Assembly: GCF_017654315.1 (NCBI RefSeq) | Contig: NZ_CP072203.1 | Coordinates: 2,790,001 to 2,854,000 of the forward strand | Direction: 5' to 3' | Length of the DNA stretch: 64,000 nt | DNA from: Gordonia polyisoprenivorans | GTDB lineage: Bacteria; Actinomycetota; Actinomycetes; Mycobacteriales; Mycobacteriaceae | Shown here: in pieces, positions 1 to 64,000 of the stretch | How positions within the stretch are numbered: position 1 is the stretch's first letter | How the letters are laid out: each line of letters opens with the position of its first letter | Program-made: the position numbers and the translations under genes | Notes under the pieces: model-generated | What the model saw: the letters and a program-made list of their open reading frames with translations, nothing else | What the model was told of the DNA's origin: nothing | The model's database searches: none

Positions 1-121
1 TTCCGGGTGAAACTATTCAACTACGTTCGTATTGGTTTCGCAGCCAATGCGCGTTACGAGCGTATGACGTTGTCTGAGTTCGCAGCTCAATCCGAGGCGG
101 GATGACGCCGATCGCGCTAGG

Positions 122-415
122 GTGGCTGACATGCCGACCTATGTGTTCCGGTGTGACCGGCGGTGCGCGATAGTCGAACGACACTATCCGATGACTGCGG
201 TCCCTGACGCGATCGCCTGTCCCGACTGCGGGGATGCGGCGACGCGGAGGGTGCGGGCACCTGCGCTCGGTGCCGGCGCGAGTATCGCCATGCGGCTGCA
301 GGACGCGACGCGCTCGAGCGCCGAGACGCCCGCAGTGGTCTCGTCCATCACCGAAGCACGCAGACGGACGCCGGTGAGTGCCAATCCGCTGCACCGTCGA
401 CTCCCGCGGCCTTGA
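122..415 (+). CDS. FmdB-family zinc ribbon protein
   Basis: This small protein of 97 residues has two cysteine pairs near its N-terminus, CDRRC at residues 11-15 and CPDC at 33-36, after the opening MPTYVFRC that is typical of FmdB-type zinc ribbons. The first pair has three residues between the cysteines instead of the usual two. FmdB-like proteins are small putative regulatory or metal-binding proteins whose role is poorly defined. The start could be GTG at 122 or ATG at 131; the family alignment favours 131. The Arg/Pro-rich tail after residue 60 is not conserved in character. It is followed on the same strand by the Sufu-domain gene. Confidence 0.6.
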   Translation: MADMPTYVFRCDRRCAIVERHYPMTAVPDAIACPDCGDAATRRVRAPALGAGASIAMRLQDATRSSAETPAVVSSITEARRRTPVSANPLHRRLPRP

Positions 416-443
416 CGGCGCCGCTGCGATTACCGTGGGGGTC

Positions 444-1019
444 GTGAGCGACTCCACCAGCGATGCCATCAACCGATACCTCGTCGACTCGCTCGGCGGG
501 ACGCCGCAGCGTGCGTCGGTGACCTTTCTCGGGGTTGAGCCGATCGATGTGGTGCGCGTTGTTCTCGGCACCGAGGTCGTTTACGTCACGGTCGGTTGTG
601 CGCGGCATCCGATGACCGATCCGTCCGACCTCAATCCGGACCCGGTGCGCGGCCCGCGGGCCGAACTGGTCGTTCGTATGCACGCCGGTACTGCGCTGCC
701 GGGCCTGCATCGACGGCTGGCGACACTGGCCGCGGCCCCGGCCGTCGAGGGCTTGGTGCTGGTGGCCGACGCGCTCCTCGATCTCGGCGAACCACTCTGG
801 GATGGTGCGCCTTTCACCGCAGTCATGGTCTCCGACGATGATCTCGGCACGCTGGGGTTACCGGCACCGATGGACCCGGTGCGGTTTCTGCGGGCGATCC
901 CGATCACCGCGAACGAAGCGGCGTGGCTGCGCCTCAAGGGTGTCGAAGCGTTGCGTGAGGCGTGGGCCGAGGCCGATACCGACCTCGCCGACCCGGCGCG
1001 GTCGGCGGCCACATTGTGA
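444..1019 (+). CDS. Suppressor-of-fused (Sufu) domain protein
   Basis: The product of about 191 residues reads as a bacterial Sufu-domain protein. It opens with SDSTSDAINRYLVDSLGG and has a middle block containing VYVTVGCARHPM and RAELVVRM, and a late block with PIT-NEAAWLRLKGVEAL, all typical of the family. Sufu-type proteins in bacteria are often linked to polymorphic toxin immunity, but this gene has no visible toxin partner. The frame is open further upstream to 378. I prefer GTG 444 because the conserved homology begins there and the longer form would overlap the preceding gene. No signal peptide or membrane segment is seen. Confidence 0.65.
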   Translation: MSDSTSDAINRYLVDSLGGTPQRASVTFLGVEPIDVVRVVLGTEVVYVTVGCARHPMTDPSDLNPDPVRGPRAELVVRMHAGTALPGLHRRLATLAAAPAVEGLVLVADALLDLGEPLWDGAPFTAVMVSDDDLGTLGLPAPMDPVRFLRAIPITANEAAWLRLKGVEALREAWAEADTDLADPARSAATL

Positions 1020-1343
1020 GGTGAATACCCCATCGGTTTGGGTGGAGTCACCGAGTTGTCCTCGGATCGCGTGGAGCCGCACAGTGCGGGTCTTGGCGGG
1101 CGGATCTGGTACGGCGGTGGTTCGCTGCGCTCGGCGCGGTGGGCTGGTCAAAGTGGCCTGAAACTCCTGGTGAGCAACATCAGTACAGCCGAAGACCACG
1201 ATGACTTTGCGTCAGCCCAGCGCCAGCAGATCGATCTGTTTCGCAGCCATCATCGGTCTGGTAAGGCGGCCACCGTGCCCAGCCACGTGATCCTGCCGAC
1301 CGATAACGCAACCGCCGAGCAACGCACGAAGTTCCAAGCCTAT
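1020..1343. other. Intergenic stretch, possible gene fragment
   Basis: No complete gene is supported here. A plus-strand frame is open across the second half and reads like protein (for example VPSHVILPTDNATAEQ). It ends at a TGA that is also the first three bases of an IS3-type terminal repeat at 1344. This is consistent with a coding fragment cut off by an insertion, but I cannot name the family. Confidence 0.3.
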
Positions 1344-1371
1344 TGAATCGCCCCGGGTTTGCTGGAGGCTC
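1344..1371 (+). repeat. Solitary IS3-family terminal inverted repeat
   Basis: The sequence begins TGAATCGCCCCGGGTTT and continues into GGAGGCTC. It matches, with few differences, the outer end of the IS3 element at 22940-22967 read on the opposite strand, and the 17-base remnant at 10995-11011. No transposase frame is attached to this end. Another, different IS3 element begins 107 bases further on, so this looks like the surviving end of an older element. Confidence 0.65.
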
Positions 1372-1504
1372 GGTTAGGGCGTGTCTCCTATATTGGGGAC
1401 GGAGTCGGCTGGGAGGTTGAGCGGGTACTGTGTTGGTGGTAGTGGCCACCGCGCCGACGTCTGGGTTGCGCGAGCATTGATCCACCCCGGCGTTTCCGGA
1501 GAGC

Positions 1505-2458
1505 TCAGGTTGTGAGTGCCTCCTCCGGATTGAGGGTGCGCATGCGATCGTAATGGAGTCGCTCGGCGTGGTCGGGGGTGAGGTCGTCGCAGTAGCTGTG
1601 TGGCCGTTCCCGGTTGTAGAACGCCACCCATTCGGCCGTGCCCAGTGACAGTTCGGTCGCGCCGTGAAATCGCGGCTGGTTGTCGACGAGTTCGTTCTTG
1701 TAGTCAGAGTTCACCGATTCCGCCAGCGCGTTGTCGTAGCTATCTCCGATGCTGCCAATAGAAGCCGCGATTCCCTCCTCGGCCAACCGCTGCCCAAACA
1801 CAATCGCCGTGTATTGCGATCCCGCGCCTGAATGGTGTATGAGATTCGTTAAATCAACTACACCGCAACGCTTTCGGCTGTCGATCGCCTTGTTGATAGC
1901 GTCAGTCACCAGGTTCACCGTCATTTCCGAGGCCACTTTCCAGCCGACAATCTTGCGGGCGAACACATCGATGACGAACGCCGTGTACGCCCACCCCGAC
2001 TCGGTGCGGCAGTACGTAAAATCGGCTACCCACAACCGATTTGGAGCCGCAGCATAGAACTGTCTGTCGACCAGATCTGCTGGCCGCGACGCTGCCGAGT
2101 CCGGGATGGTCGTCCGCACCCGCTTCTTCTTACTCGCGCCACGCCATCCCATCTCGCGCATCACTCGTTCAACAGTGCATCGGGAGACATCAATACCTCC
2201 GCTGCGCAACACTATCCACATCTTGCGTGAACCCAGAACCCGCATCAGCGGGCGCTTCTGACGCAAAGTGAAGATCGCATCGATGACCTGTGCGTCGGCG
2301 AGCATACGGGCGCTCGGACCGCGGTTGATGTGTTCGTAGTAGGTGGAAGGGGCGATGCTGATACCGTGCTCGCAGAGCACGGCGCACATCGAATCGACGC
2401 CCCAGACAAGGCCATCCGCACCCACCCGATGTCCCTGGTGAGCGCGGATGAACTTCAC
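1505..2458 (-). CDS. IS3-family transposase OrfB, catalytic Asp lost
   Basis: This is the integrase-core half of an IS3 transposase, 317 residues, with the HTH_21-like N-terminal part and an rve domain. The first catalytic residue is D146 in VADFTY and the last is E247 in DNALAESVN. The second should be the Asp of the HSDxGxQY motif, but residue 211 is Gly (codon GGC, bases 1826-1828, giving HHSGAGSQY). The spacing of 65 and 36 residues shows that this position is the expected one. The start is GTG at 2458, immediately after the orfA stop, and normal expression would be by programmed frameshifting from orfA. Because the DDE triad is incomplete, this copy is probably unable to transpose by itself. 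Confidence 0.85.
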   Translation of the reverse strand: MKFIRAHQGHRVGADGLVWGVDSMCAVLCEHGISIAPSTYYEHINRGPSARMLADAQVIDAIFTLRQKRPLMRVLGSRKMWIVLRSGGIDVSRCTVERVMREMGWRGASKKKRVRTTIPDSAASRPADLVDRQFYAAAPNRLWVADFTYCRTESGWAYTAFVIDVFARKIVGWKVASEMTVNLVTDAINKAIDSRKRCGVVDLTNLIHHSGAGSQYTAIVFGQRLAEEGIAASIGSIGDSYDNALAESVNSDYKNELVDNQPRFHGATELSLGTAEWVAFYNRERPHSYCDDLTPDHAERLHYDRMRTLNPEEALTT

Positions 2459-2460
2459 AA

Positions 2461-2784
2461 TTAGCGGTGTGGCCGGTCGATCTCGGCCGCGAAGAAAGCC
2501 GACGCCGCCTTCAAGATCCCGTTGGCCCGTTTGAGCTCGGCCACCTCGCGCTTGAGCCGTCGAATCTCCTCGCTGACAGCGTTCGCTGCACCACCGCCAG
2601 CGGCGGACGACGGCGCCTTACGCACCCACTGCCGAACTCTCTCCGCCGAGCCGACTCCCAACAAGTCCGCGGTCTTGCCCATCGCCGCCCACTCGGTGGA
2701 GCCCTGGGCCACCAACTGCTCGACCATGTCCACCGCGTCGCGCTTCAACTCCGCCGAATACCGCATCGATCCAGACGCTGCCAT
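2461..2784 (-). CDS. IS3-family transposase OrfA
   Basis: This is the small DNA-binding half of the IS3 transposase, about 107 residues. It has an N-terminal helix-turn-helix (YSAELKRDAVDMVEQL and then KTADLLGVGSAERVRQWVRK) followed by a leucine-zipper-like coiled coil (EEIRRLKREVAELKRANGIL) ending in the usual KAASAFFAAEIDRPHR. I prefer ATG 2784 because AGGGAGG lies a normal distance upstream; the frame is open to 2823. It is followed at once by orfB. It would bind the terminal repeats and supply the N-terminus of the OrfAB fusion. Confidence 0.85.
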   Translation of the reverse strand: MAASGSMRYSAELKRDAVDMVEQLVAQGSTEWAAMGKTADLLGVGSAERVRQWVRKAPSSAAGGGAANAVSEEIRRLKREVAELKRANGILKAASAFFAAEIDRPHR

Positions 2785-2835
2785 AGGTTTCATCCTCCCT
2801 TGAGACGAACCCTCCGGAAACACCGGGACGGATCA

Positions 2836-4150
2836 GACGACCACCACCCCCGGTCCTGGTGGCGGACCCAACATCAATGCCCACGGCGCCACCGACATCC
2901 CCGCACCCGGAACCACACCCATCGTCCCGGTACCCGGTGGCTCGACGCCCCCGCCGTCGGCTAGCAGCCCGTCGCCGAGCACCGCAGTGCCGGCACCGTC
3001 AACACCCGCGCCGTCGATTGCGCCGGCCGCGGTGCGCACCGTCCGTATTCCGACCGCGTTGGCCGGTCAGGACATTGTGCTGCAGCTGCCCGCTGATACC
3101 GCTGGGTCGGCGTTGCGGGTCTCGATGATGGGCCAGACCCAGATCATCGAGGTCACGCGCTACCAGGCAGGAGCACCCACCCGCTTCGAGTTCACCGCGA
3201 CCCTGCCGTTCGGGACCCGCTGGCATCGGCTGGGATCGGCGGACATGGCATTGGAAACGCTCACCGGGCAGCGGGTGGCGTTGCTCACCAACACGTTCGG
3301 CTACACCGGCACAGGCGACTCGGCTGGGTTCACCCTCACCAACTCAGGCACCACCCTGATCGGCACATTCACTCGTCCCGGCACCGCGTTGCCGACGATC
3401 GGTGACATCCTCGCCCCCGCCAAACACAGCGCCTGCTGCGGATCCGGGAACAGCGGTGGACCCACCGTCGACGACCACACGCTGAAGACAAAGACCACCG
3501 ATGCAGCGATCGCCCAATGCCGCATCATACCACTCGGGTTGAGCCCCTCCGAGATCCAATCCTTGAAGGAACAAATGTGGTCCGGCGACGACGGCATGGT
3601 CAAACAGAACCAGCTCGGTGCCTCCACCGACCAGATCGCCTCCCAAGGCTGCACCCGAGTCCTACCCACCCTGCGTGAGATCATGATCCGCAACTTCTCG
3701 AAACGGTTCTCCGACACCAAAACTGACTGCGAGGAAGGCGAGATCGGACCGCGCTGTGAAGGAGTCGTGGCAGTATGCACACCCCAGGGCAACGACTCCG
3801 GGGAGTACCGTGCGGAAGTGCTTCAGTACATCGTAGGGGCAAACGCGAACATCCCAGCCGGCGGCTACCTCACCCGCATCGGTAATCCCCGTGTTGGGAC
3901 CGGGGAGGCCAGGGCACGGGCCGCTGAACGTGCAGCCCACCCAGACCTCTATCCCAACGCCAGTATCGAGGCCGGCCACGTTCCGGACCTTACGTGGGCA
4001 GGAGCAACACAGTATCCGTTCATGCCCATGCATAAGTCAGTGAACGCCGCGATCGGCAACCAAGCCACGAAGTACCCCGTCGGCTACCGGGCACGCCTTT
4101 TCGTCAAAGGCGTGTGGGTAGGGAGTAACTGCATGCCAGCGGGCAACTAG
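2836..4150 (+). pseudogene. Secreted Pro-rich protein, 5' end lost at IS3
   Basis: The frame is open from the IS3 border to 4150 with no start codon before 2987, so the N-terminus and signal sequence are missing. The remaining protein starts with a Gly/Pro/Ser/Thr-rich linker (about 60 residues), then a conserved-looking globular region with several Cys residues. Its C-terminal part contains AGHVPDLTW and GNQATKYPVGYRARL. The linker resembles that of the exported protein at 10441-10974, including TPIV-V-PG, so the two are probably paralogues. A SUKH immunity-type gene begins 23 bases downstream, which suggests that the C-terminus could be a toxin domain. I do not recognise that domain, and the toxin idea is inference. 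Confidence 0.6.
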
Positions 4151-4173
4151 CCGAGCCGAAAAGCGAGGATATC

Positions 4174-4767
4174 GTGCGGACAATCTTGACAGACCTGATT
4201 CACACACAACTGGAGCTCCATCAGCGGCTCATAGATGCAGGGATCTACCTGCACGGGCCGTCGGCGCTGCACCCGCCAGCCACCCCGGGACAAATCGCAG
4301 CAGCGGAAGATCGGCTCGGTAGTGAATTATCTCCGCAACACCGCGAGTTGCTGATGATCACCAACGGCTGGTACGAACAGCACGGTTTCAATTCGATTCT
4401 GAGCACTGAGGAGCTCGGCGATCCGCGCATCCAGCCAGGCATGGACCTCCCCATCAGTTACCAACCAGACGAGCCCGGTACGTGGGCAGCGCGTATGTAC
4501 TACCGAAATGCGTGTTTCGACCTCTCAGAGCCCGCTGATACACAGGCCGAACTATCTCTTCCAGCAAACCTCGACGATTGGCGGCAGCTCTATCCAATAG
4601 CTGACGGTGCCGACAGCGGGGGACAGATCCTCGCCCACAGCAACGCCACCACGCATCCCGCGATCTACAGCACCTGCCGCAGGCCTCCCTACCAGCAGTT
4701 CGACGACCTCATCGGATATCTGAACTGGTGCATCGCAGACGATCAGGCAACACTCGAATCCTGTTAA
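4174..4767 (+). CDS. SMI1/KNR4 (SUKH) family protein, immunity-type
   Basis: This 197-residue protein has the SUKH pattern: an N-terminal helix, PPATPGQIAAAEDRLGSELSPQHRELLMITNGW (residues about 34-66), then a beta-rich core and a closing PPYQQFDDLIGYLNWC. The segment running from IAAAEDRLG to NGW is the hallmark of SMI1/KNR4 proteins. Bacterial members are commonly immunity proteins encoded directly after a polymorphic toxin gene. Here the start (GTG 4174) lies 23 bases after the stop of the truncated secreted protein, as expected for such a pair. No signal peptide is present, so it should act in the cytoplasm. If the toxin is inactivated by loss of its export end, this gene would be an orphan immunity gene. 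Confidence 0.75.
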   Translation: MRTILTDLIHTQLELHQRLIDAGIYLHGPSALHPPATPGQIAAAEDRLGSELSPQHRELLMITNGWYEQHGFNSILSTEELGDPRIQPGMDLPISYQPDEPGTWAARMYYRNACFDLSEPADTQAELSLPANLDDWRQLYPIADGADSGGQILAHSNATTHPAIYSTCRRPPYQQFDDLIGYLNWCIADDQATLESC

Positions 4768-4998
4768 GAAGACGAGCCGTAGATCATGAAACGAGCAGGG
4801 AGACATGTGAAGCGCCCGGTAGCATCGATTGTGTGTCGGGAGCCGGCAAGCATCGCCACGATGGCGACGAGAAGCCTTTGGAACGCCTGAAACGAAGGCC
4901 ATGGACCAAGCGGATCATCAATGCACTTTCCGTCCTGCCGTGGCCATGGCCATAGTTGCTATCCCGCCCCACGACTGACACTTTCGGAGGACCCATCC

Positions 4999-5385
4999 AT
5001 GCTCGACGGGTCTACTGATCCGCGACACGGCACGCTCGGCGGCTACAACAGGCACAAGTGCCGCTGTGAGCGTTGCCGGGCAGCCAAAGCCGCTGCCGAA
5101 ACCCGGCGCCGCCGGGCCATGACGATTGAGCAGCGGCGAGCGATCGACGCCCGCCGCACACCACGCGCACCCACCGACGCCAGCAAAGCCCGCACCAAGG
5201 ACTACATCGACCGCCGCCAGGTCGACACCCGCGCCAACGCGCGCGAACACCAACGCCCCTGGACCACCGAGGACATCGCCGTCGCCCTGCGCACCGACCT
5301 CACCGTGTGGGAAGCCGCGACACTACTCGGACGCACCGGCTCAGCAGTAGCCAACGCACGCCACCGATTCCGCCTACGCGAATAA
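4999..5385 (+). CDS. Small Cys-rich, phage-type hypothetical protein
   Basis: The product from ATG 4999 has 128 residues, with GGAGG at a good distance upstream; the frame is open to 4921. The N-terminus carries the pattern HGTLGGYNRHKCRCERCRAA, seen in many small actinobacterial and actinophage proteins. The two close cysteine pairs could bind zinc. A basic, Arg/Ala-rich linker leads to a C-terminal segment (WTTEDIAVALRTDLTVWEAATLLGRT-SAVANARHRFR) that looks like a homeodomain-type helix-turn-helix. A DNA-binding role is likely from this layout. No partner gene is obvious. Confidence 0.6.
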   Translation: MLDGSTDPRHGTLGGYNRHKCRCERCRAAKAAAETRRRRAMTIEQRRAIDARRTPRAPTDASKARTKDYIDRRQVDTRANAREHQRPWTTEDIAVALRTDLTVWEAATLLGRTGSAVANARHRFRLRE

Positions 5386-5419
5386 CACCCACCGCGTGCA
5401 TGTGTCAGACCAGTCAGTC

Positions 5420-5447
5420 CAGTGACGTTTCGTCACTGGTGACGAAA
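5420..5447. repeat. Two overlapping perfect palindromes
   Basis: CAGTGACG-TTT-CGTCACTG (5420-5438) shares its right arm with TTTCGTCAC-TG-GTGACGAAA (5428-5447). Both are perfect inverted repeats, so the site can form either of two hairpins or bind a dimer in two registers. It lies between the ends of two converging genes, which fits a shared terminator, although no T-run follows. An operator is the alternative. Confidence 0.6.
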
Positions 5448-5522
5448 CTCTTTGCGGCACAATATATTTCGCCGATAACAGAGACTACGTCAGGCAGCAG
5501 TGAATCTAATGGCGCTGATCGG

Positions 5523-6161
5523 TCATTTGACAGTCTCGTCGGTGAAGTACCCGCGCACGGTCCATTCGTCGCCGTCGATCTCGATTAGCCCGGCGGCGTT
5601 CGCGTCGTCGAGACTCAGTGCGTTGGCGGCTAGGCCGAGGACAAACGCGGGCTCGGTGCGCAGGACTGCAGCGAGGTCACGTTCGACGCGGGGGCCGACA
5701 TCGAAGCCGTGATCTGTCGCGTGGAGTTGAAGTAGTGGACCGCCGACGTCGAGGCCGACAGCTGGTCGCGGGCGGATCGGGACTCGCGACTCGAGGAGCG
5801 CGGGGACGGCCAGGGTGAGCCACTCGAGGCGGAAGGTGTCACCGTCGGGGCCGCGGAGCATGAGTGGGGTGGACCAGCGAATCAGGCTCGCGATCGGCTG
5901 ACGTAGCTCGGCACCCCACGGGGTCAGTGCGTATTCGACGGCGCTGCCTTCACCGGCGAGTCGCCGTTCGATGACGCCCGCGGTCTCGAGGTCTCGGAGC
6001 CGGTCGGCGAGCAGGTTGGTGGCGATGCCAGGGAGCCCCTGGATTAGGTCGCGGTACCGGGCCGGAGCGATGAGCAGCTCACGGACGATGAGCAGGTTCC
6101 ATCGGTCACCCACGACTTCGAGAGAACGAGCAAGCCCGCAGTACTGGCCATAAGTTCTCAT
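5523..6161 (-). CDS. HxlR-family winged-helix regulator
   Basis: The 212-residue protein opens with RTYGQYCGLARSLEVVGDRWNLLIVRELL and continues with RYRDLIQGLPGIATNLLADRLRDLE, the classic HxlR winged-helix domain (residues about 1-100). The Cys near position 8 is common in redox-sensing members. The C-terminal half resembles the SCP2-like ligand domain of longer HxlR proteins. I place the start at ATG 6161, behind GGAGGAG, although the frame is open to 6296. It is divergent from the PGRS-like gene at 6382, so it may control that gene, itself, or both; no clear operator was found. Confidence 0.85.
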   Translation of the reverse strand: MRTYGQYCGLARSLEVVGDRWNLLIVRELLIAPARYRDLIQGLPGIATNLLADRLRDLETAGVIERRLAGEGSAVEYALTPWGAELRQPIASLIRWSTPLMLRGPDGDTFRLEWLTLAVPALLESRVPIRPRPAVGLDVGGPLLQLHATDHGFDVGPRVERDLAAVLRTEPAFVLGLAANALSLDDANAAGLIEIDGDEWTVRGYFTDETVK

Positions 6162-6381
6162 CACATCTCCTCCGTGCTTTACGTTCTCAAGTGTAGATGA
6201 GATCGTCAAGCGCATCACTCGGCGAGGGGACCGACAGAGAGAGGTGGCGGAATCCGAGGCGCAGGTGGTCGCTTGTCCCATTTTCGATGTAGTCAAACTT
6301 TATTGGAAGAGATATTGTTCCTGTTCAGCAGCGCGGGTGTCGTCGATGCCTTGCGACGTTTCGACGGGTAGAGGTGTGGCG

Positions 6382-8163
6382 ATGAGGGTGTCTGGGGTTG
6401 TGGTGTCGGGTGGGGTGGCGGTGCTGGCGGCGCCGTTGCTGTGTGTGGGCGGAGTCGCTGCGCACGCGACGGTGCCGGGTCAGGTGTGGTGGTCGCAGCA
6501 GGTCGCTGGGCAGGCACTGTCGGCCGACGGCGGGGGGCCGGTGGCATGGCGGGGTGGGCAGGTGCGCATCGTTGATTCTGCGCGGTTGATCGCCGCGGTG
6601 ACCGCTCGGGCGGGCGACCCGACCACTGGTGGCGGGGCGGATGTGTTCGCAGCACGTCTAGCAACCGCTGCGGCACACCTGACCTCTCCACCATCCGTAT
6701 CGATAGGGTGGCGGCGATCGTCGGGCACTGCGGGCATCAGTGCGGGCCGCACTATCGACGCCCCTTTGGGGGTTCACCGCGCCACGACAGACCCCGGGTA
6801 CAGCACCACGGGCGGGCCGACAGCACGGTCGCCGCGACCCGCGTGGGCGGGTTCGAACGGGCCTGTGGTGGAGTTTGTGCCGCCGTCAGCAACCTCGGTG
6901 CCCGCGGCGGTCGTGTCCGGCCGCGATGGTTCGGTGCGGGTGCAGGTGTTGTTCACCGTGACCCGCGATCCGGTGACCGGGCTGCAGGTGTTGGGGCCCA
7001 ACGGAATCCTGTGGATCGGTGATGGTGCCGAGGGCACCGCGGACAACCCCGACGGCGGCAACGGTGGCCTGTTGTGGGGCAACGGAGGCGACGGTTACGG
7101 CGGGGGTGATGGCGGCAACGGCGGCCTGGTGGGCTCTGGCGGTCGCGGCGGTGACGGCGTGACCGGCGTCCACGGTGGCACCGGCGGGGCCGGTGGCCGG
7201 GGTGGTTGGCTGTTCGGCCACGGCGGGACAGGTGGCACAGGAGCCGACGCCGACGGGATCGTCTACTTCACCGGAGGCGCCGGCGGTACCGGCGGCAGCG
7301 CGGGATTGTTCGGCGCCGGCGGACCCGGCGGGGCAGGAGGGGCAGGCGCCCTCGGCGCCGACGGTGCCGCCCCCGGCGGCTCGAGCACCGTCGACCCCAC
7401 CCTCAACGGCGCCGACGGTGGGCCGTCTGGCTCGGACTGGACTGCCTTTGGCGGCGACAACGGTTCCGACAGCACCACCCCCGGAATCACCGGCGGGACC
7501 GGTGGCGACGGCGGCGACGGATATTACGTCGGCGGCAACGGCGGCAACGGGGGAACAGGAGGATCAGGAGCCGCTGGCGGCAACGGCGGCAACGGCGGCA
7601 ACGGCCAAATAGTCGGTGGTAACGGCGGAAACGGCGGTAACGGCGGCGTCGGCGGACATGGCGGCAACGGCGGCAACGCCGGTGTTGGCAGCACAGGCGG
7701 TTGGGGCGGCAACGGCGGCAACGGCGGCCGGGGCTTCTCCGGCACCGCCGGCGGTGCCGGTGGTGCCGGCGGGCAGGGCGGCTCCGGCGGCCTGATCATC
7801 GGTCACGGCGGCCAGGGCGGCGCCGGCGGAGCCGGAGGCACGGGCGGTACGGGTGGGCAAGGCGGCAACGGCGGCAACGCCGGCGACGGGAGCATGCAGA
7901 CACCAGACGGGTTCTCAGGTCTCGGCGGCCAGGGCGGCGACGGCGGCGACGGTGGCGCCGGCGGAACACCCGGCACCGGCGGACCGGGCGGACTCTTCGG
8001 CGCCGACGGCAGCAGCGGCGACCCCGGACACGGCGGCAACGGCGGGCGAGGCGGCAACGGCGGCAACGGCTTCGCCGGCGGCATCGCACCAAGTGGTGCA
8101 GATGGAGCTGACGGCACCGACGGCAACTCCTCACCAGAACCCGACTCACCACACCTCAACTGA
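6382..8163 (+). CDS. PGRS-like glycine-rich exported protein
   Basis: The product is about 593 residues from ATG 6382. It starts with a hydrophobic signal-like segment (RVSGVVVSGGVAVLAAPLLCVGGVAAHA) and a unique region of about 190 residues. From about residue 212 it is dominated by GGNGGNGG, GGAGG and GGTGG repeats interrupted by short non-repeat inserts. The repeat class is that of the mycobacterial PE_PGRS proteins, but there is no PE domain: the N-terminus has a signal sequence and no Pro-Glu helical hairpin. Before the repeats, NGILWIGDGAEGTADNPDGGNGG resembles the PGRS entry motif. It is probably a surface or envelope protein. The frame is open back to 6244; ATG 6382 best fits the signal peptide. 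Confidence 0.75.
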   Translation: MRVSGVVVSGGVAVLAAPLLCVGGVAAHATVPGQVWWSQQVAGQALSADGGGPVAWRGGQVRIVDSARLIAAVTARAGDPTTGGGADVFAARLATAAAHLTSPPSVSIGWRRSSGTAGISAGRTIDAPLGVHRATTDPGYSTTGGPTARSPRPAWAGSNGPVVEFVPPSATSVPAAVVSGRDGSVRVQVLFTVTRDPVTGLQVLGPNGILWIGDGAEGTADNPDGGNGGLLWGNGGDGYGGGDGGNGGLVGSGGRGGDGVTGVHGGTGGAGGRGGWLFGHGGTGGTGADADGIVYFTGGAGGTGGSAGLFGAGGPGGAGGAGALGADGAAPGGSSTVDPTLNGADGGPSGSDWTAFGGDNGSDSTTPGITGGTGGDGGDGYYVGGNGGNGGTGGSGAAGGNGGNGGNGQIVGGNGGNGGNGGVGGHGGNGGNAGVGSTGGWGGNGGNGGRGFSGTAGGAGGAGGQGGSGGLIIGHGGQGGAGGAGGTGGTGGQGGNGGNAGDGSMQTPDGFSGLGGQGGDGGDGGAGGTPGTGGPGGLFGADGSSGDPGHGGNGGRGGNGGNGFAGGIAPSGADGADGTDGNSSPEPDSPHLN

Positions 8164-8956
8164 CACGCACGCACCACCCAGCGCGACACCACAGTTCGCG
8201 ACAACAACCCTCACATCACACGGAAACGAGAACACGCCAGGCCACCGCAGGCTCGCCCACCGACGGCGGGTGAAAGGTGAAGGGAACTTGTGCCACTCAC
8301 CTACGAGAGGGGTTCTCCCCCAGCCTTTTTCAAGTGCCGATAACCTATATTACGTTTACCCGCTCATTCGGGGCAGGCACGGCACGCGGCCCCGACATCA
8401 GTGAAGCGCGGTGATTGTCGGGTGACAACGTAACTGAGACTTTGGCACCCTACTTGGGACTTGATGACACCTACTCGGGAGGCCGGGGTCCTCGACCTGG
8501 CACGATTCCGCGTGTCCCTTCCGCATTCGTTGTCAGTCGATCGGCTCATCGGCCGCGTCAGTCGTCTTGTCTCAGATCACTTGTCACGCAGATCAATCCG
8601 GGCCTGGCGATCGTCGCTGGTCGGCCGCTCCCAGGTGCCTGTCACTGCTACCGCCTACGTTGTCACCCAACCGCGGGCGACTGCCTGAGCCCGCTGGCAG
8701 CGGCCGATCTTGGGGGAGTGAGGGGTGACTCCGCTACATCAGGGGCGTCGGCTGAGTTATCGGCGCACCCATCACCACATTGCTGTCGGGTCTGGCTCTC
8801 GGCAGGGGTGTGATGCTCGTCGAGGGGAGCACACCGCCCAGCATGTTTAACTCATCACATCTGCGGTTGCATGTAGCGCATGGTGTGGTAGTTTGCGTTG
8901 CGTCAGATCGTCCGACGTTGCGGGACGTTCGTCTATCTCAAGGGGAGTGTGTAGTC
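8164..8956. other. Long intergenic region, no supported gene
   Basis: Nearly 800 bases separate the PGRS-like gene from the small exported protein. Short open frames occur on both strands but have no recognisable motifs or coding character. The last 100 bases, ending in the AGGGGAG ribosome site at 8941, presumably hold the promoter of the downstream envelope cluster. I see no RNA gene or repeat. Confidence 0.4.
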
Positions 8957-9304
8957 GTGGTGAATGTGAAGCGTCGGTTGATGGTTGTGGGTGCCGGTCT
9001 GCTGTTGTCGGCCGCGGGAGCGGTCGCGGTGGCGCCTGCTGCGTCGGCGTTCACTGTCAGTCCGGTGCCTGGTGGGGGCGCGGTGGAGTTGACTTCCGGT
9101 GAGGCGCGGGTGGTTCATGACGCGCACATCGGCGGTGTGGTCGATGCGGCGTTACCGCAGTTTGGACGTACCGAGTATGGGCGCACCGTCGGCCAGGCCA
9201 TCGAGTACCGGTCCGGGATCGCCGCGCAGAACAACCAGTCGCTCTACATCAGCTACCGCACCCTGCCGGGCGGCAACAGCACGATCTACACCGCCAACCG
9301 CTAA
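8957..9304 (+). CDS. Small exported hypothetical protein
   Basis: The 115-residue product starts at GTG 8957 (or GTG 8960), behind AGGGGAG. It has a clear signal peptide: KRR, a hydrophobic stretch (LMVVGAGLLLSAAGAVAVAPA) and ASA as the likely cleavage site near residue 31. The mature part of about 84 residues includes GGAVELTSGEARVVH and YGRTVGQAIEYRSG and has no cysteine. It is the first gene of a rightward envelope cluster, 54 bases before the MspA-like porin gene. I do not recognise a family; a periplasmic or outer-layer role beside the porin is inferred from position. Confidence 0.65.
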   Translation: MVNVKRRLMVVGAGLLLSAAGAVAVAPAASAFTVSPVPGGGAVELTSGEARVVHDAHIGGVVDAALPQFGRTEYGRTVGQAIEYRSGIAAQNNQSLYISYRTLPGGNSTIYTANR

Positions 9305-9358
9305 AGGCACCCGGAACACGACCACAACATGGACGTGCCGAGAGTTGCAGGGGAGTCA

Positions 9359-10035
9359 ATGACGACGCGCACCACCACACCAGCCGGCGCCACACGGCGC
9401 CGCACCGACCTCATGCCCGGGGTGCTGGCAGTACTCACCGCCGCGATGGCGGTGGTCGCGAGTGTCATCGGTGGGGGATCGTCACACGCCGCCACCTTTG
9501 CTGATCGGCAGGTTTCCAAGGTCGCCGATGACGGCTGGCGGGTCACGGCGATCAAATCGCAGGAGCAGGTGCGTAGTGTGCCGCCGCTCAACCAATCCAG
9601 TTGGACCCGTGAGGGATTCCTGTCGCTGAAGGGTGAGGGTGTGATCGCCGGTGTCGGGTCGGTGCCGGTGCAGTCTGGGACCGTTGCGGCCGGGTTTCAG
9701 ATCGGCTGCAACACTGATGTGACTTCGGGCGCCACGGTGGGGATCTCGGGTGGTCCGTCAGCGCAGATGAACATCTCCTACCCACCCGCGGTGGTGATCG
9801 GGGCGACGGTCACCCCGAACATCGCGACCACGTTGCGGCCGGGCACGATCGCCGATATCCCGTTCGGCAGCAAAAGGATGCAGACCGGGAAAGCCGGCAT
9901 CACCGCCGACGGCGTGCACGTCAAAGTCGACGGATGCTGGGCCCGGTCGCCGTGCGCGCCTACGTCACTGTCGCCGTCTCGACGGCACTGAACGACAACA
10001 CCGTCAACGTCTACGGACAACCCCACTACCTGTGA
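9359..10035 (+). pseudogene. MspA-family porin with one-base frameshift
   Basis: The reading frame from ATG 9359 encodes a signal-like N-terminus (VLAVLTAAMAVVASVIGG and then SHAA) and the MspA core: WTREGFLSLKGEG, AAGFQIGCNTDVTSGATVGISGG, VTPNIATTLRPGTIADIPFG and the later GITADGVHVKVDGCW. MspA porins form octameric water-filled channels in the mycolic outer membrane. In this frame the protein breaks off after GCW with an unrelated tail ending at 9991. Moving by one base at the GGG run 9939-9941 restores GPVAVRAYVTVAVST and a proper end, VNVYGQPHYL, at 10035. That is the usual MspA C-terminus. It is either a real null allele or a sequencing error in a G-run. Confidence 0.8.
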
Positions 10036-10090
10036 ATAGTCCTTTACCTGTGATCGAAAGGGACCGTGAGTTCTGACGACCGCGCCAACG

Positions 10091-10444
10091 ATGTCTGCCA
10101 CTGAGGGCGGGGCGCACCGCAGCGACGCTGACGCGGCGCCCGCCGAACACTCCACACCGTCGTTGACGGCAACGACCAGCGCGCCGATCAACAGCGACCC
10201 TGACCTGTCGGAGGACACCCCCAGTGGTGGGGTACCGGTACTGAAGGTGGTGGTGTTCCTCGCCGGGTGTGTGCTGCTGGTGCTGGCAGCAGCAAACCTG
10301 TCGAATCTCGGTGAGTGGTCGGATCGATGGGGCGTGATCCCAGTGTTTCTCGCGTTCTTCCTGCTGATGTCGATCGCCGGCCGCTGGTTCTGGACCGGCG
10401 CAGACGCTATCCTCGCAGCCCTCATCTGGGGCAAAAACACATGA
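10091..10444 (+). CDS. Two-TM small membrane protein
   Basis: The 117-residue protein begins with a hydrophilic Ala/Ser/Asp/Thr-rich stretch of about 50 residues. Two predicted membrane helices follow (KVVVFLAGCVLLVLAAANL and GVIPVFLAFFLLMSIAG), then a short basic or aromatic end (RWFWTGADAILAALIWG). No enzyme motif is visible. The stop codon overlaps the start of the next gene by four bases (ATGA), which implies co-translation with the Pro/Gly-rich exported protein. It lies 55 bases after the corrected end of the MspA-like gene, so it may be part of the same envelope unit. Confidence 0.6.
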   Translation: MSATEGGAHRSDADAAPAEHSTPSLTATTSAPINSDPDLSEDTPSGGVPVLKVVVFLAGCVLLVLAAANLSNLGEWSDRWGVIPVFLAFFLLMSIAGRWFWTGADAILAALIWGKNT

Positions 10445-10974
10445 CCCCGGACCGCCGAACGGGGACAGAGGAGCCGGTGGCGCCACGTGTTCGTCGGGGG
10501 CGTCACCGGCTCCCTCGTCGCCGGCTCGGTGCCGGCCTGCTCGCCGCCGCCGTGCTGGCGATCGGCGGTGGGGTCACAGTGGCCGCGTTGGGCAGTGACC
10601 CGGCCCCCGCGCACGCGGATGCGTTGTGTGATCAGATGCGCGCCCAGTACGGCTCGAACTGGCCGTGCATCAGCGTGCCCACCAACACCTTCCAACCAAC
10701 CACCAACACCCCGGCACCCACGACCGGTGCGAATGGTGCGGGCTCGGGTGGCCCGCAGGTCGGTTCCAATATCGGGCCCGGCCCCGGCGAAGGTAACGGC
10801 ACACCCATCGTGACCGTCCCCGGACAAACCGCCCCACAACCACCCGCGGTCGGTGACGGTAACGGCGGTTCGGGGCCGGCCAACCCGAACACTGGCGGTA
10901 CCCAGCCCACAGCACCGCAACCGGGACCGACAGGCGACGATGCCGGGGTCAAGGCCCTAGCTACCACCCGGTAG
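10441..10974 (+). CDS. Exported Pro/Gly-rich hypothetical protein
   Basis: From ATG 10441, which overlaps the upstream stop as ATGA, this 177-residue protein has a strongly basic N-terminus (RVRRGRHRLPRRRLG), one hydrophobic segment (AGLLAAAVLAIGGGVTVAALG) and AHA as a possible signal cleavage. A short Cys-containing piece follows (ALCDQMRAQYGSNWPCIS). The rest is a Thr/Pro/Gly/Asn-rich, probably disordered tail. The tail resembles the linker of the truncated secreted protein at 2836-4150. That paralogue continues into a globular C-terminus which is absent here. The gene ends 20 bases before an IS3-type end remnant, so its 3' end may itself have been trimmed. Confidence 0.6.
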   Translation: MTPDRRTGTEEPVAPRVRRGRHRLPRRRLGAGLLAAAVLAIGGGVTVAALGSDPAPAHADALCDQMRAQYGSNWPCISVPTNTFQPTTNTPAPTTGANGAGSGGPQVGSNIGPGPGEGNGTPIVTVPGQTAPQPPAVGDGNGGSGPANPNTGGTQPTAPQPGPTGDDAGVKALATTR

Positions 10975-10994
10975 CCCACCAACGAAACGGCACG

Positions 10995-11011
10995 AAACCC
11001 GGGGTGGTTCA
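10995..11011 (-). repeat. Remnant IS3-family terminal repeat
   Basis: Read on the minus strand, these 17 bases are TGAACCACCCCGGGTTT. They differ at one position from the outer end of the element at 22967 (TGAACCGCCCCGGGTTT). No transposase gene is attached. The repeat begins exactly where the D12 methyltransferase frame loses its homology, so it marks an old insertion or deletion junction. Confidence 0.65.
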
Positions 11012-11792
11012 CTTCGGTGCGGTGTTGATGGGTGCCGCCCTGACTTGTTGACGAGTCGAGTGCGTAGCGGTGCCAGCCCCGATAGAGCTCGTCGTAGAGC
11101 GGGCTGGGATATCCGCTGAGGACCACGCTCGCACGGCATGCGGTGAGTGCGGCGGCGAGTTCGTTGTGCTGGTCGGTTCGGGGCATTTCGTGCCGGTAGT
11201 TGTGGGCGCCGCCGACACTGCGAGTCTGAGCGAGGTAGGGCGGATCGACGTAGAGCACGGTGTTACGGTGCCGGCCGTAGGCCTCGATGAGTTCCAGTGC
11301 CGGACGGTTCTCCAAAGAGACGGTGCGGATGCGGTCGGCGGCCGCGGTCATCCGGTCGACGTAGCTGGTCAAGACCCGCGGCATGGGCACCTTGGCGGTG
11401 TCGTCGACGGTGAACCGCCACCCCGTGGGCCGTAGCGTCCCGGACCGGCCCTGCGACAGGCACACCCACACTCGCCGGGCCCGTTCGAGATCGTCGAGGC
11501 CTGCAGGTCGGTCCAGCGCGGCGTCCCGCTCGGCCCGCGAGTGCGGTGTCAGGGCGCAGACCCGGGCCAGCTCGTCCGGGTGATCGCGCAGCATCCGCCA
11601 GAACAGCATCAGGTCACCGTCGAGGTCGTTGACAGTCTCCAGCCGGGCGGGTGCCTTGGCGAGCAGCACCGCGAGACTGCCGGCGAACGGCTCGACGTAC
11701 TGGGTGTGCTCAGGCAGCATGGCGGCGATCCGGGCAGCCAGACGGCCCTTCCCGCCGTAGTAGATGAACGGCGGCAGCACCCCACTCGACAT
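11012..11792 (-). pseudogene. D12-class DNA adenine methyltransferase, 3' cut
   Basis: The product begins PFIYYGGKGRLA (residues 8-19) and has the SAM-binding VEPFAGS at 33-39, the catalytic DPPY at 183-186 and VVLSGYPS. These are the signatures of D12-class N6-adenine methyltransferases related to Dam. Family members normally end soon after RTEVLW-NR. Here the sequence reads HQHRTEV at 255-261 and then enters an IS3 end remnant. The open frame continues to 10632 through the antisense of the neighbouring gene, which is not a natural C-terminus. Only the last few residues are lost, so activity cannot be excluded. No restriction enzyme is adjacent. It may be an orphan or phage-derived methylase. 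Confidence 0.75.
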
Positions 11793-11840
11793 TTGTCTTT
11801 GTCTCCCTTCGTGATTCCGCCAGTCACGGCATCCGTGGGT

Positions 11841-12140
11841 TCAGCGAACTGTGACCGGCAGCGGCAGTAGTAGCTCCCATCGGGGACTTTCGCTGGCGGT
11901 GCCGGTCCAGTAGTTGTGTGCGTAGGCGGTCATCTCGGCGAAGTTCCCGGCGCGTAACCAGGTCATGTCGCCGCGGTGGACGCCCTCGGGCTGTTCGACG
12001 GAGACTCGCCAAATGCTTTGTCCTCCAGTTTCTTCAAGAAGCGCCTTGGCCGTGATCTGGGCCCGGCCATCCTGGCGATGAAGCGATGGGGTGACGAGCG
12101 ATGGGGTGTGACGAGCGCTGCGATGCACCGGGTGAGGCAT
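11841..12140 (-). CDS. Small hypothetical protein
   Basis: The frame encodes up to 99 residues. The second half has coding character and a defined look: QSIWRVSVEQPEGVHRG, MTWLRAGNFAEMTAYAHNYW and WELLLPLPVTVR. The Arg/His-rich first part may be upstream read-through, with the real start downstream of 12140. It is on the same strand as the methyltransferase gene and just upstream of it, so co-transcription is possible. I do not recognise the family. Confidence 0.35.
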   Translation of the reverse strand: MPHPVHRSARHTPSLVTPSLHRQDGRAQITAKALLEETGGQSIWRVSVEQPEGVHRGDMTWLRAGNFAEMTAYAHNYWTGTASESPRWELLLPLPVTVR

Positions 12141-12300
12141 TCGAGTTCGTCCACGACGAGTGCGGGCACGTGTTCGTCGCCGAGATGACCAGCCGTGCTT
12201 GCGGCCGACCGATCCGCCCGGGCGGCGTTCACATCGCGGACGGGGTCCGCAGCGCCGGATGATTTGTCCGACAGCGGTCGTACCACCTTCGCACCGTGGG

Positions 12301-12973
12301 TCATCTGATGCGCGTGCCGAAACCCTTGCGGTCCGCCCACCACCGCACCGCGTTGTCCACGCTGCTCGCGGCGCGCTCAGGATCGTCCCCCATCCCGACG
12401 AGAACGCGCGCGCACAGCGGGCGTAGGACGGTGTGCGCCGGGTCTAGGTGCCCGTCGAAGTGGCCAGACGCTTCCAGGGTGACGAACCCGTGGACCACAC
12501 TCATCAGTTCGGCGGCGACGTTGTCGGCGGACAGCGGTTGCAGTCGACCGGTGCCGACCAGACGGCCTGACGCTGCGCGCATCATCCTGTAACACGGCGC
12601 GAACCGGCCGGGCGGATCGGTGATGTTCGTGGGCGTGGGGCGGTACGTACCGCGTATCGACAACCCGAACATGAGGTCGTAGAGGTGCACGTTCGACTGC
12701 GCGAGTTCGCGCACGCTCTGCGCCATTCCAAACAGTTCGGCGGCGGGATCAGCGGCAAGCTCGCCGACCTCGACGAAAGCGGCCTCCAGCTCGGCGATAC
12801 CCTCCATGACCACCGCTGCAAGGAGTTCAGGAAGGCCACCGAAGTGGTGGTAGATGGAAATCGTCGACGTGCCTACGGCATCCGCTATCACGCGTGCCTT
12901 CACCTGTGTGGGCCCGAGCTCGCGCAGGACGCCGGGCTGTGGCCGCCAGAAGCCGGTCGCGGACGCTGGACAC
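12301..12973 (-). pseudogene. TetR-family regulator with N-terminal frameshift
   Basis: A GTG at 12973 behind GGGAGGAG starts SSVRDRLLAATAR, the first helix of a TetR DNA-binding domain. The rest of that domain (LRELGPTQVKARVIADAVG and STISIYHHFGG) and the ligand domain lie in another frame that ends at 12301. The frames join near 12927-12938, where one base appears to be extra. The C-terminal part (HLYDLMFGLSIRGTYRP and AELMSVVHGFVTLEASGHF) closely parallels the intact TetR gene at 13455-14168, so the two arose by duplication. If the frameshift is real, this copy is dead, or makes only a fragment from an internal start. Confidence 0.75.
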
Positions 12974-13454
12974 CGCCTGCTCCTCCCATCTCCCGACGCG
13001 ATCTAATTCGTACGGACCGTCACCGCTGCACGGGCCCGCGATGCATGGCGTCGCAGAACGGCAACGATGGAACTTCGTTCTACCACAAGAGGTCGATGTC
13101 GGGAAGCTTCGCGGTGGAACTTTCTGGGCGCGCCGCTCAGGACTTTTCTCTACAGCGACGCTTCCGATCGCTGCGGTGATCTCCATGGATCGGCCCAGCT
13201 CGGTGATGTCGAGTCTCGAAGTGGAGGCGGTGTCGACGGTAGGCCGTGAGCTGGATCAGATCGTCCTGGCTCTTCCCGATTCGGTCGGGGTGAGGATGTG
13301 AAGTGACGTTCCGCATCCCGCAGACTCCGGCGATGGGCGACCGATTCGCGTGACGTCTCAGCGCTGATGCCGCGGGCACGCCTCCGCCGGGATGGATGGG
13401 CAACATCGGCGCGGTGCCACTCGACCGGGTCCGGCACCGCGGGGCGGGCTTTCG
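12974..13454. other. Intergenic region between two TetR genes
   Basis: About 480 bases lie between the start of the frameshifted TetR gene and the end of the intact one. Apart from the GAACTTCGTTC motif at 13070, I see no convincing gene: the open frames lack motifs and are rich in Arg and Ser, as expected of shadow frames. Confidence 0.35.
13070..13080. promoter_or_regulatory. Candidate TetR operator GAAC-N3-GTTC
   Basis: GAACTTCGTTC lies about 100 bases upstream of the start of the frameshifted TetR gene. It is the exact reverse complement of the motif at 14326-14336, upstream of the intact TetR gene and of the hydrolase operon. The shared palindromic shape GAAC-N3-GTTC and the paired positions suggest a common operator. 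Confidence 0.4.
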
Positions 13455-14168
13455 TCATACACGCGATTCCCACACCCTGTATCGCGCAACCCCATCCAAA
13501 CCCGAGCGGAGTGCCGACTCACGGGAGTCGCCGAATCCGACCATTACATTGACCGTCAGTTCGAGGAGCACGTCCACCAGCGGGTCGTCGTAATCGCTGA
13601 AGTTTCCGGCGAGCTCGAGCTCGATGAAGCCGTGGACAGCGCTCCACAACTGCGCAATGAGCAGTTCCGCGTCATCCTGTGCGCGAATTCGCCCACTCCC
13701 GATCAGACGATGCCCGGCGTCGACACAGAGCTGGTATGCAGAATGAAACGGGTGGACGTCGGTCACCGCGGAAATCGGCCGGTTCGGCCTGTAACTGCCA
13801 CGTGTTGACAGTCCGAACATCAGGTCGTAGAGGTGCGGGTTCCCCTGAGCGTGGCCTCGGCATGCCGACGCCATGGCCATCAGGTCGGCAACAGGGTCGT
13901 CAGTAGCCGACATCTGCGCGAACGAGCGCTCGAGCGCTGCGAATCCCTCGCGCGCGACTGCGGCGAGGAGTTCAGGGATACCCCCGAGGTGGTAGTACAA
14001 CGTCGTCGCCGACGTGCCGGCCAACTCGGCCACCGATCGCGCCTTGATCGCGGACGGACCGTGGTCTGCGAGCATTTTCGTTGCCGCTTCGACCAGCCGA
14101 CTCGTCACTTCAGTTCGATCATCGGGCCCGTCGGCGTTCCGCGCACCGACCGTTTTCGCACCTGTCAC
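13455..14168 (-). CDS. TetR-family transcriptional regulator
   Basis: This intact 237-residue regulator has an N-terminal HTH (VTSRLVEAATKMLADHGPSAIKARSVAELAGTSATTLYYHLGG, about residues 21-63) and a C-terminal ligand domain with HLYDLMFGLSTRGSYRP and LWSAVHGFIELELAGNF. It is a close paralogue of the broken TetR gene at 12301-12973. It is transcribed divergently from the hydrolase-ligase cluster that starts at 14507, with a GAAC-N3-GTTC near-palindrome in between. That is the usual layout for a TetR repressor of a degradative operon. Confidence 0.85.
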   Translation of the reverse strand: MTGAKTVGARNADGPDDRTEVTSRLVEAATKMLADHGPSAIKARSVAELAGTSATTLYYHLGGIPELLAAVAREGFAALERSFAQMSATDDPVADLMAMASACRGHAQGNPHLYDLMFGLSTRGSYRPNRPISAVTDVHPFHSAYQLCVDAGHRLIGSGRIRAQDDAELLIAQLWSAVHGFIELELAGNFSDYDDPLVDVLLELTVNVMVGFGDSRESALRSGLDGVARYRVWESRV

Positions 14169-14325
14169 ACCCGGCTTCCCTCCATGCGATTGCGGACCCG
14201 ATGGTCAGCGTATGCGAACCGTGACCACTCGATTCAGGTGCCCACGATAGCTACGCGCTGCCGTCCTGATTGCTCGTCGAACCCGGTAGCCCTTGTGTCC
14301 CGACTCACACAGACGTACCGTGTTG

Positions 14326-14336
14326 GAACGAAGTTC
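14326..14336. promoter_or_regulatory. Candidate TetR operator in divergent promoter
   Basis: GAACGAAGTTC lies in the 338-base divergent space between the TetR gene (start 14168) and the hydrolase gene (start 14507). The same site in inverted orientation occurs at 13070-13080, ahead of the paralogous TetR gene. The rest of this space shows no gene. Confidence 0.45.
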
Positions 14337-14506
14337 TGATCTGCGAGTGTCGACCTCAACGTGAACGCAGGAGCCCGGCGGAAGGAGCGCCCCCGGCTCT
14401 CGAGCGCGGAAGACGCCGTCACCGTCGACCTCGGCCGAGACGGGTCCCGTCGCGACGAGCACCGGATCAGAGAGTGCGGTAAATCCTGAGAAAGGAAAGA
14501 GAATTG

Positions 14507-15484
14507 GTGTTGATATCCGAGAAAGTGCCCTCCCCCCGTCGCGAGACGATTCGCTTTGCATCAGGCGACAGCTTCTGCGGGGCATGGCTCTACACGCCGA
14601 CGAACACATCCAGCGGGCGGCCACTGCCCGTCGTCGTCATGGGCCACGGAATGGGTGCCACCCGCGAGATGGGCCTGGAGCCATTTGCTAAGCGGTTTGC
14701 CGCTGAGGGAATCGCTGTTGTCGCGTTCACGTACAGGAACTTCGGCGACAGTGGCGGGACTGCGCGGCAACTCGTGTCGGTCACCAGTCAGCTCGAAGAC
14801 TGGGAGTCGGCGCTGTCGTTCGTATCGTCAGACGCGCGTTTCGACTCGACGCGTATCGGCATCTGGGGCACATCGTTCGGTGGGGGGCACGCGATCACCG
14901 TGGCGTCGCGACATCCCGAACTGCGGGCCGCAGTTGCACAATGCCCGTTCACAGACGGCACGGCGTCAGCCGGGGTCTCTGACTTCTCGACGACCGTCGC
15001 CATGATGGCCCGGGTCGGCCTGGATCAACTCGCACGCTTCGGCGCGCGCGGATCGACGCTGCCTATCGCTGCCGCGCCTGGTCACATGGCGTTGATGAAC
15101 ACCCCGGACGCACTGAACGGATATCAGGGCCTCATTCCGGCCGACTTTCACTGGACAAATCATGTCGCGGCGCGGAGTTTGCCGAACATAATCCGATATC
15201 GGCCCGGGCGGTCCGCGAAAAAAATCGCCATTCCCATTCTTTTCTGTGTCAGTACAACCGATTCAGTCGCCCCCCCGGAGAAAACGCTCCACTACGCCGA
15301 ACAAGCGCCGCATGGCGACATCAAGACCTACACAGCCGGACATTTCGACTTCTATCTCGGTTCCGCGCAACAACAACTCGCGACAGATCAAGCCGCATTT
15401 CTGCGGAAGTTTCTCCTAGGAGAGGACACGGCTGAAGAACGAGCCGAGGTTCGCACGAAGAGCAACGGTGGCAGGCAGCAGTGA
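14507..15484 (+). CDS. Alpha/beta hydrolase
   Basis: This alpha/beta-fold hydrolase of about 325 residues resembles the dienelactone-hydrolase/X-Pro-peptidase side of the superfamily. Counted from the alternative TTG start at 14504, the likely triad is S124 in GTSFGG, D253 in STTDSVAP and H280 in GHFDFY. HGMG at 48-51 would form the oxyanion-hole region. There is no signal peptide. GTG 14507 is preferred, behind AAAGGAAAGAG. The stop overlaps the GTG start of the acyl-CoA ligase gene by four bases, so the two are co-translated. A plausible role is to hydrolyse an ester or a C-C bond and release an acid for the ligase; the substrate is unknown. Confidence 0.8.
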   Translation: MLISEKVPSPRRETIRFASGDSFCGAWLYTPTNTSSGRPLPVVVMGHGMGATREMGLEPFAKRFAAEGIAVVAFTYRNFGDSGGTARQLVSVTSQLEDWESALSFVSSDARFDSTRIGIWGTSFGGGHAITVASRHPELRAAVAQCPFTDGTASAGVSDFSTTVAMMARVGLDQLARFGARGSTLPIAAAPGHMALMNTPDALNGYQGLIPADFHWTNHVAARSLPNIIRYRPGRSAKKIAIPILFCVSTTDSVAPPEKTLHYAEQAPHGDIKTYTAGHFDFYLGSAQQQLATDQAAFLRKFLLGEDTAEERAEVRTKSNGGRQQ

Positions 15485-16929
15485 CCGCTGCGAACTTTCC
15501 GTCGCTTCCAGATCGGCGGGCGGCGAACGAACCGGACGGAGTCTGTCTCGCCGAACCGGGCACCGTCCTCACCAACCGGGATTTTCTCGAGCGTATCGAA
15601 GCCGCGTCGCAAACGCTTCGCGCGAGTGGGATCGGCCGCGGCGACGTCGTTGCACTCAGGCTTGGCAATCGCATACAGTTCGTGGTTCTCATGTTCGCGT
15701 CGTGGCGACTCGGTGCGGCGGTCACCCCAGTGAATCCGGTGCTCACGCAGGCCGAACTTGATCATCAGCTCGACAACTCTGGCGCATCGCTCGTCATTTC
15801 CGACGCTCACGTGAGCTCGGCAATCAATCAGTTGCTCGTCGACTCCATCCCTACGGAGCGCTCGGGGAGAATCAGCCCGCCAGACTACGATCCCGAAGGA
15901 CTCGCCCTACTCGTCTACACCAGCGGCACGACGGGTAAGTCGAAGGGGGTCATGCTCGTCCACGCGAACATCGACGCCATGGCGAGCCAGATCGCTCGCG
16001 AACTCAACGTTGTTCCCACTGACAACTTCGTCCTCATCCTTCCTCTCTTTCATGTCAACGGAATCGTCGTCAGCATTCTTGCGCCTCTATTGGGAGATGC
16101 GCGGACAACCATCATGCCCCGCTTCGAGGTCCATCGCTTCCTCGAAATCGTCTCCAGTACCGAGGTCACCGTTTTCTCGGCCGTGCCCACGATTCTGATG
16201 ATGCTCGACGACCTCGGCGACGACGTTCGAACGAAACTGTCGTCCGTTCGACTGGGCATCACCGGCGCCGCACCGTGCCCGCCGGGGCTGACGGCCAGAA
16301 TCGAAAGGCGCTTCGGGTTCCCGGTTGTCGAAGGCTACGGGCTCTCCGAAGCCACATGCGCCTCCACCGCCAACACCGTGGAGAACCGGAAGCCAGGGAC
16401 GGTCGGGCGGCCCATTCCCGGCCAGGAAGTGCAAATAGCCAACGAACTCGGCGGCTTCAACCCACCGGGCACCGATGGGGAAGTGCTCATCAAAGGCCCC
16501 ACTGTGATGCGCGGGTATCTAGGCGAGCCTGAGCTGACCGCCCAAACCATCTCGCGCGACGGCTGGTTGCGGACCGGCGACATCGGTCACTTAGACGATG
16601 ACGGGTACCTCGTCATCGTGGGACGGGCGAAGGACATGATCATCCGCGGCGGCGAGAACATCTATCCGCGCGAGATCGAAGATGTACTCAGCTGTGAGCC
16701 GGCAGTTCAGGAGGCGGCAGTGGTGGGGTTCCCCGACGAGAAGTTCGGCGAGATCGTCGTGGCTTTTGTGGTAGCAGTCGCGGGCCAGAGCTTGTCAGTC
16801 GATCGTCTTCACGATCTGTGCATCGAACGCCTGAGTCCCTTCAAAAGACCGGTAGACATCCGCGTTGTCGACGAGTTGCCGAAAAACGCAACAGGAAAGG
16901 TGCAGAAATTTCGGTTGGTTGAAACCTGA
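15481..16929 (+). CDS. AMP-forming acyl-CoA ligase
   Basis: The 482-residue enzyme belongs to the ANL superfamily. The phosphate loop is VYTSGTTGKSKGV near residue 145. The later motifs GYGLSEA, WLRTGDIG and GRAKDMIIRGGENIYPREIE carry the adenylation core and hinge, and the C-terminal domain ends KNATGKVQKF, with the conserved Lys. It would convert a carboxylic acid to its CoA thioester through an acyl-adenylate. The length is slightly short for the family, mainly in the N-terminal part. It starts at GTG 15481 inside the hydrolase stop. With the tautomerase and the metallo-hydrolase it forms a rightward operon. Confidence 0.88.
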   Translation: MTAANFPSLPDRRAANEPDGVCLAEPGTVLTNRDFLERIEAASQTLRASGIGRGDVVALRLGNRIQFVVLMFASWRLGAAVTPVNPVLTQAELDHQLDNSGASLVISDAHVSSAINQLLVDSIPTERSGRISPPDYDPEGLALLVYTSGTTGKSKGVMLVHANIDAMASQIARELNVVPTDNFVLILPLFHVNGIVVSILAPLLGDARTTIMPRFEVHRFLEIVSSTEVTVFSAVPTILMMLDDLGDDVRTKLSSVRLGITGAAPCPPGLTARIERRFGFPVVEGYGLSEATCASTANTVENRKPGTVGRPIPGQEVQIANELGGFNPPGTDGEVLIKGPTVMRGYLGEPELTAQTISRDGWLRTGDIGHLDDDGYLVIVGRAKDMIIRGGENIYPREIEDVLSCEPAVQEAAVVGFPDEKFGEIVVAFVVAVAGQSLSVDRLHDLCIERLSPFKRPVDIRVVDELPKNATGKVQKFRLVET

Positions 16930-16986
16930 TCCGTACACGAAGAAATCCCTGAAAGCCGTAGCAAAGTAACCGACACAGGAGTCGAC

Positions 16987-17502
16987 ATGCCGTTTTGGAC
17001 GATCTACACACCCGAGGGAATCTTCTCGGAGACGCAGAAGAAAGCATTGGCCAGTGAAGTGACCGACGGGTACGCCCAGTATGGCGGAATGCCGCGCTTC
17101 TACGTCGTCGTGATCTTCAAGGAGGTGCCGTCGGGATCCTTTTATGTCGGAGGAGAGCCCGTCCACAACTTCGTTCGCATCGTCATCGACCACATTGCCC
17201 GGGCCACGCCCGTCGACGCACGACCGATCGTCATGCAGCTCTTCGAAACCCAGCTCGCTCCACACATCAAAGACCGCGGTCTCGACTGGGAATTGCACAT
17301 CGACGAGACGCCGATCGACCTGTGGCGGGTGCATGGGCTTCCCGCGCCGCCCTTCGGGTCGGCCGCAGAAAAGCAGTGGGTCCGCGACAACGCCCCCTCG
17401 CCGTACGAAGGCCTGAAAGAGCCCGAGCTCACGCCGGAAGCGATGGCGGGACTCGCGGCAATCAACCCCGATCTGGCGGCTGAGTCCGCGCAACAGAATT
17501 GA
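16987..17502 (+). CDS. Tautomerase-superfamily protein
   Basis: The 171-residue protein begins MPFWTIYTPEG, so Pro would be the N-terminal residue after Met removal, as in 4-oxalocrotonate tautomerase and cis-CaaD-type enzymes. The fused two-unit length and the body (FYVVVIFKEVPSGSFYVGGEPVHNFVRIVIDHIAR) fit the longer putative oxalocrotonate tautomerase family. Pro1 would act as general base in a tautomerization or hydration step. It lies 57 bases after the acyl-CoA ligase gene and 60 before the MBL-fold gene. The real substrate is unknown. Confidence 0.75.
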   Translation: MPFWTIYTPEGIFSETQKKALASEVTDGYAQYGGMPRFYVVVIFKEVPSGSFYVGGEPVHNFVRIVIDHIARATPVDARPIVMQLFETQLAPHIKDRGLDWELHIDETPIDLWRVHGLPAPPFGSAAEKQWVRDNAPSPYEGLKEPELTPEAMAGLAAINPDLAAESAQQN

Positions 17503-17562
17503 GCACCGGGTCGACCCCACGCGTCGGCCCCGCGTACGCCTGACGAGAAGAGAAGAGCAGAA

Positions 17563-18471
17563 ATGTCACCCGACCCCTCACACCACAAATCGTCCTCACC
17601 GCTCCACGCGACGGTGTACGTGGGACGCTGGCCCGAGATCCCCGCGGTCGAAGTCCCCGGAATTCCCACCGGTAGGTTCTCGCCGACTACCTCCGTGTTG
17701 ATCTCCGGCCCGACCGAGGCAATCCTCGTCGATGCGCAGTACCTGAAGGATGACGTCCGTGATCTCGGAGATCTGATCGAGCGGACCGGGAAGTCACTCA
17801 CCACGATCTACATCACGCATGCCCACGCCGACCATTACGGCGGCGCGCGGGAGCTACAAGAACGGTTTCCGAATGCGCGGACTGTCGCGCTACCCGACGT
17901 GATCCAGAACCTCGAGGACACCCTCGAGATGCAGACGGCGCAGTGGGCAATGCTCTTTGGGGACAAGTGCGTCTCCCTAGACCATCGACCCGAGCCGATT
18001 GAAGGCCGCACACTGCACGTCGACGGTTTTTCCGTCGATATCATCCAGGTGAAGCAGGCTGACATCAACCCCACCTCGATCGTGCACGTGCCCGAAATTG
18101 GATTGGTCGTGGCGGGCGACGCAATTTACAACGAGATCCACCCCATGCTCGGGTTGAGCACACCCGAGCAATGGAACGACTGGCTCGCCACCATCGACCT
18201 GGTCGAATCACTCGAGCCCCGGATGATCGTGGCGGGACATCGTCGGCCGGACGGCGACGACTACGCAGTGGCAGACATGATCACTGAAACGCGCTCCTAC
18301 ATCGAAGATTTCGCCGCCGAGTGCTCGGTCGCGGCTGATGCCGACGCTCTGATCGAGAAGATGGTTTCCAAGTACCCGACTCACGGAAACCGATGGACCC
18401 TGGAATTCTCGGCACTAAGCGTGATCTCACAACGAGACACGGGCGCTTCTCTGGCGGACGTGACTCCCTGA
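17563..18471 (+). CDS. Metallo-beta-lactamase-fold hydrolase
   Basis: The 302-residue protein has the metal-binding motif THAHADHYGG (H86, H88, D90, H91), a later GDAIYNEIHPM that supplies the bridging Asp, and VAGHRRPDGDDYA near the C-terminus with the last His. This is the standard dinuclear-metal set of MBL-fold hydrolases. There is no signal peptide, so it should be cytoplasmic. The end of the gene is the end of the hydrolase-ligase-tautomerase cluster. A thioesterase or lactonase step would fit the pathway, but the sequence does not decide this. Confidence 0.85.
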   Translation: MSPDPSHHKSSSPLHATVYVGRWPEIPAVEVPGIPTGRFSPTTSVLISGPTEAILVDAQYLKDDVRDLGDLIERTGKSLTTIYITHAHADHYGGARELQERFPNARTVALPDVIQNLEDTLEMQTAQWAMLFGDKCVSLDHRPEPIEGRTLHVDGFSVDIIQVKQADINPTSIVHVPEIGLVVAGDAIYNEIHPMLGLSTPEQWNDWLATIDLVESLEPRMIVAGHRRPDGDDYAVADMITETRSYIEDFAAECSVAADADALIEKMVSKYPTHGNRWTLEFSALSVISQRDTGASLADVTP

Positions 18472-18801
18472 CCACGGCTGCAGAGACGATCTCCGGCTCG
18501 GATGATGGCGTCACGAAGTGATGGACGGGTTCGCCTGGCTCGAACGAGCCGACCGACCTGACTGATAGCCATCGTCACTCGCCTGCCCTCGACGCGTCGC
18601 GCCGAGGGCAGGCGGCCGGTCTGAGGCGCCCGGCTGCTGCAGAGTTGTATGTGATCGACGAGTCGCGCCTTTTCCCGGTCGTGCCCACAGGTCCGAGCGC
18701 ATCGCCGCTGCGCCCCAGCCTCAAGTGCCCTGCGGGCCGGTCGAACTCCCCGTCTCGTGATTGCCTTCGCTTGCTTTGACACGGAGGAACATGGGTGCCA
18801 C
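18472..18801. other. Intergenic region, no supported gene
   Basis: About 330 bases lie between the MBL-fold gene and the monooxygenase pseudogene. The open frames here are Arg-rich shadows without motifs. The palindrome-like repeats of CGGGC are too weak to call. Confidence 0.3.
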
Positions 18802-19335
18802 TCACGTCCTACGGGGGTCCGAGCCGATTTGTTCCGGAAGACCGAGATGGTCGCGCAGCGTGACCCCCTGATAGTCGTCGCGGCGCAGACCGCGCCGACG
18901 TAGGACTGGTACGACCGTCGTCCACGAAGGCGTCCATCCCGTCGTGGAGGTCGTCGATGACGACGGTGAAGTCGTCCGTGGCCCCCGCCGGCACCCATTC
19001 CTCCAGCGTGTCCGCGGTCTGCGCGGCGGTTCCGACCAGAGACGGAGCCTGATCGAGCACTCCGAGACCGAGGATCTCATGCGGCGTCCGCCGCTGGCGT
19101 GCGAATTCGACAGCGCGGAGCGCCCGCGAGGAATCCGGATGAGGGCGTAGGGCTGCGATCTGGGCGATAATCAGCTGCCTGTCCCGGTCGGTCGGCGGGG
19201 TCGAGACGCAGTCCGAGGATGACTGAGAGGTGAGCCAGTCGTTCCTCGATACCGGCCGATACCGGCGGCGACTTCCAGCTCCATTCGTCGCGCCACAGCC
19301 TCGTCGAGAGTGGGACCGACGGTGAGTACGAAGAA
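18802..19335 (-). pseudogene. NtaA/DszA-type flavin monooxygenase remnant
   Basis: Only the C-terminal third survives, in several frames. Reading the minus strand, FFVLTVGPTLDEAVARR and then EERLAHLSVILGLRLDPAD appear, followed in another frame by PHEILGLGVLDQAPSLVGTAAQTADTLEEW and FTVVIDDLHDGMDAFVDD. A one-base shift near 18920 then gives VVPVLRRRGLRRDDYQGVTLRDHLGLP. This order is the normal end of NtaA/SnaA/DszA-type luciferase-like monooxygenases, including the terminal RRDDY-G-TLRDHLGL. The N-terminal two thirds are gone. It indicates that the organosulfur cluster, or a relative of it, once extended further left. Confidence 0.75.
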
Positions 19336-19443
19336 AGTTGAGCAACTTCACCTCGTCGGCCTCCCGGCCCGCTGCTTCAAGTCAGCGACCACATCATGTC
19401 GCGTTGAGATTTGGCTTCCTGCATCGATTGCGCGTGAGCGACA

Positions 19444-19727
19444 ATGCCCCTGCACTGGTCACTGGACGGCCGCTACTACGAATTCGACACCTCACCACTG
19501 CACGCCCGATCGCTTCGCCGGGCGTTGCGCCACTACGCCCGGCTCTCACGCTCCGACATCCATTTCGGCCCGGCAGTCGACTCCCACGACACCAGGCCCA
19601 CATACGGCAGTGGGCCGCCGACCACGGCTACCGCCACATCCTGGCCGGCATCGCCCACCGTCTCCGCATTCCAGCCGCCCTGCGCAGTCTGCCGAACAAC
19701 GCCGCTCGCTTGGTTGTCGGGACCTGA
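19444..19727 (+). pseudogene. Lsr2-like nucleoid protein remnant
   Basis: Two frames together resemble Lsr2, the AT-rich-DNA-binding xenogeneic silencer of Actinobacteria. HWSLDGRYYEFDTSPLHARSLRRALRHYARLSR corresponds to the N-terminal dimerization domain. After a frame change, HIRQWAADHGYRH and RLRIPAALRSL correspond to the C-terminal DNA-binding domain (I-WA-xxGY-V and RGRIP in the family). The final stop is formed by the first bases of the adjoining IS end. With at least one frameshift and an uncertain start, it is probably non-functional. Confidence 0.45.
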
Positions 19728-19788
19728 CCCCGGGACCTTGGACACGTTGAATCCCGCAGTTCGCGGGGAGAAGCGAGATGATCAAGGT

Positions 19789-19962
19789 ATGGCTCGGAGA
19801 CACTATTCAGAGCAGTTTCGTCAGGACGCGGTGGACTTGTACGAGTCGACCCCCGGGGCCACGGTGCGCGGCATCGCGGCTGACCTCGGAGTTGAGCGCG
19901 GCACGTTGCGTCACTGGCTCGCTCCTCGAGATCGCGTGTTCCTCGTTCTACGCGTGGCGTAA
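19789..19962 (+). pseudogene. IS3 OrfA N-terminal fragment
   Basis: From ATG 19789 the frame gives ARRHYSEQFRQDAVDLYEST and then ATVRGIAADLGVERGTLRHWL, the helix-turn-helix part of an IS3 OrfA. After HWL it runs into sequence belonging to orfB in another frame and stops at 19962. The leucine-zipper half is missing, so this fragment cannot make a working OrfAB fusion. Confidence 0.75.
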
Positions 19963-20755
19963 GGCAGCCCTGCGTCGGGCGGCTCGTGCGGAGGCTGATC
20001 ATGTTTTGGCGCAACGTATTCGAAAGGTTCACGATGGTGACAGCACCTGTGGTGCACCGCGGATCACCGCTGAACTCAACGACGGAGTACCGCTGCAGGA
20101 TCGGGTCAACCACAAGCGGGTGGCCCGAGTAATGCGCGCCCACGGCATCACCGGCTATCGGCGGCGCCGCCGTGTGGTCACCACGATCCCTGAACCTGCC
20201 GATCGCATCGTTCCTGACCTGGTGGAACGCGATTTCACCGCTCCGGCACCGAACCGGGTGTATGTCGGCGATATCACGTATCTACCGATCGCCGATGGCT
20301 CCAACCTGTACCTGGCCACGGTGATCGACTGCTACTCCCGACGGTTGGCGGGCTGGGCTGTGGCCGATCACATGCGCACAGACCTCGTCGCCGGCGCCTT
20401 GAGTGCGGCCCGGCAGACGCGAGGGTCGTTGTCCGGGAGTGTCTTCCACTCCGATCACGGCTCGGTCTACACCAGCAAGGCTTACGCCAACCTGTGTTCC
20501 GAACTCGGCGTGACCCAATCGATGGGGGCGGTGGGCACCAGCGCCGACAATGCGATGGCCGAGGCGTTCAACGCCACGCTCAAACGCGAGGTTCTTCAAG
20601 ATGAGCAGTCCTGGCCCGACGAGCTCACCTGCCGGCGTGAAGTCTTTGGCTGGCTCGTGCGATACAACAACCGCCGAAGACACTCGTGGTGCGGGCACCA
20701 ATCACCACTCACTTACGAAAACCGTTACGCTGCTACACGTCCACACGCAGCATAA
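19932..20755 (+). pseudogene. IS3 OrfB, N-terminally truncated, DDE core intact
   Basis: The recognisable part begins at IACSSFYAWRKAA, normally some 30-40 residues into OrfB. It keeps an HTH_21 domain (CGAPRITAEL and VARVMRAHGITGYRRRRR) and a full rve core: D in VGDITYLPI, D in FHSDHGSVYTS, E in NAMAEAFN. Its frame is open upstream to 19778 only because of the deletion junction. Without the orfA 3' part and its own start it is probably not expressed, but the catalytic residues are intact, unlike those of the element at 1478-2835. Confidence 0.75.
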
Positions 20756-20806
20756 ATCCCACCCTGTGTCCAAGATCCGGGGTCACCCACGATCGCGAAG
20801 GAAACC

Positions 20807-21094
20807 ATGACCACACGCCATCAACGGATCAACGCCACAGCTGCACGACTGACCGGCGCGGTCGTCCTCACGCTGTCGATACTCGTCGTCGTCGGTGTGG
20901 CGGTCGCAGCCGCCAGCCTCAGTGCAGCAACCGACATCTCCCCCTGGGTACGTGGTCTCATCTTCACCGCGCTAGCGGTTGGCGCCACAACCGTCATAGC
21001 ACTCGCCGCAACCGCAGCCCCCATTGCAGCCCGATGGCTCATTCACACCCCCACCGAGATCACACCAGCCGGCAGCAGCATCGATCAAGCGTGA
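20807..21094 (+). CDS. Two-TM small membrane protein
   Basis: The 95-residue product has two clear hydrophobic helices: LTGAVVLTLSILVVVGVAVAAASL (about 15-38) and GLIFTALAVGATTVIALAATAAPIAA (about 50-75). It has short hydrophilic ends. AAGGAAA is a fair ribosome site before ATG 20807. It starts 22 bases after the end of the deleted IS3 element. No family is recognised; it may be a bystander carried near IS elements. Confidence 0.5.
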   Translation: MTTRHQRINATAARLTGAVVLTLSILVVVGVAVAAASLSAATDISPWVRGLIFTALAVGATTVIALAATAAPIAARWLIHTPTEITPAGSSIDQA

Positions 21095-21429
21095 AAACTC
21101 CGGCCTCAGATCGACCTGTCACCCGGGTCTGACTCAGACCACCCCCGGACCTGAATCGAGTTGACACAGCGACGTGAAGCCCGTGGCGCGCGGCCACCAC
21201 CAGGGCCTGACCAGTTCGGGGGAGAACGAGATCAATCCGTCTGGCGATGCAGCTTGGCAGCGTGGACGAAGAATCATGAGCGCAGGTAGGACGGCAACAG
21301 CAACCGCCGCCAAGACAACACTCTGCGGCGCTTGCTACGGATCGCCCCAGTGCTCTTACTCGCTCATCTGCACATCTGCAGCAACGTCACAGCGTGTCCG
21401 TTCACGGACGGGACTGCTGCACCGATAGA
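21095..21429. other. Intergenic region, no supported gene
   Basis: About 335 bases separate the small membrane protein from the mosaic IS. I see no convincing coding frame, and no terminal repeat matching the opposite end of the IS at 22967. Confidence 0.3.
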
Positions 21430-21442
21430 GACAGTTGCGGTG

Positions 21443-22165
21443 TCATGCCGCTGGTGCGGCTGGGTTGATGATCGTCTCGTATTCGATAGGTGTCAATCGG
21501 CCGAGGCGGGTTTGCCGGCGTCGGCGGTGGTAGGTTCGTTCGATCCAGGTGACGATCGCGATCCGGAGTTGTTCGCGGGTGGCCCAGCGTTGCCGGTCGA
21601 GGACGTTGCGTTGCAGTAGCGCGAAGAACGATTCCATTGCCGCGTTGTCGCCGGCTGCGCCGACTCGGCCCATAGATCCGACCAGGCCGTGGCGGTTCAA
21701 CGCGAACACGGATCTCCGGGAGCGGAATTGAGAGCCTCTGTCCGAGTGAACAATACAACCATCGACACTGTTGCCTCGGCGGGCGACCGCGTTGTTCAAC
21801 GCGGCCACTGCGAGACGCGATTGCATGCGGGAGTCGATGCTGTAGCCAACGATCCGCCCCGAGCATGCGTCCTTGATCGCGCAGAGGTAGAGCTTGCCCT
21901 CATCGGTCCAATGTTCAGTGATGTCGTTGAGCCACAACTGATTCGGGGAGTCGGCAGTGAAGTCCCGTTCGACGAGATCGTCGTGCACCGGCGTGCCCGG
22001 CTTCTTCCCGTTCCGGCCGCGCTTCTTCCCGAAACTCGACCACCAACTGTTTGCCGAGCAGATCCGCCACGCCGTCCTCTCGCCCATCGGCGCACCAGCA
22101 GCCTGCGCTTCATCAGCGAGGAACCGGTACCCGAACTCCGGATCATCACGATGGGCATTGAACAA
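21443..22165 (-). pseudogene. IS3 OrfB catalytic half
   Basis: This frame encodes 240 residues, with FGYRFLADEA, ERTAWRIC and FGKKRGRNGKKPG leading to an rve core. The likely DDE residues are D in LNDITEHW, D in VHSDRGSQF and E in NAAMESFF, followed by RTYHRRRRQTRLGRLTPIEYE. The core looks intact. The N-terminal part is separated from the upstream fragment by two in-frame stop codons, and the Met at 22165 is simply the first available. It would need a proper OrfA partner to function. Confidence 0.7.
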
Positions 22166-22177
22166 TCAGTGGTTGAA

Positions 22178-22570
22178 CTATTCGATGTATTCGGCGACTT
22201 CGCTGGCCGAGGCGTTCAACTCGCGGTTCAGAACCGAGTGTATTCGTAACCCAGTGAGATGCGCCCGCGTGGTGGTTGGGGCGGTGTCGGCGAGCTCGAG
22301 ATGCAGTCCATCGGCTTTCATCAATCGATCGACTGTGCAGCGGGCCACGCCGAACCCCTTTCCGCATAGTTCGGCGTGTACTTTGCGAGCACCGTAAACA
22401 CCGAGATTGTCGGCGTGCACGGTGCGGATCTCACCGAGCATCTCGCGGTCACGAACTGCTCGTGGCGCCTCGGTCTTCTGTGGGCTCAGGTGGGCTCGCA
22501 CCGTGGACACAGCGATCTGGGCGGCCGTACCGTGCAGGGCCGCGCAGATCGGATCGACTGGCGTGTTCAT
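22178..22570 (-). pseudogene. IS3 OrfB N-terminal fragment
   Basis: The frame reads ICAALHGTAAQIAVSTVRAHL and then VYGARKVHAELCGKGFGVARCTVDRLMKADGLH. These are the first 100 residues of an IS3 OrfB including HTH_21. Beyond DGLH it no longer follows the family. It ends EVAEYIE followed by TAG, where a Trp codon (WFNH) would be expected. The frame continues beyond this stop into the catalytic half at 22165, so the break may be point mutations, a fusion, or both. Confidence 0.6.
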
Positions 22571-22597
22571 CGCGATACGCGGCGACGAACTCCACGA

Positions 22598-22915
22598 TCA
22601 ACGCTGTGGGCGGTCGATCTCCGCCGCGAAAAAAGCCGACGCCTGCTTCAAGATCGTGTTCGCCCGCCGCAGCTCGCGGTTCTCCCGCTCCAACTGCGCG
22701 ATCCGATCGGCATCCTCGGTGGTGGTGCCCGCCCGCACACCGCCGTCGATCTCAGCCTGACGAACCCAGTTGCGTAACGCCTCGGGATGCACCCCAAGCT
22801 GATCGGCAATCCGCTTGACCGCGCCGCGCGAGGACTCCGGGTCCCGTCGCGCTTCCACCGCCATCCGGGTAGCCCGCTCCTTGAGTTCCTCACTGTAATT
22901 GCGTGGTGCTGCCAT
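22598..22915 (-). CDS. IS3-family transposase OrfA
   Basis: The product, about 105 residues from ATG 22915, has the HTH (YSEELKERATRMAVEARR, then KRIADQLGVHPEALRNWVRQ) and a leucine zipper (RIAQLERENRELRRANTILK), ending in KQASAFFAAEIDRPQR. It is complete and well formed. A GGATGGAGAG stretch lies upstream. Its partner orfB is broken, so at most it could act on other copies in trans. Confidence 0.8.
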   Translation of the reverse strand: MAAPRNYSEELKERATRMAVEARRDPESSRGAVKRIADQLGVHPEALRNWVRQAEIDGGVRAGTTTEDADRIAQLERENRELRRANTILKQASAFFAAEIDRPQR

Positions 22916-22967
22916 GCTCTCCATCCTTCACAGGTTCGAGAGCCTCCGACAAACCCGGGGCGGTTCA

Positions 22968-23259
22968 CTATCGCGAGGCACGTACCGCACGCACCCAGAC
23001 GGTACATCCGGGTGGCACGATCATCGCTCCCGACCTTTACGGCAGCACCGAGCAGATCGTGGAACAGATCAGGACCGATCGTGGATTCGCCGGAGCCGAT
23101 GACTACCTGATTGAACTTCCTTTCCAGTTCGACTACGAGGACTATCGCCACATACTCCGTGAGATCGCGTGGCACATCGGGCCGGCTCTCGGGTGGAGTT
23201 CACACACTGAATTCTCTGATTCACAAGGTAATACGTCAACAACAGGAGCGAGGCGATGA
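22968..23259 (+). pseudogene. C-terminal fragment of luciferase-like monooxygenase
   Basis: Directly after the IS end, the plus strand reads GTIIAPDLYGSTEQIVEQIRTD, GFAGADDYLIELPFQFDYEDYRHIL and REIAWHIGPALGW. This is the usual end of bacterial luciferase-like (LLM) flavin monooxygenases. All of the N-terminal domain is missing, evidently lost at the IS border. The stop overlaps the start of the SsuD-like gene by four bases (ATGA), which shows that it was the preceding gene of the same operon. Confidence 0.75.
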
Positions 23260-24503
23260 CAAAAGTACTCTGGTACATCAGCCCGGTCGACGGTCGTTAT
23301 CCGTGGGCGGAGGATGGACGATACCCGGTGGACCACAGCAGATTGCAGCGTCTGGCGCAAACCATCGATCGGCGGGGCTACTATGGAGCGCTCCTGGGTA
23401 CTTACGCCCACGACGTGTGGACCACCGCCTCCACCCTCTTGCCGCTCACACAGCGGCTACGTTTCCTGCTGCCGGTCTATCCCGGCGTCATCTCACCCAC
23501 CTATCTCGCCCAGCAGGCATTGACCTTCGAGGACCACTCGGGTGGCCGGTTGCTGTTCAATGCGGTCAACGGAACAGAATCGATCTCTCGATCATTTGGT
23601 CTCAACATCTCCAACGACGTGCGCTACGCGGTGAGCGAGGAGTACTGGGAGCTGTTCAAGAAGGTCTATCAGGGAAAACCCATCACCGAGCCCGGAAAGT
23701 GTTGGGAACTCACCGAATTGGCGGAGGGTGCGCCCACCGAAGTCGACGGTGTCAACGGAACCGAGGCACTGGGACTGGGGCCCATCCAGCTGCCGCACAC
23801 CCCGATCTGGGGTGCGGCGGCCTCACCGGCCGGAATCGAGCATTCGGCCCGGGTCCTCGACGAGTTCTTGGCCTTCTGGGATCGTCCCGATAAACTCGCC
23901 AAGCTCTTCGGCGATGTCAAGAAGGCAGCGGCCGCGCAGGGACGTCAGGTCAAACTCGGTGTGCATGGAAGTGTGATCGAGCGCGAGACCGAGGAGGAGG
24001 CATGGGCGCACGCCCAGTGGCTGCTCGACCAGACCACCGGGCCGGGCTTGCGTGCCTTCGCTGATGCGGCGCTTCAAGGGCGTCAGGGAGTGCCCGGGGG
24101 TGTCGAGGATCTGTCCAGCGATGATCCGCAGGTGCAGTTCCGCATCGACACCCTCAAGGCATCGCGGGTCCCCAAGGCGCGCGACCTCGAGATCGCCCCC
24201 AACCTGTGGTCGGGAGTGACTCCGTGGTCGCCGCTGGATCCGCAGGGTGCGGGCTGGGGCACGTTCATCGTCGGAGACCCGAAGCAGGTTGCCGATCGCA
24301 TTCACGAACTCGAGGAGTAATACAGCATCGACTCGCTGATCTTGTCCAACTGGCCGCTTGCCGAAGAAGCCGAGCGATTCGCCGACCTGGTGTTGCCGCT
24401 GCTGGATCTCGACCATGACGCGCCCGCTCTGTCGCGGCCGACGGCTAATCTGCCGCAGGAGAAGGGATATGGCTTGCGTCAACCGGTGAGTGCGGCCGGA
24501 TAG
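23256..24503 (+). pseudogene. SsuD-like FMNH2 monooxygenase, in-frame TAA
   Basis: The frame from ATG 23256 encodes an LLM-class monooxygenase related to alkanesulfonate monooxygenase SsuD. It has LWYISPVDGRYPW, GYYGALLGTYAHDVWTTAS, PGVISPTYLAQQALTFEDHSGGRLLFN and VGDPKQVADRIHELEE. A TAA at 24318-24320 stops it at 354 residues. The same frame continues without other breaks as YSIDSLILSNWPLAEEAERF and on to 24503, the normal C-terminal helices of the family, giving about 415 codons. So a single nonsense codon separates a conserved tail. The truncated enzyme lacks only the last segment and may be unstable. Such enzymes use FMNH2 from a separate reductase to release sulfite from sulfonates. Confidence 0.8.
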
Positions 24504-24616
24504 TCGCCGGTGGTTGCACCAACGACGGTGGCCGGGGGTGGGGTGCGGCGAGGCCGCCCGTCCCCACTCCCGGCGGTTCGGTTGCCATCGGGGATCTGAT
24601 ACTCGAATCGGGCGCC

Positions 24617-25618
24617 GTGCTTGGTGGTGCGGAGATGTTCTCCGAGTCCTTTGGGCGGCTGTCTTCGGCAAAAGGCAACGGTGTCCTCGTCTTTCACGGA
24701 CTCGGCGCCAACTCGCACCTGAGTGGCGATGATCGTGCCCCTGGATGGTGGCAGGACGTGGTGGGGCCGGGCCTGGGGCTCGATACCGACCGGTTCTGCG
24801 TGATCGCTCCCAATGTTCTCGGCGGCTGTGCCGGATCGACCGGACCCGGCTCGATTGACCCAGATGGTCGACGCTGGGCGGCCCGGTTCCCCGCGCTCAC
24901 CATCCGAGATCAGGTTGCCGCGGCGGCGCAGTTGCGGCGGGAGTTGGGCATCGAGCGGTGGGCGGCGGTCATCGGGGTGTCCTTCGGCGGTATGCACGCT
25001 ATGGAATGGCATGTGAGCCTAGGTGATATGGCAGACCTGGTCGCGGTGATCGCGGCACCTTGGGTGACCACCGCCGAGCAGATAGCCGCAAACTCGCTGC
25101 AAATCGACGTGGTCCGGGCGGACCCGGACTATCGTCATGGCGACTACCGGCAGCTGGGTACCGCACCCATCCGTGGGCTGGCCTTGGCGCGCCGAATCGG
25201 GATGCTGCAGTACCGGGCCCCAGACGACTTCGACCGCCGTTTCGGGCGGGCGCAACAAGATCATGGGGGTGGACAGTTTGCGGTTGAATCGTATTTCGCC
25301 TCCAACGCGGAGAAATTCGCGGAATCCTTCGATGCGAACAGCTTCATCACCTTGGTCAACGCGAAGAACAGCCATGACATCGGACGGGGCCGTGGCGGCG
25401 CGAGGGCAGCACTGACGGCCGCCACACATCCGCTGCTGGTGGTGGGGATCGACTCCGACCGGCTCTTCCCGCTCGATCAGCAGCGGTTCATCGCCCGGCA
25501 TTCTCCGGGCAGTGTGAGTGGTCGTGAGCCGGTGGTCCACTCCGGGGGACACGGCCACGATGCCTTCCTCATCGACCAGCAATGGTTCGGCGAGGTATTG
25601 GGACGTCATCTTTGTTGA
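24617..25618 (+). CDS. MetX-like alpha/beta-hydrolase acyltransferase
   Basis: The sequence matches homoserine O-acetyltransferase-type proteins: VLVFHGLGANSHLSG, APNVLGGCAGSTGPGSIDP, FPALTIRDQV, the nucleophile S122 in GVSFGGMHAMEW, LLVVGIDSDRLFPLDQQ with the triad Asp, and GGHGHDAFLID with the triad His. Canonical MetX has GGSMGGMQ at the nucleophile, so this is a divergent member. In-frame sequence before the start (AIGDLILESGAVLGGAE) also matches the family, yet no ATG, GTG or TTG precedes it after the upstream stop. GTG 24617 is therefore the only visible start and gives a shortened N-terminus. It could acylate homoserine, or another alcohol, within the sulfur cluster. Confidence 0.75.
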   Translation: MLGGAEMFSESFGRLSSAKGNGVLVFHGLGANSHLSGDDRAPGWWQDVVGPGLGLDTDRFCVIAPNVLGGCAGSTGPGSIDPDGRRWAARFPALTIRDQVAAAAQLRRELGIERWAAVIGVSFGGMHAMEWHVSLGDMADLVAVIAAPWVTTAEQIAANSLQIDVVRADPDYRHGDYRQLGTAPIRGLALARRIGMLQYRAPDDFDRRFGRAQQDHGGGQFAVESYFASNAEKFAESFDANSFITLVNAKNSHDIGRGRGGARAALTAATHPLLVVGIDSDRLFPLDQQRFIARHSPGSVSGREPVVHSGGHGHDAFLIDQQWFGEVLGRHLC

Positions 25619-25805
25619 CCTGCGAGCGCGTATCGCGGTGAAGCCCACGGCCAGATGTGGGGCGGACCAACTTTGTCGCAGCCCGTTGGGATCTCACTGC
25701 AACAAACCCTCGACGGTCCACGATGCGCGCGTCGATAGTTGCATACGCCGAACAGTCGATCGATTGTTGCTGCGGCATAACCGTATTCGATTACAGGAAG
25801 TTGCG

Positions 25806-27170
25806 ATGCCCAAGCGGCTGTTCTTCAACGCGTTCGTCATGAACACCACCAGTCATATCCACCACGGTCAGTGGCGCAGAAATGATGCGCAGCAGAGTGA
25901 TTTCAACGATGTCGACCTGTGGATCGATCTGGCAACTCTGCTGGAGGAGGCCAGATTCGACACCATCTTCTTCGCAGACGTCTCGGGACACTACGGAGAC
26001 GCCGATGCGGACTACTCGGTATACGCCCGAGAAGGATTGCAAATCCCCAGTAACGACCCGACAGTGCTCGTTGCCGCGTTGGCCACACACACCCAGCATC
26101 TGGGCCTTGCCGTGACGTCAAATGTCTTTCAGCAACACCCCACGAACTTTGCCCGCCAGATTGCGACGTTGGATCACATCAGCAAGGGACGCATCGCCTG
26201 GAACATCGTGACCGGAACCCAGGACAACGGGTATCGCAACTTCGGGTACGAGGCGCTGGAAGATCACGACGAACGGTATCGGTGGGCCGACGAGTATGTC
26301 GAGGTTGCCTACAAACTCTGGGAGGGATCCTGGGACGACGACGCGTTACTCGTCGACAAGGCCGGTGGAGTGCACGCCGACGCGAGCAAGATCCACAAGA
26401 TCTTCCACTCCGGTGAGAGATATCGGGTTGAGGGGCCTTTTCTGCCGTCGCCCTCGCCACAGCGAACGCCGCTGCTGTTTCAGGCCGGATCTTCCGGGCC
26501 CGGTCGGGCCTTTGCCGCCCGCAACGCCGAGGCCGTCTTCCTCGTGGCACCCACTCCGGAGATCGCCCGCCAGCAGATTACGCAAACGAGGGCGCTGGCA
26601 CAGGCTGCCGGACGTAACCCGGGCGACATCACCTTCCACCAGGGGCTGAGCTTTGTCATCGGCGATACCGAGCAACAGGCGCGCGAGAAGTTTGCCGAGT
26701 ATCAACGCTATGTGAGCCCGGACGGGTACTCGGCACATATGGCGATCGTCGACGAGAACGGCCGGGTATATCCCGCCGAAACCCCACTCCGTGACGTCCG
26801 CACCAACACCGCCCACGGGTTCCTCGACCATCTTCGTCGCCATATCACCGACCGGGAGCCGACCGTCGGCGATCTTGCGCTGCAACGACTTCGCAATTCC
26901 GTTGTGGTGGGAACGCCTGAGCAGATCGCCGACACCCTGCAGGTGTGGCAGGATGCCGGGGTCGACGGCATCAACGTGATCAACTGGGTGATCCCGGGAT
27001 CGTTTGCCGAATTCGCCGACAAGGTTCTGCCGGTGCTGCGAGACCGCGGCCTCGCTCAGCGCGAGTACACGCCGGGCACGTTGCGGCATAAGATCTTCGG
27101 AGCCGACCGGCTCAGCGCACGGCATCCGGGTGCGGCGTACCGCGGGGCCTTTACTCCCGTGGGGCGATGA
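25806..27170 (+). CDS. NtaA/SnaA/DszA-family flavin monooxygenase
   Basis: This 454-residue luciferase-like monooxygenase starts at ATG 25806 behind AGGAAG. Signature stretches are FNAFVMNTTSHIHHGQWRR, FDTIFFADVSGHYGD, NFARQIATLDHISKGRIAWNIVTG, PLLFQAGSSGPGRAFAARNAEAVF and the C-terminal GIN-VINWVIPGSFAEFADKVLPVLRDRGL. Members of the family use reduced FMN from a separate reductase to oxidize substrates such as nitrilotriacetate, dibenzothiophene sulfone or sulfonates. The neighbours suggest an organosulfur substrate. It converges with the DszC-like gene, and the two 3' ends overlap by 20 bases. Confidence 0.85.
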   Translation: MPKRLFFNAFVMNTTSHIHHGQWRRNDAQQSDFNDVDLWIDLATLLEEARFDTIFFADVSGHYGDADADYSVYAREGLQIPSNDPTVLVAALATHTQHLGLAVTSNVFQQHPTNFARQIATLDHISKGRIAWNIVTGTQDNGYRNFGYEALEDHDERYRWADEYVEVAYKLWEGSWDDDALLVDKAGGVHADASKIHKIFHSGERYRVEGPFLPSPSPQRTPLLFQAGSSGPGRAFAARNAEAVFLVAPTPEIARQQITQTRALAQAAGRNPGDITFHQGLSFVIGDTEQQAREKFAEYQRYVSPDGYSAHMAIVDENGRVYPAETPLRDVRTNTAHGFLDHLRRHITDREPTVGDLALQRLRNSVVVGTPEQIADTLQVWQDAGVDGINVINWVIPGSFAEFADKVLPVLRDRGLAQREYTPGTLRHKIFGADRLSARHPGAAYRGAFTPVGR

Positions 27171-28386
27171 TGGTGCCAAAAGAGCTCGGGAGCTCACCGT
27201 TGACCAGATACTCGCCGATGGATCGGGCCTTGTAGATCACCGGATTGTGCGAGGAGATGGTGCGGGCATTGCGCCAATGCCGGTCCAGCGCAAGGTCGAG
27301 ATCGGTTGCCGATGCGCTGGCGGCGTCAAAGAATCGCCAGGTTGCCTCCCCGGCGAGACGTGTATTGAGTACCTGCGTTGCTGCGGCCGCGACGATCACC
27401 TCGTTCAGTCCTTGCGGTGAAGGATCTGCGTTGTAACCGTCAACGGTCAGTGCCGCAGCTGTCACCGCGGAACGAGTTCCGTACGCGGCGGTCTTGACCT
27501 CGCCGACCACCTCGAGCACCTGCGGATCGTGTCGGGGCGGAGTTGCCGTGGCCAGCGGATAACTGCGTGTACGCCCCGCGACCAACTCGCCGAGATCACG
27601 TGTCGCCCGCTCGAGGATCCCCGCCTGCGTGCTGGAGTGAACAAGTTGATAGAAGGCGTTGAGGTACTCGCCGGTGGCCGCGGACTCGCGGCGCAAAGCA
27701 TATCCCGGGCGCACTTCCACTCGGTCGAAGTGGGCAGTGCCACTGGCGGTGAACCGTTGGCCGAAACCATTCCAGTCGTCGATCACGCCGACTCCTGGAT
27801 CGTTGCGGCCCACCACGACCTCAAACACTCCGTCGTCGTTGATGACGAGCACGTTGATCCACTGGGCGTAGAGCGAACCGGTGGTGTAGTACTTGCTGCC
27901 CGACAACACCAGTGTGTTCTCACCACGCTCCAAGGTGGTCGAGGAGTCGATGATGGTGGTCGGTGCAGCTTCGCCGGGTTTGCCGCTCGCGCTCACCGAC
28001 GCGGCCGGCCCGAACAGCTCGCCGCGCCCCGCCGCCGCCAGTAGCTCGTCGCGTACCGGACTGGCGTCGAGTCGGAGCAGGAACTCCACGAATCCCAGAT
28101 GACCGCGGAAGATCTGCACAAAGTTCGAGTCGGCGGCCGCGAGGCGGATCAGCTCGGAGGCAAGCTCGGAGACCGATGATCCGCCGCCACCGAACTCGAC
28201 CGGCACGCGTAGTCGACCCAGCCCGGCTGCGGCCAGTGCGGCGACCTCCGGTTCCGGTGAGTGTGACTGTGATTCCCGGGCGGGTGCCTGCGCACCGATT
28301 GCTGCGACGATCGGGATCAGTGCGGCACTGATCGACTCGGTCTCGGGCGTCGGGAGGGGCTGTGCTGCTGCGACTGTCGTTGTCAT
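27151..28386 (-). CDS. DszC/SfnB-type flavin monooxygenase
   Basis: The 411-residue protein has the acyl-CoA dehydrogenase fold: an N-terminal helical domain (RLRVPVEFGGGGSSVSELASELIRLAAADSNF), a middle beta domain (LVLSGSKYYTTGSLYAQWINVL and VIDDWNGFGQRFTASGTAHFD) and a C-terminal helical domain. The late DRHWRNARTISSHNP is a hallmark of the DszC-like monooxygenases, which use reduced flavin to oxygenate sulfur compounds instead of dehydrogenating acyl-CoA. The start ATG 28386 overlaps the stop of the ABC ATPase gene (ATGA), so it is the last gene of the leftward transporter operon. A paralogue lies at 33735-34958. Confidence 0.82.
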   Translation of the reverse strand: MTTTVAAAQPLPTPETESISAALIPIVAAIGAQAPARESQSHSPEPEVAALAAAGLGRLRVPVEFGGGGSSVSELASELIRLAAADSNFVQIFRGHLGFVEFLLRLDASPVRDELLAAAGRGELFGPAASVSASGKPGEAAPTTIIDSSTTLERGENTLVLSGSKYYTTGSLYAQWINVLVINDDGVFEVVVGRNDPGVGVIDDWNGFGQRFTASGTAHFDRVEVRPGYALRRESAATGEYLNAFYQLVHSSTQAGILERATRDLGELVAGRTRSYPLATATPPRHDPQVLEVVGEVKTAAYGTRSAVTAAALTVDGYNADPSPQGLNEVIVAAAATQVLNTRLAGEATWRFFDAASASATDLDLALDRHWRNARTISSHNPVIYKARSIGEYLVNGELPSSFGTIIAPRE

Positions 28387-30095
28387 GATCGTTGCGCCAC
28401 CTGGTGGAGTTGTTGGTACTCGAGGCGGGGAAGGGACTCGAGGAGTTTACGGGTGTAGGCGTGGGTCGGATGGTTGAAGATCTCGTCGGCATCACCCTGC
28501 TCGACGCAGTTGCCGCCCTGCATCACCAGCACGCGGTCGCTCATGTGATGAATGACCCCGAGATCGTGTGAGATGAACAGGTAGCTCACGTGCAGTTGGT
28601 ACTGGAGGTCGGTGAGCAGGTCGAGTATCTGTGCTTGTATCGACACGTCGAGTGCCGAGACGGCCTCGTCGAGTACTACCACCTCGGGGTTGGTGGCCAG
28701 CGCCCGCGCGATGGCCACCCGTTGGCGTTGTCCGCCCGACATCCGCAGCGGCCACGCCCGGCAATGATGTTCCGTCAACCCAACCATCTCCAAGAGCTCC
28801 ACCACCCGCTGATCGATCCGGGAAGCGTTGGCGGTGTCCCCGAGTGTGATGGCGTCGGCCAGAATCCGGTGGACGCGCCAGCGGGGGTCGAAGGAACTCA
28901 ACGGGTCCTGATAGACCACGGAGATCCGTCGGCGGATACGACGCTGATCGGCAGAACTTGCACTCGTCCAGGGCGAATCCCGAAACAACACCTCGCCGGA
29001 GTCGGGGGTGGTCAGCGCCAACGCGATGCGAGCCAGAGTGCTTTTACCCGAACCGGATTCGCCGACAATCCCGAGTGTCTCGCCTCGATCGAGGTGAAAC
29101 GAAACATCGTTGACCACGCGGCGCCGGATGTTGTCGGGACCGCGGTAGGACTTGGTGACCCGTCGTGCGGTGAGCAACGGCGGGGCGTCGGAAGCGGCCG
29201 TGTCCATTCGTGGCGGAAACAGTGCGGCAGCCGTCCGGGTCGCGTGTGTCGTTCGTGAGAGCCGAACACCTTTGGTGTGTTCGCTTGGTACCGCATCGAT
29301 CAGTTGCCGGGTGTAGGGGTGGCGTGGTGCGTTCAACACCTGTGTCGCCGAGCCGGATTCAACGATACGTCCGCCCTTCATCACCAGGATCTCATCGGCC
29401 ATCCGCGCTACCACCGCGAGATCGTGGCTGATGAGGATGACGGTGGTACCCCCGTCGATCATCGCTTGTAGGACGTCGAGTACCTGCGCTTGCACCGTGA
29501 CGTCGAGGGCGGTGGTCGGCTCGTCGGCGATGACCAGCGCCGGCTCGAGTGCGATGGCCGAGGCGATCAAAGCGCGTTGTCGGAGTCCGCCGGAGAGCTC
29601 TCCACAACGTTGGCGTGAACGGACTTCGGGCTCGGGTACCCCCACCCGTCCGAGTACCTCGGCGACGCGGGCCGATCGACCCGCTCGGTCGCCCACACCA
29701 TGCAGCGAGAACGCCTCGGCAATCTCCTTGCCCACCGGGCGCAGTGGGTCGAGTGAGACCAGTGCATCCTGCAGGATGAAACCTATCTGTGCACCGCGTA
29801 CCGATCGCCACCAGGAGTCCGGGCGACGGAGCAGGGTCTGGCCATTGAACTCGAGTGTGTCGGCCGATACGGTGGCGGCCTCTCCGGACAAGCCGACAAG
29901 GGTGCGTGCGGTCACCGATTTACCTGAGCCCGACTCACCGACCAGAGCGATGCATTGACCTTGACGCAGGGTGAACGAGACATCCTTGACCACGTGGACC
30001 TCGGGTGTCTGCTCGCCCCCGAAGGACACATTGAGATTCTCCACCCGTACCAGCTCGCCGGTGGAGTCGGTGGTGGCGACGACGGTTGCGGTCAT
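28383..30095 (-). CDS. Fused dual ABC ATPase, peptide/nickel type
   Basis: This 570-residue protein carries two complete ATPase domains, equivalent to DppD and DppF joined together. Domain 1 has GESGSGKS (about 54-61), ELSGGLRQRALIASAIA and VIADEPTTALD. Domain 2 has GESGSGKST (about 345-353), MSGGQRQRVAIARALA and VVLDEAVSALD. Each domain ends with the oligopeptide-type tail (HPYTRQLIDAVPS and HAYTRKLLESLP). It powers the importer formed by the two permeases upstream. Its start codon overlaps the upstream stop. The natural ligand class of such systems is peptides, nickel or small organics; here a sulfur compound is inferred from context. Confidence 0.9.
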   Translation of the reverse strand: MTATVVATTDSTGELVRVENLNVSFGGEQTPEVHVVKDVSFTLRQGQCIALVGESGSGKSVTARTLVGLSGEAATVSADTLEFNGQTLLRRPDSWWRSVRGAQIGFILQDALVSLDPLRPVGKEIAEAFSLHGVGDRAGRSARVAEVLGRVGVPEPEVRSRQRCGELSGGLRQRALIASAIALEPALVIADEPTTALDVTVQAQVLDVLQAMIDGGTTVILISHDLAVVARMADEILVMKGGRIVESGSATQVLNAPRHPYTRQLIDAVPSEHTKGVRLSRTTHATRTAAALFPPRMDTAASDAPPLLTARRVTKSYRGPDNIRRRVVNDVSFHLDRGETLGIVGESGSGKSTLARIALALTTPDSGEVLFRDSPWTSASSADQRRIRRRISVVYQDPLSSFDPRWRVHRILADAITLGDTANASRIDQRVVELLEMVGLTEHHCRAWPLRMSGGQRQRVAIARALATNPEVVVLDEAVSALDVSIQAQILDLLTDLQYQLHVSYLFISHDLGVIHHMSDRVLVMQGGNCVEQGDADEIFNHPTHAYTRKLLESLPRLEYQQLHQVAQRS

Positions 30096-30958
30096 CAGTG
30101 TGAGATCCCTTCAGAACGATCCTGGATGTAGCGTCCGATCTGGGTGAAAGCCAAGGCCGTCACCACGATCGCCAGGCCGGGCATCACCTCGAGCCACCAT
30201 GCGGTGGTGATATCGGCTTTGCCTGAATTGAGCAACGCGCCCCACTCCGGCGATGGCGGGGCAACTCCCAAGCCGAGAAACGACAGCCCGGACGCCCACA
30301 CAATGCTCTGGCCGACCCCGAGCGCCACCAGGGCCACCAACGGTCGAAAAGCGTTGGGAAAGATGTGTTGGGAGAAGATGGTTCGTCGCTCGTGTCCCAG
30401 TGCGCGGGCGGCTTCGACGTATGCCGAATCACGTACGCCCAACGCTTGGGCGCGGACGAGGCGGGCATAACCGGGGGCCGAACCGATACCGACCGCGATG
30501 ATCAGGCTCAGTTCCGAGGGGCCCATCAGCGCCACGAACAGCAGCGCCAACAGCAGCACCGGGAAGGCGAGGAAGATGTCGAGAAGTCGGTTCACCGGCT
30601 CACCCAGCCAGCGTGGGCTCAAGGCCGCAACAAAACCGAGGATCAGCGCGATTACCAGGGCCAGTGCCATTGCACCGATACCGATCGACAACGAGCTTCG
30701 GGTACCCCAGATGATGCGGCTGTACAGGTCACGTCCGACGCTGTCGGTGCCCAGCCAGTGCGAACTCGACGGCGGTGCCAGGGTTTGACCGAGGTCGACC
30801 GCGAAGGCCGACTGGGTGGCCAACAGTCCGGGAGTGGCCACGGCCACAACAACCAGAACCAAGACCACCGCTGCAATCAGCGTGGACGGGGGCACGGTGG
30901 TGACTGTTGTACCCAGCCGCTTGCGCGTGCTGTGGAGTACTTCACCGGGGCTGGTCAT
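30095..30958 (-). CDS. ABC importer permease, DppC type
   Basis: The 287-residue membrane protein has the N-terminal helix (LIAAVVLVLVVVAVATPGLLA), the DppC/OppC extracytoplasmic motif with HWLGTDSVGRDLYSRIIWGTRSSL, and the coupling motif AARALGHERRTIFSQHIFPNAFRPL in the binding-protein-dependent transport domain. About six membrane helices are seen. It would pair with the DppB-type permease, whose stop overlaps its start by four bases (ATGA). Confidence 0.9.
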   Translation of the reverse strand: MTSPGEVLHSTRKRLGTTVTTVPPSTLIAAVVLVLVVVAVATPGLLATQSAFAVDLGQTLAPPSSSHWLGTDSVGRDLYSRIIWGTRSSLSIGIGAMALALVIALILGFVAALSPRWLGEPVNRLLDIFLAFPVLLLALLFVALMGPSELSLIIAVGIGSAPGYARLVRAQALGVRDSAYVEAARALGHERRTIFSQHIFPNAFRPLVALVALGVGQSIVWASGLSFLGLGVAPPSPEWGALLNSGKADITTAWWLEVMPGLAIVVTALAFTQIGRYIQDRSEGISH

Positions 30959-31968
30959 CTGCTACCTCCCAGACGTGGATCGACGATCGTGTAGATGACG
31001 TCGATGAGCAAGTTGACGGCAACATAGACCGCACTGATCAAGATGACGAGTCCCATGACGAGCTCGAAGTCTTTGTCCGACACCGATTTGACGAGGACGG
31101 CACCAAGACCCGGTCGCGCGAAGACCGACTCCACCAATACTGCTCCGGATAGCAGTGCTCCCATTGCCCACCCGGAGAGCGTGATCCCGGGGATGAGCGC
31201 GTGCCGTAACACGTGGCGCAGGCGAACCCCGTTCTCACTCATTCCCCGTGTCCGTGCCGAGAGCACAAACGGTTGCCGTATCGCCCGATCGAATTCGGTG
31301 CGGGTGGCCTGTCCGATGAACCCGGCCAAGGGAATTGCCAGGGTGAACGCCGGAAGCACCGTGCCGCTGACATCGACTCCGCCGATCACCGGGAACCACC
31401 CGAGGTTCACTGCGAAGACGATCAGCAAGATGACGCCCAGCCAGTATTGGGGGAGCCCGGCGGTGATCGTCTCGACAGTGGAACCGAGCGTCTTGACCCG
31501 GCGTCCACGCCCTGCGGTCAGCAGGGTCCACGGCACCGATAGCACCCAGGCCAGAATCAGGGCCGAGATGGTCAGCGTCAGGGTGGGGCCCACCTGCTCG
31601 CCGATGATCTCGGTGACCGGACGGCGCAGCTCCCACGACGTGCCCAGATCGCCGCGCAGCAGATTTCCCAGATATGAGAAGTACTGCACGATCAGTGGTC
31701 TGTCCCAACCGTATTGGGCGTTGACCGCGGCGATCTCGGTATCTGTCCGGGTGGTGGTCAACCCGGACTGCACGTTGAGGACGATCGCCGCCCGGTTGCC
31801 CGGGAGTACCGAGAGCACGATGAAGGTGACGGTCACTGCGCCCCACAGAACGAAGATCGCCGAGGCGAGTTTCACCGCTGTGGTGCGTGCGACCTGGGCA
31901 GGCGAGGTGCGCGGTTGTGGTGTCTCATCATCGGTGTCGGGCACTCCGATGGCCTCGGCGATGCTCAT
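30955..31968 (-). CDS. ABC importer permease, DppB type
   Basis: The 337-residue permease has a first helix at FVLWGAVTVTFIVLSVLPGNRA, the following QYGWDRPLIVQYFSYLGNLLRGDLGTSWELRRPVTEII that is typical of DppB/OppB, and the coupling region LSARTRGMSENGVRLRHVLRHALIPGITL. It forms the channel together with the DppC-type protein. Its start at 31968 directly abuts the stop of the binding-protein gene at 31969, so the genes form one operon. Confidence 0.9.
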   Translation of the reverse strand: MSIAEAIGVPDTDDETPQPRTSPAQVARTTAVKLASAIFVLWGAVTVTFIVLSVLPGNRAAIVLNVQSGLTTTRTDTEIAAVNAQYGWDRPLIVQYFSYLGNLLRGDLGTSWELRRPVTEIIGEQVGPTLTLTISALILAWVLSVPWTLLTAGRGRRVKTLGSTVETITAGLPQYWLGVILLIVFAVNLGWFPVIGGVDVSGTVLPAFTLAIPLAGFIGQATRTEFDRAIRQPFVLSARTRGMSENGVRLRHVLRHALIPGITLSGWAMGALLSGAVLVESVFARPGLGAVLVKSVSDKDFELVMGLVILISAVYVAVNLLIDVIYTIVDPRLGGSR

Positions 31969-33582
31969 CTACTGATCTCCGCTCAACTGAACGTCGGAGA
32001 ACACCGGCAAGCCGTTGCTGCCCTGGTCTTGCCAGAACCCCTTGAGTCCCTTCGTGGTGACAACGCTGTTGGTGAAGTCGTAAAAGCCAACGGCTATCGC
32101 CTGGTCGTTGAAGTAGCGTTGCAGGTCCTGGTACTGCTGATCACGGGCGGTGGGATCCGACTCTCGCTGAGCCGCCATGATCTTGGCCTCGACGGCAGGA
32201 TCATTGAAGAAGGTCTTGTTATTGCCGTTGGGTTCTGCGGTAGTGCCTGCGCTGTAGACGATGTCGAGAATATTCGGTGCGGGCCACACCCAGTAACCGA
32301 AGTAGAGCTCGAGGTCGTTGACACTGCTGGATTCGCCGGCGAAGAGCTGGGTCATGGTCAGCGGCACCAAATCGAGTTCGAATCCGACCTTCGCTACCTG
32401 CTCCTGGATCGCTTGCAGCGCTGCCGTGCCATCCTGACTGACGATGGGGCCCGCGCCGTAGGGCAGTCGGATCTTCAGGAGTGCGCCGTCCTTCTCGCGC
32501 ACGCCGTCGGAGTTGAGCTTCCAACCCGCCGCGTCGAGGAGTTGACCGGCCTTTGTCGGGTTGTACAGGTAGGTGTCGTTGACGTCGAGATACGACGGAT
32601 TATTGGGGCTCAGTGAGCCATTGGCGTCGTAGGGTGCAGATCCCTTGAACACCGCGTCGACGATCGATTTGCGGTCGGCGGCATAGGCGAAGGCCTGGCG
32701 AACCCGGACATCGGTGAACGGTCCACGGGCGACATTGAAGGAGAATGCCTGTTGCCGACCGCCGGTGATGAAGTTATGGACCTGATAGTCCTTTTCGGCC
32801 GTGGCCCACTGGTTGGACGGCGGATTGTAGATGGCCTGAGCCTGACCGGTGGTCAACGCACTCCAGCGAGTGGTTGCGTCGGGTGCGAACTTCCATTCCA
32901 GGTACTTGGCATAGGCGGGACCTTGGTGTTTGGCGTTCTGCGGTGCCGAGGTGTAAGCATCGTTGCGCTCGAACAGGATCTGCTGGCCCTGGGACCACTT
33001 GTTGACTTTCCATGGTCCCGATCCCACGGGGTATTGGCAGTTCTGGGCCTCGGAGTTCTTGGCCAGCGCGGTGGGTGACTGGATTCCGTAGTGGCCGTTG
33101 GAAAGTACTCGCAAGATCTCGGGATTGGGCTCGGAGAGATGCAAGGTCACGGTGTTGGCGTTGTCGGCCGTTGCCCCGGTGAGGTAGGAGAACTGGTTCC
33201 ATCCGAGGTTCTTGAGCCAGTAGTTGACGTTGGCGACCACCGCGTCGGCGTTGAAGGGGGTTCCGTCGGTGAACTTGACGTCGTCCTTGAGTACGAACGT
33301 GACATTCTTGCGATCCGCCGAGGTGGTCCACGAGGTGGCCAACCACGGCACGGGCTTGTCGGTATCCCAGCTCACCAACGAGTCGAAAACTTGTCGGGAC
33401 AGGTATGCCTGCTGTACCCATCCGCCCCATAGGCATGGTGGTTCCTGCTCATGGACGTAGGTGATGGTCTCGGACTTGTTGGTTCCGGCGTCGGTGGTTT
33501 GTGACGACGAGCACGAGGTAAGTGCGAGTACGGCGCTCAACGCCATGCCTGTGGCGAGGCCGAGTCTCCATCGAGACTTCAT
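31969..33582 (-). CDS. ABC substrate-binding lipoprotein, family 5
   Basis: From ATG 33582 (AAAGGAA upstream) the 537-residue protein has a lipoprotein signal, MALSAVLALTSC, with Cys23 as the lipidation site. The extracellular-solute-binding family 5 domain follows: SLVSWDTDKPVPWLATSW, KFTDGTPFNADAVVANVNYWL, VGSGPWKVNKW and DVRVRQAFAYAADRKSIVDAVF. It captures the ligand outside the membrane for the adjoining DppBC-type importer. The mature N-terminus (YVHEQEPPCLWGGWVQQAYLSRQV) has an unusual Cys. The frame is open to 33882, but that extension lacks coding character. Confidence 0.9.
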   Translation of the reverse strand: MKSRWRLGLATGMALSAVLALTSCSSSQTTDAGTNKSETITYVHEQEPPCLWGGWVQQAYLSRQVFDSLVSWDTDKPVPWLATSWTTSADRKNVTFVLKDDVKFTDGTPFNADAVVANVNYWLKNLGWNQFSYLTGATADNANTVTLHLSEPNPEILRVLSNGHYGIQSPTALAKNSEAQNCQYPVGSGPWKVNKWSQGQQILFERNDAYTSAPQNAKHQGPAYAKYLEWKFAPDATTRWSALTTGQAQAIYNPPSNQWATAEKDYQVHNFITGGRQQAFSFNVARGPFTDVRVRQAFAYAADRKSIVDAVFKGSAPYDANGSLSPNNPSYLDVNDTYLYNPTKAGQLLDAAGWKLNSDGVREKDGALLKIRLPYGAGPIVSQDGTAALQAIQEQVAKVGFELDLVPLTMTQLFAGESSSVNDLELYFGYWVWPAPNILDIVYSAGTTAEPNGNNKTFFNDPAVEAKIMAAQRESDPTARDQQYQDLQRYFNDQAIAVGFYDFTNSVVTTKGLKGFWQDQGSNGLPVFSDVQLSGDQ

Positions 33583-33734
33583 GGGGTGGTTCCTTTCACG
33601 GTGACAGCTGTGCTGGTCGGCGCATGTGGCAGGGGAGTCTCGCAGACCGGCGAAGAGGGAAGATCGACGAATAAGGCGGCAAAGAATGCCGACGTGCTGA
33701 TCTGGGTCTTGTGGAGGTACCGCTTCTGCGGTCG

Positions 33735-34958
33735 TCAGGCGCGATTCCTCAGGTCCACGCCGCTGAGCCAGGTACGGAAGGGAGAGGTTGCGTTGATGTC
33801 GTAGTCGCCGATGCTGACCAGCCGGAGTGGGGAGGGGTTGTGGCTGGCAAGAGTACGTGCGTTGCGCCAGTGACGATCCCACGATCTATCGGCGTCGACT
33901 GCGGATGCGCCACCCACATCGAATGACCGGGCAGCAGCGGACAAGACGGAATTCATGACCACAACTTGAGCGCGGTACACCTCGACCTCTACTTCGTCGA
34001 ACAGAGCCTCATCGGCACCACCGGTCGTGATGGCTACATCGAGGTCATCGAGGCGGGCCGCGAGACTGCGGGTGATCGTCGCGGCCAGGTAGCGTGCCGC
34101 GCTGAGCTCGCCCACCACTGACTGAACCACCGGGTCGAGAGCGGGCACGACACCTGCGCCCTGCGCGAAGTATCGCTTTCGCGATCTCACGTAGTCGACG
34201 GTCTCGGTGTGCACGGCCTGTGCGATACCGGCCAGAGCGGCGATATGCCAGAACTGTGCCAGCGAGGTGCCGTAGCTTCCCGGCTGTACACCTGGCGGCA
34301 GCTGGGGCGCTCCAGCGGTGCTCGCATCGTGAAAACGCGTGGTACCGCTCGCCGTCAGCCGCTGTCCGAAGCCGTTCCAGTCGTCGAGGAGTTCAACGCC
34401 GTCGGCATCACGAGCCACCACAGCCTGGGCGACGCCGTCGGGCCCTTCCCCGGCGGTGATGATCCAGTCTGCGTACCACGACCCGGTGCTGTAGAACTTC
34501 TCACCGGAGATGATGGACGCACCCGAGGGATCGGGTGAGATCGTTGTGGAGAAGTGGGTGCGGTTCTCTGCGGACTGCTCGGTGTAGGCACCGCCGAGGA
34601 TCTCACCGTTGCCGATGCGTCGTAGCCATTCATCGCGCTCGGGGCTGACCGGAGCTTGGCGCAAGGCGTCGGTGTAAAGAAAGTGGGCACGCAGGATCTG
34701 AACGAAGTTGGAGTCCGCCGCCGCCAGCTGGATCAACAGCTCGGCAAGCTCACTCAATCGGATTTCACTGCCGCCGAACTCCCGCGGAATGCGCAGTGCG
34801 GTAAAGCCCGACTGGGCCAGGCGGGCAACGAGTTCGGTGGGAAGCGTGCGTGCGCGTTCCCGATCGATCGCTGTGGCACCGATCTCTGCGAACAACGGAG
34901 CAAAACGTGCGGACAACGAGCCGTGTGGTGAGGTGGAGGTCTCGATGAGGCCGGTCAT
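33735..34958 (-). CDS. DszC/SfnB-type flavin monooxygenase
   Basis: The 407-residue protein from ATG 34958 has the acyl-CoA-dehydrogenase fold with LRIPREFGGSEIRLSELAELLIQLAAADSNFVQIL, ISGEKFYSTGSWYADWIITAGE and LLDDWNGFGQRLTASGT. It closes with DRHWRNARTLASHNP, the same signature as in its paralogue at 27151-28386. The family monooxygenates sulfur or nitrogen heteroatoms with FMNH2 from a partner reductase. The start lies one base after the stop of the upstream DszA-type gene, so the two are translationally coupled. The two gene products probably act in sequence, as DszC and DszA do. Confidence 0.82.
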   Translation of the reverse strand: MTGLIETSTSPHGSLSARFAPLFAEIGATAIDRERARTLPTELVARLAQSGFTALRIPREFGGSEIRLSELAELLIQLAAADSNFVQILRAHFLYTDALRQAPVSPERDEWLRRIGNGEILGGAYTEQSAENRTHFSTTISPDPSGASIISGEKFYSTGSWYADWIITAGEGPDGVAQAVVARDADGVELLDDWNGFGQRLTASGTTRFHDASTAGAPQLPPGVQPGSYGTSLAQFWHIAALAGIAQAVHTETVDYVRSRKRYFAQGAGVVPALDPVVQSVVGELSAARYLAATITRSLAARLDDLDVAITTGGADEALFDEVEVEVYRAQVVVMNSVLSAAARSFDVGGASAVDADRSWDRHWRNARTLASHNPSPLRLVSIGDYDINATSPFRTWLSGVDLRNRA

Positions 34959-34959
34959 A

Positions 34960-36354
34960 TCAGTGCGCACCAACGGAGTCCGAGAGGCCGATGGTGCGCG
35001 CCCGATGACGGGCGTCGATGGCATCGCCGTTACGGAAGAGCTTGTTGCGCAAGGTGCCTGGGTGGTACTCGCGTTGCGCCAGGCCGCGATCCTGCAAGAC
35101 CGGAAGCACGTTGTCGACCCACTCTCCCCACCATCCAAGAGTGGTGATGGGTACCACGTTGAAGCCATCGACCCCTGCATCCACCCACGAAGACACGTGA
35201 TCGGCGATCTGCTCCGGTGTTCCGGCGAAGCGGCCCGGGAGCAGGCCCTGATCGAGCAGATAGTCCCGCCAGGAGACCGTGGACGGATCGACCTGTGAAT
35301 CGGCCGCCGCCCGGAACACCGAACGTACGTGGTCGCCCAGTTGTGCGCGCTTGGCGAGTTCGGCCAGCGGTGTCTCGGGGTCGACCGAGGTCAGATCGAT
35401 CCCGCTCCCGCCACTCCAGAAGGCTTGCAGGGCTTCGAAGTCGATGTTGTCACGGAAGTACTGCTGGTTGCGCTTGGCCTCTTCCTCGGTGGAGCCGACG
35501 ATGGTGGACAGTGTCACGATCTTCTTCAACGACTGCGGATCGCGCCCCTGTGCTCGTGTCTCGGCATCGAGGATGTCGATGTCGGCACGCGCGGTCAGCG
35601 GTGTCTGCGAGGGCAAGAAGGTGACCTCGGCATTTCTGGCCGCAAATTGCCTTCCGGCAGTGGAGTTTCCGGCCTGGAAGAGTACTGGTGTGCGCTGTGG
35701 CGACGGCTCCACGATATGGGGACCCTGCACCTGGTAACGCGGCCCGACGTGGTCGATCGTGCGGATCTTGTCGGGATCGAAGAATCGATTGGTGCTCGGG
35801 TCGTGGACTACCGCGCCATCCTGCCAGGAATGCTCCCAGAGCTTGTAGGTCACGTCGGCATATTCTTGAGCCCACACGTAGCGGTCATCGTGGCCGACGA
35901 TGGCATCGTAACCGTAGTTGCGGAATCCGTTGGACAGGTACGAGGTGACGATGTTCCACCCGACGCGACCGTCGGTGAAGTGGTCCAGGGAAGAGAGCTG
36001 GCGCGCGAAACTGAAAGGGTGACTCTGAATGATGTTGCTGGTGACCGCGATTCCCAGATGCTCGGTCGCGTATCCCAACGCCGAGACGATCGTCACCGGG
36101 TCTGGTTCGGGAAACTGGGAGCCGGCACGGATGGTGGTGTTGCTCTCGCCGAAGTCGAGGTCGTAGACGCCGACCACGTCGGCGATGAACAGGGTGTCGA
36201 AGAGACCGCGCTCCAAGGTGGTGACCACATCGATATAGGGGTCGAGCTTGGTGTACCCGTACTGGACCTGTCCTTGCGGAGTCCGCCAGAAGCCGTGGCT
36301 GTGATGATTTGGGGTCAGATGCAGAAAGCCGTTGTAGATCGGCGGACGAGGCAT
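34960..36354 (-). CDS. NtaA/SnaA/DszA-family flavin monooxygenase
   Basis: This 464-residue luciferase-like monooxygenase has YNGFLHLTPNHHSHGFWR, FDTLFIADVVGVYDLDFG, FSFARQLSSLDHFTDGRVGWNIVTSYLSNGFRNYG and TPVLFQAGNSTAGRQFAARNAEVTF. Its C-terminus reads FNVVPITTLGWWGEWVDNVLPVLQDRGLAQREYHPGTLRNKLF. It is a divergent paralogue of the enzyme at 25806-27170. It is the first gene of the leftward DszA-DszC pair; the 190 bases upstream to 36544 should contain the promoter. A flavin reductase is not encoded in the window and would have to come from elsewhere. Confidence 0.85.
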   Translation of the reverse strand: MPRPPIYNGFLHLTPNHHSHGFWRTPQGQVQYGYTKLDPYIDVVTTLERGLFDTLFIADVVGVYDLDFGESNTTIRAGSQFPEPDPVTIVSALGYATEHLGIAVTSNIIQSHPFSFARQLSSLDHFTDGRVGWNIVTSYLSNGFRNYGYDAIVGHDDRYVWAQEYADVTYKLWEHSWQDGAVVHDPSTNRFFDPDKIRTIDHVGPRYQVQGPHIVEPSPQRTPVLFQAGNSTAGRQFAARNAEVTFLPSQTPLTARADIDILDAETRAQGRDPQSLKKIVTLSTIVGSTEEEAKRNQQYFRDNIDFEALQAFWSGGSGIDLTSVDPETPLAELAKRAQLGDHVRSVFRAAADSQVDPSTVSWRDYLLDQGLLPGRFAGTPEQIADHVSSWVDAGVDGFNVVPITTLGWWGEWVDNVLPVLQDRGLAQREYHPGTLRNKLFRNGDAIDARHRARTIGLSDSVGAH

Positions 36355-36544
36355 GGGGCGACCTTTGCGTTCTCGGGAATGAAGTGTGCGGCGTCGGCGA
36401 GTGCTCGCTGTGAAGCGTCTGACCCAGAGTCGGGCGACCCGCGCGCAGTCAGTATCCGGACTGAAAGTGATACTTACAACTGTTTCGATCAGTGGGAGAA
36501 ATATGAACCATCACTTGATTCAAGGAGTGGTTCACCGAGGCGAG

Positions 36545-37570
36545 TCAGAAGTGGAACAGGATGGCGTGGGCGTCCCCGACGTTGCGAATCGAGGCGCCGT
36601 GAGCGTTGGTCAGCGAGACGACGTCGGCGGCGCGAGCGAGCATCCGCGAGGATGCTCGCTCGACACAGACCAACCCGGAGCCGATGAGAATGGTGAGAGT
36701 GCCCGCCGGTCCGGTCGATGGACTCAGCGTTTCGTGCGGCGACAGTCGGTGCGACCGGAGCGCGCCACGCGCCAGTGGTGATGCAACGGCGGTCGCCGGC
36801 GCATTCTCGGCTGGGATCCCGTCTCGTTGCTCGACGATGATGGGGGTCGCGGCATCGCCGCGCGCCAGAGTGTCCAGAGGTAAACCCAACTGCTCGGCGA
36901 TGTCTATGGCGGTGTCCAACGAGATGCCGAGTCGTCCGCGCTCCATCTGTGAGATCGCGCTGGGTGTGATGCCGACTCGACGGGCTAGCTCGGACTGGCT
37001 CCAGCCGCGGTCGGTGCGCGCCGCGCGCACCCCTCGCCCCAGCGCCGATGCGCCCGGGCCGGGGCGTCGAGAACCATTCAGATCGTGAGAGTCTCCCAGC
37101 GCAACACGGTTGCGACTGACAGCGCGGCCATCGGCGCGCACGACGCTCACTGCGCCGTCGGCCACATCGAGTTCCACCTGCATGGCCCACGCCCACTCGT
37201 TGCGAGCCGGGGTGTCGGGCGCCGCCAGCCAATGGCAGACCGACCGTTGGGCAGAGAAGATCGATTGCGCCACACTCACGATCGTGCGCGTCTGCGATGT
37301 CGTGGCGCTGCTCAAGTCGATCAAGAAGGTGGAGACGTCGGGTGGTTGCGATTGAAGTGATTGCAGTTGTTGCGCGTCGACGGCGATGGCTGTCGGGCCT
37401 GCAGCTGCCAGGATCGTTGCAATGAGTGTCGCTGGGTCGTCATCGACGGACCAGGCGATATTCTCGCCTCCCACAAGCGGTCCCAGCAGTGAATCCACTT
37501 GCGGGACGCCGGTTGTGAGCCTCGGAGTCGGCACCGGACCGATGCCCAGACCGACCGAAGTTGCCATCAC
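36545..37570 (-). CDS. XRE-family regulator with extra N-terminal domain
   Basis: The 341-residue protein has a central XRE helix-turn-helix (RAARTDRGWSQSELARRVGITPSAISQMERGRLGISLDTAIDIAEQLG, about residues 183-230). A cupin-like C-terminal part follows (HRLSPHETLSPST, LTILIGSGLVCVE, DVVSLTNAHGASIRNVG). The first 150 residues (PQVDSLLGPLVGGENIAWSVDD and TAIAVDAQQL) look like a degenerate RecA/KaiC-type nucleotide-fold domain without a clear Walker A. Its position at the head of the leftward sulfur genes makes it the best candidate regulator of the cluster. It is divergent from OsmC, which starts 92 bases away. Confidence 0.75.
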   Translation of the reverse strand: MMATSVGLGIGPVPTPRLTTGVPQVDSLLGPLVGGENIAWSVDDDPATLIATILAAAGPTAIAVDAQQLQSLQSQPPDVSTFLIDLSSATTSQTRTIVSVAQSIFSAQRSVCHWLAAPDTPARNEWAWAMQVELDVADGAVSVVRADGRAVSRNRVALGDSHDLNGSRRPGPGASALGRGVRAARTDRGWSQSELARRVGITPSAISQMERGRLGISLDTAIDIAEQLGLPLDTLARGDAATPIIVEQRDGIPAENAPATAVASPLARGALRSHRLSPHETLSPSTGPAGTLTILIGSGLVCVERASSRMLARAADVVSLTNAHGASIRNVGDAHAILFHF

Positions 37571-37662
37571 CCGCCCCCTGCCGAAGTATGCGTTACGCCA
37601 CTGACGACGAGACTAACCCACGTCCTGCGACGTGCCGGCCCGACGCGACTATCGTCGAGGGA

Positions 37663-38241
37663 ATGAGCGACCAACCCTCTGCCGACCAGTCCGGTGCCCA
37701 CGGGCTGGGCTCCATGCCCCTGAATGGGATAGCCGAGGACGCCAGAGCAGAGCTGTCCGACCGGATGACCGACGTTGCCCAGGTAGCGCGCTTCAGCGGT
37801 CCGTGGACTATCTCGACGCGCTGGCGAGGAGGGTTTCGGGTTGATGCCGTGGCGCGGGGGCACACCATCCAGTTCGACGAGCCTGCGGATTTGACTGCTC
37901 GTGATTCGGCGCCCACTCCGCATGAGTACCTGTTGTCTGCGGTGGCCGCCTGTATCACCGACGGGATGGTGTTGCACGCGACCTTGGCCGGGATTCGGCT
38001 GGATGATCTCAGGGTCACCGTCCGTGCCAGGTTTGACAACATTCTGCGATGGGCGGGGCTTGCGGACCAGGGCAACCCGGGGTTCCACAGTCTCGAAATC
38101 GTTGCCGAGGTGGTCGCGGACTCGAGCGACGAGGTGCTGAACACGTTGTGGAACAAGGCGGTTTCGGGATCGCCGGTGGCGCAGACCGTCACTCGTCCGA
38201 CATCGCTCGTCACGCAGCTGAAGATCGCCCAGCAGTCCTGA
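37663..38241 (+). CDS. OsmC-family protein
   Basis: From ATG 37663 the 192-residue protein contains the OsmC-like beta-alpha core: FRVDAVARGHTIQFDEPADLTARDSAPTPHEYLLSAVAACITDGMVLHATLAGIRLDDL. The peroxidatic-type Cys is in AVAACITDG. I do not see the second, resolving Cys near the end, where SPVAQTVTRP occurs, so peroxidase activity is uncertain and a different thiol function is possible. It is divergent from the XRE regulator gene. OsmC proteins detoxify organic hydroperoxides, which could be useful beside several flavin monooxygenases. Confidence 0.8.
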   Translation: MSDQPSADQSGAHGLGSMPLNGIAEDARAELSDRMTDVAQVARFSGPWTISTRWRGGFRVDAVARGHTIQFDEPADLTARDSAPTPHEYLLSAVAACITDGMVLHATLAGIRLDDLRVTVRARFDNILRWAGLADQGNPGFHSLEIVAEVVADSSDEVLNTLWNKAVSGSPVAQTVTRPTSLVTQLKIAQQS

Positions 38242-38293
38242 GAGTGCGGCTGCGCCGTTTCGGTCGACCGTGTTTCGCGCTCCTTCTCGACGC

Positions 38294-39373
38294 TCACAGC
38301 CAGTGATTGCGCCGCAACGCCCCCCACAGCGCGCCGCAGACCACCACCAGGAACAGACAGACCAGACCGAAACCCTGCGCATCGTGCATACCCGGCAGGA
38401 TGTCGAAGTTCATGCCGTAGAGACCCGCGACCATCGTCGGGATGGCGCCGATAGCCACCCACGCGGAGATCTTGCGCATGTCACTGTTCTGCTGGATGCC
38501 GACCTTCGCCGCGGCGGCGTCGAGAAGCGACGACAAGACCTCGTCGTACTCCACGACGCGGTCGACGACTGTGGTGAGGTGATCGGCGACGTCGCGCAGA
38601 TAGCGTCGGATCTCCTTGGGCACCAAGGGATTGTTGGAGGTCAGCCGCGACAGCGGATTGGTCAGCGGGGTCACCGCGCGGCGAAGTTCGAGCACTTCGC
38701 GTTTGAGCAGATACACCGGTTCGATGTCGAGCCAGCGCTTCTTGTTGCCGAACACCGAACTCTCGATGGCGAGGAGATCGGTCTCCATCCTCTCGCTGAC
38801 CGCGAGATAGCTGTCGACGACGAGGTCGGCGATGGCGTGCATGACCGCGGTCGGACCCAGGGCGAGGCGTTCGGGACGGGACTCCATGCGTCGGCGCAAT
38901 CCCGACAGGTGGGTGTGATCGCCGTGGCGCACCGTGATCACGAAGTCGGGGCCGGTGAAGATCATGATCTCGCCGGTCTCGACGACCTCACTGGCCTGTT
39001 CGATCGATTCGTGTTCGACGTACTTCACCGTGCGCAGTACCAAGAACTGGGTGTTGTCGTAGATCTCGAGTTTGGGGCGTTGGTGGGCGTGCACCGCGTC
39101 CTCGACGACGAGCTCGTGCAGTCCGAAGACCTCCGCCACACCGGTCATCTGCTCGTCGTCGGGTGAATGCAGACCGAGCCAGACGAATCCCTCACCCGTA
39201 CTGCGCACCTGTTCGAGGGCCTCGGAGTAGCCGATCCGTCCGGGCTGCCGATGCCCGTCGACGTAGACCGCGCAATCGACGATCGCGCGGGCGATGGGCA
39301 CCGGGATCCTCGGTAGCGGCCGTCGCTCGCGGCGGCCGGTGGTGAATCCGAGGCCGGGGCGAAGATGGGGCAT
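38294..39373 (-). CDS. corA: CorA-family magnesium/cobalt transporter
   Basis: The 359-residue protein has the long cytoplasmic funnel domain and a C-terminal two-helix membrane domain. The CorA signature is GMN in AGLYGMNF at the end of the first helix (ISAWVAIGAIPTMVAGLYGMNF), followed by the second helix (GFGLVCLFLVVVCGALWGAL) and a basic end. It should assemble as a homopentameric Mg2+ channel. I place the start at ATG 39373; the upstream open frame to 39877 is antisense to marC and not coding. It is divergent from marC. Confidence 0.9.
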   Translation of the reverse strand: MPHLRPGLGFTTGRRERRPLPRIPVPIARAIVDCAVYVDGHRQPGRIGYSEALEQVRSTGEGFVWLGLHSPDDEQMTGVAEVFGLHELVVEDAVHAHQRPKLEIYDNTQFLVLRTVKYVEHESIEQASEVVETGEIMIFTGPDFVITVRHGDHTHLSGLRRRMESRPERLALGPTAVMHAIADLVVDSYLAVSERMETDLLAIESSVFGNKKRWLDIEPVYLLKREVLELRRAVTPLTNPLSRLTSNNPLVPKEIRRYLRDVADHLTTVVDRVVEYDEVLSSLLDAAAAKVGIQQNSDMRKISAWVAIGAIPTMVAGLYGMNFDILPGMHDAQGFGLVCLFLVVVCGALWGALRRNHWL

Positions 39374-39418
39374 CGATGGCACGCCTGGGATGCTACGCGC
39401 CGCCCGTAAGATCAGCGC

Positions 39419-40039
39419 GTGTCCTTCGACGTCACGGTCTACACGACGACCCTGATCACCCTGCTGGTCATCATGGATCCGCCGGGGCAGATCCCCCTGT
39501 TCCTGTCGCTGGTCGGTCACCGGACACCGGAGTACCGGCGCCGCGCCGCCTGGCAGGCCCCGTTGGTGAGTTTGCTGGTGATCAGTGTCTTCGCCATCGG
39601 CGGCAAGGCGATCCTGAACTACCTGCACATCGGTATCCCCGCCCTGCAGGGCGCCGGCGGACTGCTCCTGCTGCTGGTGGCGCTCCAGTTGCTGACCGGG
39701 CTGGGCAGCGCCGGGTCGCCGCAGGCCTCCGAGGACGTCAACGTCGCGCTGGTGCCGCTGGGCACACCGCTGCTCGCCGGACCGGGTGCGATCGCTGCGG
39801 TCATCGTCGGGGTCAGCGGGGTCTCCGGTGACGCGGGCGGCTACCTCGCGATCGCGGCCGCCATCGTCAGCGTGCACATCGTCGTCGCGATCGTGTTGCG
39901 ATACTCGACGGTGCTGATCCGCATCCTCGGTGTCGGCGGCATCACCCTGTTGGCCAAGATCGCCGGTCTGTTGCTGGCGGCCATCGCCGTGCAGCTCATC
40001 GCCGACTCGGTGGCCGGGTTCATCGCCGCCGGCGGGTGA
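39419..40039 (+). CDS. MarC-family integral membrane protein
   Basis: The 206-residue protein is almost entirely membrane-embedded, with about six helices, and begins with the family pattern TLITLLVIMDPPGQIPLFLSL. A second hallmark is PLGTPLLAGPGAIAAVI near residue 115. MarC/YhgN proteins are membrane proteins of unknown function; the old link to multiple antibiotic resistance is not supported. It starts at GTG 39419 and ends 13 bases before the next gene. Confidence 0.88.
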   Translation: MSFDVTVYTTTLITLLVIMDPPGQIPLFLSLVGHRTPEYRRRAAWQAPLVSLLVISVFAIGGKAILNYLHIGIPALQGAGGLLLLLVALQLLTGLGSAGSPQASEDVNVALVPLGTPLLAGPGAIAAVIVGVSGVSGDAGGYLAIAAAIVSVHIVVAIVLRYSTVLIRILGVGGITLLAKIAGLLLAAIAVQLIADSVAGFIAAGG

Positions 40040-40052
40040 GCGGCACGCTACG

Positions 40053-41060
40053 GTGAGTGCCGTGCGACATCGAGTGCGCCGCGGCGCGGCCCCGGCGATC
40101 CTGGCAGCCGTCCTGGTGCTGGTCGCCGCGCTCGCCGGATGCGGCAGCGGCGGAGACGATGCGGGCCCGGACGAGAGCAGGCCATTGGTGATGGGTGCCT
40201 CCGGGACCCCGGAGTCGCTCGTGATGGCACAGATCTATGCGGGCGCGTTGCGCACTGCGGGTGCGCACGTCTCGGTCGAGCCGAGGATCGGCGGCGACAC
40301 TGCACAACTCGACGCGATGCAGCGCGGTGAGGTCGATCTCTTCCCGGCATTCACCGGTCAATTGCTGGCCGAACTCGCGCCGTCGCTGGCGCAGGCGGCG
40401 GACTCGCCCGTCTCCCCGGCGCCGTCCACGCAGCCCGCCGCCGAGGGCGCCGCCGCCGGTGACCCCAACTCCGACGCTCTCTACGTCGACCTGAATCATT
40501 CTCTGCCGCAGGGGGTCTCGGTCGGCGATGCGACGCCGGTGAGTGCCACCCCGCAATTGTTCGTCGCGACGTCGTTGGCCGCAACGGCCGGGGTGAGCGA
40601 CCTGTCGGGGTGCGGGCGGCTGCCCGCTGACCTCCCGGTGGTCACCACCGGTGAGCCCGATCCGGCGACCCTGCGTGCCTTTGCCGACGCCGGATGCCGG
40701 GCGGGTCCGGTGCAACGGGTCGCCAACGTGCACACCGTGCTAGAGCGGACGGCCACGGGCACCGCGCTCGGATTGCTCACGCCACTGCAGATCGGAGGCG
40801 ATTCGGCCTCCGGGCCAGCCGGCCGCGTCGAGGCGTTACCCGCCCCGGCCGGCTCGTCGGGCCGGGGCGCCGGACCGCAACCCGAGACACTCGTGCCCGT
40901 GTATCGGACCGCGGCGCTGACCCGCGATCAGGTGAAGGCCGTCAATCGGGTGGCCGGCGAGATCACCACCGCCGACCTCGCCACACTCGCCGGCAAGGTC
41001 CGCGCCGGCGCGCACCCGGCGGATCTGGCGGCCGATTGGCTCAACGAGCACCAGATCTGA
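40053..41060 (+). CDS. Osmoprotectant-type ABC binding lipoprotein
   Basis: The 335-residue product from GTG 40053 (or GTG 40062) has a lipoprotein signal ending LAALAGC. An OpuAC-type substrate-binding domain follows: LVMGASGTPESLVMAQIYAGALRTAGAHVSVEPRIGGDTAQLDAMQRGEVDLFPAFTGQLLAEL. The end is typical: RTAALTRDQVKAVNRVAGEITTADLATLAGKV. A long Ala/Pro/Ser-rich insert near residue 125 separates the lobes. The family binds glycine betaine, choline or related compounds, but no permease or ATPase gene is adjacent, so it may serve a distant transporter. Confidence 0.8.
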   Translation: MSAVRHRVRRGAAPAILAAVLVLVAALAGCGSGGDDAGPDESRPLVMGASGTPESLVMAQIYAGALRTAGAHVSVEPRIGGDTAQLDAMQRGEVDLFPAFTGQLLAELAPSLAQAADSPVSPAPSTQPAAEGAAAGDPNSDALYVDLNHSLPQGVSVGDATPVSATPQLFVATSLAATAGVSDLSGCGRLPADLPVVTTGEPDPATLRAFADAGCRAGPVQRVANVHTVLERTATGTALGLLTPLQIGGDSASGPAGRVEALPAPAGSSGRGAGPQPETLVPVYRTAALTRDQVKAVNRVAGEITTADLATLAGKVRAGAHPADLAADWLNEHQI

Positions 41061-41082
41061 CGAGCACCGGATCTGAGGGTGT

Positions 41083-41913
41083 CTACTTGGCCCGGGTCAG
41101 TGCCAGTGCGGTGCCCTTGGCCATGACCCACTGGTACTTCGAGGCGACCACTCGTACCCACAGGTCGAGGAACTTGGCGTCGGCGCCGACCAGGATGCGC
41201 GTCTTGTTCTTGCGCACGCCGTTGATGATGACGTCGGCGGCGTCCTCGGAGGTCATGCGGGCGAGGTAACGATCGAAGAAGTTGGCTGTCGCGGTGGCGT
41301 CGTGATCGCCGGAGACGGTCGCGTTGCGGGCGATCGCGGTCTTGATGCCGCCCGGGTGCACACACGACACCTTGACCGGGTGCTTGGCGACGATCATCTC
41401 CTGGTTCAGCGCCTCGGTGAATCCCCGGACGGCGAACTTCGCGGCGTTGTACGCGGCCTGACCGGGCTCGGAGAGGAGGCCGAACAGCGATGAGGTGTTG
41501 ACGATGTGGCCGTCACCGGAGGCGATGATGTGCGGCAGGAAAGCCTTGGTGCCGTTGACCACTCCCCAGAAGTCGACGTCGACGACGCGCTCGATGTCCT
41601 TGAACTCGGTGCGTTCGATCTCGCCGTGGTGGGCGATCCCGGCGTTGTTGAAGATGACGTTGACCCGGCCGTAGTGGGCGACGACGGTCTCGGCGTAGTC
41701 GAGGACCGCCTCGCGCTCGGCGACGTTGAGGATCTGCGAGTGCACCTCGCCGCCGGCCTCGGTGATCAGTCGCTCGGTGACCGCGAGCCCGTCCGGATTC
41801 ACATCGGAGATGGCCAGTTTCGCGCCGAGACGGGAGAGCTTGACCGCGAGGTCGCGGCCCATACCCGAGCCCGCGCCGGTGACGACGACGACCTTGTCGC
41901 GAAAGTCCTTCAT
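41083..41913 (-). CDS. Short-chain dehydrogenase/reductase
   Basis: The 276-residue SDR has the cofactor loop TGAGSGMG (12-19), NNAG near residue 90, the catalytic Ser in NTSSLFG and YNAAK for the Tyr-Lys pair. A C-terminal amphipathic extension (LGADAKFLDLWVRVVASKYQWVMAKG) suggests membrane association. The Asp after beta-2 (ISDVN) favours NAD+. It starts 30 bases after the BVMO gene ends and is co-directional with it. This suggests an alcohol-to-ketone step feeding the monooxygenase, or oxidation of its products. Confidence 0.88.
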   Translation of the reverse strand: MKDFRDKVVVVTGAGSGMGRDLAVKLSRLGAKLAISDVNPDGLAVTERLITEAGGEVHSQILNVAEREAVLDYAETVVAHYGRVNVIFNNAGIAHHGEIERTEFKDIERVVDVDFWGVVNGTKAFLPHIIASGDGHIVNTSSLFGLLSEPGQAAYNAAKFAVRGFTEALNQEMIVAKHPVKVSCVHPGGIKTAIARNATVSGDHDATATANFFDRYLARMTSEDAADVIINGVRKNKTRILVGADAKFLDLWVRVVASKYQWVMAKGTALALTRAK

Positions 41914-41943
41914 GAATGCCTTCTTTCGTGTGGTGGGAGTTGT

Positions 41944-43476
41944 TCAGGCGCCGACGCCGGCGGTGGGAGCGGAGGTGGGTTGCGCGGGCACGGCGCTCGC
42001 AGCGCGATCGATGTCGTAGGCGGCGACGTCGAATTTCCTTGTCTCGCGCCGGAAGTCGAAGGTGAATCCCGGCCACAGTGTGGTGATGTTGCCGTGCACG
42101 TCCTTGTACCAGGAGGCGCATCCGCCGTTGACCCAGACGCTGTTGCGGAGCTTGTGGGCGATGCCGGCGTTGTAGCGGCGCTGTGCGGCCTCGGTCACCT
42201 CCACGCGCGTCGCCTCGCGGGCGCGCACGGTGGCGATGTAGTCGACCAGGTAGTTCAGCTGGGACTCGATCATGTACACCATCGAGGTGTGGCCCAGACC
42301 GGTCGACGGACCGATCATCAGCATCATGTTCGGGAAACCGTGGACGAATGAGCCCTTGTAACCTTGCATTCCGATCTCGTCCCAAACGTTCGCCAGGCTG
42401 CGGCCGCCGACGCCGACGATGTGGGAGAACACGGGGGAGTCGGTGACGTGAAAGCCGGTGGCCACCACCAGGATGTCGATGTCATGGGCCGTCCCGTCGG
42501 CGGTGACGATGCCGGTCTCGGTGACCCGCGAGATCGGATCGGTGACCAGATCGACGTTCGCGCGGTCGAGCGCGGGATACCAGGTGTTGGATCGCAGGAT
42601 GCGCTTGCAGCCGATCTGGAAGTCGGGGGTGACGGCCTTGCGCAGTTGCGGGTCGCGGATGCCGCGGAAGATGTTGGCGCGGGCCAGCATCTCGACCGGC
42701 TTGAGTGCCTTCGGCGAATACGTCATGCCGAAGGCGATGAACTCGTTGAAGGTGTAGATCCCGGCCCGTGAGGCGATCTGGACAGCGGGGATGTGCTTGA
42801 ACGCCCAGTGCTCGACCGGGGTGTAGGGCCGCTCGGTGCGGGGAACGATCCACGGTGCGGTGCGCTGGTAGACGTCGAGATGTCCGGCGACCTTGGCCAG
42901 TTCGGGAACGATCTGGATTGCCGAAGCACCGGTGCCGATCACCGCGACGCGCTTGCCGCCGAAGTCCACCGAGTCGTCCCAGCGCGCCGAGTGCATGATG
43001 GTGCCGCCGAACGAGTCGATGCCGTCGATGTCGGGGAGGTTCGGCTCGCACAGCGGGCCGACCGCACCGATGAGATGACGTGCGCGATAAGTGTTCTCAT
43101 CGCCATCGGTGACCGTCGAGACGATCCAGTGGGCGGTGGCCTCGTCCCAGCGGGCCTCGGTGACCTCGGTGCCGAACCGTGCCTTCGCGCGCACTCCGTG
43201 CTCGTCGGCGACGGCGTTGATGTAGCGGTGGATCTCCGGCTGATGGGAGTAGGAGCGCGACCACTCGGGATTCGGTGCGAACGAATACGAGTACAGGTTC
43301 GACGCGACGTCGCAGGCGGCGCCGGGGTAGGTGTTGTCGCGCCAGGTCCCGCCGAAGTCGCTGCCGCGGTCGAGGATGACGTAATCGTCGATGCCGCGCT
43401 GCGCGAGCTTGATGGCCGCGCCGAGGCCGGAGAACCCGGCCCCGACGATGGCGATCTCTACATCATGCGTTGTCAT
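41944..43476 (-). CDS. Baeyer-Villiger-type flavin monooxygenase
   Basis: The 510-residue enzyme has the FAD Rossmann motif GAGFSGLGAAIKL near its N-terminus and the NADPH Rossmann motif GTGASAIQIVPELA. Between them lies FGGTIMHSARWD, which fits the BVMO fingerprint F-x-G-x3-H-x3-W-(P/D). It would convert a ketone to an ester or lactone using NADPH and O2. It is the first gene of a leftward pair with the SDR. It is divergent from a TetR gene across two tandem operator palindromes, which implies ligand-induced expression. Confidence 0.88.
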   Translation of the reverse strand: MTTHDVEIAIVGAGFSGLGAAIKLAQRGIDDYVILDRGSDFGGTWRDNTYPGAACDVASNLYSYSFAPNPEWSRSYSHQPEIHRYINAVADEHGVRAKARFGTEVTEARWDEATAHWIVSTVTDGDENTYRARHLIGAVGPLCEPNLPDIDGIDSFGGTIMHSARWDDSVDFGGKRVAVIGTGASAIQIVPELAKVAGHLDVYQRTAPWIVPRTERPYTPVEHWAFKHIPAVQIASRAGIYTFNEFIAFGMTYSPKALKPVEMLARANIFRGIRDPQLRKAVTPDFQIGCKRILRSNTWYPALDRANVDLVTDPISRVTETGIVTADGTAHDIDILVVATGFHVTDSPVFSHIVGVGGRSLANVWDEIGMQGYKGSFVHGFPNMMLMIGPSTGLGHTSMVYMIESQLNYLVDYIATVRAREATRVEVTEAAQRRYNAGIAHKLRNSVWVNGGCASWYKDVHGNITTLWPGFTFDFRRETRKFDVAAYDIDRAASAVPAQPTSAPTAGVGA

Positions 43477-43496
43477 GGTGTCTGAGCTTAGTGCGC

Positions 43497-43536
43497 TATT
43501 GAATGAAAGTCAATAACTATTGAACAAGAATCAATA
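43497..43536. promoter_or_regulatory. Two tandem TetR-type operators
   Basis: Two 19-base palindromes of the form TATTGA-N7-TCAATA lie side by side at 43497-43515 and 43518-43536, separated by two bases. Both pairs of arms are perfect. They occupy the 67-base gap between the divergent BVMO (start 43476) and TetR (start 43544) genes, where a TetR repressor would block both promoters. The AT-rich motif stands out in this GC-rich sequence. Confidence 0.8.
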
Positions 43537-43543
43537 AGCTACG

Positions 43544-44179
43544 ATGTACCCCGTGAGCACCTCGAAGACCCGCGCCTCGAGCCGTCGGACCCGGATGAGT
43601 CCGGAGGCGCGACGCGACCAGTTGATCGCCCTCGGTCTCGAGATGGTCGGCAACCGACCGCTCGAGCAGGTGTCCATCGACGCCATCGCCGAGGTGGCCG
43701 GGGTGTCGCGCGCCCTGTTGTTCCACTACTTCGAATCCAAACAGGACTTTCACGTCGCGATCGCACGCGCCCAGGCGCAGGAGATGCTCGACTGCACCGA
43801 ACCCGACGACTCGCTCGGGGACCCGCTGCGGGTCCTCGGTGCGTCGATGTCGGCGTACGTCGACTACGTGACCGAGAACCGCAGTGCGTACATGGCCCTG
43901 ATCCGCGGATCGGCCAGCGCAGACCCCGCGATGCGGGAGGTCTTCGACCATACCCGCTCGGTGATGGCCGGGCGGGTTCTCGAGCACGCGCCCGCCCTGG
44001 GGATCGAACCGACCCCGGTGGTCCAGATGACCGTGCACGGCTGGATCGCTTTCGTCGAACAGACCACGATCTCGTGGCTGACCGACCCGGTGATCACCCG
44101 CGAGGAGCTGTTGTCGGTGATCAGCTCGGCCTTGCCGGCCCTGGCCACGGTTGTCGGCGCGGCGGTACCCACGGGGTGA
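43544..44179 (+). CDS. TetR-family transcriptional regulator
   Basis: This 211-residue regulator has a basic N-terminus and a TetR HTH: RRDQLIALGLEMVGNRPLEQVSIDAIAEVAGVSRALLFHYFESKQDFH (about residues 24-71). The C-terminal ligand domain contains YVTENRSAYMALIRGSAS. The start is ATG 43544 or GTG 43553. The two operator palindromes directly upstream make autoregulation and control of the BVMO/SDR pair likely. Confidence 0.88.
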   Translation: MYPVSTSKTRASSRRTRMSPEARRDQLIALGLEMVGNRPLEQVSIDAIAEVAGVSRALLFHYFESKQDFHVAIARAQAQEMLDCTEPDDSLGDPLRVLGASMSAYVDYVTENRSAYMALIRGSASADPAMREVFDHTRSVMAGRVLEHAPALGIEPTPVVQMTVHGWIAFVEQTTISWLTDPVITREELLSVISSALPALATVVGAAVPTG

Positions 44180-44216
44180 GGTGCGGCCCGTGGGCGCCCA
44201 GCACCACCGTATGAAA

Positions 44217-44252
44217 CGAGCCGCGGTCTCCCACAAGGGATTCCGCGGCTCG
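44217..44252. terminator. Bidirectional hairpin terminator
   Basis: CGAGCCGCGG (44217-44226) pairs perfectly with CCGCGGCTCG (44243-44252) across a 16-base loop that can itself extend the stem (CCC with GGG). It lies between the converging ends of the TetR gene (44179) and kgd (44272). No long T-run follows, as is usual in Actinobacteria. Confidence 0.65.
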
Positions 44253-44271
44253 CTCACGTTGATGGATCAGC

Positions 44272-47200
44272 TCAGGCGAAAGCCCCGTCGATGATCTCGG
44301 CCTGTTCGACGGCGTGAACCTTGCTCGATCCCGACGACGGCGCCGACATCGGACGCCGCGACAGCCGGCGCAGACCCTTGAGCAGGTCCGGCAGCAACTC
44401 GGGCAACCACAGACCCAGGAACGGCCACGGTCCCTGGTTGGCCGGCTCCTCCTGCACCCAGGCGAAGTCCTCGGCGTTCGGGTAGCGCTCAAGGGTGTCG
44501 CGCAGCCGGCGATGCGGCACCGGGTAGAGCTGCTCGACGCGCACGATCGCGATGTCGTCGCGCTCGTCCTTCTCGCGGCGTGCGGCGAGCTCGTAATAGA
44601 GCTTGCCGCTGACCAGCAGCACGCGCTTGACCTTGTCGCGATCGGCGTCGGAGCCCTTCGCGGCGAAGTGTGGATCGTCGATCACCGAGCGGAACTTGTC
44701 CTCGGTGAAATCCTCGACCGGCGACACCGCGGCCTTGTTGCGCAGCATCGACTTCGGGGTGAACACGATCAGCGGGCGGCTGATGCCGTCGAGGACGTGC
44801 CGACGCAGCAGGTGGAAGTAGCTTGCCGGCGTCGACGGCAGCGCCACGGTCATCGATCCCTCGGCGCACAGCTGTAGGAAGCGCTCGATACGACCCGAGG
44901 TGTGGTCGGGGCCCTGACCCTCGTGACCGTGGGGGAGCAGCAGCACCACATCGGAGCGTTGGCCCCACTTGGCCTCGCCGGAGCTGATGAACTCGTCGAT
45001 GATCGACTGCGCGCCGTTGACGAAGTCGCCGAACTGCGCCTCCCACAGGACCAATGCGTCCGGGTTGCCCACCGAGTAGCCGTACTCGAAGCCCACGACC
45101 GCGAACTCGGACAACGGTGAGTCGTAGACCATGAAACGGCCGAGCGAGTCTCCGTCGCGCGGCGTCAGATGGTTCAGCGGGGTGTACTCCGAGCCGTTCT
45201 CCCGGTCGATCAGCACCGAGTGGCGCTGGGTGAAGGTGCCGCGACGCGAGTCCTGGCCGGACAGGCGCACGGTACGGCCCTCGATGACCAGCGAGCCGAA
45301 GGCGAGCAACTCCGCGAACGCCCAGTCGATGCCGCCCTCGGTGGACATCTCGTGACGACGCTTGAGCACCGGCTTGACGCGCGGATGCGGATCGAAGCCC
45401 TCGGGCACGTTGAAGAACGCATCACCGATCTCGGCGAGCACCGACTTGTCGACGGCGGTCACCAGTTTCTGCGGCAGCGGCTGATCGTCCTCGACCGACT
45501 CCGAAGGTTCGGGACGGAACTTCTCGAGTTCCTTGACCTCGTTGAACACCCGCTCCAGCTGGCCCTGGTAGTCGCGCAGGGCGTCCTCGGCCTCCTTGGT
45601 GGAGATGTCACCACGACCGATGAGGGCCTCGGTGTAGGACTTGCGGACGCCGCGCTTGGTATCGATCACGTCGTACATGGCCGGCTGGGTCATCGACGGG
45701 TCGTCGCCCTCGTTGTGGCCGCGACGACGGAAGCAGACGAGGTCGATCACCACGTCCTTGTGGTAGGTCTCGCGGTAGTCCACGGCCAGCTTGGCGGCCC
45801 ACACGCAGGCCTCCGGGTCGTCGCCGTTGACGTGGAAGATCGGTGCACCGATCATCTTCGCGACGTCGGTGCAGTACTCCGAGGACCGTGAGTGCTCGGG
45901 CGCGGTGGTGAAGCCCACCTGATTGTTGACCACGATGTGCACGGTGCCGCCGGTGCGGTAGCCGGGCAGCATCGCCAGGTTCAGTGTCTCGGGCACGACG
46001 CCCTGCCCGGCGAATGCGGCGTCGCCGTGCAGCATCAGCGGCAGGATCGAGAACTGCTGGTCCTCGTCGAGCAGATCCTGCTTGGCGCGGACGAGACCCT
46101 CGAGTACCGGGTCGACCGCCTCGAGATGACTCGGGTTGGCCGTCAGCGAGACGTTGATCTCGTTGTCTCCGAACATCTGGTAGTACTTGCCCTCGGCGCC
46201 GAGGTGGTACTTCACATCGCCGGAGCCATGGGCCTGCGACGGATTGAGATTGCCCTCGAACTCGGTGAAGATCTTCGAGTAGGGCTTGCCGACGATGTTG
46301 GCCAGCACATTGAGGCGACCGCGGTGCGGCATGCCGATGACGACCTCGCCGAGGCCGTGCTCGGCGCTCTGGTCGATCACCGCGTCCATCATGGGGATCA
46401 CCGACTCCGCGCCCTCGAGCGAGAAGCGCTTCTGTCCGACGTACTTGGTCTGCAGGAACGTCTCGAATGCCTCGGCGGCATTGAGCTTGGACAGGATGTA
46501 CTTCTGCTCGGCCACCGGGGGCTTGACGTGTTTGATCTCGACCCGCTCCTGCAACCAGCGCTGCTGATCGGGTTCGAGGATGTGGGTGTATTCGACACCG
46601 ACGTGGCGGCAGTAGGCGTCGCGCAGGATCGAGAGCACATCGCGCAACTTCATCTTCTGCTGCCCGTGGAAGCCGCCGACGTTGAACGTGCGGTCGAGGT
46701 CCCACAGCGTCAGACCGTAGGTGAGGATGTCGAGGTCGGGATGACTGGTGCGCGCATCGCTGTCCATCATCAACGGGTCGATGTCGGCCATCAGATGGCC
46801 GCGGTTGCGATATGCCGCGATCAGCTCGAGCACACGGGTGTTCTTGTCGACCGCACCCGCCGGGATGTCCCGACGCCACCGGATCGGCTCGTAGGGGATG
46901 TGGAAGGCGGTGAAGATCTCGTCGTAGAACGCGTCGTCGAGGAGTAGTTCGTGGATGCGGCGCAGGAAATCGCCGGACTCCGCACCCTGGATGATGCGGT
47001 GATCGTAGGTGGAGGTCAGCGTCATCAGCTTGCCGACGCCGAGTTCGGCGATCTGTTCGTCACTGGCGCCCTGGAACTCCGCGGGGTACTCCATCGCGCC
47101 GGCGCCGATGATCGCGCCTTGGCCCTTCATCAGCCGCGGCACCGAGTGCACGGTACCGATGGTGCCGGGGTTGGTGAGCGAAACCGTCACGCCCGCAAAG

Positions 47201-48162
47201 TCTTCCGCACCCAGCTTGCCGTCACGGGCACGCCGGACGATGTCTTGGTAACCGGTGTAGAACTCGGCGAAACCCATCGTCTCGCACTTCTTGATGGCGG
47301 CGACCACCAGAGTGCGGTTGCCGTCCTTACCGACGAGGTCGATGGCCAGGCCGAGGTTGGTGTGGGCGGGGGTGACGACGTTCGGCTTGCCGTCGACCTC
47401 GGCGAAATGCCGATTCATGTTCGGGAACGACTTGATCGCCTGCACGATCGCGTAGCCGAGGATGTGGGTGAAGCTGATCTTGCCGCCGCGGGTGCGGGCG
47501 AGGTGGTTGTTGATGACGATGCGGTTGTCGATCATCATCTTGGCCGGAACGGCGCGAACACTGGTGGCCGTGGGGATCTGCAGCGACGCCGCCATGTTCT
47601 TGGCGATGGCGGCGGCCGGTCCGCGCAACACCTTGGTCTCGTCCTCGGTGGCCGCGGGCGCCGACGCCGCAGGCTTGGCCACCGGCTCCTTGGCGGGCCG
47701 ATCCTTCTGAGACTGCGAGGATCCGTCGCGGCTGGCGACGCTGCGCCCGGAGGCGGCCTTGGTGGCCGACGCCTCACGCGCGGGGGTCTTGCGGGTGGTC
47801 GTACGCGGCTCGGGGCCCTGATCGAGGGTTACGCCCTGCTTGCGCTGCGGGGCGGGCTGGGAGTCGGTCGACGTGGCCTTGGCGGGGCTGGGCTTGGCCG
47901 CGCTGGAAGTGGTGGGGCCGGAGGTGCTCGGGGTGGACGCCGAGCCGTTGGTGGATGCGGAGCCGTTCGCGGATGCGGCGCGGGCACCCGACCCGTTTGA
48001 CGACCCGCTCGCACCGGTGTCGCCACCGTTCGGTGTGTAGTTCTTCAGAAGGTCGTGCCAACTCGGGTCCACCGAGTTCGGATCCTTCTGATACTGCTGG
48101 TACATTTCCTCGACCAGCCATTCGTTCTGTCCGAAGTCGGTTTCGGATGTCGAACTGCTCAC
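44272..48162 (-). CDS. kgd: Multifunctional 2-oxoglutarate metabolism enzyme Kgd
   Basis: From GTG 48162 the 1296-residue protein has an N-terminal helix ([29 protein letters not shown]), an Ala/Ser/Pro/Thr-rich linker to about residue 190, and an acyltransferase (E2) domain ending [18 protein letters not shown]. The E1 thiamine-diphosphate domain follows ([61 protein letters not shown]) and the C-terminal DASHEHLL-type part ([24 protein letters not shown]). This E2-E1 fusion without a lipoyl domain is the actinobacterial Kgd/OdhA type. It decarboxylates 2-oxoglutarate in the TCA cycle and is normally inhibited by the FHA protein GarA/OdhI. Downstream convergence with the TetR gene is buffered by a hairpin. 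Confidence 0.95.
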
Positions 48163-48339
48163 AGCGGTTTCTCGCCTCAATTCCCTGAAGGTGTCGGGTC
48201 GCCACGTCACGACGAAAGTCTCTTGTGAAGATCGTCGTGAACCACCTGCCGATGGTACGCGCCCACCACCCTGTGGACGCCGTGAGTCCCACCTCGCCGA
48301 GGGCGCACGTCGTCGGGTCGCCACCGGGCGCCGGTGAAC

Positions 48340-51300
48340 TCAGCGGATGAGTTCGTCGGCAGGTTCGATACCGTCGGCGTCCGGGTCGACACCGGCATCC
48401 CAGAACGCGCGGTACCTACCGCCCAACGCGAGTAGATCCTCGTGTGTTCCCATCTCCACGATCCGTCCGCCGTCGACCACCGCGATCACATCGGCGCGTG
48501 CCGCGGTCGCGAGGCGGTGGGCGACGATCACCGACGTCCGGCTGCGGGTCACCGCGTCACCGGCGGCGAGCACCATCGCCTCGGTCGCCTGGTCGAGGGT
48601 GGCTGTCGCCTCGTCGAGCAGGAGCAGGTCGGGTTCGACGAGCTCGGCCCGCGCGAGCGCGATGAGCTGGCGCTGCCCCGACGACAATCCGGCCCCGCGC
48701 TCGCCGATCGGGTGACGCATGCCGCCCGGCAGGCCGGCGATCATCGTCGTCGCGCCGACCGCCGCGGCGGCCGCGGCGATCTGTTCGTGGTCGGCCTCGG
48801 GTCGCCCGTAGGCGATGTTGTCGGCGACGGTGCCGGTGAACAGGTGCGGTTCCTGCGGCACGATGCCGATGTGGCGGCGATAGCCGCGCAGCGTGAACCG
48901 GCGGATGTCGGTGCCGTCCATCCGCACCACGCCGTCGGTGGGGTCGTAGAAGCGGGCGAGCAGCTTCACAATCGTCGACTTGCCGGCGCCGGTGCGGCCC
49001 ACCAGTGCCAGGGAGGTACCGGCGGGGATGTGTAGATCGATGCCGCCGAGCGCGTCGACGGTCGCCCCCGAATAGCGGAATGCGACGTCGTCGAGGCGCG
49101 CGTCACCGGTGAATCGAGCACTCCCGGGATCGATCGCATCGCTGCGTTCGGCGACGGTCGTCTCGGTACGCAAGAGGTCGGCGATACGCCGGAGGCCGAC
49201 GACCGCCTGCTGATAACCGTCGAACACCTGTGAAAGTTGTTGTACGGGACCGAACAACAGCGACAGGTAGAGGATGAAGGCGACCAGGGTGCCCGCCGAC
49301 AACGCGCCCGTCGTGATCTGGTGCGCGCCGACCGCGATCGTCGCCGCGGTCGCCAGATCGCTGCACAACGTGATGAACGGGAAGTAGACCGAGATCGCCC
49401 GCTGCGAGGTCATTCGCGCGCGTACCCAGTCCAACGTCAGCCCGGTGAAGCGGCGGGTGGCCGGGGCGGTGTTGCGGTAGGCCTGGGTGGTCTTGATGCC
49501 GGCGATGTTCTCCTGGAAGTCGGCGTTGACCGCACTGACCAGTTCCCGGGAGCGCGTGTAGGCGCGCGAGGCGATCCGGCGGAAGACCACGGTCGCCACG
49601 ATCAGGACCGGCAGCACCGGCAGGATCAGCGCCCCGAGTTCGAGGTCGGTGAACAGCATCGCCACGGTGACCCCGACCAGCGTCAGCACCGCCACGATCG
49701 CGGTCGACAGGCCGGTCTGCAAAAACGTCGAGAGGGCATCGACGTCGGTGGTCATCCGCGTCATGATGCGCCCGGACAACTCGCGCTCGTAGTAGTCGAG
49801 GCCGAGCCGCTGCAGGTGCGCGTAGCTGCGCACACGCAAGCCGAACAGCACTCGTTCACCCGCGCGGGTCGAGTACAGCGTCATGCCCGCGGCGGCGAAC
49901 CAGCCGAGCACGACGGTGCCCACGCCGATACCGGTCGCGATGAGCAGGGTGCGTTCGTCGGTGTGGGTGGCCGCGTCGATGACGGTGCGCGCCAACGACG
50001 GGAAGACCAGCCCGGTGAGGGTGTCCACGCCGATCGCCACGATGGCCAGCGCCAGCAGCCAGCGCACCGGCGCCAGGATCTGCCACAGGGAGAAATGCGG
50101 ATTCTCCACCCGCATCGCGTCGACGTCGACCCGCGGATCCTCGTCGGCGGGCCGCAATCGTGCGACGGACGCAAGCAGCGCCGGGGTGGCGGGCATGGCA
50201 CCCAATGCGCCGGCGATCCCCGCGCCCCGACCGCCACGGCCCCCGGTTCCACCGGCCGGCGGGGCGCTCGCGGTGCGGGTCGAATCCTCTTCCGGCGCAG
50301 GCGCATCGGCGGGCCACAAGTCCCCGGTGTGGTGCGGCGGCGTCGGGGTGAGTGTTGCGGCGGCGTCGTCGGCGACGGACTGGATCGGCGACATCAGCGC
50401 ACGGAAACGCGGGCTGCGCTCTTCGAGCTCGGCGACGGTGCCCACGTCGACGATCCGGCCCTCGTCGAGGACGGCGACGCGGTCGGCGAGCATGAGGGTC
50501 GACCGCCGGTGCGCGAGCACCAGCATGGTGGGCCGGTCGGTGGAGCGGTCGCGCAGACGGTGCAGGATGCGCGACTCGGTGGAGGCGTCGACCGCCGAGG
50601 TCGCATCATCGAGGACGAGCAACCGGGGGTCGGCGTAGAGCGCACGTGCCAGGGCCGCCCGCTGTCGTTGACCGCCAGACAGGGTGAGGCCGCGCTCGCC
50701 GACGACGGTGTCGAATCCGTCGGGCAGTGCGGTGATGAAGTCGAGGGCGTCGGCGTCCCGGGCGGCGGCGAGCAGGCGCGGCGCCACCGGTCCCGAACCT
50801 GGGGTCGGGGACTGCTTGGGACGATCGCCGAGGGTGATGTTGGTGGCAATGGTGTCCGAGTACAGGAACGGCTCGTCGAAGACGACGCCCACCGCCGAGT
50901 GCAGGGCATCCGCGGACAGCTCGGAGAGCGGATGACGCGTCGAGGAGTCCGGTCCGGACATCAGCGCGATGGTCCCGCGGTCGGGGCGTCGGTGGCGACT
51001 GACGAGATCGGCGAGGGTCGACTTGCCCGATCCGGGCGGACCGACGACGGCGACGCATTCGCCGGGCGCGATCTGCAGATCGATGCCGTCGAGGACGGTG
51101 CGGTCGTCGTGGCCGAACACCACACCGGACAACTCCAGTCCCAGCGGGCCGTCGGGCAGACCGGCGGTGTTCGCATCGTCGGGGTCGGTGGGTGCGTCGA
51201 CGACGTCGTAGACCCGCTCCACCGCGGCGCGGGCGAGTTGACCGCTGACCACTACGTTGGTCAGCAGTCGCGCGAGGGTGGTCATGGTCGTGACGTAGGT

Positions 51301-52221
51301 CGCGAACGCGAGGAAGGTGCCCGCGGTGATCGACCCGTTCAGGGTGAGGTAGCCACCGACACCGATGACCGCGACCAGGCCGAGTTGCGGGATCGCCGAC
51401 ATGGTCGGGGTGAAATACGAGTTGATCTTGCCCGCACGCAACCGCTTGGCGAAGAGATCGCGTCCGAGTTCGACGAGTTCGTCGACGGCGCGGGTCTCCT
51501 GTCCGAATCCCTTGACAACGCGGACACCGGTGACCGTCTCCTCGACGTGTTGTGCCACATCGGCGGCGGCCTGCTGGGCGGACCAGGTGGCCGCGAACAA
51601 CCGTCTGCGGGTGGTCAGCACGACCACGGCCACCATCGGCAGGATCGCCAGCGAGATCACGGTGAGCAGCGGCGAGAGGTAGAGCATGATGCCCAGCGCG
51701 ATTACCACCTGGACCGCGGCGCCGGCGGAGAGCGGCACCATCGCGAGCAGTCCCTGCACGATCTGCAGATCCGAGATCGACCGCGAAACGACCTGGCCGG
51801 TACGGATGTCGGTCTGGGTGGCGCCGTCGAGATGCAGTAAGGTACGTAAGAGCTTGAGCCGCAACGCATTCTGCACCGAGATCGACAGCTGACCCGCGGT
51901 CAGCCGGCGACCGAACTGACAGAAATACCGCACGATCGCGAGTCCGATCATCGCGATCACGATCGTCGGGATGGTCCACGAACCGGGGATGCCGGTGGCG
52001 CGGTCGAGGGCCGCGCGCGCGAGCAGTGGCGCGACCAGGTCGACGCCGACCGCCACCAGGGTGACCGACAGGGTCACCGCCACGAGCCGGCGATACTGCA
52101 GGCATTCGGTGGTCAGACGGCGCACCCAGCCGCGTCCACCGTCGTCCGGTGAGTCGGCCTCGGGAACCTCCGGCCCGGAGGCGGGTGGATCGACCTGGGG
52201 CCGGCGGGGCGTGGCGGTCAC
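48340..52221 (-). CDS. Fused TMD-NBD-TMD-NBD ABC exporter
   Basis: One polypeptide of 1293 residues holds two complete exporter halves. Half 1 has six helices, then VGPPGSGKSTLADL, LSGGQRQRAALARALYADPRLLVLDDATSAVD. Half 2 has six helices, then VGRTGAGKSTIVKLLARFYDPTDG, LSSGQRQLIALARAELVEPDLLLLDEATATLD. The second signature is LSSGQ. A Gly/Pro-rich linker (about residues 640-690) joins the halves. The layout resembles the mycobacterial multidrug exporter Rv0194, which is known from the family; export of drugs or lipids is inferred. The GTG start overlaps the EcsC-like stop (GTGA). Confidence 0.9.
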   Translation of the reverse strand: MTATPRRPQVDPPASGPEVPEADSPDDGGRGWVRRLTTECLQYRRLVAVTLSVTLVAVGVDLVAPLLARAALDRATGIPGSWTIPTIVIAMIGLAIVRYFCQFGRRLTAGQLSISVQNALRLKLLRTLLHLDGATQTDIRTGQVVSRSISDLQIVQGLLAMVPLSAGAAVQVVIALGIMLYLSPLLTVISLAILPMVAVVVLTTRRRLFAATWSAQQAAADVAQHVEETVTGVRVVKGFGQETRAVDELVELGRDLFAKRLRAGKINSYFTPTMSAIPQLGLVAVIGVGGYLTLNGSITAGTFLAFATYVTTMTTLARLLTNVVVSGQLARAAVERVYDVVDAPTDPDDANTAGLPDGPLGLELSGVVFGHDDRTVLDGIDLQIAPGECVAVVGPPGSGKSTLADLVSRHRRPDRGTIALMSGPDSSTRHPLSELSADALHSAVGVVFDEPFLYSDTIATNITLGDRPKQSPTPGSGPVAPRLLAAARDADALDFITALPDGFDTVVGERGLTLSGGQRQRAALARALYADPRLLVLDDATSAVDASTESRILHRLRDRSTDRPTMLVLAHRRSTLMLADRVAVLDEGRIVDVGTVAELEERSPRFRALMSPIQSVADDAAATLTPTPPHHTGDLWPADAPAPEEDSTRTASAPPAGGTGGRGGRGAGIAGALGAMPATPALLASVARLRPADEDPRVDVDAMRVENPHFSLWQILAPVRWLLALAIVAIGVDTLTGLVFPSLARTVIDAATHTDERTLLIATGIGVGTVVLGWFAAAGMTLYSTRAGERVLFGLRVRSYAHLQRLGLDYYERELSGRIMTRMTTDVDALSTFLQTGLSTAIVAVLTLVGVTVAMLFTDLELGALILPVLPVLIVATVVFRRIASRAYTRSRELVSAVNADFQENIAGIKTTQAYRNTAPATRRFTGLTLDWVRARMTSQRAISVYFPFITLCSDLATAATIAVGAHQITTGALSAGTLVAFILYLSLLFGPVQQLSQVFDGYQQAVVGLRRIADLLRTETTVAERSDAIDPGSARFTGDARLDDVAFRYSGATVDALGGIDLHIPAGTSLALVGRTGAGKSTIVKLLARFYDPTDGVVRMDGTDIRRFTLRGYRRHIGIVPQEPHLFTGTVADNIAYGRPEADHEQIAAAAAAVGATTMIAGLPGGMRHPIGERGAGLSSGQRQLIALARAELVEPDLLLLDEATATLDQATEAMVLAAGDAVTRSRTSVIVAHRLATAARADVIAVVDGGRIVEMGTHEDLLALGGRYRAFWDAGVDPDADGIEPADELIR

Positions 52222-52940
52222 GGGTTGCCGCGGGGCAACCAGGGGTCGGAGACAACGGTGCCGTCGAGCGTCCAGTGCTGTGGCGGGGGACCGAAGGCCT
52301 CGCGGGCATTGGCGATCACCCGCTTGCCCAGGACCCGGTTGCCCGCTCCGCCGATGACCGCCCCGATACCCGCGGGGAGGAGGCGGCCGATCACCAACGG
52401 AGCGCGTTTGAGCGCGTACTTCTTGGCGATCCGGTTCATCAGGTTCTTGTTGAGTTTGGCGAGGGCGCCACTCGGTGCCGAGGCGCGCCCGAGTCGGCGT
52501 AGGGCGCCACCCTGCGTTCCGACGACGCGACCGAGGATGCTCAGGCCCTCCTCGCCGAGGGCGACGGTCAGGACCAGCGTCTTGCGACGCTCGCTCTCAT
52601 GCACTCCGATGCCGTGCACCTCGGCGATCGCGAGTGCCAGCAGCGCCGACGCCTCGAGGAACAGTGCTGTCTCACCGGTCATCGCGCCCAGTGCGGCGAA
52701 CGTGCCGACGCCGGGGACCGCGGCGGTCGCGCCGACCGCCGATCCGGACCCGGTGACCGCGGTGAGATAGCGCTTCTCCAGGCGGGTGATGATCTGGGCG
52801 GGGGAGTCGTCGGGATGTTTCTCCCGAAGCGCCCGAACATATTTGGCGACCGCGGGTGCCTGCAGGCGCTGCGCCTTGTCGAGCATGTTGCCGGTGAACT
52901 CCACCGACCGCCCGGACGCGGGGGTCGTCTTCCCGCTCAT
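52218..52940 (-). CDS. EcsC-family protein
   Basis: The 240-residue protein from ATG 52940 has the EcsC pattern: a long N-terminal helix, then YLTAVTGSGSAVGATAAVPGVGTFAALGAMTGETALFLEASALLALAIAEVHG (glycine-rich membrane-like region) and LLPAGIGAVIGGAGNRVLGKRVIANAREAFG. EcsC in Bacillus is linked to the EcsAB ABC transporter, but its activity is unknown. Here it is co-translated with the large ABC exporter (stop/start overlap), which fits that association. It overlaps the upstream GST-like gene by four bases as well. Confidence 0.82.
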   Translation of the reverse strand: MSGKTTPASGRSVEFTGNMLDKAQRLQAPAVAKYVRALREKHPDDSPAQIITRLEKRYLTAVTGSGSAVGATAAVPGVGTFAALGAMTGETALFLEASALLALAIAEVHGIGVHESERRKTLVLTVALGEEGLSILGRVVGTQGGALRRLGRASAPSGALAKLNKNLMNRIAKKYALKRAPLVIGRLLPAGIGAVIGGAGNRVLGKRVIANAREAFGPPPQHWTLDGTVVSDPWLPRGNP

Positions 52941-54019
52941 GACGTCGGCACCCAGTGCTCGGCGGGGACGACCTCGGCGGGCCGCGGGGGTGGTGGCGGG
53001 GTGCCGTCGCCGAACGGGGTGCCGCCCAGCTCCTCGCGGTGGTGCGGGGTCAGCCAATTGCGCAGGTCGGGGCCCTGCGGAACGATCCCGGTGGGATTGA
53101 TGTCGCGGTGGACGATGTAGTAGTGCTGCTTGATCTGGGTGAAATCGGTGGTGTCACCGAAGCCCGGGGTCTGGAAGAGATCGCGGGCGTAGGCCCACAG
53201 CACAGGCATCTCGTCGAGTTTGGTGCGATTGCACTTGAAATGGCCGTGGTAGACGGCGTCGAATCGCGCCAACGTGGTGAACAGTCGCACATCGGCCTCG
53301 GTGATGGTGTCGCCCACCAGGTATCGCTGTGTCGCGAGACGTTCGGAGAGTTCGTCGAGCTTGGTGAACAGCCGCGCGTAGGCCTTGTCGTAGGAGTCCT
53401 GGCTACCGGCGAAACCGCATCGGTAGACGCCGTTGTTGACCTCGGTGTAGACGCCCTTGTTGACGGCGTCGATCTCGTCGCGCAGATGTTCGGGGTAGAG
53501 CTGCGGTGCGCCGTCGCGGTGGTGATCGGTCCACTCGAGTTCGAAGTCGATGGTGATCTGCGGGAAGTCGTTGGTGACGACCTCGCCGGTCGGGATGTCC
53601 ACGATCGCGGGCACGGTGATGCCCTTGGGATAGCCGGGGAAGCGTTTGTCGTAGGCGTCCTTCAGGCGGGGGATGCCGAGCACCGGATCGACGCCGCCGG
53701 GGTCGAGGTCGAAGGTCCACGAGTCGGCGTCGTGGGTGGGTCCGCACAGGCCGAGGGAGATGGCGTCCTCGAGTCCGAGGAGCCGGCGCACGATCAGCGT
53801 GCGGTTCGCCCACGGGCACGCGCGTGCGGCGACGAGCCGGTAGCGGCCGGCCTCGACGGGGTAGCCGTCCCGGCCGTCCCGGGTGATGCGGGTCTCGATG
53901 TATTTGGTGTCGCGGACGAACTCCTGGCCGCCGGTGACGTACGAGCCCTGCGCTCCGGACGATCCCTGAGTTCCGGCTGCTGCTGAGCCCGCCGCGGCGG
54001 GGGTGGTGTCGGTGGCCAT
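52937..54019 (-). CDS. Glutathionyl-hydroquinone-reductase-like protein
   Basis: The product of about 360 residues matches the Xi-class glutathione transferase family (YqjG/ECM4). It has YRLVAARACPWANRTLIVRRLLGLEDAI with the catalytic CPWA, GVDPVLGIPRLKDAY, TVPAIVDIPTGEVVTNDFPQI and NNGVYRCGFAGSQDSYDKAYARLFTKLDEL. Actinobacteria generally lack glutathione, so mycothiol or another thiol is the probable cofactor (inference). The start is ATG 54019; an upstream GTG at 54028 is possible. It is divergent from PadR, across a perfect palindrome. Confidence 0.87.
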   Translation of the reverse strand: MATDTTPAAAGSAAAGTQGSSGAQGSYVTGGQEFVRDTKYIETRITRDGRDGYPVEAGRYRLVAARACPWANRTLIVRRLLGLEDAISLGLCGPTHDADSWTFDLDPGGVDPVLGIPRLKDAYDKRFPGYPKGITVPAIVDIPTGEVVTNDFPQITIDFELEWTDHHRDGAPQLYPEHLRDEIDAVNKGVYTEVNNGVYRCGFAGSQDSYDKAYARLFTKLDELSERLATQRYLVGDTITEADVRLFTTLARFDAVYHGHFKCNRTKLDEMPVLWAYARDLFQTPGFGDTTDFTQIKQHYYIVHRDINPTGIVPQGPDLRNWLTPHHREELGGTPFGDGTPPPPPRPAEVVPAEHWVPTS

Positions 54020-54072
54020 GACGACCACACTAATCAGCGCTCACGACATTGGCACCGAACACTCCAGGGTGT

Positions 54073-54090
54073 ATATTCCACGTGGAATAT
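54073..54090. promoter_or_regulatory. Perfect 18-bp palindrome, PadR operator
   Basis: ATATTCCAC-GTGGAATAT is a perfect inverted repeat in the 88-base gap between the divergent GST-like gene (start 54019) and the PadR gene (start 54108). Its AT-rich ends and central position are what is expected of a PadR dimer site controlling both directions. Confidence 0.8.
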
Positions 54091-54107
54091 TTGGTCTGGG
54101 TCGAAAG

Positions 54108-54776
54108 GTGTGCGACGTGGGATCGGGTCGTGGCGGGGGTGATCATGCGCTTGCTCCGTTGGCGGTGCTGGTGCTCGGGCTACTCGCCGAACAACCACTG
54201 CACCCGTACGAGATGGTGCAGATCACTCTCGAGCGACGTGAGGATCGGCTGGTGAAGTTTCGGCCGGGCACGCTCTACCACACGGTCGACCGGCTTCTCG
54301 GGAACGGACTGATCGAGGTCCACGACGTCCGACGCGAGGGCAACCGGCCCGAACGCACCGTCTATGCGATCACCGAGGCCGGACAGGAGGCGCTCGTGGT
54401 CAATCTCGAGCGCATCCTCGCCCAGCACTCACCCGAGTATCCCGAGCTCTACCTCGCGCTGTCGGAAGCCCATGCCCTTCCCCGGCGGCGGGTGATCGAG
54501 TTGCTCTCGGCCCGCATCGAGGCGATGCGCGCCGATCTCGCGCAGTTCGTCGACGCCGCCGAGTGGGCGTCGGGCAAGGGCATCCCGGAGATGTTCTTCC
54601 TAGACGCCGGCTGTCGGATCGTCACCCTGCGGACCCAGATCGAGTGGCTCGCCGGTCTTCTCGGCCGTCTGGAGTCCGGAGAGATCGAATGGCTCGACGA
54701 CCCGGATTCGCCCTATGCCGCCATGCAGCACATGTTCTCCTCCCCAGAGTCTCCACAGAAAGTGACCCCGCAATGA
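54108..54776 (+). CDS. PadR-family transcriptional regulator
   Basis: From GTG 54108 (AAAGG upstream) the 222-residue protein has the PadR winged helix: LAPLAVLVLGLLAEQPLHPYEMVQITLERREDRLVKFRPGTLYHTVDRLLGNGLIEVHDVRREGNRPERTVYAITEAG. The C-terminal helical domain (residues about 105-200) mediates dimerization. Its stop overlaps the MFS start (ATGA), the usual layout for a repressor of an efflux pump. The 18-bp palindrome upstream is the probable operator. Confidence 0.88.
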   Translation: MCDVGSGRGGGDHALAPLAVLVLGLLAEQPLHPYEMVQITLERREDRLVKFRPGTLYHTVDRLLGNGLIEVHDVRREGNRPERTVYAITEAGQEALVVNLERILAQHSPEYPELYLALSEAHALPRRRVIELLSARIEAMRADLAQFVDAAEWASGKGIPEMFFLDAGCRIVTLRTQIEWLAGLLGRLESGEIEWLDDPDSPYAAMQHMFSSPESPQKVTPQ

Positions 54777-56284
54777 GTACGTCCACCTCCCCGGCGGCGG
54801 TGACCAACCGCCCCTGGCTGTCCCTGATGGCGCTGTGCGTCGGATTCTTCATGATCCTCGTTGACATGACGATCGTCGCGGTCGCCCAACCCGAGATCCA
54901 GGTCGCCCTGCGCACCGACGTCAACGGCATCGTGTGGGTCACCAGCGCCTACCTGCTCACCTACGCCGTACCGCTGCTGATCACCGGACGGCTCGGTGAC
55001 AAATACGGCCCCAAACTCGTCTACCAGGTCGGGCTGGTCGTCTTCACCGCCGCGAGTGTGTGGTGCGGTTTCGCCGGTTCGATCGGTGAACTGATCGCTG
55101 CACGCGCCCTCCAGGGCATCGGTGCCGCCCTGATCACCCCGCAGACCATGGCCCTCATCACCCGGATCTTCCCGCCCGAGAAGCGCGGCGCGGCCATGGG
55201 CGTGTGGGGGACCGTCGCCGGTGTCGCCACCCTGGTCGGCCCGCTGCTCGGCGGAATCCTCACCGACCAATTCGGTTGGGAGTGGATATTCTTCGTGAAC
55301 CTGCCCGTCGGCATCGTCGGGCTGATCCTCGCCGCCACCCTGGTCCCCTCGGTCGACACCCACGACCATTCCTTCGACTGGATCGGCGTCGTGCTGTCGG
55401 CGGTCGGTCTGTCGGCGCTCGTCTTCGGCATCCAGGACGGCGAGAAGTACGACTGGGCCCCCTGGATCTGGGTGCTGATCATCGGCGGCATCGCGGTGAT
55501 GGCCGTTTTCATCTACTGGCAGTCGCGCATCCGCACCGAACCACTCGTGCCGCTCTCGCTGTTCAAGGACCGCAATTTCACCCTCTCCAACATCGGTATC
55601 GCATCGATGGGTTTCGCGATCTCCGGCCTGATGATCCCGGTGATGTTCTTCCTGCAGCTCGTCGGCGGGATGTCGCCGACGCGCTCGGCGGTGATGATGG
55701 TGCCGATGGCGGTGCTCACGGGCTTCCTCGCGCCGATCGTCGGTCGAATCCTCGACAAGGTCCATCCCAGCGCGATCATTGCCACCGCGTTGCTGTTGCA
55801 GGCGATCGCCGTGGGCTGGGTCGGCGTGATCGCCCGCCCGGCGACACCGGTGTGGCAGTTGGTCATTCCGATGTGTCTGATGGGCATCGCCTCGGCCGGC
55901 ATCTGGGCTCCGCTGGCGGCGACGGCGACACGAAACCTGCCGTGGCAACAGGCCGGCGCGGGGGCCGGGGTCTACAACACCACCCGGATGATCGGTTCGG
56001 TGATCGGTTCGGCGGCCGTCGGCGCCATCATGCAGACCCGACTGGCCGCCGAACTGCCCGGGGTGAACACCACCGAGCAGAGCAGTGCGGTGAGTCAGCT
56101 GCCCGCGTTCGTGCGTGAGCCGTTCGCCACCGCCATGGGCCAGTCGCTGTACCTGCCCGCCGGGGTGCTGCTGATCGGTGTTCTCGCCACGTTGTTCCTG
56201 ACGCGGCCCAAGCACCAGGCATCGCCGTTCACCGCGGCGGCCGCGGTCTCCAAGGGTGAGGTCGAGGGAGCCGGCGCCGCGTAG
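54773..56284 (+). CDS. MFS drug efflux transporter, EmrB/QacA (DHA2) type
   Basis: The 503-residue protein has 14 predicted membrane helices. It carries the DHA2 motifs: LDMTIVAVAQPEI in modified form (ILVDMTIVAVAQPEIQVAL) in helix 1, the motif-A loop GRLGDKYGPKLVYQ, LQGIGAALITPQTMALI, and motif C in GVWGTVAGVATLVGPLLGG. It would export drugs or lipophilic compounds by proton antiport. It is co-translated with PadR. A strong hairpin follows the stop. Confidence 0.9.
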   Translation: MSTSTSPAAVTNRPWLSLMALCVGFFMILVDMTIVAVAQPEIQVALRTDVNGIVWVTSAYLLTYAVPLLITGRLGDKYGPKLVYQVGLVVFTAASVWCGFAGSIGELIAARALQGIGAALITPQTMALITRIFPPEKRGAAMGVWGTVAGVATLVGPLLGGILTDQFGWEWIFFVNLPVGIVGLILAATLVPSVDTHDHSFDWIGVVLSAVGLSALVFGIQDGEKYDWAPWIWVLIIGGIAVMAVFIYWQSRIRTEPLVPLSLFKDRNFTLSNIGIASMGFAISGLMIPVMFFLQLVGGMSPTRSAVMMVPMAVLTGFLAPIVGRILDKVHPSAIIATALLLQAIAVGWVGVIARPATPVWQLVIPMCLMGIASAGIWAPLAATATRNLPWQQAGAGAGVYNTTRMIGSVIGSAAVGAIMQTRLAAELPGVNTTEQSSAVSQLPAFVREPFATAMGQSLYLPAGVLLIGVLATLFLTRPKHQASPFTAAAAVSKGEVEGAGAA

Positions 56285-56304
56285 CCCGGTTTGCCGAGTC
56301 CGTC

Positions 56305-56355
56305 CAGTTCGGGGGAGGTGCCGCGGGATGTCCCCGCGGCGCCTCCCCCGAACTG
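56305..56355. terminator. Strong 23-bp-stem hairpin after MFS gene
   Basis: The left arm begins CAGTTCGGGGGAGG and the right arm ends CCTCCCCCGAACTG. The arms pair over about 23 positions with one G-T wobble, around a 5-base loop at 56328-56332. It begins 20 bases after the MFS stop and ends 28 bases before sbcD, so it probably isolates the two units. Confidence 0.75.
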
Positions 56356-56382
56356 TCGGTGGCCGATCGTACGGTGTTGGAC

Positions 56383-57624
56383 ATGCGGATTCTGCACACC
56401 TCGGACTGGCACCTCGGCCGGACGTTCCACGGTGTCGAGCTCCTGTCCGATCAACGTTGGATGCTGGCCGACATCGCGGCGATCGTCGCCGCCGAGTCGG
56501 TCGACGTCGTCGTGGTGGCGGGCGATGTGTACGACCGTTCGGTTCCCTCGGCGGATGCGGTGTCCGTCTACGACGCCGGTCTGGGTGACATCGCCGCCGC
56601 CGGCGCGCAGATCGTCGTCACCTCCGGCAACCACGATTCACCGACCCGCCTCGGTGCCGCATCGGCATTCGCCGCTGCGGGCGGGCTGCACCTGCGCACG
56701 AGTGTCGCTGCCATCGACACACCGGTCCTGCTCGACGACGAGTTCGGCCCGGTCGCGTTCTACGGGATTCCCTACCTCGAACCCGACGCCGTCCGAAAGG
56801 CTTTCGACATCGACGCCCCCTGCGGTCATCAGGGCGTACTGGGCGCGGCGATGGACCGGGTGCGCGCCGACGCCACCGCACGCGGCGCGCGTACCGTCGT
56901 CGCCGCCCATGCGTTCGTCAGCGGGGCCGTCAGTACCGGATCGGAGCGGTCCATCAGCGTCGGTGGGGTGGAAACGGTTGCCGCCGATACCTTCTCGGGG
57001 ATCGATTACGTGGCGCTCGGTCACCTGCACTCACCGCAGGAGATCACCCCGGCGGTGCGCTACAGCGGCTCGCCGATGCCGTACTCCTTCGGTGAGAACA
57101 GTCATCGCAAGGGCGTGTGGCTCGTCGATCTCGATGCCGACGGCGTGACCGACGTTCGCCTGCACGAGCTGCCCGCCGTGCGTGGATTGTCCTCCCTGCG
57201 AGGCACTCTCGACGAACTCCTCGGTGACGAGGCGTACGCCGACGCGCATGAGCATTACATCGAGGCGACGCTCACCGACACCATCCGGCCGCTCGACGCG
57301 ATGCGGCGGCTGCGCGAGCGATTCCCCTACGCGGTGCACGTGCACTGGGAGCGGCCGGAGGCCCTCGGTCGTCTCGACTACCGGTCGCGGATACGCGGAC
57401 GCACCGACGCGGAGATCATCGCGGCGTTCGTCGGTGACGTTCGTGACGAGCCGTCGGCGGCCGAGCGTGACCTGATCGAGCGTGCGCTGCGTGAGGTCGT
57501 CGGCGAACCGGAAGTGGTCGAGGCCGGTGCCGTAGAGGTCGGTGCTGGTGATGTCAAGGCAATCGAGGCCGATCAGGGGCAGTGGGCGCTGTTCGCCCTC
57601 GACACCGAACCGAAGTCGGCGTGA
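56383..57624 (+). CDS. sbcD: Exonuclease subunit SbcD (Mre11 homologue)
   Basis: The 413-residue protein has the calcineurin-like phosphoesterase motifs RILHTSDWHLGR (residues 2-13), VVVAGDVYDR, VVTSGNHDSPTRL, AAHAFVSG and ALGHLHSPQ, which bind two Mn2+ ions. It is the nuclease half of the SbcCD complex, which cuts DNA hairpins and trims protein-blocked ends. I start it at ATG 56383, where homology begins; the open frame from 56359 runs into the hairpin. The sbcC gene follows after 10 bases. Confidence 0.93.
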   Translation: MRILHTSDWHLGRTFHGVELLSDQRWMLADIAAIVAAESVDVVVVAGDVYDRSVPSADAVSVYDAGLGDIAAAGAQIVVTSGNHDSPTRLGAASAFAAAGGLHLRTSVAAIDTPVLLDDEFGPVAFYGIPYLEPDAVRKAFDIDAPCGHQGVLGAAMDRVRADATARGARTVVAAHAFVSGAVSTGSERSISVGGVETVAADTFSGIDYVALGHLHSPQEITPAVRYSGSPMPYSFGENSHRKGVWLVDLDADGVTDVRLHELPAVRGLSSLRGTLDELLGDEAYADAHEHYIEATLTDTIRPLDAMRRLRERFPYAVHVHWERPEALGRLDYRSRIRGRTDAEIIAAFVGDVRDEPSAAERDLIERALREVVGEPEVVEAGAVEVGAGDVKAIEADQGQWALFALDTEPKSA

Positions 57625-57634
57625 GGCGGCGCGG

Positions 57635-60601
57635 ATGAGACTGCATCGTTTACGGATGACGGCGTTCGGGCCGTTCGCCGCGGACACCGAGATCGATTTC
57701 GACGCCCTCGGTGCCGACGGCCTGTTCCTGCTGCACGGGCAGACCGGAGCCGGGAAGACCTCGGTGCTCGATGCCGTGGCCTTCGCGCTGTTCGGCAGGG
57801 TGCCCGGTACGCGGCAGGAGGGGCGCCGTCTGCACTCCGATCATGCTGATGCACAGCAGGTTCCGGAAGTGGAGCTCGAGGCGACCATCGGTGGCCGACG
57901 GATGCGCATCGTGCGTTCCCCGGAATATCACCGACCCAAGAAGCGCGGAACCGGCACCACCAAGGTCCAGGCGAAGGCCACGATGACCTGGCTCGACGAT
58001 TCGGGCCCGGCACTGACCCGGCTACCGGAGATCGGTGAGTCGATCACGCGACTGCTCGGGATGAGTGCCGATCAGTTCTTCCAGGTGGTGCTCCTCCCGC
58101 AGGGCGACTTCGCGCGATTCCTGCGCGCGAGCTCCGAGGATCGAGAAGCGTTGCTGGAGCGACTGTTCGACACCGAGCGGTTCGGTGGGGTCGAGGAGTG
58201 GCTCAAGGACCGTGCCCGGCAGGCAGAAGCCGCTCTCGGTGAGAAGGCGGCGGCGGTCGAACGCATCGCCGGTCAGATGGCGGCAGTACTCGACTGCGAG
58301 CCACCGACGGAGGCGGAGATCGACTGGGCGCAGGGGTGTCTGACCAATGCCCGGGAGACCGTCGAGACCGCCCACCGGCGACTCACCGCGGCGCAGGCCG
58401 AACTCGACGGTGCGCAGACAGCACTCGCGAACGGAAATCGGCTGGCGGAATTGCGGCGTCGAGGTCTCGAGGCGCAGGAGCGATTGGCTCAGCTCGATGC
58501 CGGAGCGGCCGACCTCGAGGAGGTACGCGTCGCGGCACGGGCAGCTCGCGCCGCGGCACCGATCATTCCGCTGGCCGACGACCACGACGCCGCAGCATCG
58601 GCTGCGACCACCGCGAGTCGCGTATACGACTCTGCCGCAGTGGGATTCGCCGATCTACCCGAGGGCGCCGCGCTCGCGAGCTCCGACGCCGATCTCGATG
58701 CGGCGATCGAACGGTGGACCGGGGAGTCGGCGCGGTGGGAGCCGCTCTCGCGGCGCGTCGAACAGCGTCCGACGCTGCTGACCGACCTTCGTCGGCTCGA
58801 CGCCGAAGTGGCTGCCGCACAAGCCCGTACCGCCGAGCTGACTGACATGCTGGAGGCCGCGCCGGACCGCCGTCAGGCTGCGGTGACCGCGTTGACGGCC
58901 GCCTCCGAGGCGAGATCCGACGTGCAACGGCTCGCCGCCGACCGCGAACGATGCGAGGAGCTGGTCGCATCGCTCGTCGCGCGACAAGCACTGGACGCCG
59001 AGCTCATGCAGGCTCGCACGGAGGTGCTCGCCGCACGTGAATCACACACCGCCGCACGCGAACACCACCTCGATCTGCGGGAGCGCCGGATCGCCGGCAT
59101 GGCCGCCGAGCTCGCCTCGACGCTCGCCCCGGGAGAGCCGTGCATGGTGTGCGGATCAACCGAGCACCCCGCGCCCGCCGACGCAGGCGAGCAGACCGAC
59201 GTCGCGAAGACCGCGGAGGCCGCGGCCGCGGCCGCCGAAGATCGTGCGGCCGAGCGCCGGGGGCGAGCCGAGACGGCGCTGGCCACGCTCGAGGCACGCC
59301 GTGCGCACCTCGACGACGAGATCGGAGAGGAATCCGCGGATGCGGTGAGGTCGCGTCGACAGGTACTCGACCGTGAGCTCGCCGACGCCCGGACCCGGGT
59401 GGCGTCGATCCCGACCCTCGAACGCGCCGTCAACGCCATCGAGGCCGAGATCGAGACCTGGCGCACCGAACTCGGCCGTCTCGCGGCATCCACGTCGGCG
59501 CGCGCGGAACGCCGCTCGTCGCTGCGTCGCGAGATCGACGATCTCGATGCCGAGGTCGCACAGGCCACCGGCGGGCGTATCGGTGTCGATGAGCGACGTG
59601 CCGAGCTGGCCGAGTTGTGCCGCCGGGCCCGAGCCCTGCGCGACGCGCGAGCCGACCTGTACCGCGCGGTCCGGCACCGTGATGACCTCGCCGGTCGGCT
59701 CGAATTGCGGTTGTCCGAGGCCGGATTCAGTGATGTTGGCGCGCTGCGCGCCGCGGCGGCGACGCCCACGCAGCTCGGTGCCTGGGAGACGATGATCTCT
59801 CGGGCGGCGGAGCTGCGTGCCGGCGCCCAGGAGACGATGGCTGACGCCGACGTCGCTGCGGCGGTGTCGACCGAGCCGGTCGACACCGGCGTTTTGTCGG
59901 AGGCGCTGGCGCAGGCCCAACGGCGGCAGGAAGCGGCGGCGCGTGAGCACGCCCTGGCCGCCCGAACGGTGACGCGACTCGAGGAGCTCGTCGCCGAGTT
60001 CTGGTCGGCGCTAGACGTGCTGGCACCGGCCCGGGAGCGGCACGCTCGCGTGCAGGGTCTGTCCGATCTGGTCGCCGGGCGCGGCCAGAACTCGCGCAAG
60101 ATGTCGCTGCACTCCTACGTGCTGGCCTCGCGTCTCGAGGAAGTCTTGGTGGCGGCGTCGGTTCGGCTGCATCAGATGTCCTCGGGCCGTTACGAATTCG
60201 TCCACTCCGACGCGGCCGGTCCACGCGGCCGCCGCGGTGGGTTGGGCATCGAAGTGCACGACGAGTACACCGGCGCCGTTCGTGCGGCCACCACGTTGTC
60301 CGGTGGAGAGACCTTCTTCGCCTCGCTGGCCCTGGCCCTCGGACTGGCCGATGTCGTGTCTGCGGAATCCGGTGGCCGCGTCCTCGACACCATCTTCATC
60401 GACGAGGGCTTCGGTTCCCTGGACCCCGAGGCGCTCGACCTCGTCATGGGCGTCCTCGACGAGTTGCGTTCGGGCGGACGGGTGGTCGGCGTCGTCAGCC
60501 ACGTCGACGAGATGCGCGCGAGGATTCCGGCGCAACTGCACGTGATGCGAGGGACCAACGGGTCCTCGGTGCGCATGGACGGCGTGGTGGGCGTGTCGTG
60601 A
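57635..60601 (+). CDS. sbcC: Exonuclease subunit SbcC (Rad50 homologue)
   Basis: The 988-residue SMC-like ATPase has an N-terminal Walker A (LHGQTGAGKTSVLDAVAFALFG), the Q-loop region (FFQVVLLPQGDFARFL), two long coiled-coil arms rich in Ala, Glu and Arg, and a zinc hook (CMVCG, about residue 502) between them. The C-terminal signature is TLSGGETFFASLALAL, with Walker B as LDTIFIDEGFGSLDPEALD. It tethers DNA ends and drives the SbcD nuclease. The start is ATG 57635, just after the sbcD stop. Confidence 0.93.
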   Translation: MRLHRLRMTAFGPFAADTEIDFDALGADGLFLLHGQTGAGKTSVLDAVAFALFGRVPGTRQEGRRLHSDHADAQQVPEVELEATIGGRRMRIVRSPEYHRPKKRGTGTTKVQAKATMTWLDDSGPALTRLPEIGESITRLLGMSADQFFQVVLLPQGDFARFLRASSEDREALLERLFDTERFGGVEEWLKDRARQAEAALGEKAAAVERIAGQMAAVLDCEPPTEAEIDWAQGCLTNARETVETAHRRLTAAQAELDGAQTALANGNRLAELRRRGLEAQERLAQLDAGAADLEEVRVAARAARAAAPIIPLADDHDAAASAATTASRVYDSAAVGFADLPEGAALASSDADLDAAIERWTGESARWEPLSRRVEQRPTLLTDLRRLDAEVAAAQARTAELTDMLEAAPDRRQAAVTALTAASEARSDVQRLAADRERCEELVASLVARQALDAELMQARTEVLAARESHTAAREHHLDLRERRIAGMAAELASTLAPGEPCMVCGSTEHPAPADAGEQTDVAKTAEAAAAAAEDRAAERRGRAETALATLEARRAHLDDEIGEESADAVRSRRQVLDRELADARTRVASIPTLERAVNAIEAEIETWRTELGRLAASTSARAERRSSLRREIDDLDAEVAQATGGRIGVDERRAELAELCRRARALRDARADLYRAVRHRDDLAGRLELRLSEAGFSDVGALRAAAATPTQLGAWETMISRAAELRAGAQETMADADVAAAVSTEPVDTGVLSEALAQAQRRQEAAAREHALAARTVTRLEELVAEFWSALDVLAPARERHARVQGLSDLVAGRGQNSRKMSLHSYVLASRLEEVLVAASVRLHQMSSGRYEFVHSDAAGPRGRRGGLGIEVHDEYTGAVRAATTLSGGETFFASLALALGLADVVSAESGGRVLDTIFIDEGFGSLDPEALDLVMGVLDELRSGGRVVGVVSHVDEMRARIPAQLHVMRGTNGSSVRMDGVVGVS

Positions 60602-60656
60602 CCTGCCGGATTGGGTTGCCGGACCGGAGTGCGCTACTCTGAGTGCCGCCCGTTGA

Positions 60657-60729
60657 GCCCCCGTAGCTCAGGGGATAGAGCGTCTGCCTCCGGAGCAGAA
60701 GGCCGCAGGTTCGAATCCTGCCGGGGGCA
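60657..60729 (+). tRNA. tRNA-Arg (anticodon CCG)
   Basis: The acceptor stem GCCCCCG (60657-60663) pairs with CGGGGGC (60722-60728), with discriminator A at 60729. The anticodon stem-loop is TCTGC-CTCCGGA-GCAGA, which gives anticodon CCG (reads CGG, Arg). The T arm is GCAGG-TTCGAAT-CCTGC, and the D arm has GCTC-AGGGGATA-GAGC. The gene is followed by CC and then G, so the full CCA is not encoded. The next 1.9 kb contain small orphan genes, as at many tRNA-linked variable sites. Confidence 0.95.
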
Positions 60730-60731
60730 CC

Positions 60732-61382
60732 GTAGCTTCCCTACCGGACTCCTGGTCTATGTGCGTTTTTTGTGCGGTAGAAGCGCATGCCCCTCTACCC
60801 GTACCGCTTCTTCTCAACTGTTTCCCCGCCGCGACAGTGCCCGCTTGCACCGGCACCGGCACCGGCACCGACGCAGCTCCGGCGATGACACCCTCATACC
60901 ACCCACCCGTCATCAGTGCGCTGCGTCGTCTGCTGATCAGCGGATTTGGCGAAGCTCTGGTGGGAACTTGGTTCACCGGCTTTGATCTCGGTCTTGTGAC
61001 CGATGTCGGTATCGCTTCATGGACTGAGCACAGTGATGAGATCACGATGCACCCTCGAAATGTCTCGTCGTCACAGGTGCACCATTGGTCGAGGCGACTG
61101 CCCTGACGGGGCACCCCGACGGTTGGTCTGTCCACCGTCCGATCCGGCACGTTCGCCATGGCAAGGAGGCGGACCTACGATGCTCGGGGAGACGGACAAC
61201 GTCGCAGTATCAAAAGATGTCTCAGGTGGAGGATTCATTCGATGCGCATCTTGGAAAGAGTGGAAACGTCGGCGTCATTGATATGATCGGAGTATTCGCC
61301 GGAGCAGATTCAGGAAATCGAGGGTATGCTAATTCCCCGCCAAAGTTGGATCAGCGCAAGTTAGTGAGGATAGGATTCTGGA
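60732..61382. other. Intergenic region after tRNA-Arg
   Basis: About 650 bases hold no gene I can support. A plus frame from 61085 to 61396 is open, and its last 40 codons (IGVFAGADSGNRGYANSPPKLDQRK) look faintly coding, perhaps a fragment. At 60848-60870 there is a short tandem array of CACCGG, nearly four copies. I find no second copy of the tRNA 3' end that would mark an att site. Confidence 0.35.
60848..60870. repeat. Short tandem hexamer repeat (CACCGG)
   Basis: Nearly four direct copies of CACCGG lie in non-coding sequence 120 bases after the tRNA-Arg gene. Such arrays can vary in length by slippage. No function is evident. Confidence 0.6.
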
Positions 61383-61715
61383 TTGCACGCGATTAATTTT
61401 GGTGACAGGCGCGATGTGCCAAGCACGAAGTATTTGTGGTGGGTTTCGCAGGATACATTTGATCGGGCTTTGGAGGAGGCGGTGAACAAAGGGTATTTAC
61501 CAGAGTCGGCTCTGCTGATAAAGGGCGAGGTGCAGATGTATAAAGGACTCTCGAAGACTGCGGGAACCCTGGATTTGATTGACGGGCTCTGTAGAGTGGC
61601 TCGCGATCACGCGCCGTCTGCTTCGCGGGGACTGGCTGCGCAATACGAGGAGGAACTTGCGGAGCTGCCCGGGATATATCGCCGCCTACTGGCAGACGGT
61701 AAGGTCGACAACTGA
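61383..61715 (+). CDS. Small hypothetical protein in tRNA-linked island
   Basis: The 110-residue product starts at TTG 61383; the codon usage is less GC-biased than in the surrounding genes. It includes STKYLWWVSQDTFDRALEEAVNKGYLPESALLIKGEVQMYKGL and a C-terminal helix-rich part (AAQYEEELAELPGIYRRLLADGKVDN). It has no signal peptide, membrane segment or cysteine cluster. The size and the company of other small soluble orphan genes resemble immunity-gene clusters, but I do not recognise the family. Confidence 0.5.
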   Translation: MHAINFGDRRDVPSTKYLWWVSQDTFDRALEEAVNKGYLPESALLIKGEVQMYKGLSKTAGTLDLIDGLCRVARDHAPSASRGLAAQYEEELAELPGIYRRLLADGKVDN

Positions 61716-61917
61716 GTGGTCGATGTCCGACGATGTAGTATGCGCTCGGCAATCCGCATCGACAACAATCGGGGCGCGACCGGTCTACGACGCGCAGTAG
61801 GGATGGCTCCTGTCGGGGCCAGCTTGATTTCGATGGGGGTGCGTATAGAAATATGTGGCACTTCCATGCAGGCTGTGAAAGACCTTCTGGCGGGTGGAAA
61901 CGGGGTGTTGGGATTTG

Positions 61918-62202
61918 ATGGAGGGCGTCGGTTCTTTGTCCCGGAGATTTGACGAACTCTGCGCCAGATACAAACAACACCTGTTGTCGCTCGACGTGCT
62001 CTCATGGCTGCTTGAGGAAATTGTGATCTTGCACGAAGATGGCAGCCGAGCGAACGCTGAGGAGTTGCGAGGGGTGTGGTCGGAGATCGAGATAATCAAC
62101 GCGCTGAGTCTGGAGTCGGGTAACTCCCCGAGTGTGCCGGAAGTAGTGAGACTTCTCGATGAGTTTGGCGTCCTCTTGGGTCGTGCTGATTCCAGTCCGT
62201 AA
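61918..62202 (+). CDS. Small acidic hypothetical protein
   Basis: From ATG 61918 the frame gives about 94 residues (102 from GTG 61894). They are mostly helical and acidic: RRFDELCARYKQHLLSLDVLSWLLEEIVILHEDGS, ELRGVWSEIEIINALSLESG and VPEVVRLLDEFGVLLG. This looks like a small all-alpha soluble protein of the kind found as orphan immunity proteins, but no family is certain. The downstream gene starts nine bases after its stop, suggesting one transcript. Confidence 0.5.
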   Translation: MEGVGSLSRRFDELCARYKQHLLSLDVLSWLLEEIVILHEDGSRANAEELRGVWSEIEIINALSLESGNSPSVPEVVRLLDEFGVLLGRADSSP

Positions 62203-62210
62203 CTCGCCCG

Positions 62211-62562
62211 ATGACAATTGAGCTGACACCTGAACAGAGGGACGCCTTGTTTTACCTCGCCGATCAGCAAGGCGACGGATGCAGTGTGCAGGCAGATGGA
62301 CACCGTCGTTTCAGTGGAGGGGACGCCGACGATGGCTCGTCTCAACGTGCGGCAGGGAGTCCCACTCAGTCATCTCCCGGACGGGCAGTGTGCAGGCGTG
62401 CTCGGTGTTGTGGATAGCTCGGGCCACTTGGCGGGCGAGTTGCTGCTATGGATGGCTCACGGGCTGATCGACACAGTCGAGCAGGCCTGGTACGGGGATT
62501 CACCACCGCTTGCTCTTCCTGATCGAAGCCGCGTGAGGACCTACACGGAACTCGGCTGGTGA
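62211..62562 (+). pseudogene. Hypothetical gene with probable frameshift
   Basis: ATG 62211 starts TIELTPEQRDALFYLADQQGD in one frame. Soon after, coding character moves to another frame that gives DTVVSVEGTPTMARLN, then GVLGVVDSSGHLAGELLLWMAHGLIDTVEQAWYGDSPP-ALPD to 62562. The second part has a GELLLW-x-x-G-L-x-x-x-E pattern that I associate with small actinobacterial proteins of unknown function. The join near 62270-62295 would need one indel. The alternative is a shorter gene starting within the second frame (ATG 62296). Confidence 0.45.
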
Positions 62563-62718
62563 GTTCGCGAGTGGTTCGTGCCGGCGTACCGGAACACCCT
62601 TCCCGCGGAAACGTCGTGTATCGCCCACTATCCCGTCACACCCACCTGTAACGTCGGCAGCGCACGCTGGACAACAGCGTGCAGTCGTGACGTCCGGCCC
62701 CGGGAGATCGGTATCAGT

Positions 62719-63534
62719 ATGAGCGAGCACAGAATCCGCCTCGACGTCGACGCAGACGGCGTCGCCACGGTCACGCTGGATCGTGCCGAGAAGCACAACG
62801 CTCTCGACGCCGCGATGTTCGAGGCGCTCGTGGACGTCACCGAGAAGCTGGCCGCGGATCGCACCGTGCGCGCCGTCGTACTCCACGGAGACGGCAAGAG
62901 TTTCTGTTCGGGCCTCGACATCACGAGTCTGGGCGACCGCGAGGGCAGCGGTCCGATGGATCTCCTGACACGCGAGGACGGCCGCGCCGCCAATCTGGCC
63001 CAGCGTGTGTCCTACGACTGGTCGCGCATCGCCGCGCCGGTGATCGCCGCTGTGCACGGCAACTGCTTCGGCGGCGGAATGCAGATCGCGCTCGGTGCCG
63101 ATCTCCGATATGCGGCGCCGGATGCCCGTCTGTCGATCATGGAGGTCAAGTGGGGTCTGGTACCCGACATGGGTATCACCCAGACCCTGCCGCGGCTCGT
63201 CGGCATCGACGTCGCCAAGGAGTTGACGTTCACCGGGCGCATCGTGAGCGGCACCGAAGCCGATGCGCTCGGCCTCGTCACCCGCGTCGCCGACGACCCG
63301 CTCGCCGAGGCATTGGCGCTGGCTCACGAGATCGCCGGCAAATCCCCGCATGCGGTTCAGGCCGCCAAGCGTCTCTACGACGACACCTGGACGAGCTCCG
63401 ATCCGGCGTCAGCGCTGCTGCTGGAGAGCGAACTGCAGGTCGGTCTGATGGGTTCGCCGAATCAGTTGGAGGCGGTCGCGGCGGGGATGAGCCGCCGCAC
63501 GCCCGTGTTCGCCGATCCGGAGGTTCAGCAATGA
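62719..63534 (+). CDS. Enoyl-CoA hydratase/isomerase family protein
   Basis: The 271-residue crotonase-fold protein has VATVTLDRAEKHNALDAAMFEAL, the oxyanion-hole segment FCSGLDITSLG, the second oxyanion segment AVHGNCFGGGMQIALGADLRYAAPDARLSIMEVKWGLVPDMG and the usual C-terminal helices. Where hydratases carry Glu in the CIAAVNG region, this protein has VIAAVHGNCFGGG, so isomerase or hydrolase activity cannot be excluded. The start is ATG 62719; the frame is open to 62578 without coding character. The VOC-family gene follows 37 bases downstream. Confidence 0.87.
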   Translation: MSEHRIRLDVDADGVATVTLDRAEKHNALDAAMFEALVDVTEKLAADRTVRAVVLHGDGKSFCSGLDITSLGDREGSGPMDLLTREDGRAANLAQRVSYDWSRIAAPVIAAVHGNCFGGGMQIALGADLRYAAPDARLSIMEVKWGLVPDMGITQTLPRLVGIDVAKELTFTGRIVSGTEADALGLVTRVADDPLAEALALAHEIAGKSPHAVQAAKRLYDDTWTSSDPASALLLESELQVGLMGSPNQLEAVAAGMSRRTPVFADPEVQQ

Positions 63535-63571
63535 ACGGGCCCAACAGAATTCCCACACAAGGGCGCCACGC

Positions 63572-64000
63572 ATGACGATCCGGATGAACAACGTCGGCAT
63601 CGTCGTCGAGGATCTCTCGGCGGTGATCGACTTCTTCGTCGAACTCGGGCTCGAGCTCGAGGGTCGCGCGATGGCCGAGGGGGAGTGGGCCGGTCGGGTG
63701 ACCGGGCTGGCCGATCAGCGCGTCGAGGTCGCGATGATGCGCACCCCCGACGGACACGGTCGGCTCGAACTCTCACGGTTCCTCGCACCCGAGGTGATCG
63801 ACGACCATCGCAACGCGCCGGTGAACGCGCTCGGATATCTGCGCGTCATGTTCGAGGTCGATGACCTCGACGACACCCTCGCCCGAGCCGTCGCCAAAGG
63901 CGCGCGTCTCGTCGGCCCCGAGGTGGTGCAGTACGAGAATGTCTATCGCCTCTGCTACATCCGGGGACCCGAGAACATCCTGGTGGGACTCGCCCAGAAC
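63572..64000 (+). CDS. VOC-family protein, cut by window end
   Basis: From ATG 63572 the first 143 residues are visible and the gene runs out of the window. The sequence begins IRMNNVGIVVEDLSAVIDFFVELGLELEGRAM and contains RVEVAMMRTPDGHGRLELSRF and LRVMFEVDDLDDTLARAVAKGA, the paired beta-alpha-beta units of the vicinal-oxygen-chelate (glyoxalase/dioxygenase) superfamily. The metal ligand candidates are Glu and His in these strands. The function within the superfamily (glyoxalase, epimerase, resistance protein) cannot be told. Confidence 0.8.
   Translation, partial: MTIRMNNVGIVVEDLSAVIDFFVELGLELEGRAMAEGEWAGRVTGLADQRVEVAMMRTPDGHGRLELSRFLAPEVIDDHRNAPVNALGYLRVMFEVDDLDDTLARAVAKGARLVGPEVVQYENVYRLCYIRGPENILVGLAQN

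Follow-up and report, generated by a model that had tools for sequence, protein, structure and literature searches.

The cluster occupies positions 23014 to 38241 of the window, by which we mean the whole 64,000-nucleotide stretch of the Gordonia polyisoprenivorans chromosome that was analyzed. On the plus strand lie a stub encoding the 81-residue C-terminus of a luciferase-like monooxygenase (LLM; 23014–23259), an SsuD-like FMNH2-dependent monooxygenase of 354 aa that ends at a premature in-frame stop (23256–24320), a MetX-like acyltransferase (24617–25618) and LLM1, an intact NtaA/DmoA-type monooxygenase (25803–27170). The minus strand, read from right to left, carries an XRE-type regulator (36545–37567), a second intact NtaA/DmoA-type monooxygenase, LLM2 (34960–36354), the SfnB/DszC/MsuC-type flavoprotein SfnB1 (33735–34958), a family-5 substrate-binding lipoprotein (31969–33582), importer permeases B (30955–31968) and C (30095–30958), an importer ATPase with two fused ABC domains (28383–30095) and a second flavoprotein of the same type, SfnB2 (27151–28386). 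These eight genes, XRE through SfnB2, all have open frames and are tightly packed. Divergent from the XRE gene is an OsmC-like gene on the plus strand (37663–38241), probably part of the cluster unit. The first-pass annotation of this DNA had listed two intact and two broken luciferase-like monooxygenases, two DszC-type flavoproteins, a complete importer with a fused ATPase, a MetX-like enzyme and an XRE regulator; all of these parts were recovered, the broken pair being the SsuD-like gene and the stub, while the OsmC gene had been left unnamed.

LLM1 and LLM2 scored 469.2 and 431.8 bits, respectively, against the NtaA/DmoA model TIGR03860 (cut-off 279.7), and their best solved relatives were a hexachlorobenzene dehalogenase, a dimethyl-sulfide monooxygenase and an alkane monooxygenase. 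Against the solved dimethyl-sulfide monooxygenase, LLM1 reached 364 and LLM2 330 bits; the solved "dibenzothiophene desulfurization enzyme A" gave 222 and 228 bits with the two proteins, and EDTA monooxygenase gave 150 bits for LLM1 and 142 for LLM2. The SsuD homology of the SsuD-like gene runs on in frame past its stop, and a full-length copy (415 aa, with 99% identity across 354 residues) was found on another, near-identical contig of 6,048,280 bp. Both the truncated protein (186.8 bits) and the full-length copy (213.3 bits) fell below the 518.2-bit cut-off of the SsuD model TIGR03565. The stub, which is cut on the left by an IS3-family element and whose stop overlaps the SsuD-like start, had no NCBIfam match and was recognized by tblastn matches to annotated LLM genes.

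SfnB1 and SfnB2 remained below the 430.9-bit cut-off of the SfnB equivalog TIGR04022 (239.9 and 241.2 bits), a model on which a different gene of this genome, located at 2244495, scored 461 bits, and were far from the 850-bit cut-off of the DszC model NF043015, with 100.5 and 101.4 bits for the two flavoproteins. SfnB1 aligned with DszC-named structures at 83–94 bits, and its best solved relative was a methanesulfinate monooxygenase. None of the genome's PF01613, PF03358 or PF09084 matches fell inside the window, which thus showed neither a flavin reductase nor a DszB-class protein belonging to those families. The absence of a DszB desulfinase and a flavin reductase, remarked on in the first-pass annotation, therefore holds for these three families in the window. 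It is no anomaly, since nine PF01613 and five PF03358 matches lie elsewhere in the genome and since, in the dimethyl sulfide (DMS) pathway described for Acinetobacter baylyi, a single reductase supplies all monooxygenases (PMC13352529).

The importer belongs to the Dpp/Nik class, comprising an SBP_bac_5 binding protein, two BPD_transp_1 permeases and two ABC domains. The binding protein carries what looks, by eye, like a lipoprotein signal, and remained below the equivalog cut-offs for NikA (193.5 of 393 bits), GsiB (107.1 of 594) and DppA (78.6 of 1005). EPPC and GGW motifs are conserved in its family. A peptide ligand was considered and rejected because the acidic residue with which DppA anchors the amine of its peptide, mature Asp408 (precursor residue 436), is not kept: residue 436 aligns with a proline in the window protein, and no acidic residue was present in the eight other usable rows, row L052 having been dropped for a broken frame. 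The soluble, polar substrate proposed in the first-pass annotation is suggested by the class of the importer.

Upstream of LLM2 on the minus strand lies a putative promoter, TTGTAA-N17-GATACT (36451–36479), and upstream of this the element AAGTGATGrTTmAT (36503–36516), a candidate regulator site. Two other Gordonia have the TTGTAA/GATACT pair upstream of LLM2, with a spacer of 18 bases, and the AAGTGATGrTTmAT element is likewise common to the loci; both are putative shared motifs. A palindrome, AGTATC...GATACT, was considered as an operator and rejected, as it overlaps the -35/-10-like pair in all three loci; owing to this coincidence the site is reported as a promoter. The XRE protein begins with an alpha/beta part that has no Pfam name, followed by an HTH_3 domain and, in the predicted model (mean pLDDT 70.7), a C-terminal beta-rich part. 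Searches with it used a shortened N-terminus (36545–37435), as did its cysteine and methionine count. One of these searches scored the 8000 candidates sharing most words; two copies at 40% identity that another search recovered are absent from its list, so that it undercounts the family.

The MetX-like protein exceeded the 331 cut-off of PRK00175 (367.9 bits) but not those of MetX_acetyl (500) and MetX_acetyl_MTB (475). It forms a separate clade in which GVSFGG replaces GGSMGG and the Ser, Asp and His residues are present. Homology starts upstream of the first ATG, GTG or TTG of its frame, in a conserved N-terminal stretch with no preceding start. A MetX-like gene accompanied the importer in none of 60 fully flanked loci and in one of 17 shorter loci, at 32% identity, and 300 further genomes of the family gave no match at E 1e-125, with at most six candidates scored per listed genome. 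As the gene is also not poor in cysteine and methionine, it was not counted as a core part; it is probably an accessory.

Gene order around the importer was compared in other genomes, counting hits at E 1e-20 that spanned 150 or more residues at 30% identity or better, a comparison that the first-pass annotation had called for. All 60 fully flanked named loci had an NtaA/DmoA-type LLM no more than 8 kb from the importer, so that the importer–LLM linkage is conserved, and 32 of the 60 had an SfnB-type gene near it. XRE and OsmC occurred with the importer in 0 of 60 loci and were rejected as its general partners; they accompany LLM2 and SfnB1 in two other Gordonia genomes, where OsmC-XRE-LLM2-SfnB1 is kept with a branched-chain-amino-acid-type importer behind it. 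The nearest importer–LLM2 loci were those of Rhizobium S152, Rhizobium CFBP 8762, Acidisoma silvae and the Pantoea At-9b plasmid pPAT9B03, which share LLM2 at 70–72%, the binding protein at 55–61%, the same four importer genes and, in three of the four, an SfnB-type gene, but have no match to the XRE, OsmC or MetX-like genes of the window at E 1e-20. The window binding protein groups with these Rhizobium, Acidisoma and Pantoea copies and apart from other Gordonia (78 of 82 loci, with binding-protein alignments of at least 430 columns). A plasmid origin of the cluster was rejected, as a near-match search of the plasmid collection gave no record that covers 80% of the query; the 20 records listed, of 29, match either at the IS3 end or over short parts of the importer, and the nearest plasmid relatives of the stub and the MetX-like gene had no annotated neighborhood like the cluster, one context being without annotation. 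No published account of an importer–LLM–SfnB module was found among open-licence PMC papers.

The proteins of the cluster are strikingly depleted in sulfur amino acids. After the start residue, LLM2 (463 residues) and SfnB2 (410 residues) contain no cysteine or methionine, SfnB1 has one in 406, the SsuD-like protein one in 353 and LLM1 three in 454. Ten cluster genes together contain 0.89% cysteine plus methionine, compared with a weighted 2.72% for 150 other ORFs of the genome, a background that takes in stretches from other genome parts, the sfn locus among them; none of 20,000 random ten-gene sets matched the cluster value. The ATPase (2.11%), MetX-like protein (2.30%), OsmC (2.60%) and the shortened XRE (1.69%) are not clearly depleted. 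Control stretches of the acyl-CoA-dehydrogenase family from this genome, 12 of 60 matches and counted over the match rather than the whole gene, ranged from 1.77 to 5.75%, and the canonical SfnB had 0%. Among relatives from 82 loci (excluding pieces shorter than 200 residues or below 30% identity, ATPases below 50% and binding proteins below 38%), values under 1% were found for 47 of 47 SfnB1-type, 13 of 14 SfnB2-type, 10 of 10 LLM2-type and 67 of 100 LLM1-type proteins and for 77 of 81 binding proteins; the other 33 LLM1-type relatives and all ten SsuD-type genes of other importer loci were not below 1%. Depletion of cysteine and methionine marks the cluster as a sulfur-thrifty set of the sulfate-starvation kind, the MetX-like, OsmC, XRE and ATPase genes excepted.

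Loci that appear similar have been reported to respond to sulfur source. In G. alkanivorans 135, a strain described as being without dsz, QGP87979, 87980 and 87986 are reported as raised on dibenzothiophene (PMC11852219); the log2 values printed in Table 2 of that report are negative for genes described as increased in its text, by RT-qPCR and in Table 3. The locus fits the gene order of G. alkanivorans NBRC 16433 (ACAD, LLM, binding protein, two permeases, ATPase, O6-methylguanine-DNA methyltransferase, deazaflavin nitroreductase), to which it was matched by order and not by sequence, and by which a monooxygenase adjoins a peptide-type importer; the NBRC 16433 binding protein belongs to a clade other than the window's. 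In G. terrae C-6, GTC6_13080–13100, annotated as a monooxygenase adjoining a peptide-type importer, rose 10–37 fold by RT-qPCR on benzothiophene (PMC3868597) and, matched by annotation only, appear to be homologous to the window locus. Both loci are reported as raised when a thiophene replaces sulfate, and the passages of the two papers that describe them assign the importers no specific substrate.

Given the depletion of cysteine and methionine with its controls, the linkage of importer and LLM and the published induction of apparent homologues (PMC11852219, PMC3868597), a sulfur-starvation role of the cluster is strongly supported, and the scavenging role proposed in the first-pass annotation is supported, without the MetX-like enzyme as a core part. 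We consider it probable that the cluster is a sulfate-starvation cassette that takes up a small, polar organosulfur compound and desulfurizes it by oxidation. The substrate class, the control by XRE and the order of reactions are what we infer, as follows. Scarcity of sulfate would lead to expression of the genes downstream of XRE, presumably under XRE control, and the lipoprotein would bind the compound for uptake by the importer. The SfnB-type flavoproteins, with FMNH2 from chromosomal reductases, would then oxidize the sulfur from sulfide to sulfone or from sulfinate to sulfonate, the NtaA/DmoA-type LLMs may cut the C–S bond beside the oxidized sulfur, and an SsuD-like enzyme, local where intact or else a copy elsewhere in the genome, would free sulfite for assimilation.

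Several features count against the cassette reading, namely the truncated SsuD-like gene, the LLM stub, the presence of SfnB-type genes at only part of the importer loci, the sub-cut-off scores of SfnB1 and SfnB2, and those cluster proteins and relatives that are not clearly poor in cysteine and methionine. The matching of the published loci by gene order or annotation and the negative log2 values in Table 2 of PMC11852219 weigh on the same side.

The cluster could instead be a decaying acquired island that is out of use, and the surroundings lend this some credence: transposase genes lie at 19778–20755 and 21443–22165, an IS3 match at about 22602–22982 precedes the stub and the prematurely stopped SsuD-like gene, the MetX start is uncertain, and GC3 is 0.73–0.75 across window positions 4000–36000 (four 8-kb bins), compared with 0.79–0.86 for the twelve bins that lie left of position -4000. 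However, the eight-gene set from XRE to SfnB2 is open, tightly packed and keeps its cysteine- and methionine-free proteins, and the SsuD-like gene is full length on the near-identical contig, which makes this explanation unlikely. Slightly less probable again is a thiophene desulfurization of the dibenzothiophene type, with SfnB1 and SfnB2 in the role of DszC and the LLMs in that of DszA. The alignments with DszC-named and enzyme A structures and the rise of a homologous-looking locus on dibenzothiophene in a dsz-less strain (PMC11852219) would suit it, but the best solved relatives of SfnB1 and the LLMs have other functions, the window has no PF09084 match, hydrophobic thiophenes should need no binding-protein importer, and any sulfate-starvation gene is expected to rise on a poor sulfur source. 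Very improbable is a role in gaining carbon or nitrogen from an aminopolycarboxylate or a related chelator. The Epp–EmoA EDTA system offers the same types of parts (PMC7312458), and the Gordonia genome itself has another importer–LLM pair near 1.79 Mb whose LLM has an ordinary 3.92% cysteine plus methionine, so that not every pair of this sort need serve sulfur supply. However, both window LLMs score far higher against dimethyl-sulfide than EDTA monooxygenase, and the depletion and the SfnB-type and SsuD-like neighbors indicate sulfur.

The probable sulfate-starvation cassette is a variant of the known sulfonate, sulfone and sulfide scavenging systems. The sfn/msu/ssu systems (SfnG, SfnB, MsuC, MsuD, SsuD) and the DMS pathway of A. 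baylyi (Dms1–3, MsuC, MsuD, SsuD; PMC13352529) likewise use FMNH2-dependent two-component monooxygenases to take organosulfur compounds to sulfite under sulfur starvation, with a shared reductase and no desulfinase step. The cluster differs from them in its Dpp/Nik-class importer, its NtaA/DmoA-type LLMs and the XRE-type regulator at its head. Those systems use an SsuABC-type importer or are not known to have a dedicated one. The dszABC and bdsABC systems, also found in Gordonia, likewise combine a DszC-like with a DszA-like protein, but the window has no DszB-class protein, has a binding-protein importer and has closer solved relatives of other function. In EDTA degradation, the NikA/DppA/OppA-like binding protein EppA, its importer and FMNH2-dependent EmoA are encoded in one operon, so that a cluster-C importer adjoins an NtaA/EmoA-family LLM there too (PMC7312458), whereas the cluster has proteins poor in cysteine and methionine, SfnB- and SsuD-like partners and LLMs far from EmoA.

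More tentatively, the EPPC...GGW binding proteins may form an organosulfur-import family of Actinomycetota and Pseudomonadota feeding NtaA/DmoA-type LLMs, with a portable Gordonia core (OsmC, XRE, LLM2, SfnB1) joined in some cases to this importer and in others to a Liv-type one; since one core is coupled to either importer, both should then carry the same sulfur compound. On that reading, QGP87979, the "dibenzothiophene" acyl-CoA dehydrogenase of G. alkanivorans 135, would belong to such an importer locus and would not be a replacement for DszC. Many bacterial sulfur-starvation genes carry no substrate assignment, and the constant company of importer and LLM (60 of 60 loci) offers a handle on them, while two alternative importers on one enzyme core narrow the search for the substrate. 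Judging by the match to thiophene-induced loci, some of the "desulfurization" genes in the literature may be sulfate-starvation genes of a general kind, a reading that matters for work on biodesulfurization and on fluorinated sulfonates in Gordonia.

The cluster is probably a cassette for use in sulfate starvation, served by an importer of the Dpp/Nik class; it is ordinary in kind and new in arrangement. On the minus strand, from right to left, an XRE regulator (37567-36545) is followed by the luciferase-like monooxygenase (LLM) LLM2 (36354-34960), the SfnB/DszC-type flavoprotein SfnB1 (34958-33735), a family-5 substrate-binding lipoprotein (SBP, 33582-31969), permease B (31968-30955), permease C (30958-30095), a fused ATPase (30095-28383) and SfnB2 (28386-27151). 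The plus strand carries the C-terminal stub of another LLM (23014-23259), an SsuD-like gene with a premature stop (23256-24320), a MetX-like gene (about 24617-25618) and LLM1 (25803-27170), and an OsmC gene (37663-38241) is divergent from XRE. Gene families were assigned by family search, and the XRE and OsmC starts were set separately. The first-pass annotation had counted two broken LLMs, which proved to be the stub and the SsuD-like frame; the latter ends after residue 354, and its family profile runs on in frame past the stop. A copy on a 6,048,280-bp contig has 415 residues with 99% identity over 354 residues, so a near-identical genome retains the gene intact, and the stop seen here reflects either strain variation or an error in sequencing. 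In the MetX-like frame, homology (IGDLxLESG) extends upstream of the first ATG/GTG/TTG. This protein (24569-25618) belongs to a distinct clade (identity 62-68% across the aligned set) with names from Mycolicibacterium, Mycobacterium, Gordonia and Microbacterium and a nucleophile elbow of GVSFGG in most members; the genome's higher-scoring MetX lies at 2648827-2649912.

The window covers bases 2,790,001-2,854,000 of a 6.03-Mb, single-contig genome, and its cluster region is likely acquired DNA. GC3 is 0.73-0.75 in four 8-kb bins (4000 to 36000), 0.78 in the bin just to the left and 0.79-0.86 in twelve bins beyond. On the right-hand side three bins reach 0.82-0.88, and the window's last bin has 0.72. 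Transposase genes occupy 19778-20755 and 21443-22165. The low-GC3 region also holds consecutive alpha/beta hydrolase, AMP-binding enzyme, tautomerase and metallo-beta-lactamase-fold genes (14504-18471). Elsewhere in the window are a SUFU (Suppressor of fused) domain protein (378-1019) near a transposase gene (1505-2458) and two very large minus-strand ORFs (44272-52221) that encode 1350 and 1293 aa and are high in GC3.

Proteins made under sulfur starvation tend to be poor in Cys and Met. Avoidance of both residues has been reported for Gordonia oxygenases (PMC7661421). After the start residue, LLM2 and SfnB2 contain none, SfnB1 and the SsuD-like protein one each, and LLM1 three. Mean Cys+Met across ten cluster genes (SsuD-like, MetX-like, both LLMs, both SfnB and four importer genes) was 0.89%, compared to 2.72% in 150 further ORFs from the same genome; of 20000 random draws of ten genes, none fell that low. 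The trait extends to relatives, which fall below 1% in 47/47 SfnB1-type (median 0.00), 13/14 SfnB2-type, 10/10 LLM2-type, 67/100 LLM1-type, 77/81 SBP, 45/77 permease C, 38/79 permease B and 49/75 ATPase proteins, against a background median of 2.15% (n = 557); ten further SsuD-like relatives have 0.00-0.96%. Among same-genome controls, 12 acyl-CoA-dehydrogenase-family stretches have 1.77-5.75%, the canonical SfnB and one more SfnB-like gene 0%, and two SsuD genes 0.57% and 1.71%. Counting against this thrift are the ordinary values of the MetX-like (2.30%), OsmC (2.60%) and ATPase (2.11%) proteins and of SsuD-type genes at other importer loci, where 0/10 fall below 1%. Four other NtaA/DmoA-type LLMs of the genome have 0% (two), 1.56% and 3.92%, the last adjoining a different importer; that pair (L147:4276-11035) is probably not a sulfur system.

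By cut-off, LLM1 and LLM2 are NtaA/DmoA family members, and their nearest solved structures are hexachlorobenzene dehalogenase, dimethyl-sulfide monooxygenase and alkane monooxygenase; the monooxygenases for EDTA and nitrilotriacetate match far less well. SfnB1 is nearest to methanesulfinate monooxygenase, then to DszC-named enzymes. Neither SfnB1 nor SfnB2 reaches the cut-off for SfnB or for DszC, the SsuD-like gene stays below that for SsuD, and the SBP stays below those for NikA, DppA and GsiB and lacks the DppA amine anchor. We assign the cluster to none of sfn, ssu and dsz, but it probably acts in the manner of systems that scavenge sulfones and sulfonates. The Acinetobacter dimethyl-sulfide pathway is described as passing from sulfide through sulfoxide, sulfone, sulfinate and sulfonate to sulfite by means of several two-component monooxygenases served by a single reductase (PMC13352529); the window has the same enzyme kinds plus an importer in front. 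Its enzymes would act stepwise on an organosulfur compound, in an order that we infer. The genome has 9 PF01613 and 5 PF03358 matches, and SsuD-type genes at 5887751, adjoining a PF03358 gene, and at 1572388.

SBP relatives (E<=1e-60) occur in 19/59 Gordonia genomes, own included. A gene-order comparison covered 77 named loci, 60 with >=8 kb on both sides and 17 shorter, and placed an NtaA/DmoA-type LLM within 8 kb of the importer in all 60 fully flanked loci; by comparison, LLM2 has 10 matches across the 6 Mb of the window's own genome. Permease B and the ATPase are present in all of these 60 loci and permease C in 59; SfnB-type genes occur in 32 and SsuD-like genes in 7, with MetX-like, XRE and OsmC genes near the importer in 0/60 each. 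The shorter loci have an LLM in 15, SfnB-type in 9 and MetX-like in 1. A Frankia locus (L072:13104-18709) carries two SfnB-type genes, of which one passes the SfnB cut-off, along with an LLM, an SsuD-like gene and an FMN reductase, which lies next to the SfnB and SsuD-like genes. In an 80-row SBP tree, in which DppA, L138 and L099 were flagged as long rows and MAG bins may contain foreign contigs, the window's SBP groups with a Corynebacterium MAG, two Rhizobium, Acidisoma and a Pantoea plasmid (support 100/100), separate from a clade of 12 other named Gordonia rows with a Williamsia and from another Gordonia copy, L032. LLM2 identity is 70-74% in loci of this six-row clade.

In G. alkanivorans 135, without dsz, dibenzothiophene is reported to raise QGP87979, QGP87980 and QGP87986: the acyl-CoA dehydrogenase QGP87979 393-fold by RT-qPCR, the NtaA/DmoA-family QGP87980 by log2 12.16 (MS) and 2.60 (RNA-seq), and the deazaflavin nitroreductase QGP87986 by 2.63 and 2.47 (PMC11852219). 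Whereas the text, the RT-qPCR and Table 3 of that report have these genes increased, its Table 2 shows their log2 values as negative. The G. alkanivorans NBRC 16433 locus (L078:7167-16402) fits this gene set, with the order acyl-CoA dehydrogenase, LLM, SBP, two permeases, ATPase, O6-methylguanine-DNA methyltransferase and TIGR00026 nitroreductase and spacing equal to that of QGP87979-87986, a match by gene order, not sequence. In G. terrae C-6, benzothiophene reportedly raised a monooxygenase and peptide-type importer (GTC6_13080-13100) 10-37 fold by RT-qPCR and a second such importer (GTC6_11646-11661) 12-32 fold (PMC3868597). Since both conditions replace sulfate, these rises are as compatible with sulfate starvation as with thiophene as the substrate class, and the published dibenzothiophene-degradation role of QGP87979-87986 may instead be a sulfate-starvation response.

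XRE matches (E<=1e-15) occur in 3/59 Gordonia genomes, own included. A search of 5.8 billion proteins gave at least five, own included, one named Gordonia sp. NB41Y; this is an undercount because two copies found by genome search are absent from the list. The protein (36545-37567) has few known relatives, and its N-terminal half, predicted to be alpha/beta (model mean pLDDT 70.7), has no Pfam name. The two other genomes keep OsmC, XRE, LLM2 (79%) and SfnB1 (62%) in the same order, followed by a branched-chain-amino-acid-type importer (PF02653, two ABC proteins, Peripla_BP_6) that replaces the Dpp/Nik-type (L152:9066-18230, L153:2098-11259). Both also carry, at a separate place, a Dpp/Nik-type importer with its own LLM and SfnB (identity 41%, the other clade's level), and the core there could therefore in principle use either. 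All three XRE-LLM2 spacers contain a putative promoter-like pair, spaced by 17 here and 18 in the others, and share a candidate upstream element; the two other loci closely resemble each other. The substrate is approachable through the binding protein, and the occurrence of one core with two importers is the most useful new lead.
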